Below, piece after piece: positions 1 through 20,561 of a DNA stretch of 20,561 bases. Source of the stretch: a virus; the IMG/VR virus record IMGVR_UViG_3300027969_000492, positions 1 through 20,561 of that record. One strand, given 5' to 3'. Under the pieces are notes generated by a model. It ran no database searches. It was given only the letters and a program-made list of their open reading frames with translations, and was not told the DNA's origin. Position 1 is the stretch's first letter, and every line of letters starts with the position of its first letter. A program made the translations under genes and the position numbers.

Positions 1-37
1 ACCTAATTGGTAGACCCGCCTCGTGCGACACGCCCAA

Positions 38-120
38 GGGGGGCGACCCCCAAAGGGTCGATCCCAATAGCTATTAAGAGGGCATTAAGAAATCACTGGA
101 ATTTTCACGAAAATTTTTTA
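38..120 (+). repeat. Intergenic module copy 1
   Basis: This copy holds a GGGGGGCGACCCCC palindrome, then CTATTAAGAGGGC, then TTCACGAAAA and an A/T-rich run leading into the promoter at 139. It belongs to the ATTAAGAG subtype also seen in copies 2 and 3. The order of parts matches the other copies, although the box is more diverged. Confidence 0.6.
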
Positions 121-138
121 AAATTATTTTTCAAAAAA

Positions 139-160
139 TGTCGTACCCTTATGCTAGGAT
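139..160 (+). promoter_or_regulatory. PafBC-type promoter for 189-722
   Basis: TGTCGTAC (139-146), N8, TAGGAT (155-160). The -35 region is only an A-run. The predicted +1 is A167, seven bases after the -10, giving a leader that begins ACATCAACAG. Confidence 0.7.
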
Positions 161-188
161 GTAACTACATCAACAGATTGGAAGCCAA

Positions 189-722
189 ATGACCTACTTC
201 AACCGCTACCTAGAAATCGCTAAGAGTGCAACAGCATCCGAGATTGAATTGGCAACACAGTGGTATTGTGACGCAGAACTAATTGCCCACGATGTTACTC
301 GTATTCTAAACGCTCGTGGAATTGTTGCAACACTTGAAACAGGTGCTAGTGTTGTTTCATCATTCTCACCTCGTCAGCGTTGGAATCGCAATGTTGTTCA
401 AGCATTAGACTTTGCACATACAGGACAGGCAACAGGACTAAAGAATAATTTAGTTATGGCACAAAATAGTTTAGTGTTAGGTTTCAATGCACTAAAGGGA
501 TTAAAAACAAATGCATTCGCCCGAGCAATCGCTGGTGATGAAAATGCGGTGACAATAGATGTATGGATGTGTTATGCAGGTGGACTAGATACTAATGCAC
601 CAAATAAAACACAATACCGCGAAATGTCGCAAGCAGTTATGGATGTTGCTAAAGAGTTACACCTAACACCTCGCACAACTCAAGCACTTATCTGGATAAT
701 CTTTAGGGGGTCTGCACACTAA
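189..722 (+). CDS. Unknown phage protein with HhH-GPD-like segment
   Basis: The protein has 177 residues and I do not recognise it as a named family. Residues 101-127 (ALKGLKTNAF, then GDENAVTIDVWM) resemble the helix-hairpin-helix plus catalytic-Asp segment of HhH-GPD DNA glycosylases, which typically read LxGxGxKTA...vDthv. D124 would be the candidate catalytic Asp. The N-terminal ~60 residues are helical and end in an Arg-rich SPRQRWNRN turn that could contact DNA. It lacks the 4Fe-4S cysteines of the EndoIII group. A weak SD (GGAAG) lies 4-8 bases before the ATG, and the gene follows the module promoter at 139-160. It is translationally coupled (TAATG) to the micro-peptide at 722. The glycosylase relation is a pattern-level inference; an unrelated helical DNA-binding protein is equally possible. 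Confidence 0.75.
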   Translation: MTYFNRYLEIAKSATASEIELATQWYCDAELIAHDVTRILNARGIVATLETGASVVSSFSPRQRWNRNVVQALDFAHTGQATGLKNNLVMAQNSLVLGFNALKGLKTNAFARAIAGDENAVTIDVWMCYAGGLDTNAPNKTQYREMSQAVMDVAKELHLTPRTTQALIWIIFRGSAH

Positions 723-784
723 TGAAAATTTTTATCTGGATAGTAATAATTCTTTTAATACTCGGTGCGTGTTCGGGTTCATAG
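722..784 (+). CDS. Micro-ORF: lipoprotein-like membrane peptide, 20 aa
   Basis: ATG overlaps the previous stop (TAATG). The peptide starts MKIFIWIVIILLILGACSGS. It has one Lys, a hydrophobic core, and an L-G-A-C sequence that resembles a lipobox followed by three small polar residues, as though it were only a lipoprotein signal peptide. A similar peptide sits at the end of the operon at 6243-6308 (MKYFIWIIFILLFLGG...), which argues that both are real. It could be a membrane-acting toxin-like or exclusion peptide; that is a guess. The 3' end of the gene supplies one arm of a hairpin. Confidence 0.5.
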   Translation: MKIFIWIVIILLILGACSGS

Positions 785-789
785 CACCG
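763..789 (+). terminator. Hairpin across the stop codon of 722-784
   Basis: CGGTGC (763-768) pairs with GCACCG (784-789), which starts inside the TAG (782-784). The CCCTTCGGGG hairpin and the palindrome follow directly. There is no U-tract, so termination is inferred. Confidence 0.4.
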
Positions 790-857
790 CCCTTCGGGGT
801 CGACCCCCACCCATCTTAATAACATTAAGAGGGCTTTTTAAAATTCACGAGAAAAAA
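790..857 (+). repeat. Intergenic module copy 2
   Basis: CCCTTCGGGG hairpin running into GGGGTCGACCCC (796-807), then the hairpin CTTAAT-AAC-ATTAAG (815-829), then GAGGGCTTTTTAAAATTCACGAGAAAA, which continues into the promoter at 858. This is one of the clearest copies. Confidence 0.8.
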
Positions 858-879
858 TGTCGTACCCTTGTGCTATAGT
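858..879 (+). promoter_or_regulatory. PafBC-type promoter for 905-1201
   Basis: TGTCGTAC (858-865), N8 ending TGTGC, TATAGT (874-879). Predicted +1 is A886, giving the leader ATCAACCTAAAGGAG. The -35 region is an A-run. Confidence 0.75.
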
Positions 880-904
880 AAAACTATCAACCTAAAGGAG
901 AAAA

Positions 905-1201
905 ATGTTCACTCTAAATAACATCACTAAGACCGCCGACCACTCTGCCTATTTAGTTTCATCAAAGGCTTGCCCAACTTGTGATGATGTAATCACTATT
1001 GAGATTGCCCCTGACAAATTATTTTTATACAATCAGGGTGGCTATGCTCAAGATGTTCTTGATGGTTTTGAGCCTGATACTCGTGAGCGTTTTATTACAG
1101 GTACTTGCGGTGATTGTTGGAACGCTATGTTTGGACAAGGTGATTTAGATTACCTTATTGACGACTATGCTGAAGCATCACTATTTGGTTGGGAAAACTA
1201 A
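905..1201 (+). CDS. Small protein with two Cys pairs (zinc-ribbon-like)
   Basis: The protein has 98 residues. Cys pairs CPTC (about residues 23-26) and CGDC (about 68-71) are spaced like the two knuckles of a zinc ribbon, with a beta-rich stretch between them (ITIEIAPDKLFLY). The C-terminus is acidic and aromatic. A strong SD (AAAGGAG) ends four bases before the ATG. It is a single-gene unit between two intergenic modules. No function can be assigned; zinc-ribbon mini-proteins in phages often bind nucleic acid or host RNA polymerase, but nothing here proves that. Confidence 0.85.
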   Translation: MFTLNNITKTADHSAYLVSSKACPTCDDVITIEIAPDKLFLYNQGGYAQDVLDGFEPDTRERFITGTCGDCWNAMFGQGDLDYLIDDYAEASLFGWEN

Positions 1202-1208
1202 AACCACC

Positions 1209-1281
1209 AGCCCTTCGGGGCAGGGGGGCGACCCCCCTCACTTAATGACATTAAGAGAGCTTTTTAAATTTCACCAAAAAA
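1209..1281 (+). repeat. Intergenic module copy 3
   Basis: CCCTTCGGGG, then GGGGGGCGACCCCCC (1223-1237), then a perfect hairpin CTTAAT-GAC-ATTAAG (1241-1255), then GAGCTTTTTAAATTTCACCAAAAA up to the promoter. A weak stop-straddling pairing, TGGTT (1186-1190) with AACCA (1202-1206), precedes it. Confidence 0.8.
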
Positions 1282-1303
1282 TGTCGTACCCCTGTGGTAT
1301 GAT
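1282..1303 (+). promoter_or_regulatory. PafBC-type promoter for 1330-2017 operon
   Basis: TGTCGTAC (1282-1289), N8 ending TGTGG, TATGAT (1298-1303). Predicted +1 is A310 in this thousand (1310), leader ATAAACCAAAAGGAG. Confidence 0.75.
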
Positions 1304-1329
1304 GAAATCATAAACCAAAAGGAGAAAAA

Positions 1330-1569
1330 ATGACAGACAAGAAATCACTCGCAGACCTTACCGATGAATTGGTAAATGTTATGTATGAATTGGATAAGGC
1401 AAAATACTCACGACCTGAGCGCATACACGGTTGGATTAAAACAAGTTATCTTTTGGCTTTTGGTTTGGACAACAATTTAGGCAAGCGACAACTTGCCAAC
1501 ACTTTACAACGACAAATTGACGAAGCAAGGCAAGAATTGTCAGACCTATGTGCTAAGGTAGAGGTATGA
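1330..1569 (+). CDS. Unknown 79-aa helical protein
   Basis: First gene of a three-gene operon. The sequence is predicted to be mostly helical, with an N-terminal Asp/Glu/Lys-rich helix and a C-terminal helix (LQRQIDEARQELSDL) of coiled-coil character. There are no Cys pairs and no membrane segment. AAGGAG sits seven bases before the ATG. The stop overlaps the start of the next gene. Not recognised. Confidence 0.75.
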   Translation: MTDKKSLADLTDELVNVMYELDKAKYSRPERIHGWIKTSYLLAFGLDNNLGKRQLANTLQRQIDEARQELSDLCAKVEV

Positions 1570-1706
1570 AAAAGTTAATCACCACAACAGCAACACCAGA
1601 GCAATTACAAGCACGATTAGAGTTACGCCGTAGCAACGCAAGCGGTGGACACAAAAATAAAAAAGCCTACACTCGCAAAACAAAACATAAAGGAATAGGA
1701 TACTAA
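1566..1706 (+). CDS. Small very basic protein, 46 aa
   Basis: ATG at 1566 overlaps the previous TGA (ATGA), and its TAA overlaps the next ATG (TAATG), so both junctions support it as a real gene. Thr-rich start (MKKLITTTATP), a short helix with Arg-Arg, then a Gly/Lys/Arg/His tail (GGHKNKKAYTRKTKHKGIG). It is strikingly basic among acidic neighbours and is probably nucleic-acid binding; that role is inferred from charge alone. Confidence 0.65.
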   Translation: MKKLITTTATPEQLQARLELRRSNASGGHKNKKAYTRKTKHKGIGY

Positions 1707-2017
1707 TGGGAAATCAAACAGCAATCTCAATCTCAGAAACAGACATCACTTTGGAACAGCAAATTGCTTGGCACTTGCAAGGCAATCACTATCCACCAAT
1801 TCCAACAACTATGGTTCAGCCTTGTATTGACGCTATTGACGCATACAATGAAGATAACCCTAGTTTAGAAATTGAAATGCCTGAAGGTGTATTCTACAAG
1901 GGCAACACCACCGCCCCTGCTTGGGCAATCATTGAACAGCATCACCTAGATGCTTGGTGCTATTCTGAAGACTACATAGATGACGCTTGGCTTGACGAAG
2001 ATGAGGACTCTGAGTAG
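1706..2017 (+). CDS. Unknown acidic 103-aa protein
   Basis: Last gene of the operon. A helix EQQIAWHLQGNHYPPIP is followed by a Pro-rich turn, then MVQPCIDAIDAYNEDNP, and the protein ends in a run of Asp/Glu (DDAWLDEDEDSE). The amphipathic start and proline turn look like a small folded alpha/beta protein, but I cannot name a family. Its last codons form one arm of a hairpin across the stop codon. Confidence 0.8.
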   Translation: MGNQTAISISETDITLEQQIAWHLQGNHYPPIPTTMVQPCIDAIDAYNEDNPSLEIEMPEGVFYKGNTTAPAWAIIEQHHLDAWCYSEDYIDDAWLDEDEDSE

Positions 2018-2022
2018 TCCTC
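2003..2022 (+). terminator. Hairpin across the stop codon of 1706-2017
   Basis: GAGGACT (2003-2009) pairs perfectly with AGTCCTC (2016-2022). The TAG (2015-2017) lies at the loop/stem border. The CCCTTCGGGG and GGGGTCGACCCCC elements follow. Confidence 0.5.
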
Positions 2023-2107
2023 ACCCTTCGGGGTCGACCCCCGCAGCCGATCCTATTACGATAGCTTCAAAAATTGCCTGGAATTTAAGGTGTTTTGGTA
2101 CCAAAAA
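2023..2107 (+). repeat. Intergenic module copy 4
   Basis: CCCTTCGGGG, then GGGGTCGACCCCC (2030-2042), then CTAT-TACG-ATAG (2053-2064) with AGCTTCAAAAATTG. The downstream part is diverged (CCTGGAATTTAAGGTG) before the promoter. Confidence 0.7.
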
Positions 2108-2129
2108 TGTCAGACCCTTGTGGTAGAGT
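2108..2129 (+). promoter_or_regulatory. PafBC-type promoter, leaderless gene 2136
   Basis: TGTCAGAC (2108-2115), N8 ending TGTGG, TAGAGT (2124-2129). The seventh base after the -10 is the A of the ATG at 2136, so the transcript should have no leader. Confidence 0.75.
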
Positions 2130-2135
2130 ATCACT

Positions 2136-2276
2136 ATGGAAACAATAAAAAAGATTCTAGATTATTTTGACCAAAATGGTTTTTACCATTCCGACCTAAT
2201 TGAATACCACATTGGTTGCTGTGAGTGTGAAATTGCTTATGCAAATACACAGCCGACCAAGCACTATGAACACTAA
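2136..2276 (+). CDS. Unknown 46-aa protein with CCEC motif
   Basis: Leaderless: the ATG coincides with the predicted +1, and no SD exists. The N-terminal helix (METIKKILDYFDQNGFY) leads to YHIGCCECEIAYAN, with three Cys in four residues and several His, so metal binding is plausible. It is a single gene, followed within five bases by the next promoter. Not recognised. Confidence 0.6.
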   Translation: METIKKILDYFDQNGFYHSDLIEYHIGCCECEIAYANTQPTKHYEH

Positions 2277-2279
2277 AAA

Positions 2280-2301
2280 TGTCAGACCCCTATGATAAGG
2301 T
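2280..2301 (+). promoter_or_regulatory. PafBC-type promoter, leaderless whiB-like gene 2308
   Basis: TGTCAGAC (2280-2287), N8, TAAGGT (2296-2301). The ATG at 2308 is exactly the seventh base after the -10. The promoter directly abuts the stop of 2136-2276, with no palindrome or box between them. Confidence 0.75.
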
Positions 2302-2307
2302 GGAACT

Positions 2308-2514
2308 ATGTTTCAAGATAAAGCAAACTGCCTAAAGGCAGACACCAATCTTTTCTTTTCTGAATTGAAAAGCAAAGTAGCAAAAGCAAAAGAAATCTGT
2401 AACTCTTGTTTAGTAATAAATGAGTGTTTACAGTTTTCAATAGACAACAACATTGAACACGGAACTTTTGGTGGACTAACCGAAAGCGAACGAAAGGGAT
2501 TACTAAATGTGTAA
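2308..2514 (+). CDS. whiB: WhiB-like Fe-S transcription factor
   Basis: The protein has 68 residues. Cysteines C8, C31, C34 and C40 give the WhiB arrangement C...CxxCx5C that holds a 4Fe-4S cluster. GTFGG at 52-56 is the G-[VITF]-[WF]-G-G turn, which is followed by an ESERKG basic patch. Wbl proteins bind the sigma-A C-terminal domain and alter promoter choice; phage versions (for example TM4 WhiB) are known to interfere with host WhiB2. This one is shorter than host Wbl proteins and lacks a long C-terminal tail. It is expressed as a leaderless mRNA and overlaps the next mini-gene. It may regulate the host or the phage's own module promoters. Confidence 0.85.
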   Translation: MFQDKANCLKADTNLFFSELKSKVAKAKEICNSCLVINECLQFSIDNNIEHGTFGGLTESERKGLLNV

Positions 2515-2605
2515 GGTTCACCCAATCATAAATGTAACCGATAGAGATAACCCAACCTGTATGCTATGCGGTGCAAGCGTACCAGAAGCGAGAGATGATT
2601 ACTAA
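2507..2605 (+). CDS. Mini-protein with CxxC knuckle, 32 aa
   Basis: The start overlaps the stop of the WhiB gene by eight bases. MCKVHP opens the protein and TCMLCGASV follows around residues 17-25, so Cys2, His5, Cys18 and Cys21 could bind one zinc. It ends EARDDY. It is too short for most gene callers, but the coupling and Cys pattern resemble the mini-genes at 5474 and 13462. Confidence 0.55.
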   Translation: MCKVHPIINVTDRDNPTCMLCGASVPEARDDY

Positions 2606-2606
2606 A

Positions 2607-2819
2607 ATGGAATTTCAAACTAACTTATTTATTCAGTATGACCCACACCCAACAAACTATGCTAACCCCTATGAGTTTACAAATGTTCACCCAGACAATA
2701 AATACAAAATTGAAAATGGTATGTTGTCTTTTGAAACTGTAAGCGGTAACGAAATTATTTACATACCAGCCGAAAACATTTTATTTTTTTACACAACTTG
2801 CGAAAGGGTTGGTTCATAA
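2607..2819 (+). CDS. Unknown 70-aa protein
   Basis: I start it at the ATG just after the preceding stop (2607). An in-frame ATG at 2595 and a GTG at 2571 are alternatives but overlap the previous gene. The sequence is Tyr/Asn/Pro-rich at the front (YDPHPTNYANPYEFTNV) and beta-strand-like behind (GNEIIYIPAENILFFY). No family recognised. Its last codons form an 8-bp hairpin with sequence after the stop. Confidence 0.65.
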   Translation: MEFQTNLFIQYDPHPTNYANPYEFTNVHPDNKYKIENGMLSFETVSGNEIIYIPAENILFFYTTCERVGS

Positions 2820-2825
2820 CCAGCC
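2807..2825 (+). terminator. Hairpin across the stop codon of 2607-2819
   Basis: GGTTGGTT (2807-2814) pairs with AACCAGCC (2818-2825), one G-U pair, loop CAT. The TAA (2817-2819) spans the loop and the first stem bases. Confidence 0.5.
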
Positions 2826-2826
2826 C

Positions 2827-2918
2827 TCTCGGGGGGCGACCCCCCGCCCTTCCTTTTACGAAGGGCATAAAATTTCACCGAAAAATAAATAAAAAAAAAA
2901 TAAAAAAAGTCTTGAAAA
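2827..2918 (+). repeat. Intergenic module copy 5
   Basis: GGGGGGCGACCCCCC (2831-2845), then a 7-bp hairpin GCCCTTC-loop-GAAGGGC (2846-2866) with TTTTAC in the loop, then AAAATTTCACCGAAAAA and a long A-rich run up to the -35. Confidence 0.8.
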
Positions 2919-2940
2919 TGTCAGACCGTTGTGCTAAGAT
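2912..2940 (+). promoter_or_regulatory. Promoter for 2969-3121, best -35 in series
   Basis: TTGAAA (2912-2917), 17-bp spacer containing TGTCAGAC (2919-2926) and TGTGC, then TAAGAT (2935-2940). It combines a sigma-A -35 with the -26 TGTC element. Predicted +1 is A2947, leader AATCAACCGAAAGGAAG. Confidence 0.8.
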
Positions 2941-2968
2941 TATACTAATCAACCGAAAGGAAGCAAAA

Positions 2969-3121
2969 ATGGATAAATCATCTATTACAGTAGGCAGTAC
3001 CCTTACAACTCTAACCTCAAAGGTTACAGGACAGGTAAAGGAAATTGTCAAAAACGCAAATGGCTCTTTGCGTGTTCGTCTTGATGTAAATGGTCAAGAC
3101 CGTTGGACAACCGTAAAGTAG
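2969..3121 (+). CDS. Unknown 50-aa SH3/KOW-like beta protein
   Basis: ATG at 2969 follows GAAAGGAAG in the conserved leader; the longer upstream frame runs through the module and is discarded. The protein is all-beta in pattern (SSITVGSTLTTLTSKVTGQVKEIV, then SLRVRLDVNGQDRWTTVK). The V-G-S-x-V-T-G-x-V-x-E-I rhythm resembles small SH3-like or KOW barrels, which often bind RNA or DNA. That assignment is a fold guess only. Confidence 0.7.
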   Translation: MDKSSITVGSTLTTLTSKVTGQVKEIVKNANGSLRVRLDVNGQDRWTTVK

Positions 3122-3147
3122 TCTGATTGTGGGGGTATGGCAAAAAA

Positions 3148-3169
3148 TGTCATACCCCTGTGATAAGAT
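3148..3169 (+). promoter_or_regulatory. PafBC-type promoter for 3204-3674
   Basis: TGTCATAC (3148-3155), N8 ending TGTGA, TAAGAT (3164-3169). Predicted +1 is A3176 (ACAACCTACC...AAAGGA). It lies only 26 bases after the previous stop, with no palindrome. Confidence 0.75.
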
Positions 3170-3203
3170 TATTTTACAACCTACCAACAAAAAGGAAAAT
3201 AAA

Positions 3204-3674
3204 ATGGGATTAGACCAATACCTATCAGCAACCGAATACATTTCCCGATACGATTGGGATAACGACAACGACAACCGCAACGAATTGTTTTACCAGATTG
3301 TAGAGCAGTTTGGTGTTTCCGACCAAGTTTCTAAGGATAGTTTTGGCGGAATAAACATTGACTTCCCTATGGGTTATTGGCGTAAGTCAAATCAAATCCA
3401 TAATTGGTTTGTGGAAACCATTGGTAATGGTGTAGACGAGTGTCAGAAAATGTTTGTCAATCGTGAAAACCTAGAGGAATTGAAATCTTTGTGTGAGCAG
3501 GTTCTCGCAGATAATTCTTTAGCATCAGAACTTTTGCCAACAGCATCAGGTTTCTTTTTTGGTTCAACCGAATTTGACGAATACTATTTCGCAGACTTAA
3601 AGCACACGGTTGAAACGATTGACCGTTGCCTTGCTTCTAAGTTTGATTACTTTGAGTATCAGGCTTCTTGGTAA
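3204..3674 (+). CDS. Conserved-type phage protein of the MGLDxYL family
   Basis: The ATG at 3204 follows AAAGGAAAATAAA; the longer upstream frame would run through the promoter. The protein has 156 residues. It opens MGLDQYLSA, and later has MGYWRKSNQIHNWFV and GVDECQKMFV, the signature of a small protein found in many phages and some bacteria and known only as hypothetical. The conserved YWRKxNxIHxWF segment with its His and Trp residues may be a binding site, but no activity is established to my knowledge. It ends in an aromatic stretch (DYFEYQASW). Its 3' end pairs across the stop codon. Confidence 0.85.
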   Translation: MGLDQYLSATEYISRYDWDNDNDNRNELFYQIVEQFGVSDQVSKDSFGGINIDFPMGYWRKSNQIHNWFVETIGNGVDECQKMFVNRENLEELKSLCEQVLADNSLASELLPTASGFFFGSTEFDEYYFADLKHTVETIDRCLASKFDYFEYQASW

Positions 3675-3678
3675 AGCC
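3662..3678 (+). terminator. Short hairpin across the stop codon of 3204-3674
   Basis: GGCTT (3662-3666) pairs with AAGCC (3674-3678), loop CTTGGTA, with the TAA (3672-3674) at the loop edge. It lies just before the tRNA pair and could mark the processing end of a joint transcript. Confidence 0.35.
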
Positions 3679-3681
3679 ACC

Positions 3682-3753
3682 GCCCCCATCGTCTATTGGT
3701 TAGGATTTCACGCTTTCATCGTGAAGGACAGGGTTCAATTCCCTGTGGGGGTA
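3682..3753 (+). tRNA. tRNA-Glu (UUC)
   Basis: Acceptor GCCCCCA (3682-3688) pairs with TGGGGGT (3746-3752), with a G-U first pair and discriminator A753. The anticodon arm is TCACG-CTTTCAT-CGTGA, giving anticodon UUC (Glu, GAA/GAG). The T arm is CAGGG-TTCAATT-CCCTG. CCA is not encoded. The two codons it reads are abundant in the acidic proteins around it. Confidence 0.92.
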
Positions 3754-3757
3754 CTAA

Positions 3758-3834
3758 GGTCTCATAGCATAATTGGTTAATGCACCACCCTGTCACGGTG
3801 GAGAGTGCGGGTTCGAATCCCGCTGGGATCGCCA
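3758..3834 (+). tRNA. tRNA-Asp (GUC)
   Basis: Acceptor GGTCTCA pairs with TGGGATC (two G-U pairs), discriminator G, and CCA is encoded (3832-3834). The anticodon arm is CCACC-CTGTCAC-GGTGG, anticodon GUC (Asp). The T arm is GCGGG-TTCGAAT-CCCGC. It begins four bases after tRNA-Glu, so both are likely cut from one precursor read through from 3204-3674. Confidence 0.93.
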
Positions 3835-3837
3835 AAG

Positions 3838-3905
3838 CTGGGGGGCGACCCCTCACCCTTATATTTACGAAGCTTCCAAAAATTCACCGAAAAAAGTCTT
3901 GAAAA
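3838..3905 (+). repeat. Intergenic module copy 6
   Basis: GGGGGGCGACCCC (3840-3852), then ATATTTACGAAGCTTCC, then AAAAATTCACCGAAAAAAG, and the -35 at 3899. This is close to the consensus box. It follows the tRNA pair rather than a protein gene. Confidence 0.8.
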
Positions 3906-3927
3906 TGTCGGTGGTATGTGATAGAGT
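3899..3927 (+). promoter_or_regulatory. Exact PafBC-motif promoter, leaderless gene 3934
   Basis: TTGAAA (3899-3904), 17-bp spacer, TAGAGT (3922-3927). Inside the spacer TGTCGGTG (3906-3913)-N8-TAGAGT fits the published RecA-independent damage motif tTGTCRgtg-N8-TAnnnT at every conserved position except the leading T, which is A. The seventh base after the -10 is the ATG at 3934. Confidence 0.85.
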
Positions 3928-3933
3928 TTCACT

Positions 3934-4326
3934 ATGAGTTACATTAAACGCCTACTAGAGGAAATTGAGGAACTACCTGTGTCTTTTAAGATTACAACCG
4001 CTATTGAAACAACCTATGATGAACTTGACATTATCCGAGAAATGCTTGCCACAGGTGAGTATGGATTTGGTTTGTCAGACATTACAACCGAAGCAGTTAT
4101 TGACTTTATTGGTCGCCTAGAGTTTGGTTCTGATGTTATGTATAACAACACAACACACACAACATTCGCTAAGGCTGTTACATACCGTATCTATGATGAA
4201 AACGGTTCAGGTGATTTCTTTAACCGTTCGTTTGACGGTGTATCAGAAAACATTAGAAACGCACAAAATGGAACAGACCCAGAAGCATTAAAGAAACTTC
4301 TTGGTGGATACTTTGAGGGGGAATAA
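3934..4326 (+). CDS. Unknown 130-aa protein
   Basis: Leaderless, with the ATG at predicted +1. It begins with an acidic helix (MSYIKRLLEEIEELPVSF), has a central helical region (TYDELDIIREMLATGEYG, then TEAVIDFIGRLEFG) and a C-terminal Asn/Gly-rich part ending LLGGYFEGE. No Cys pair or membrane segment, and no family recognised. The stop is coupled (TAATG) to 4326-4532. Confidence 0.8.
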   Translation: MSYIKRLLEEIEELPVSFKITTAIETTYDELDIIREMLATGEYGFGLSDITTEAVIDFIGRLEFGSDVMYNNTTHTTFAKAVTYRIYDENGSGDFFNRSFDGVSENIRNAQNGTDPEALKKLLGGYFEGE

Positions 4327-4532
4327 TGAGAGCAACAATCAGTCGTCAATACCGAGAGGGTAATTGGTCAATTTATTCAGAGGACATAGACCACCATTGG
4401 GAAAGGTTTTTAGAAGTTTGCCCATTTGAGTTTGATAAAGAAATCGCTTTGCACCGTTGGTATGCTGAGGGATTTATTCAGGCACTATTTGGTAGTGGTG
4501 CTCAATTAAGCATAGAATGGCAAAATAATTAA
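4326..4532 (+). CDS. Unknown 68-aa protein
   Basis: Coupled to the preceding gene by TAATG. It is rich in Trp and His (NWSIYSEDIDHHWERF, LHRWYAEGF) and contains one Cys. It is probably a small alpha/beta protein and I do not recognise it. The next promoter begins ten bases after its stop, without a terminator palindrome. Confidence 0.75.
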   Translation: MRATISRQYREGNWSIYSEDIDHHWERFLEVCPFEFDKEIALHRWYAEGFIQALFGSGAQLSIEWQNN

Positions 4533-4541
4533 AAAAAAGTC

Positions 4542-4570
4542 TTGAAAATGTCAGACCTATCTGATAAGAT
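4542..4570 (+). promoter_or_regulatory. Promoter for 4603-5265 operon
   Basis: TTGAAA (4542-4547), 17-bp spacer with TGTCAGAC (4549-4556), TAAGAT (4565-4570). Predicted +1 is A4577, leader ATAAACCTACCGAAAGAG. Confidence 0.8.
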
Positions 4571-4602
4571 AATCTTATAAACCTACCGAAAGAGAGAAAA
4601 TA

Positions 4603-4935
4603 ATGGGTGCTAGAGTACACTTTTTATTCAATGACGGAACTGATAATTCCGTAGTGCTTTATTCACATTGGGGCGAGGATAGTTGGCAACAAGACTTAGC
4701 CAAAGCAATTCGTCACGCACAACCACGCTTGGGTGATACATCATACTTTACTCGTATGGTTATTTCACACCTTATTCAGAACGAACTACTTGATGAAACA
4801 GGCTATGGTATTTATGCCATAGACCCAAGAGCAGCCAACGCAGTAATTTCTGATGAATTAGTTGAGATTGACTTAGTAAAAGAAACTGTAAATGGTTATT
4901 CATTTGACAGTATGATGATTTGGCAGGAAGCGTAA
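4603..4935 (+). CDS. Unknown 110-aa phage protein
   Basis: The leader ends GAAAGAGAGAAAATA before the ATG. The sequence starts with a beta hairpin (GARVHFLFNDGTDNSVVLYS) leading into HWGEDSW, then a helix (QQDLAKAIRHAQPRL). Similar proteins with a V-V-L-Y-S-H-W-G strand occur in other phages as far as I recall, always without a known function. It starts a three-gene coupled operon. Confidence 0.8.
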   Translation: MGARVHFLFNDGTDNSVVLYSHWGEDSWQQDLAKAIRHAQPRLGDTSYFTRMVISHLIQNELLDETGYGIYAIDPRAANAVISDELVEIDLVKETVNGYSFDSMMIWQEA

Positions 4936-5129
4936 TGACACATTATTTCGCAACAGACGGAAACTATGGTGACGGTACAGGTATGATTATGCTAGTCACC
5001 GATAATTGGACAGAAGAAATGTGGGAACTAATTGCTAGTGTTACTGATAGCAATCGCATCATTGTTGCTCATAGGTTTGCTCACGGCTATACAGTAGATG
5101 AAATAGAAAAGGAATTATTTAATGGATAA
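4935..5129 (+). CDS. Unknown 64-aa protein
   Basis: I use the ATG at 4935, which overlaps the previous stop (TAATG), rather than the in-frame start at 4920. The protein is Asp/Gly-rich at the front (YFATDGNYGDGTGMIML), with WTEEMWELIASVTD in the middle. It overlaps the next gene by eight bases. Not recognised. Confidence 0.75.
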   Translation: MTHYFATDGNYGDGTGMIMLVTDNWTEEMWELIASVTDSNRIIVAHRFAHGYTVDEIEKELFNG

Positions 5130-5265
5130 AGCAGTTTATGAATTACTAGCAGAGTGGTATCCAGATGGTGTATTCACAGAAGATGAACTTTGGGAAGTGA
5201 TTGCCGAAGTTGATGGTCATAAACAAGATTACTATGCAGATGGTGATTTGACCGAGTGGCTTTAA
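5122..5265 (+). CDS. Unknown acidic 47-aa protein
   Basis: The start lies inside the end of the previous gene. It is almost wholly acidic (EDELWEVIAEVDGHK, ADGDLTEWL). The final Leu-stop codons form the hairpin GTGGCT-TTA-AGCCAC. Not recognised; it is supported by the coupling and its acidic composition, like its neighbours. Confidence 0.65.
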   Translation: MDKAVYELLAEWYPDGVFTEDELWEVIAEVDGHKQDYYADGDLTEWL

Positions 5266-5270
5266 GCCAC
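5256..5270 (+). terminator. Hairpin across the stop codon of 5122-5265
   Basis: GTGGCT (5256-5261), loop TTA, AGCCAC (5265-5270). The TAA (5263-5265) sits in the loop. CCCTTCGGGG and the palindrome follow at once. Confidence 0.5.
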
Positions 5271-5341
5271 CCCTTCGGGGTCGACCCCCCTAGCTCTCAT
5301 TTACGAGAGATCTAAAAATTCACCGAAAAAAGTCTTGTTTT
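5271..5341 (+). repeat. Intergenic module copy 7
   Basis: CCCTTCGGGG, GGGGTCGACCCCCC (5277-5290), hairpin CTCTC-ATTTAC-GAGAG (5294-5309), AGATCTAAAAATTCACCGAAAAAAG. A near-consensus copy. Confidence 0.85.
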
Positions 5342-5363
5342 TGTCGTACCTATGGTGTATAGT
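5335..5363 (+). promoter_or_regulatory. Promoter for 5474-6308 operon
   Basis: TTGTTT (5335-5340), 17-bp spacer with TGTCGTAC (5342-5349), TATAGT (5358-5363). Predicted +1 is about T5370, immediately before the long inverted repeat at 5371. Confidence 0.75.
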
Positions 5364-5369
5364 AGTATT

Positions 5370-5473
5370 TGTATGTGGGGCTAATACCACTAGACGGTAC
5401 GAGAAAATGGTTGAAATTCTAGAACTAAAGACCAGTTCCCCACATACTAACAACCTACTGCAAAGGAATAGAA
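5370..5473 (+). promoter_or_regulatory. Structured 5' leader of 5474 operon
   Basis: The ~104-nt leader is unlike the short leaders elsewhere. GTATGTGGGG (5371-5380) pairs perfectly with CCCCACATAC (5438-5447), closing 57 bases in which TACC/GGTA and CTAGA/TCTAG can also pair. The outer helix starts at the predicted 5' end. CAACCTACTGCAAAGGA then carries the SD. It may be an RNA-stability element, a ribosome-access switch or a riboswitch-like receptor. I cannot match it to a known riboswitch class. Confidence 0.55.
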
Positions 5474-5647
5474 ATGTCAGAACAATGTACCGAGTGTGGA
5501 AACACTTACCGCTCACAAATAGTGTGGAAATCAGAACTACCTAATTTTATGGTAGAGGACTTAACCCCAGAACAATTAGCAAATCTAATAGATTGTTTAG
5601 ATGAAGCGGTTGAAATTGTCGCAACAGATTTTGGTGTTGGTCAGTAA
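5474..5647 (+). CDS. 57-aa protein with CxxC motif
   Basis: AAAGGA lies seven bases before the ATG. MSEQCTECGNTYRSQ is half a zinc ribbon, followed by an acidic helix LTPEQLANLIDCLDEAVE. The next gene has a similar ending (LSPEATKQLLKMLEEAGY), so the two may share a helical module. First gene after the long structured leader; it begins a six-gene chain of stop/start overlaps. Confidence 0.65.
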   Translation: MSEQCTECGNTYRSQIVWKSELPNFMVEDLTPEQLANLIDCLDEAVEIVATDFGVGQ

Positions 5648-5748
5648 TGATAGATTGGGAAGCCATTATAGATTGGGAAGCAGTAGATAGTCTGTCACCC
5701 GAAGCAACCAAGCAGTTACTAAAAATGTTAGAGGAAGCAGGTTACTAA
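5647..5748 (+). CDS. Acidic 33-aa mini-protein with internal repeat
   Basis: TAATG junctions on both sides. It begins with a near repeat (MIDWEAIIDWEAVDSL) and ends with an acidic helix like that of 5474-5647. Too short to assign. Confidence 0.55.
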   Translation: MIDWEAIIDWEAVDSLSPEATKQLLKMLEEAGY

Positions 5749-5915
5749 TGCCTAAGTATTTATTTGTATCTAAACGAACTACCGATTTTGAGGACATTGT
5801 GGAAGCAGACACACAAGATGAAGCGGTAAAGATTTTTGAGGAACTTATCGCTGATGAAATGAACATAGTAGACCAGTATTTTCAGTATGGCACTTATGGA
5901 TTGGAAGTAGACTAA
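5748..5915 (+). CDS. 55-aa protein, EAD-x-EA family
   Basis: TAATG junctions on both sides. The layout is a beta strand (PKYLFVSKRTTDFEDIVEA), then DTQDEAVKIFEEL, then a strand ending YGLEVD. The pattern Y-x-V...E-A-D-x-x-x-E-A recurs at 9110-9292 and 9707-9871, suggesting a paralogous family of small ferredoxin-like proteins. Function unknown. Confidence 0.7.
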   Translation: MPKYLFVSKRTTDFEDIVEADTQDEAVKIFEELIADEMNIVDQYFQYGTYGLEVD

Positions 5916-6109
5916 TGCAGTATCATTATGTAGTTATGTATGATGAAGATACAGATAAGTTTGAGATAGATGTTGATACCACTTTCACATTATTTCAAGA
6001 CGGTGTTGCCTTTGACCTTACTCATCAAGAATGGCATTTGAATGATGAACTTATGGAAGCAGATTATTTAGACTATGGACAAATGCTACACGATAAGTTG
6101 GGTGCATAA
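5915..6109 (+). CDS. Unknown acidic 64-aa protein
   Basis: TAATG overlap at both ends. The pattern is beta (QYHYVVMYDEDTDKFEIDVD), then helical (HLNDELMEADYLDYGQML). It is very acidic. Not recognised. Confidence 0.7.
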   Translation: MQYHYVVMYDEDTDKFEIDVDTTFTLFQDGVAFDLTHQEWHLNDELMEADYLDYGQMLHDKLGA

Positions 6110-6246
6110 TGTCTAACTATGAAGATGGGTTTCAAGATGGTATCCGCCACCATAAAGATGAATTGTTAGCGTGGGCAGATACCTTTGAGGATTTTGAGAA
6201 CTACCAGCATTTTTATGAATTGCTAATTGAAAAGTTGGAGCAGTGA
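6109..6246 (+). CDS. Unknown 45-aa protein
   Basis: Starts at TAATG and ends in TGA overlapped by the GTG of the next micro-gene. It opens NYEDGFQDGIRHHKDELLAW, a pattern like the YxxGxxxG helices also seen at 11157-11342, and ends EKLEQ. It is probably a helical hairpin. Not recognised. Confidence 0.6.
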   Translation: MSNYEDGFQDGIRHHKDELLAWADTFEDFENYQHFYELLIEKLEQ

Positions 6247-6308
6247 AATATTTTATTTGGATAATTTTTATCTTATTATTTCTTGGTGGGCTGAGTAGTA
6301 AACTCTAG
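6243..6308 (+). CDS. Micro-ORF: membrane peptide, 21 aa
   Basis: GTG start overlapping the previous TGA. Its sequence, starting MKYFIWIIFILLFLGG, is a single membrane segment very like the 20-aa peptide at 722-784, including the K-x-F-I-W-I start. It ends GLSSKL and lacks the lipobox Cys. Both copies lie at the end of an operon and immediately before a module. A small membrane-acting peptide is likely, but its job is unknown. Confidence 0.5.
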   Translation: MKYFIWIIFILLFLGGLSSKL

Positions 6309-6312
6309 CCCA
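6287..6312 (+). terminator. Hairpin across the stop codon of 6243-6308
   Basis: TGGGCT (6287-6292) pairs with AGCCCA (6307-6312), extended by GAGT/ACTC with one bulged T. The TAG (6306-6308) is within the right arm. Confidence 0.5.
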
Positions 6313-6391
6313 TCGGGGGTCGACCCCCCGCAGCTCTATTTACGATAGATCTAAAAATTCACGAAAGTTTCCTGAAATAAACCTTGATTAT
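6309..6391 (+). repeat. Intergenic module copy 8
   Basis: GGGGGTCGACCCCCC (6315-6329), hairpin TCTAT-TTACG-ATAGA (6335-6349), then TCTAAAAATTCACGAAAG. A 20-base insert (TTTCCTGAAATAAACC) precedes the promoter. Confidence 0.8.
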
Positions 6392-6413
6392 TGTCGTACC
6401 CTTGTGCTATGAT
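6384..6413 (+). promoter_or_regulatory. Promoter for DUF932-like gene
   Basis: TGTCGTAC (6392-6399), N8 ending TGTGC, TATGAT (6408-6413). TTGATT (6384-6389) is an imperfect -35 at 18 bp. Predicted +1 is A6420, leader ATCAAACAAACGAAAGGA. Confidence 0.75.
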
Positions 6414-6443
6414 TAGTTTATCAAACAAACGAAAGGAAATAAA

Positions 6444-7436
6444 ATGGCGATTGACCAGATTGAAATCATCAACGGTAAGGCTTCTTACGCTTCTTTGCGT
6501 ACACCTGCCTACCACCAACTTGGAACTGTTTTCCAAGATGAAGTTACAACTTCAGAAATGCTATCTTTAGCAAACCTAGATAATTGGAATGTTCACCTAG
6601 AGGACATTCCGCTACCCGATAACTATTCATCAACAACTAATAACTTTCTAGTTGTGCGTGACCACCCAGAGGACAAGCACCCAGATGTTTTGTCTGTTGT
6701 TGGACAGCGTTACAAGACTTTGCAAAACGAGGAATTGTTTGCTTTCGGTGACAACCTGCTTGACGGTGGTCGTTGGGAAGTTGCTGGCTCATTGAAAAAT
6801 GGTCGTGTTGTCTTTGGTGCATTAGCCCTAGAGCGTGAAACCGTACTTGACCCAAATGGTGTTCGTGATGTTATCAAGAATTACCTTGCTATCTCTACTA
6901 GCCACGATGGTTCTAGTGCTGTTCAGGCAACAGTTACACCAATTCGTTTGACCTGTATGAATACTCACACCGCCGTATTCCGTAAGGGTGCTAATCAGTC
7001 ATTCAAGTTGCGACACACACAGTCTATTGACGGTAGAGTTGCACAGGCTCGCGAAGCATTAGGTTTGGCTAACAAGTACCTTGATGAGTTTGACAAACTT
7101 GCACACGCTATGATTGAAACTGAAATCAGCAAAGCACAGTTTGACCAGATTGTTTCTCTTGCATACCCAATGCCAGAAGCAGACAAAAAGGGTGCTATGA
7201 AAAAGTGGGAAAATAAACTTGACCTACTTGAGGAAATCTATGTTGGCGATACCAACGGTATGATTGCTGGCAACGCTTGGGGTGCTTACAATGCACTTAC
7301 AGAACGCCTTGATTGGTTCAGAACTTCTCGCGGTAATGACGAAAGTCTACTTATGGGTACGGCAGGTTTTGACCCTGTTGTGAACGCAGAGAAAAATAAA
7401 CTATTGTCAATCGTAACTGAAGTGGCTGGGGTATAA
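6444..7436 (+). CDS. DUF932 / phage-plasmid-like protein
   Basis: The protein has 330 residues, the usual size for this family. The recognisable parts are an N-terminal segment with RTPAYHQLGTVFQDEVTTSE, the central VVGQRYKTLQNEELFAF block, the ISTSHDGSSAVQATVTPIRL stretch followed by TCMNT, and the C-terminal GNAWGAYNALTERLDW. These are hallmarks of the DUF932 / TIGR03299-type phage/plasmid protein. The family is widespread in phages and plasmids, often near replication or recombination genes, and has no settled function. SD GAAAGGA ends seven bases before the ATG. This is the longest plus-strand gene. Its stop codon sits in the loop of an 8-bp hairpin. Confidence 0.88.
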   Translation: MAIDQIEIINGKASYASLRTPAYHQLGTVFQDEVTTSEMLSLANLDNWNVHLEDIPLPDNYSSTTNNFLVVRDHPEDKHPDVLSVVGQRYKTLQNEELFAFGDNLLDGGRWEVAGSLKNGRVVFGALALERETVLDPNGVRDVIKNYLAISTSHDGSSAVQATVTPIRLTCMNTHTAVFRKGANQSFKLRHTQSIDGRVAQAREALGLANKYLDEFDKLAHAMIETEISKAQFDQIVSLAYPMPEADKKGAMKKWENKLDLLEEIYVGDTNGMIAGNAWGAYNALTERLDWFRTSRGNDESLLMGTAGFDPVVNAEKNKLLSIVTEVAGV

Positions 7437-7453
7437 CCCCCAGCCCTTCGGGG
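7424..7453 (+). terminator. Hairpin across DUF932 stop plus CCCTTCGGGG-TTTT
   Basis: GGCTGGGG (7424-7431) pairs perfectly with CCCCAGCC (7438-7445), and the TAA (7434-7436) is in the loop. An alternative hairpin CCC-TTCG-GGG (7444-7453) followed by TTTT competes for the same C-run. A translating ribosome at the stop would favour the second. Confidence 0.6.
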
Positions 7454-7532
7454 TTTTCAGCCCTTCGGGGTCGACCCCCCGATCCCCTATTTACGAAGCT
7501 CCCAAAAATTCACTGAAAAAAACTATTGTTTT
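7454..7532 (+). repeat. Intergenic module copy 9
   Basis: A second CCCTTCGGGG at 7461, GGGGTCGACCCCCC (7467-7480), CTATTTACGAAGCTCCC, AAAAATTCACTGAAAAAAA up to the -35. A consensus copy, but without a clear stem around TTACGA. Confidence 0.85.
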
Positions 7533-7554
7533 TGTCTGACCCCTGTGCTAAGAT
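7526..7554 (+). promoter_or_regulatory. Promoter for 7585-8836 operon
   Basis: TTGTTT (7526-7531), 17-bp spacer with TGTCTGAC (7533-7540), TAAGAT (7549-7554). Predicted +1 is A7561, leader ATCAACCTACCGAAAGGA. Confidence 0.75.
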
Positions 7555-7584
7555 GTACTTATCAACCTACCGAAAGGAATACAA

Positions 7585-8373
7585 ATGCCAAACTGGTGTT
7601 TCAATTCAGTTATCGTATCCGCTAAGACCGAAGCAGAACTTACAGAGTTTCTAGATTTCTGCGACCAGACACATACCTCACACCATAAAAACTGGGACGG
7701 TGAAGTAGAAGTAGATGAAAATGCTAAGGGTGTTTTCTGGAACTTTGTTACCCCTACCGACCTTGTTTCGTATTGGGGTAATGACACTATGAAGCCACGA
7801 CCAGAGGGTACAGACTTTATGACCAACTTTGTAAATGAAATGCAAAATGGTATGGACTGGTATCATTGGAATGTTCGTAACTGGGGTACTAAGTGGGACA
7901 TACACCTAGAGCGTGATTACATTACTGTTATTCATAATGAAAAAAATGACAACTATTATTTTAACTGGAACTTTGATACTGCTTGGTCGCCAGCCGTAGA
8001 AGTGTATGAAGTTATGGCAAAGCGTTTCCCTAATCTTGAGTTTGACTTTGAGATTACAGAGGAAGCCAACTTTTATCTAGGCAAACTAAACTATGCAGGT
8101 GGTGAACTTGTATCACAGAATTGGGTAGATGACCCATCACACGCAGACTTTATGGAGTTTGACCTACCTTGTTCACATTGTAACTGGGGTGAAGATGTGT
8201 TTGATTTATCAGTAACAGACATTGACGAACTTGAAGAGCAACTCGGTTACTACTATGACGATTGCCCACCAGCCCAGCAACTCAAAGATAGAATTGCTGA
8301 ATTAAGTATTGACAATCCTAGTGAAGATGTGCTAGAATTGTCACTATCAACCACTACCCAAAAGGAAAACTAA
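7585..8373 (+). CDS. YubB/DUF1281-like ferredoxin-fold protein
   Basis: The protein has 262 residues. MPNWCFNSVIVS at the start, DWYHWNVRNWGTKWD at residues 91-105, and FDTAWSPAVEVYEVMAKRFP are the signature blocks of the YubB ferredoxin-like / DUF1281 family carried by plasmids and phages. A further CSHCNWGEDVF patch in the C-terminal third may bind a metal. It has no known enzymatic role. SD GAAAGGA lies eight bases before the ATG. The gene is one base from 8375-8836, so the two are co-transcribed. Confidence 0.85.
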   Translation: MPNWCFNSVIVSAKTEAELTEFLDFCDQTHTSHHKNWDGEVEVDENAKGVFWNFVTPTDLVSYWGNDTMKPRPEGTDFMTNFVNEMQNGMDWYHWNVRNWGTKWDIHLERDYITVIHNEKNDNYYFNWNFDTAWSPAVEVYEVMAKRFPNLEFDFEITEEANFYLGKLNYAGGELVSQNWVDDPSHADFMEFDLPCSHCNWGEDVFDLSVTDIDELEEQLGYYYDDCPPAQQLKDRIAELSIDNPSEDVLELSLSTTTQKEN

Positions 8374-8374
8374 G

Positions 8375-8836
8375 ATGACAGAAATGCAATCATTCCCAAG
8401 CCAACCATTAGAACCAGAATTGGTGTATGACCCATACGCCAAGATTGTTGTAAATGTTAGCCCAAGTTACTCAAGTGTAACTCCAGAAGTTTTGGAAGCA
8501 CATCAGGTAACTTCGCTAAAGAACAATGAAGAAATACGCAAACAGCGTATCATAAAAACAAATGGTCAGATTGACAATGTTCGTGAGTATCTACTTGAAA
8601 ACTATGATGAACTTGACAATCACGCAGACGAGATTGCTCGCTTGCTTGACATTGAACTTACCAACGAAGTCACCGTTGATGTAAATGTAACTTTCTCGGT
8701 TACAATGACACTACCAATGGGTACTGATGCAAATGATGTAGAGGGTCACGATTTCTCGTTTGATGTTATTAGCGAAAACTCAGACTACGAAATTCAAGAC
8801 TACGATACTTGCACAATCTATTGTACCGAGGGCTAA
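8375..8836 (+). CDS. Unknown acidic 153-aa protein
   Basis: AAAGGA lies ten bases before the ATG, inside the end of the preceding gene. The N-terminal third is Pro/Ser-rich and probably unfolded. The middle is helical and acidic (DNVREYLLENYDELDNHADE). The C-terminal third alternates beta strands and acids (TVDVNVTFSVTMTLPM, then HDFSFDVISENSDYEIQDYD). Similar C-terminal patterns occur in other actinobacterial phages as far as I recall, without function. No catalytic motif seen. Confidence 0.8.
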   Translation: MTEMQSFPSQPLEPELVYDPYAKIVVNVSPSYSSVTPEVLEAHQVTSLKNNEEIRKQRIIKTNGQIDNVREYLLENYDELDNHADEIARLLDIELTNEVTVDVNVTFSVTMTLPMGTDANDVEGHDFSFDVISENSDYEIQDYDTCTIYCTEG

Positions 8837-8931
8837 TTCTGCGGGTAGGTAGAAAAGATGTGGCAAGGGATAACCACATAAACAAAAACCCTTTTTTTAA
8901 GGAATAGCCCACTTCGGTGGGCTTTTTCTTT
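8837..8931 (+). terminator. Classic intrinsic terminator after 8375-8836
   Basis: AGCCCAC (8906-8912), TTCG loop, GTGGGCT (8917-8923), then TTTTTCTTT: the only textbook terminator with a long U-tract on the plus strand. Upstream, ATGTGG (8858-8863) pairs with CCACAT (8874-8879), and AAGGG (8865-8869) can instead pair with CCCTT before TTTTTTT (8889-8898), giving a possible second terminator. No gene is seen here. Confidence 0.85.
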
Positions 8932-8990
8932 GCCCGAGGGGGCGACCCCCAAAGCTGCCTATTTACGAAGGATCAAAAAATTCACGGAAA
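8932..8990 (+). repeat. Intergenic module copy 10
   Basis: GGGGGCGACCCCC (8938-8950), CCTATTTACGAAGG, ATCAAAAAATTCACGGAAA. No promoter follows directly; a second copy does. Confidence 0.8.
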
Positions 8991-9059
8991 TCTAGGTCGA
9001 CCCTAAAAAGTACCTATTTACGAAGAGGTTAAAAATTCACGGAAAAAACCCTTGAAAAA
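8991..9059 (+). repeat. Intergenic module copy 11 (tandem)
   Basis: TAGGTCGACCCTA (8993-9005), then ACCTATTTACGAAGAGGT, TAAAAATTCACGGAAAAAA, and the -35. It is a direct repeat of copy 10, about 54 bases downstream, as expected if modules duplicate or recombine. Confidence 0.85.
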
Positions 9060-9081
9060 TGTCGGTGTAGTGTGGTAGGAT
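9052..9081 (+). promoter_or_regulatory. Exact PafBC-motif promoter for 9110 operon
   Basis: TTGAAA (9052-9057), 18-bp spacer, TGTCGGTG (9060-9067)-N8-TAGGAT (9076-9081), which fits TGTCRGTG-N8-TAnnnT in full. Predicted +1 is A9088, leader ATCAACCAAACAAGGAG. Confidence 0.85.
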
Positions 9082-9109
9082 TTGTGTATCAACCAAACAA
9101 GGAGAAAAA

Positions 9110-9292
9110 ATGGCAGAATATCAGGTCATTGTTTATGGCTGGATTACCGCAGATAACCTACAAGAAGCCGAAGAGATGTATGCAGATAATCAGTGGTTTA
9201 TTGACTATCATGTATTAGAAGATGAAAATGGACAACAGTTTGACCAGAACGATATTGAGGAGTTAGCAAATGCAACAAGTGGCTCTAACTAA
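9110..9292 (+). CDS. 60-aa protein, EAD-x-EA family
   Basis: AAGGAG ends seven bases before the ATG. EYQVIVYGWITADNLQEAEE matches the strand-turn-helix pattern of 5748-5915 and 9707-9871. The acidic C-terminal part (DQNDIEELANAT) overlaps the next gene by 23 bases. Function unknown; first of a ~1.3-kb chain of coupled genes. Confidence 0.75.
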   Translation: MAEYQVIVYGWITADNLQEAEEMYADNQWFIDYHVLEDENGQQFDQNDIEELANATSGSN

Positions 9293-9497
9293 AAACTATT
9301 ATATAACTGTATCTAGTAATAGTAGTATTGTTATAAGTGAAGAAGAATATGACCAGTATCTTCTTGACAATCCCGCCGATGGTGTGGTAGACTACGAAGA
9401 TATGTTTGACTACTTTGAGGCAAAGGGTCACAATGTAAGTACAGATGAAGAAGCAATCGACTATGAAAATAATGGAGTAGAAATTGAGTTCCTATAA
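9270..9497 (+). CDS. Unknown acidic 75-aa protein
   Basis: The start lies 23 bases inside the previous gene; GAGGAG stands upstream of it. A beta start (KNYYITVSSNSSIVIS) leads into a strongly acidic part (EEEYDQYL, VVDYEDMFDYFEAKG). Very high Asp/Glu/Tyr content. Not recognised. Confidence 0.7.
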   Translation: MQQVALTKNYYITVSSNSSIVISEEEYDQYLLDNPADGVVDYEDMFDYFEAKGHNVSTDEEAIDYENNGVEIEFL

Positions 9498-9714
9498 AGT
9501 AACCTTTATCGCAGACTATTTTGTCTTATCTACAACCGTAGATGTAGACAGTATCGAGTTAGTAAATCCTAATTCAAGGGGTTCACTAAGCGATACCATT
9601 TATGAAGAGCAAATCATTGAACGCAAAGCAAATGATTTTCTAAAAGATTGGTGTGGTTTTGCCCCACTAGAATTTGTTTATTCAACCGAGATAGAGGAAG
9701 TATCTTATGCCTAA
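9484..9714 (+). CDS. Unknown 76-aa protein with TTG start
   Basis: An in-frame stop at 9478-9480 forbids an earlier start, and TTG at 9484 is the only start codon before the conserved strand (SSYKVTFIADYFV). GGAG seven bases upstream supports it. A beta-rich start, then a helix (EEQIIERKANDFLKDW), a Cys, and EFVYSTEIEEVSYA. It may belong to the same small-protein group as 9110. Overlaps both neighbours. Confidence 0.7.
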   Translation: MSSYKVTFIADYFVLSTTVDVDSIELVNPNSRGSLSDTIYEEQIIERKANDFLKDWCGFAPLEFVYSTEIEEVSYA

Positions 9715-9871
9715 TTACAATGTAGAAGTAACTGTTAATTTTATGTATGAAGTAGAAGCCGACAGCCCCCAAGAAGCAGAAGTACAAGGCTGGAATTGGG
9801 AAGATTACAATATGTTTGGTGAAGTCTATTCAATAGATGTATCAGAGATTGGAGAAGATGAAGATGAGTAA
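9707..9871 (+). CDS. 54-aa acidic protein, EAD-x-EA family
   Basis: Overlaps the previous gene by eight bases. NYNVEVTVNFMYEVEADS followed by PQEAE is the clearest example of the strand-EAD-EA motif, and the tail is almost all acid (EIGEDEDE). A paralog of 5748-5915 and 9110-9292 by pattern. Confidence 0.7.
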   Translation: MPNYNVEVTVNFMYEVEADSPQEAEVQGWNWEDYNMFGEVYSIDVSEIGEDEDE

Positions 9872-10052
9872 ATCAATCGATCCCGACCTAAGATTGCTAG
9901 AACGAATTGCAGAAAAATTAGCAGAAGACTTAGTACAAATGCATAAGGATACTGCTATTGAATTGCAGTATTGGGAACACGGTCTACGCCTTGTAGATTA
10001 TTTTTATAACACCTATTCGTCAGTAGAGATTGGAAAGAAGAAAATACGATGA
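9864..10052 (+). CDS. Unknown 62-aa helical protein
   Basis: I choose the ATG at 9864, nine bases after GGAG (9851-9854), rather than 9837 or 9858. It is mostly helical with Lys/Arg and Asp/Glu mixed (LRLLERIAEKLAEDLVQM, then LRLVDYFYN), ending GKKKIR. One of the few non-acidic proteins in the chain. Not recognised. Confidence 0.65.
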   Translation: MSKSIDPDLRLLERIAEKLAEDLVQMHKDTAIELQYWEHGLRLVDYFYNTYSSVEIGKKKIR

Positions 10053-10237
10053 CACTAGAAGACCTAAGAGAACAACTACAAGAGAATTTAATTAGTTATA
10101 TGGATACTGTTCAATCACAGTACCTAGATATAGATAGACAATGGGTCTATGATGATTTATGTCAGGTTATTGTAGACACCTTTAATGAAGCTTTTTTCGC
10201 ACACCCCCCAAGTACTCTTAAAGCACAAATCCAATAA
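10049..10237 (+). CDS. 62-aa helical protein, tandem paralog A
   Basis: Starts at ATGA over the previous stop. It aligns with 10250-10438: LISYMDTVQ with IAKYLDSID, and VYDDLCQVIVDTFNEAFF with VFDICDVIDEAFEWYFF, each followed by a short Pro/Ser tail. Two amphipathic helices and an aromatic end suggest a helical hairpin that dimerises. Unknown function. Confidence 0.7.
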   Translation: MTLEDLREQLQENLISYMDTVQSQYLDIDRQWVYDDLCQVIVDTFNEAFFAHPPSTLKAQIQ

Positions 10238-10249
10238 GGAGATTAAATA

Positions 10250-10438
10250 ATGTATGATGAACTAAAGGATAATATTTATAGTGGTATAGCCAAATATCTA
10301 GATAGTATAGATATTGGTCAAGATGAGTCAGCGATTGATAAACTTGTCTTTGATATATGTGATGTTATTGATGAAGCTTTTGAGTGGTATTTCTTTGCAA
10401 GTTCCCCACTTAACCTTGACAATAACCCCCAAATCTGA
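10250..10438 (+). CDS. 62-aa helical protein, tandem paralog B
   Basis: AAGGAG lies nine bases before the ATG. It is a diverged duplicate of 10049-10237 of equal length. Its last codons (NLDNNPQI) encode the -35 and spacer of the promoter for the next gene, so coding and promoter sequence overlap. Confidence 0.7.
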   Translation: MYDELKDNIYSGIAKYLDSIDIGQDESAIDKLVFDICDVIDEAFEWYFFASSPLNLDNNPQI

Positions 10439-10444
10439 TAGGAT
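10416..10444 (+). promoter_or_regulatory. Sigma-A promoter, leaderless gene 10451
   Basis: TTGACA (10416-10421), 17-bp spacer, TAGGAT (10439-10444), extended by TGA. No TGTC -26 element. The seventh base after the -10 is the ATG at 10451. It lies inside the end of 10250-10438. Confidence 0.75.
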
Positions 10445-10450
10445 TTCCCT

Positions 10451-10690
10451 ATGAAACTAATTAGACAACTTACACGCACACAAGACATTTGGCAGGAAGT
10501 AATCGTGCCAGATAGTCTTTTAGACGAACTACCCAACCTAAATGCTGAAACACTATCTAGTCTTGATTGGCTAGAGTGGACAGAAGTTTGGGAAACTATT
10601 GAGTTTGCACAAGAACCTGTTGAGATAACAGAAAAACTCAATGATGTATTTGATGTAGATGTTTACGACTACGGATTTTTGGAGAACTAA
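10451..10690 (+). CDS. Unknown acidic 79-aa protein
   Basis: Leaderless, ATG at predicted +1. The front is mixed (MKLIRQLTRTQDIWQEVIVP), then DWLEWTEVWETIEFAQ and a strand-rich DVFDVDVYDYGFL. Strongly acidic. TAATG to the next gene. Not recognised. Confidence 0.75.
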   Translation: MKLIRQLTRTQDIWQEVIVPDSLLDELPNLNAETLSSLDWLEWTEVWETIEFAQEPVEITEKLNDVFDVDVYDYGFLEN

Positions 10691-11022
10691 TGCAAAAGAT
10701 ATATGACCTAAATAATTTATCAGATAATCAGATTGGTTGCTGGATTGACGGCACTAATATGAGTGGTAAAGAATTAGATATTCAGATTGTTGAAACCGCC
10801 CTACACTTTGGTATGCCATTAAATGTAGAAGATTGGAAAGAACTAAAAAACCAATTAGACGACTATCCTGGTGATGAGTTAATCCTTGAAGATTTACAAG
10901 GTGTTGCGGAGTGGGCATATGATTGGTTTAATATAAAGGTAGAAGATACAGGCTACTACTTTGAAATAGATGCAAATTGCCTTTTCCTTACCCACGAAGA
11001 TTTGGAGTTAATCAATGACTAA
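10690..11022 (+). CDS. Unknown acidic 110-aa protein
   Basis: Coupled by TAATG to 10451-10690. NNLSDNQIGCWIDGTNMSG opens the protein, the middle is helical (DWKELKNQLDDYPGDELI), and the end is beta-like (VEDTGYYFEIDANCLFL). Two Cys are far apart. No motif identified. Confidence 0.75.
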   Translation: MQKIYDLNNLSDNQIGCWIDGTNMSGKELDIQIVETALHFGMPLNVEDWKELKNQLDDYPGDELILEDLQGVAEWAYDWFNIKVEDTGYYFEIDANCLFLTHEDLELIND

Positions 11023-11164
11023 ACAAGAGTTACAAGATAAGATAGATAAGATAAACATAGATATTGCATATGCTGAAGATACGGCGGAGTGGAATAGTTT
11101 ATGTCAAACTAGAGCAAACTACCTAGATGAATTGGAAGAATTGGAGTGGTTAGAAAATGAATAA
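11015..11164 (+). CDS. 49-aa coiled-coil-like protein
   Basis: Overlaps the previous stop by eight bases and the next gene by eight. It is a nearly continuous Lys/Asp/Glu helix (TKQELQDKIDKINIDIAYAE, then LDELEELEWLENE) with a heptad-like hydrophobic spacing, so a short coiled coil is likely. Confidence 0.6.
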   Translation: MTKQELQDKIDKINIDIAYAEDTAEWNSLCQTRANYLDELEELEWLENE

Positions 11165-11342
11165 AGATGAATTAATCGAACATATGTTTAAGACCCTAGC
11201 AGAAGTTGAAGAGCAAGATTCCAATAATTGGGATAGGCTTTTAGAAGCTGGGGATTACCAAGAGATAGACCTTGACAAGGCTTGGCATAACGGCTATGCT
11301 AGTGCTATATCAACAGTAAGGAATATGTTAAATGACAAATAA
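11157..11342 (+). CDS. Unknown acidic 61-aa protein
   Basis: Starts within the end of the previous gene. ELIEHMFKTLAEVEEQDS is followed by DLDKAWHNGYASAISTV, a helix with W-x-x-G-Y-x-x-A spacing like those of 6109-6246. Probably helical throughout. Not recognised. Confidence 0.65.
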   Translation: MNKDELIEHMFKTLAEVEEQDSNNWDRLLEAGDYQEIDLDKAWHNGYASAISTVRNMLNDK

Positions 11343-11787
11343 AGTAATCAGAGATGATGTAACTATTACCTATGAAGAGGTAATTCCAGAAGATAAGCAA
11401 CAGGCAGAGTTTTATGTCTATGATAATGATATGCAGACTTATGCTGTATTAGAGTATAAGGACCGTGTACTTGATGTTGCTCGTAATGGGCAGATGTATA
11501 TTTCGATCCCGTCCGAAGATTTAGAAACAGGCGAGTGGGTAGAGCATGAAATCAATATCTGTCGCTATTCAGACGACCTAGAGCGGTTTGCAGAAACAGA
11601 CCAGGAATTATATGATTTGATTCACCTATGGTCGGTAGAGCGTGAGTATGAGATTTATCATAATAACCCTTGGTGGGAAGTATGGAACGATGATGTTCTG
11701 CCTGAAGGTGCGGTAATGGATAGTTTCTATGAGGCTATTGATTGGGCTATTGAGTTTATCAAAGATGATAGTAATTGGGAGTCGTAA
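11332..11787 (+). CDS. Unknown acidic 151-aa protein
   Basis: Overlaps the previous gene by 11 bases. Beta-rich in the first half (TITYEEVIPEDKQQAEFYVY, then MQTYAVLEYKDRVLDVAR), with a Trp-rich helical second half (NNPWWEVWNDDVLPEG, then FYEAIDWAIEFI). Several aromatic and acidic clusters; no known catalytic pattern. Last gene of the chain; the next promoter starts five bases after its stop. Confidence 0.78.
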   Translation: MTNKVIRDDVTITYEEVIPEDKQQAEFYVYDNDMQTYAVLEYKDRVLDVARNGQMYISIPSEDLETGEWVEHEINICRYSDDLERFAETDQELYDLIHLWSVEREYEIYHNNPWWEVWNDDVLPEGAVMDSFYEAIDWAIEFIKDDSNWES

Positions 11788-11791
11788 CATC

Positions 11792-11820
11792 TTGACAACC
11801 ACCCACATTTTTGATACAAT
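11792..11820 (+). promoter_or_regulatory. Sigma-A promoter for 11838-12068
   Basis: TTGACA (11792-11797), 17-bp spacer, TACAAT (11815-11820), one base from the full consensus. No TGTC element. Predicted +1 near 11827, so AAAGGA would lie at the very 5' end. Confidence 0.75.
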
Positions 11821-11837
11821 AGACCTAAAGGATAACT

Positions 11838-12068
11838 ATGAATTGGATTGCACGACATAGACAAAAAGCAAAGAAACTCTCGGACATTTTTTCAGATACA
11901 CGCATTAGTGCTTTGTTGCTCGCAAGGGCTACAAATGACGAAATGAATTGGCAAGCAAAAGCCAATGCGTATGAGTGGGTAAATGGTATGCAAATACTTG
12001 ACGGCTTAGGCGAACCTACTGAATACAATGATGACGGTACTGTAAAACTGCCAGATTTTCCTGTTTAA
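11838..12068 (+). CDS. Unknown 76-aa protein
   Basis: AAAGGA lies eight bases before the ATG. The N-terminal half is basic and helical (NWIARHRQKAKKLSDIF), then RISALLLARATNDEMNW, then an acidic Pro/Asp tail (DDGTVKLPDFPV). It may be a small DNA-associated helix protein; not recognised. A long hairpin follows. Confidence 0.75.
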   Translation: MNWIARHRQKAKKLSDIFSDTRISALLLARATNDEMNWQAKANAYEWVNGMQILDGLGEPTEYNDDGTVKLPDFPV

Positions 12069-12076
12069 CCTAAAAT

Positions 12077-12109
12077 CCCCTGCTAAAAGCTATTGACTTT
12101 TGGCAGGGG
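12077..12109 (+). terminator. 13-bp hairpin after 11838-12068
   Basis: CCCCTGCTAAAAG (12077-12089), loop CTATTGA, CTTTTGGCAGGGG (12097-12109), 13 pairs with one G-U. No U-tract; GGGTCGACCCC comes next. Probably a terminator or mRNA 3'-end stabiliser. Confidence 0.6.
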
Positions 12110-12170
12110 TAGGGTCGACCCCTTAAAAAACTGAATAGACATTACGAGAGCCTTTAAAAAATCACGGGAA
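12110..12170 (+). repeat. Intergenic module copy 12
   Basis: GGGTCGACCCC (12112-12122), then GACATTACGAGAGCC, TTTAAAAAATCACGGGAA. The TGTC promoter is missing: the SD of the next gene (TTGGAG) follows directly. It bridges the ATTAAGAG and TTTACGAAG box subtypes. Confidence 0.7.
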
Positions 12171-12181
12171 GTTGGAGAAAA

Positions 12182-12379
12182 ATGGATCAAGATAAGACAT
12201 ACACTGATGGATTAGTATATGCATATAAGCAAATGGAAAGATATACTCAAGCTGGTGTATATGTTATACCTGTTACTGGTATTATGAATAATATTCTTAA
12301 TGAAATCCGATCTCAATCTAAATTAGATTTGTCACACATTGAGATAGATGAACCTTTGTGGTATCGACCCCATAATTAA
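12182..12379 (+). CDS. Unknown 65-aa protein
   Basis: TTGGAG ends four bases before the ATG. The sequence is Tyr-rich (DGLVYAYKQMERYTQAGVYV), then IPVTGIMNNILNEIRSQ. Base use is more A/T-rich than its neighbours. No promoter is visible just upstream, so it may be read through from 11838. Not recognised. Confidence 0.65.
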   Translation: MDQDKTYTDGLVYAYKQMERYTQAGVYVIPVTGIMNNILNEIRSQSKLDLSHIEIDEPLWYRPHN

Positions 12380-12425
12380 TCTATTAGACATTACGAAGAG
12401 CATAAAAATTCGCGGGGATTTAGGA
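12380..12425 (+). repeat. Diverged module box, copy 13
   Basis: AGACATTACGAAGAGC, then ATAAAAATTCGCGGGGATTTAGG. The palindrome is absent and a TTGACA lies at 12433. It marks the left border of the origin-like region. Confidence 0.6.
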
Positions 12426-12603
12426 AAATACCTTGACATTCAATACTATATATGTATAGGTAATAAGAAAGCATATGAAATCATATAGAATTAGATTAAA
12501 ACCCCGCATTTTTACACAGTTTTCTATCATTTATGATAGTTTTATCTGTGTTTTCTATGCATTTTGTATGCATATTTGCACACATTTGTCAAGAGATATT
12601 TGG

Positions 12604-12638
12604 TATGGGATTACGATGAAGCTCTAAATTTCACAGGA
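12604..12638 (+). repeat. Diverged module box, copy 14
   Basis: GGGATTACGATGAAGCTC, then TAAATTTCACAGG, without palindrome or promoter. It is inside the origin-like region. Confidence 0.5.
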
Positions 12639-12659
12639 TATGTGGATATATGTGGAGCA

Positions 12660-12690
12660 TAGGGGATTACGGTGGAGTTTTTTGGATCAC
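12660..12690 (+). repeat. Diverged module box, copy 15 (partial)
   Basis: AGGGGATTACGGTGGAG, then TTTTTTGGATCACA, a partial echo of the box, about 54 bases after copy 14. The copy 10 to 11 distance is similar. Confidence 0.35.
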
Positions 12691-12766
12691 ACAATTACTC
12701 ATACAAATCAAAAATATCTGTCTATGTCTATATAAACTATTAGATAAATGTCTATTGGGTATAAAC

Positions 12767-12796
12767 TGTGGATAACTTGTGTATATCTGTGGATAA
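12767..12796 (-). promoter_or_regulatory. Phased DnaA-box cluster
   Basis: TTATCCACA on the minus strand at 12767-12775 and 12788-12796, with a one-mismatch site (ATATACACA) at 12778-12786. The starts are 11 and 10 bases apart, so all three face the same side of the helix. Confidence 0.6.
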
Positions 12797-12815
12797 CTTT
12801 GGCGGAACAATACAC

Positions 12816-12844
12816 TAGACAATCAGCATATACTCTGATATAAT
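12816..12844 (+). promoter_or_regulatory. Sigma-A promoter, leaderless gene 12851
   Basis: TAGACA (12816-12821), 17-bp spacer, TATAAT (12839-12844) with TGA extension. The seventh base after the -10 is the A of ATG 12851. Confidence 0.8.
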
Positions 12845-12850
12845 TTGTTT

Positions 12851-13021
12851 ATGACTATTGTACAAACAGCAAGAAAAGAACTTGATGACTATATAAAGGA
12901 AAACAATCTTGTATTATCCTCTAAAGAATATGAAGAGATGTTTATTAATCTCTATGGGAAGTATATAGATCGTCTTCTGACTAACCCGCCAAAATCTAAG
13001 AGAAAGAATGGACTACGTTGA
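12851..13021 (+). CDS. Unknown 56-aa protein by the origin
   Basis: Leaderless. The sequence is helical and Lys-rich at the end (TIVQTARKELDDYIKEN, then IDRLLTNPPKSKRKNGLR), with a basic C-terminal tail that could touch DNA. It is the first gene after the origin-like region and overlaps the next start (TTGA). Confidence 0.65.
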   Translation: MTIVQTARKELDDYIKENNLVLSSKEYEEMFINLYGKYIDRLLTNPPKSKRKNGLR

Positions 13022-13290
13022 GCGATAAAGCTATAAGAAAGTTAGCCCTTGAATGGTTATCTCACCCTACTACTGAAATATACGGTAAACAATTAATGTG
13101 GGCTTTTACAGAAGTACCTACACTATGGGAAAAGTTTGAAAAAGAGGAAGAAATGGAAAAATTACAAGAATTAAAAGAAGCCATATATAAGCTTCATTAT
13201 AAGGTAGAACATATATATGATAAGCAGTCTTGTTGTCAATGTGGTCAGCAATATCCTTGTGCTACCCTCCGTTTGTTGGATAAACATTAA
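13018..13290 (+). CDS. 90-aa protein with C-terminal Cys motif
   Basis: TTG start, overlapping the previous stop (TTGA). A helical body includes AIRKLALEWLSHPTTEIYGK and an acidic coiled stretch (EKEEEMEKLQELKEAIYKL). It ends with CCQCGQQYPCATLRLL, four Cys that probably bind zinc. Similar small Cys-tail proteins are frequent in actinobacterial phages as far as I recall. TAATG to the next gene. Confidence 0.75.
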   Translation: MSDKAIRKLALEWLSHPTTEIYGKQLMWAFTEVPTLWEKFEKEEEMEKLQELKEAIYKLHYKVEHIYDKQSCCQCGQQYPCATLRLLDKH

Positions 13291-13475
13291 TGAATATTAA
13301 AGAGTTTTTAGAGATTATGGGTAAGTCTATTCCTGGTATAGAAACAGAGATGGGTAGGCAGTTAACTCCAGAGGAAACCCGCCAAATTATTAGAGGTGCT
13401 ATTACTAAATGGAATCTAACCAATCCAGATGAATGGTTAGTTATACCTGCGGAGTTTACCGATGATAAAGTGTGA
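13290..13475 (+). CDS. Unknown 61-aa protein
   Basis: Coupled to the preceding gene (TAATG). EFLEIMGKSIPGIETEMG followed by TPEETRQIIRGAIT suggests two helices, then a Trp-containing strand end. Not recognised. Confidence 0.7.
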   Translation: MNIKEFLEIMGKSIPGIETEMGRQLTPEETRQIIRGAITKWNLTNPDEWLVIPAEFTDDKV

Positions 13476-13560
13476 TGTTTGTAGCAAGAAAATAGATATC
13501 TGGTTTCCAGATAAAGGTATAAATAAATGTGACAAATGCCACATTACAGGAGCGAAATGA
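13462..13560 (+). CDS. 32-aa zinc-ribbon mini-protein
   Basis: ATG at 13462 overlaps the previous gene by 14 bases. MIKCDVCSKK and KCDKCHITG give two CxxC knuckles about 19 residues apart, with a WFP strand between, as in a minimal zinc ribbon. Its TGA is overlapped by the next ATG. Confidence 0.65.
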   Translation: MIKCDVCSKKIDIWFPDKGINKCDKCHITGAK

Positions 13561-13649
13561 TGCTAATTATAGAATCTTTAGTGCTATTCTTTGTAGCACT
13601 TAATTGTGTATATAATATCAAAAAGTATTACGAGGACAAGAAAAAATGA
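13557..13649 (+). CDS. 30-aa single-pass membrane peptide
   Basis: Overlaps both neighbours (ATGA at each end). Hydrophobic MMLIIESLVLFFVALNCVYN followed by a basic/acidic end (IKKYYEDKKK), so the C-terminus is probably cytoplasmic. Unrelated in sequence to the micro-peptides at 722 and 6243. It sits directly before the Ntn-hydrolase gene. Confidence 0.6.
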   Translation: MMLIIESLVLFFVALNCVYNIKKYYEDKKK

Positions 13650-14164
13650 CGGTAATTGTAGGACTATTAGATAATGGTGTTGTTCATCTATGTGCCGATA
13701 GAGGTATATCAGATGACGATATCATTGTTTCTATGTCTGCTCCTAAGATCCGTCAAAATGGTGCATATATCATTGGGTATGCCGATTGTCCTGGAACAGG
13801 ACAGTTATTGCATCATATGACACTACCTACTCCACCTAAAAGAAATACAGAAAAGTTTATGAAAACTACCTTTGTAACTGCGGTACGCAAAGCATTGGTA
13901 GATTCAGGTGTGGATTTAAAAGAAAATGCTCACGCTTCATTTTTAATTGGAGTGTCTTCAGAGCTTTATTTAATGGATACTTCAGATTGGCAAGTATTGC
14001 CTTTGGAGTATATGGCTATTGGTTCGGGGGCATCTATTGCTATGGGATCATTGTATACCACCGCCGTATGGAAATCAGCCGAAAAGAGAGTTAAGACAGC
14101 AGTTTCTGCTGCTATAGAACTGTCTCCTGGCTGTAGAGGTCCATTGGATTATCTGGCGGTTTAG
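13646..14164 (+). CDS. Proteasome/HslV-like Ntn-hydrolase
   Basis: The protein has 172 residues, close to HslV (about 175). After removal of Met1, the new N-terminus is Thr (MTVIVGLL). With that Thr as residue 1, Asp is at 17 (HLCADRG) and Lys at 33 (SAPKI), which are the catalytic T1, D17 and K33 of proteasome beta subunits and HslV. The AIGSGASIAMG block at 124-134 is the conserved Gly-Ser-Gly helix start. No propeptide is present, as in HslV. A cognate unfoldase is not seen in this window. It may be a peptidase or an inactive relative that subverts host proteolysis. It is the last gene of the operon, coupled by ATGA, and faces a convergent gene. Confidence 0.8.
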   Translation: MTVIVGLLDNGVVHLCADRGISDDDIIVSMSAPKIRQNGAYIIGYADCPGTGQLLHHMTLPTPPKRNTEKFMKTTFVTAVRKALVDSGVDLKENAHASFLIGVSSELYLMDTSDWQVLPLEYMAIGSGASIAMGSLYTTAVWKSAEKRVKTAVSAAIELSPGCRGPLDYLAV

Positions 14165-14186
14165 TTCTTTCTCGCCGAAAACGCCG

Positions 14187-14582
14187 TTATTTGCGTAGTT
14201 TAAGTAGGGCAGCTAGGTCTTTAACCTTAGTGCCACCATCGTACTTCCAAGCATATCCTTCAGCAATCATTTGCTCATTAAGGGACTTGGCATCTGTGCC
14301 AATGAATAACCAACCTAAGATTCTTCCATACTTTTCAGAACTATCTGATTTTTCAGTTTGGATTACGATATGAGTAGCACCTTCAAGTTTGTGCTTTAGA
14401 TAATCTTTTGCTTCTAGTCCGAGTTTTTTCTCTGCTAGATCTTTTGTTCTTGATTCTGGCGTGTCTATTCCTGCGAGTCTGACTCGTGACGTAAATGAGA
14501 TATCAAATCCAAGATCAATTTCCACATCAATGGTGTCTCCGTCAACAACTTCCAAAACTCTCTTTACTGTATATTCGTACAT
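14187..14582 (-). CDS. Thermonuclease (SNase-like)
   Basis: I start it at the ATG at 14582; GTG at 14597 would add five residues and neither has a clear SD. From the ATG it has 131 residues. DGDTIDVEID (Asp14/16/19), RLAGIDTPESR (Arg35, Asp40, Glu43) and EKYGRILGWLF (Arg87) supply the calcium-binding and catalytic Asp, Glu and Arg residues of staphylococcal nuclease. No signal peptide, so it may act inside the host, for example on DNA. Lies downstream of the glycan operon's terminator, so it needs its own promoter or read-through; TGTGG-TACACT just upstream is a weak -10 candidate. Confidence 0.88.
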   Translation of the reverse strand: MYEYTVKRVLEVVDGDTIDVEIDLGFDISFTSRVRLAGIDTPESRTKDLAEKKLGLEAKDYLKHKLEGATHIVIQTEKSDSSEKYGRILGWLFIGTDAKSLNEQMIAEGYAWKYDGGTKVKDLAALLKLRK

Positions 14583-14603
14583 ACTTAAGTGTACCACAGA
14601 GAT

Positions 14604-14640
14604 GCTTTAAAAGCCCCCCAGAGCAAATCTGAGAGGCTTT
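14604..14640 (-). terminator. Terminator after the minus-strand glycan operon
   Basis: Read on the minus strand, AAAGCCTCTCAGA and TCTGGGGGGCTTT form 13 pairs including G-U, with loop TTTGC, ending in a short T-run. A second inverted repeat, GGGTATA-TTC-TATACCC (14653-14669), lies closer to the 14698 stop. Confidence 0.65.
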
Positions 14641-14697
14641 AAGCTATTTAGGGGGTATATTCTATACCCTACTTTTACACTTTATTTAATTAACTTA

Positions 14698-15246
14698 TTA
14701 TTCATTCCAAAAAATACCTTTTCTAGAAAAATTTTGATCGTGAAAGTTATATTTCCAAGTAATATCATTTATTTTCTTAAAACTATAACCAGCAGATGCA
14801 AGTTTCTTCCACATTAAATAATCACACTCTTGTACAGGATCAAAGCCACCTACATTAATCATAGCCTCTGTTCTAACAAGTGCTGTAATTGGAACAATAC
14901 AATGCTCCTGTAATAATTCTTGAGAAAACTCTTGAGCGTATTGAATAGCATTTATTGGATCTTCTAAAGTACCATTACTAAAAATAACATCATAATCGGA
15001 GCAGTACTCGGAAAGCTTACTTAAATGATCTGGGTATAGAATATCATCATCATCAAGAAAGCATACCCATTCAGTGGTAACTGAGTTTAATAATTGATTA
15101 TAGGTCCAGTGATTACCCTTATGGTTTGTGTCTACCACTATCTTATGTGCTACTGGTTTTAGTTCTTGGTTAGCCACCGACTCTATAGCATTTATTAACA
15201 TTTCTTTACGTCTTGGAATGCTTGCTGTTAATACTGTTATGTTCAT
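14698..15246 (-). CDS. Family 2-like glycosyltransferase
   Basis: The protein has 182 residues, a minimal GT-A domain. The N-terminal Rossmann-like strand (NITVLTASIPRRKEML) is followed by VCFLDDDDILYPDH, whose DDDD at residues 65-68 is the metal/nucleotide-binding DxD region. VIFSNG and VGGFD...CDYLMWKKL match the acceptor-side ED motif region of GT2 enzymes. It transfers a sugar from a nucleotide sugar; the acceptor is unknown. TAATG to the upstream epimerase. The protein is short for the family, but the ORF is intact. Confidence 0.85.
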   Translation of the reverse strand: MNITVLTASIPRRKEMLINAIESVANQELKPVAHKIVVDTNHKGNHWTYNQLLNSVTTEWVCFLDDDDILYPDHLSKLSEYCSDYDVIFSNGTLEDPINAIQYAQEFSQELLQEHCIVPITALVRTEAMINVGGFDPVQECDYLMWKKLASAGYSFKKINDITWKYNFHDQNFSRKGIFWNE

Positions 15247-16112
15247 TAAACTATTCCTTCTAATGCCATCTTAATTCCTTGCTCTAAACTAATTTTTGGT
15301 GTATAAAAACTAAGCATTTTAGTTGGATCTGCAACACGATATGTAACTCCGACTGGAGCAGTTTTAATATAATTAAATTCTGGACTATAATTATTAAGAT
15401 TAGAAACTGTTGATGCTAATTCTCTAAATGTAGTGGCTATGCCAGAGCCTAGATTAATTGGACCAATAATATCTAACTCAATAGCCTTGTCTACCGCATC
15501 TACAATATCTTGCATATGTATAAAGTCTCTAACCTGATACCCATCTCCCCAAATATCAAACGGATTATCTTTCCTTAATGCTCTTGCAATGTAAGATGGG
15601 AATGGATAGTCAAGGTCTTGGTCCGTACCGTACCCTGAAAATGGACGGAATATGTGTGTGCGAATACCTGCCTCTTGTGCAAACCTAGCAAGATATTCTC
15701 CTGTAAGTTTTGCCCAACCATAAGTTAAGTCTGGATTTGATATAGCGTGTAAGTCTAGCATCTGCTCTGAAAGTCTTGATGGATTTGCACCAGTTTGGAA
15801 CTTTGTTGGATAGGCAGCAGAAGAACTAAAATAAACAATTCTTCCTGGTCTTGTACGCATAGCCCAGTTAAACATCTCTGCATCGATAGATAGGTCTGTT
15901 GCTACAGAAAGCGGATTACCTTCAATAGTTATCCTGCCACCAACAATAGCAGCAAGATGAATTACCATATCAAAATATGAGTTATCATCTTTAAAGAAAT
16001 CACGACAGTCATTACCTTCTTTAAGGTCAATACCTACAATGTCGTGATCTTTATACTTACGCATAAAGTATCCACCAACAAAACCTTTATGTCCAGTAAT
16101 TAAAATTCTCAT
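15246..16112 (-). CDS. NAD-dependent sugar epimerase/dehydratase
   Basis: The protein has 288 residues, of the extended SDR type. ILITGHKGFVGGYF has the G7-G10-G13 NAD(P)-binding loop. YFSSSAAYP (residues 94-102) supplies the catalytic Ser. Y131-G-W-A-K135 is the YxxxK pair. GYQVRDFIHMQDIVDAV is the typical substrate-side block. It resembles GDP-fucose synthase and UDP-sugar epimerases; I cannot fix the substrate. It would act on a nucleotide-sugar in the cytoplasm. ATGA overlap with the neighbouring gene 16109. Confidence 0.9.
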   Translation of the reverse strand: MRILITGHKGFVGGYFMRKYKDHDIVGIDLKEGNDCRDFFKDDNSYFDMVIHLAAIVGGRITIEGNPLSVATDLSIDAEMFNWAMRTRPGRIVYFSSSAAYPTKFQTGANPSRLSEQMLDLHAISNPDLTYGWAKLTGEYLARFAQEAGIRTHIFRPFSGYGTDQDLDYPFPSYIARALRKDNPFDIWGDGYQVRDFIHMQDIVDAVDKAIELDIIGPINLGSGIATTFRELASTVSNLNNYSPEFNYIKTAPVGVTYRVADPTKMLSFYTPKISLEQGIKMALEGIV

Positions 16113-16762
16113 ATTTTTTTTATTTTTTCTAAATCTAACTCAAACTGATTGTTTATATAATCTGAAAATGCAACTTGGTCGGCACTATACATTGATGGAT
16201 CATTAACCTCTGAATATAATTCATCAACTTCTGACTTACCAAGAGTATAATGCATATGTTCAATAATTACATCTGGATGATAGTAGATTGCATCAAGTTT
16301 TTTTCCAAGTAATAGCCAAAAGTCATCAAGGTATAGGTGTTTTTGATTAGGTGGAGCCATATATCCTATTGCACTAATAATATTAGAAGATATCATTACT
16401 GATGTAGGAAGATTTTCTTTTTGAAAAAGATCATTTCCATAAGCTAATCCTTTATTTCCAATGCTAGAAGATAAAGTTACATCCCAATCTTTTGTTCTAA
16501 TTCTATGATCGTCTCCCATAAAAACAATATAATCATAGTCTTTTAAATATTTTAGTGCTACATAATTTAATGTACCGTTCATTCCCATTCTAGGGTTAAC
16601 TTCATACAACACTCCATCAATTCTTGGATAGTTATCTGCATCATCTTCATCTATTGCAAACATTAAATCTGTTATAGACGAGTTTTCTATAAAAGATTTA
16701 TAAAAATCAAGCGAGGCTTTTGATCTACTTCTAGTTGGTACAATTAATAATACTTTATTCAT
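16109..16762 (-). CDS. GT-A-like protein, probable glycosyltransferase
   Basis: The protein has 217 residues. NKVLLIVPTRSRSKASLDF and LMFAIDEDDADNYP look like the nucleotide-binding start of GT-A folds, and YIVFMGDDHRIRTKDWD carries GDD at residues 83-85 as a DxD candidate. LYLDDFWLLLGKKL is a second acidic block. The C-terminal tail is acidic and helical. A strong SD (AAAGGAG) lies in the upstream gene. The family fit is weaker than that of 14698-15246. Confidence 0.72.
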   Translation of the reverse strand: MNKVLLIVPTRSRSKASLDFYKSFIENSSITDLMFAIDEDDADNYPRIDGVLYEVNPRMGMNGTLNYVALKYLKDYDYIVFMGDDHRIRTKDWDVTLSSSIGNKGLAYGNDLFQKENLPTSVMISSNIISAIGYMAPPNQKHLYLDDFWLLLGKKLDAIYYHPDVIIEHMHYTLGKSEVDELYSEVNDPSMYSADQVAFSDYINNQFELDLEKIKKI

Positions 16763-17339
16763 TTGTCTCCTTTATACATAATAAAATCTGTGACCATTCA
16801 GTAAGCTTTGTATCTATAACTTTATATCCATTATTTTCTATAAGTTCTTTGTATCCTTCAACATCCCAAGCCCAAAGATGATATTCATAATGAGATTCAT
16901 CGTTTTCTATATATGGACTAGATGCAATTAAGAACTTTGAAGGTAAGTTTTTTATAGTTTTATGGGGGTCTTCTAGATGCTCTAACACTTCTGTCATAAC
17001 TGCAATATCAGCATATTCTATATCGTTATTTTTAAAATCAGTATACCGAGCATCCACAAGTCTTACATTTTTAGCATAGTCAATATTTGTTGGCATAAGG
17101 TCGTAGCCCCAAGACTTATAAGGTTCATCTTTAATTAAATATAATAAACCACCATCACCACAACCTAAGTCTACTATGGTTTTGCCACCCATATTTATAG
17201 CTTTTAATACAAAGTCTTTAGTAATTAATAATCTTTCAATGTGTGTTGATTCTTCTAAATGATGAGCAGACTCTCTATCTTTATACCAATCACTACTTAC
17301 AAAATCAATATTTTCTTTATTGAATAACTTCCATTCCAT
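16755..17339 (-). CDS. Class I SAM-dependent methyltransferase
   Basis: The protein has 194 residues. Motif I is TIVDLGCGDGGLLYL (residues 54-68). GYDL gives the motif II acidic residue, VMTEVLEHLEDP is a typical motif IV/V-type block, and the final strands close the sheet. The VxEVLEHxxDP pattern fits methyltransferases of the UbiE/Methyltransf_11/23 type, often found in sugar or lipid pathways. In this operon it probably methylates a sugar or glycan; that is inferred from context. GAGGAG of its SD overlaps the stop of 17342. Confidence 0.88.
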   Translation of the reverse strand: MEWKLFNKENIDFVSSDWYKDRESAHHLEESTHIERLLITKDFVLKAINMGGKTIVDLGCGDGGLLYLIKDEPYKSWGYDLMPTNIDYAKNVRLVDARYTDFKNNDIEYADIAVMTEVLEHLEDPHKTIKNLPSKFLIASSPYIENDESHYEYHLWAWDVEGYKELIENNGYKVIDTKLTEWSQILLCIKETNE

Positions 17340-17341
17340 TA

Positions 17342-17524
17342 CTACTCCTCTATAAAGTCTTGGTCAATACCTAGTTCAGAATATAAGATAAACTCATCAT
17401 TCATTACAACTTCATCATAAATTAAACCTTCATAAAAAAACTTAACTCTTGATGTATATGCTCCAAAGTTAACAAGTTCAGCAGTTACCTGCTCTTCAAT
17501 CATCCAAACTAATTTGTGATTCAT
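17342..17524 (-). CDS. Unknown acidic 60-aa protein
   Basis: Beta-rich and acidic (HKLVWMIEEQVTAELVNFG, then VKFFYEGLIYDEVVMNDEFI). Starts at the TAATG with the upstream gene. Its final codons GAG GAG are the SD of the methyltransferase. Not recognised. Confidence 0.65.
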   Translation of the reverse strand: MNHKLVWMIEEQVTAELVNFGAYTSRVKFFYEGLIYDEVVMNDEFILYSELGIDQDFIEE

Positions 17525-17781
17525 TAACGATAGCCTCTTGGTGGATCACCCTTAGCACCGTCAAAATGGAACTCAAATCCAAGTGATTCGGCAATCATTC
17601 TAAGCTGATGCAAGTATTCCATAACACTTACCCGCTGTCCATCACCCATAGACATAATTTCATTCTCATATGTTCTTACGGCAAGATAAGATGGAAACTC
17701 CACAAAATCAACAGTCATCTTTGCATATGGTTGTTTTACAGACTTTAATGCTGCCAGAAGCTCTGGGGTATACTTAGTCAC
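17524..17781 (-). CDS. Unknown 85-aa phage protein
   Basis: GTG start with GGGAG upstream, overlapping the WhiB gene by eight bases. VDFVEFPSYLAVRTYENEIM and VMEYLHQLRMIAESLGFEF match small hypothetical proteins that I recall from actinobacterial phages. Structure is predicted as strand, helix, strand. The tail is GDPPRGYR. No function. Confidence 0.72.
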   Translation of the reverse strand: MTKYTPELLAALKSVKQPYAKMTVDFVEFPSYLAVRTYENEIMSMGDGQRVSVMEYLHQLRMIAESLGFEFHFDGAKGDPPRGYR

Positions 17782-18055
17782 TTATTGCTCCCAATATCTC
17801 TTTCCAAACATCCATAGTTTTGTGTGCATTTTTAAGTTGATTGATTTCTCCATCTACTAAGTATACACCACCCCAGACTCCCCATTCAGAGTTTGTTGCA
17901 CCGTGATTAAAGCAATCTTTGATTACAGGGCATTGAAGGCATACATTAGTATCTACTACTTTAGCAAGATTGGGGTCTTCTTCATATTTGTCAAAGAACA
18001 TCTCTACATCCATAGATCTACATTTGCCTTTGACTATCCATTCATCTTCTAGCAT
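17774..18055 (-). CDS. whiB: WhiB-like Fe-S transcription factor
   Basis: The protein has 93 residues. C12, C39, C42 and C48 form the C...CxxCx5C Fe-S site, and GVWGG at 59-63 is the canonical Wbl turn. A MDVEMFF stretch (like the xxxFF of host WhiB proteins) follows C12. Longer C-terminus than the 2308 protein. It overlaps 18042-18254 by 14 bases and precedes the glycan genes, so it may regulate this late minus-strand operon. Both WhiB proteins are probably separate acquisitions or old paralogs. Confidence 0.92.
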   Translation of the reverse strand: MLEDEWIVKGKCRSMDVEMFFDKYEEDPNLAKVVDTNVCLQCPVIKDCFNHGATNSEWGVWGGVYLVDGEINQLKNAHKTMDVWKEILGAISD

Positions 18056-18254
18056 ATTTTTTGGGGACCTTCCAGCCCTGCTCTGTTAGAGCAAATACAT
18101 TCTTGTATCCCCATTTGCCATTATGAAATGCACCCTGCGGTGAGTAGTAAGCATCAGAGGCTGGTTTAAACTCAACAATGTTCCAACCTTCCCAGAATAG
18201 GGACTTATTAGTATCTACGATTTTATTAGCGTAGTTTTCATTTGTAATAAACAT
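18042..18254 (-). CDS. Unknown 70-aa protein
   Basis: First gene of the minus-strand operon. The body is Trp/Lys-rich (LFWEGWNIVEFKPASDAYYS, then GAFHNGKWGYKNVFALTEQG) and the tail is basic (KVPKKYARR), the reverse of the acidic plus-strand set. AGAAAG is the only SD candidate. Not recognised. Confidence 0.7.
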   Translation of the reverse strand: MFITNENYANKIVDTNKSLFWEGWNIVEFKPASDAYYSPQGAFHNGKWGYKNVFALTEQGWKVPKKYARR

Positions 18255-18303
18255 TACTATCTTTCTGTTTAAAGGAAAACCCTTATGGCTTTCTCGTTAA
18301 TAT

Positions 18304-18332
18304 ATTATACCTTTAGACTAATTAAATGTCAA
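18304..18332 (-). promoter_or_regulatory. Perfect consensus sigma-A promoter
   Basis: TTGACA (18332-18327), 17-bp spacer, TATAAT (18309-18304), all positions consensus. Predicted +1 about 18297. It lies between the tail-fibre gene and the glycan operon and has no TGTC element, so it should be strongly expressed by host sigma-A. Confidence 0.85.
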
Positions 18333-18337
18333 GGATT

Positions 18338-20561
18338 TTATACATATGAAGGATACCATTTTGTTGTTGTGGCATCATATGTCATAGTCAGTGTTCTACT
18401 GACTACTGCTGTTGATGCTAAAGCAATGTTTCCTGCGGTTGTAGTTGTAAATATACCTGTAGGGATTAACATTATTTGTCCACCAGTTAATGATATTGGG
18501 GATGGAGCAGTAATTGTTGCAATAGCAGCAGTTCCAGAAATAAATACAATAGGTGTGGTCGGAGCAATAGTAGTTGCGCTTGCAATAGTTGGAGCAACAG
18601 CACCTGTTGCTGTTAAACCTTTTGCAATTATGTTATTATTAATTGTTGTTGTTCCTGTTGCTGCACCAATAGCTATTGCTGTAGCAGCACCAAATGCATT
18701 TACGGTTAAAAGATTAGTATTAAATAATGTAAGTGTACCTGTAGACGTTGATGAAATAGTTGGAGAAGCACCATTTATATTTAATGTTGTTGCTCCAGAA
18801 AAAGTTATGGTGCTATTTCTTATAGTTGTTGTACCTGAACCACTTGCACCCATAGTAACTGAAGCAGCACCAAAAGCATTTACTGTTGTTTGGCTAGAAT
18901 TAAAAATGCTCATAGTTGCTACGTTGCCACTGAAAGTTGCTGCGTTCATTGTTACTGTTGTTGTTGATGCTGATGAACCAATATTAATAGTTGTTGTTGA
19001 TCCAGATGCTCCACCAGTAGCAAAGTTAATTGATTTAGTGCTTCCGCTTGCTGTTGCATTTGCACTATAGTTATGAGTTATTGAACCTGTTGGAGTTCCA
19101 CCAATAGTTAATGTAGTTGCTGCACCACCAATAGATAAACTTGTTGTAACTGTATTAAAAGCTGAAAATGTTGCATCTCCAACAATACTTGTAGTAACTG
19201 TTGGAGTAGTTAAAGCTGGTGATGTTGCTAACACAACATCTCCTGTACCAGTATATGTACTAAAATCAGTAATGCCATATTCCCAATCAGCAGCGGTTGT
19301 TAGTGTTGTTCCAATACAAGTTACCATAGCAGTAGTTCCAGGAATAACAGTAATAATCGCATTTAATCCAGAAGATTGAATTGAAACGTTTCCTGTACTA
19401 TTATTTACAATATGGAATGTCCATCCAGTACCCAATGTACTTGTTACTGGCAATACAACAGTTTGTGTTAATGTTCCAGTAAATTGTTGATAATAAGAAC
19501 TTGTATTTGTCAAGGTTGTTGTTCCACCTGCGGTTGCAGTAGAAGTATAGCCCATCAAACCAGCCATAGTTTTATTTGGATTTGCAAAGATAATTGACCC
19601 AGTAGCATTTCCAAGCGTAAGAGATGTTGTGGCATTTTCTCCAACAACTAAAGCAAGACCTGTTCCAGATAAAATATTACTATTATTAATTTTAAATACT
19701 TTACCTGTTGCAATATTCCAGTTTTCCGATGAAGTCCAGTTAGAGTTTGTGCTATCCCATAAAATAGTTTTATCTGTTGTACCTTTAAGAGTTATACCAC
19801 CGCCGTTGGCAGTAGTGTCATTTGCTGCTTGTCCAAGAATGTTAGTTACCGTTCCTGCGGTAAATGTTAGCGTAGAACTAATTGTAATAGATGTAGCACT
19901 TGCAACAGAAACAACAGTCACTACACCAGATCCAAAATTTCCAGTTCCTGCTGTAGCAGTAATTGTCTGTCCTGGAATTAATCCTGTTGTTGAAGCCATA
20001 TTGGTGATTGTTGCTGTATACGGACCTGATCCAGATACCGCTCCAATAGTTCCAGTCGCACTTATTGTTGCTGCTATTACAGACCCTAATTCAATATTCT
20101 TATCATCAACTACTAACGTATTAGAATTAATTGTAGTAGTTGTTCCATTTAAGGTAAGATCTCCACCAATAATAACATTACCAGTTGTAGTTAATGCATT
20201 AAAGGTCGTTGTTCCTGTAAATGTTGGTGAAGCAGATAAAGCAAGGGTACTACCAGTTCCTGTATATCCAGTTAAAGATACACTATTAATAGTTGGAGTA
20301 GTAATACTTGCTGAAGTGGATAAAAGAACAGTATTTCCAGTTCCTGTTGTATTTGTTAATGATGTACCATTAACCTTAAACACATTATTTGCACCAGCAG
20401 TATCAAAAGTTTTATTTGTGAATGTATCAGATGTGGCTTTACCAACTAATGTATCAGTCGTTGATGGTAAAGGAAGATATAGATAAACATCTGATGATGA
20501 TGGATCTGGTGGAATTAAAAATAATTCATAAGCATTATCTGTTGCACCTTCAAAAACAATA
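18338..20561 (-). CDS. Tail-fibre-like structural protein (partial)
   Basis: The frame stays open to the right edge, so the start lies outside the window; a GTG at 20383 is internal. The visible part has about 740 residues, with very high Thr/Ser/Gly/Ala/Ile content. Repeats of the SPTF-T-G-T-T-T-F type, TTTINIGSSAS, and VNAFGAA (twice) are typical of phage fibre shafts built of short beta repeats. An upstream piece reading DTLVGKATSDTFTNKTFDT is a common fibre segment. C-terminus ends TTTKWYPSYV. It probably binds a host surface receptor. The consensus promoter for the glycan operon lies directly behind it. Confidence 0.88.
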   Translation of the reverse strand, partial: IVFEGATDNAYELFLIPPDPSSSDVYLYLPLPSTTDTLVGKATSDTFTNKTFDTAGANNVFKVNGTSLTNTTGTGNTVLLSTSASITTPTINSVSLTGYTGTGSTLALSASPTFTGTTTFNALTTTGNVIIGGDLTLNGTTTTINSNTLVVDDKNIELGSVIAATISATGTIGAVSGSGPYTATITNMASTTGLIPGQTITATAGTGNFGSGVVTVVSVASATSITISSTLTFTAGTVTNILGQAANDTTANGGGITLKGTTDKTILWDSTNSNWTSSENWNIATGKVFKINNSNILSGTGLALVVGENATTSLTLGNATGSIIFANPNKTMAGLMGYTSTATAGGTTTLTNTSSYYQQFTGTLTQTVVLPVTSTLGTGWTFHIVNNSTGNVSIQSSGLNAIITVIPGTTAMVTCIGTTLTTAADWEYGITDFSTYTGTGDVVLATSPALTTPTVTTSIVGDATFSAFNTVTTSLSIGGAATTLTIGGTPTGSITHNYSANATASGSTKSINFATGGASGSTTTINIGSSASTTTVTMNAATFSGNVATMSIFNSSQTTVNAFGAASVTMGASGSGTTTIRNSTITFSGATTLNINGASPTISSTSTGTLTLFNTNLLTVNAFGAATAIAIGAATGTTTINNNIIAKGLTATGAVAPTIASATTIAPTTPIVFISGTAAIATITAPSPISLTGGQIMLIPTGIFTTTTAGNIALASTAVVSRTLTMTYDATTTKWYPSYV

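Follow-up and report, generated by a model that had tools for sequence, protein, structure and literature searches.

The window analysed here is an entire virus record of 20,561 bases, probably an incomplete piece of a genome. On its plus strand, positions 13646 to 14164 hold an intact open reading frame (ORF) of 172 amino acids that starts Met-Thr (MTVIVGLLDNGVVHLCADRG...MSAPKIR...AIGSGASIAMGS...) and encodes a putative AAH-type proteasome-like Ntn hydrolase. Its predicted nucleophile is Thr2 in Met1 numbering, accompanied by Asp18, Lys34, and a GSG block at 126 to 128; with Met1 removed, these become Thr1, Asp17, Lys33, and GSG at 125 to 127, the numbering used below. An earlier note on this DNA had placed the Thr, Asp, Lys, and GSG residues at these sites and had remarked on an HslV-like length. 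The reading of the 172-aa frame bears out the former, and the latter agrees with several HslV chains in the PDB, which have 171 to 176 amino acids.

The hydrolase gene is the last of an operon (12851 to 14164) of very small genes, each of which abuts or overlaps the next. Directly upstream lies a micro-ORF of about 30 amino acids with one hydrophobic stretch (MMLIIESLVLFFVALNCVYNIKKYYEDKKK; 13557 to 13649, plus strand), whose stop overlaps the hydrolase ATG (ATGA); a similar hydrophobic micropeptide is encoded directly upstream of the hydrolase in related loci L002, L003, and L022 to L024. It is preceded by a 32-aa micro-ORF that overlaps its neighbors and in which we read two CxxC motifs (MIKCDVCSKKIDIWFPDKGINKCDKCHITGAK; 13462 to 13560, plus strand), and by a 61-aa protein with no assigned function (13290 to 13475, plus strand). 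In part of the phage clade to which the window belongs, a homolog of the latter shortly precedes the hydrolase, and in four loci the two directly abut. Wherever a clade locus extends far enough upstream, the start codon of the hydrolase touches or overlaps the preceding stop, with L036 as the one exception. We rejected a dedicated partner gene, since only some members of the clade have the 61-aa protein linked to the hydrolase and the gene immediately upstream varies by subclade.

A predicted sigma-70-like promoter for this operon, TAGACA-17-TATAAT with an extended −10 (12816 to 12844, plus strand), matches 11/12 consensus positions; in the scan overall, such sites were no more frequent than in shuffled sequence. 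The operon transcript would be leaderless, with its first ATG (12851) at or beside the predicted transcript start. Elsewhere in the window, the element TGTC[AG].ACC..TGTG.TA...T occurs in 10 copies, against 0.02 expected, all on the plus strand within positions 139 to 7554. Several copies of this promoter-like element, in the longer form TGTC[AG][GT]ACC[CT].TGTG.TA...T, lie 25 to 50 bp before ORF starts. Two sites, at 3905 and 9059, are one mismatch away from the consensus of the RecA-independent damage (PafBC-type) promoter. The earlier note had speculated about a link between the hydrolase and PafBC; PafBC-like promoters are indeed present at these two sites, but a search upstream of the hydrolase operon found none, which leaves the link unsupported for this gene; the predicted site there is an ordinary sigma-70-like one.

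Convergent with the hydrolase gene is that of an SNase-family nuclease (14187 to 14597, minus strand), its most regularly conserved neighbor. Beyond it, also on the minus strand, positions 14698 to 17339 hold genes for a glycosyltransferase, an NAD-dependent epimerase, and a methyltransferase, which probably make or modify a glycan. A pair of tRNA genes, one for Glu(ttc) and one for Asp(gtc), is located at 3682 to 3834. Because the window encodes two WhiB proteins and a DUF932 protein that is 50% identical to Streptomyces phage proteins, its host is probably actinobacterial.

Profile searches connect the hydrolase to known proteasome-like families. Residues 1 to 170 match PHROG 1040 ("peptidase HslV family"; E = 5e-19), which is also matched by 71/71 members of a broad family alignment. 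The Pfam Proteasome model gives the window protein 12.6 bits, under its cut-off of 22.4, and the protein scores below the NCBIfam HslV models. From sequence alone, a profile of the 71-sequence alignment matched solved structures of the betaproteobacterial proteasome homolog BPH (3.2e-7) and of HslV (1.1e-6). An AlphaFold2 model built on the same alignment (pLDDT 94.4, pTM 0.90) replaced one from a shallow alignment of 15 closely related sequences, which gave pLDDT 46 and was discarded. In the retained model, the strands and both helix pairs follow the order of the proteasome, and the β-sandwich core with flanking helices is the feature that characterizes the proteasome-like superfamily according to Fuchs et al. 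(2021, PMC8665760). Searched with Foldseek, it is nearest to BPH (TM 0.84/0.79, rmsd 3.0), matches HslV with an E value of about 3e-10, and aligns to predicted phage proteins with TM up to 0.93. As modeled, the hydrolase has the proteasome/HslV fold. The earlier note had asked for a structure prediction and named a model without this fold as the outcome that would count against it; that outcome did not arise. Its description of a phage-encoded Thr hydrolase of this fold is supported by the predicted structure together with the retained Thr and Lys.

Across the homologs, counted in 220 rows in which one contig can recur as overlapping fetches, Thr1 is kept in 215/215 and Lys33 in 217/217 of the rows with letters at those positions, and nearly all homologs start Met-Thr. 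Position 17 is Asp in 207/216 rows and Glu in the other 9/216, all of which belong to the window's phage clade (L017, L022 to L024, L028, L030, L033, L036, and L037); the window protein itself carries Asp17. Loss of the Thr, Asp, or Lys in homologs, which the earlier note had likewise named as evidence against its reading, did not occur: Asp is swapped solely for Glu, and the Glu17 members keep Thr1 and Lys33 in a gene that is still under purifying selection. Close pairs within the clade, including pairs with Glu17 in both members, have dN/dS of 0.08 to 0.18. By these values and the conserved catalytic positions, the protein is strongly constrained; together with the PHROG 1040 match and the BPH and HslV profile matches, they establish that the ORF is a genuine gene under selection and not a chance frame.

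The middle Ser of the GSG block is not kept across the family and is Cys in most of the 220 rows. At the residue aligned with the oxyanion Gly47, in a loop aligned by sequence only, the window protein has Asp and nearly all relatives have Ser, Thr, or Asp; in addition, the clade has AD[SC]PGTGQ where AAH has TSSFRMGQ. Given the replaced oxyanion Gly and the change of Asp17 to Glu in part of the clade, catalysis could be weak, specialized, or lost. The oxyanion hole is formed by backbone NH, so the replacement of Gly47 is no proof of lost activity.

AAH is the name given by Fuchs, Alva, and Lupas (2021, PMC8665760) to homologs across an alpha-proteobacterial/actinobacterial range. These authors reported AAH in many phages, in no actinobacteria-specific phage, and with no associated AAA+ proteins; they described clues to its function as limited and distinguished a second phage family, PPH, of about 140 amino acids and without helix H2. 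The window hydrolase likely belongs to the AAH type, as judged by its length, four helices, and bacterial relatives, a label that derives from taxonomy and features. Read from the ORF and the predicted structure, it is a group I subunit with four helices and with no propeptide, insertions, or C-terminal domain, and it is about 30 to 38% identical to canonical AAH. It shares a PHROG and a superclade with the alpha-proteobacterial/actinobacterial homologs but occupies a separate branch, in a comparison made without the reference AAH cluster. Rooting the tree on BPH places the 10 rows of the window clade on a branch of their own (SH-aLRT 96) near phage sequences L040 and L041, within the phage/AAH-type group and outside the canonical AAH branch.

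This clade comprises, besides the window, 27 further viral contigs at identities of at least 67% and is phage-only. Bacterial relatives outside it occur in Rhizobiales, Azospirillum, Frankia, Dactylosporangium, Actinomadura, and others. In GenBank, relatives also occur in phages of Moorella, Geobacillus, Vibrio, and Psychrobacter and in T5-like phages, several of them annotated as HslV or proteasome subunit. The phages of Actinobacteria Pumpernickel, Hum25, Pitbull, and DSL-LC01 carry relatives too, the host of the last being predicted, not observed. The earlier note had called phage peptidases of this fold little described, a view at odds with PHROG 1040, the annotated GenBank phage genes, and the report of Fuchs et al. 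(2021), which was the only directly relevant work in the literature that we searched on phage-encoded proteasome or HslV-like proteins. What is new about the hydrolase is its clade; in kind it belongs to a family that was already known. Phage proteasome homologs are widespread, in hundreds of viral contigs, and we found none that has been characterized. To judge from the window clade and from actinophages deposited of late, the gap in actinobacteria-specific AAH phages is narrowing.

Our best explanation, to which we assign a probability of about 0.62, is that the gene encodes a group I AAH-type homolog without a propeptide that serves as a Thr1 hydrolase in a closed HslV/BPH-like ring, without a dedicated phage ATPase, during actinobacterial infection. 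The analysis itself shows the ORF with its homology, its conservation under selection, and a fold by prediction; Met removal, catalysis, ring assembly, substrate class, and host are inferred. Deformylase and methionine aminopeptidase of the host would strip the fMet and leave Thr1 as the nucleophile, with Lys33 and Asp17 to activate it, within a four-layer alpha-beta-beta-alpha subunit. The subunits would most likely form a closed ring that hydrolyzes peptides or unstructured protein segments, with no ATPase dedicated to it by the phage, and would act during infection of the presumed actinobacterial host. Of the roles that the earlier note had suggested, degradation of host factors and competition with the host proteasome found no support in the analysis. 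Deformylation is required before Met removal can expose Thr1. In Vibrio phages L050, L053, and L059, the proteasome homolog follows a gene for peptide deformylase at a distance of two or three genes, which may be a coincidence.

The gene context of AAH in other phages would fit a different role. Among the large genes nearest to viral AAH genes, those of terminase and portal families are the most frequent, and TerL, portal, head protease, or capsid genes lie within about 4 kb of the AAH gene in at least 35 of 68 non-redundant viral loci (from the 80 loci nearest one query, with no random-placement control). Across loci L060 to L139, many phages have the AAH gene beside or between genes for terminase, portal, head protease, and capsid, and the gene occupies several places inside this packaging/head module. 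Such a context, which was not reported by Fuchs et al. (2021, PMC8665760), is a testable lead to function and would suit a hydrolase that processes phage proteins, perhaps during head assembly or packaging, instead of degrading them. We nonetheless consider this unlikely for the window protein. AAH phages with that context encode their own head maturation protease, the loci counted are those closest to a single query, and in Vibrio and T5-like phages the AAH gene lies among nucleotide-metabolism genes. The window clade has no terminase, portal, or head protease gene nearby; its neighbors are small ORFs, the SNase, and glycan genes. In bacterial loci, we found no conserved hydrolase neighbor apart from prophage terminases and the loci of close relatives.

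A search for AAA and AAA_2 domains found none in 17 related contigs (22 to 104 kb), while 14/14 control genomes were positive; the window and its relatives are fragments, and the absence of an ATPase there is no proof. The search for an HslU- or Mpa-like partner that the earlier note had recommended also came back empty in these 17 fragmentary contigs. With no ATPase of their own in the phage relatives, such hydrolases might pair with a host AAA+ unfoldase (Mpa/ARC, ClpX, or ClpC) and redirect host proteolysis: the fold is that of HslV, which depends on HslU, and Mpa and Clp ATPases are common in actinobacteria. We regard this pairing as quite unlikely, as no docking feature was identified in the hydrolase, and published work found neither an AAA+ partner for AAH nor an ATPase candidate in BPH genomes.

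A similarly small chance attaches to the clade being an actinophage-specific homolog with an altered active site, engaged, for example, in site-specific processing or ligation of a host or phage protein and not in general degradation. Very unlikely is a specialized or non-degradative Ntn enzyme (a ligase, amidase, or binding protein), for which the altered oxyanion position, the AD[SC]PGTGQ motif, and D17E in part of the clade would speak, as would the proteasome homolog connectase as an example that such drift is possible, but the predicted structure has no connectase-like insertion over the active site and its core and both helix pairs are standard.

Compared with named systems, the Thr1 hydrolase that we propose is most readily described beside AAH, with which it shares a compact group I subunit without a propeptide, the Thr1/Asp17/Lys33 set, a length of about 172 to 190 amino acids, four helices, and a known occurrence in phages; it differs in that its clade is separate and phage-only, lacks the T-S-S-F-R-M-G-Q motif, and has D17E in some members. 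BPH (PDB 5ovs, 5ovt, and 5ovu) offers the nearest solved fold (TM 0.84) and the top profile match and also has no unfoldase partner, but it is about 20% identical to the hydrolase, forms the tree outgroup, and retains the oxyanion Gly. Although its Thr1 was exposed, the purified BPH protein showed no activity toward standard peptides or casein; it did bind epoxomicin, and no ATPase candidate was found in BPH-containing genomes (published BPH work). HslV (ClpQ) shares the fold, the length, Thr1/Asp17/Lys33, and GSG, whereas no HslU was found with the hydrolase, which falls under the Pfam Proteasome cut-off and the NCBIfam HslV models. We rejected a canonical HslV, as the 17 related contigs, which are fragments, yielded no ATPase resembling HslU, ClpX, or Mpa and the curated models were not reached. 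PPH is likewise a group I homolog encoded by phages, but at about 140 amino acids it lacks H2, whereas the hydrolase has 172 amino acids and, in the predicted structure, a helix at residues 68 to 86; identity with PPH was rejected by length and helix H2 alone. The "protease" genes of Microbacterium phage Pumpernickel, Arthrobacter phages Hum25 and Pitbull, and Actinomycetia phage DSL-LC01, the last of which adjoins a whiB, belong to the same superfamily. Those placed in the tree fall on branches outside the window's, with long branches that make their placement unsure, and the window clade looks like a lineage apart from them.
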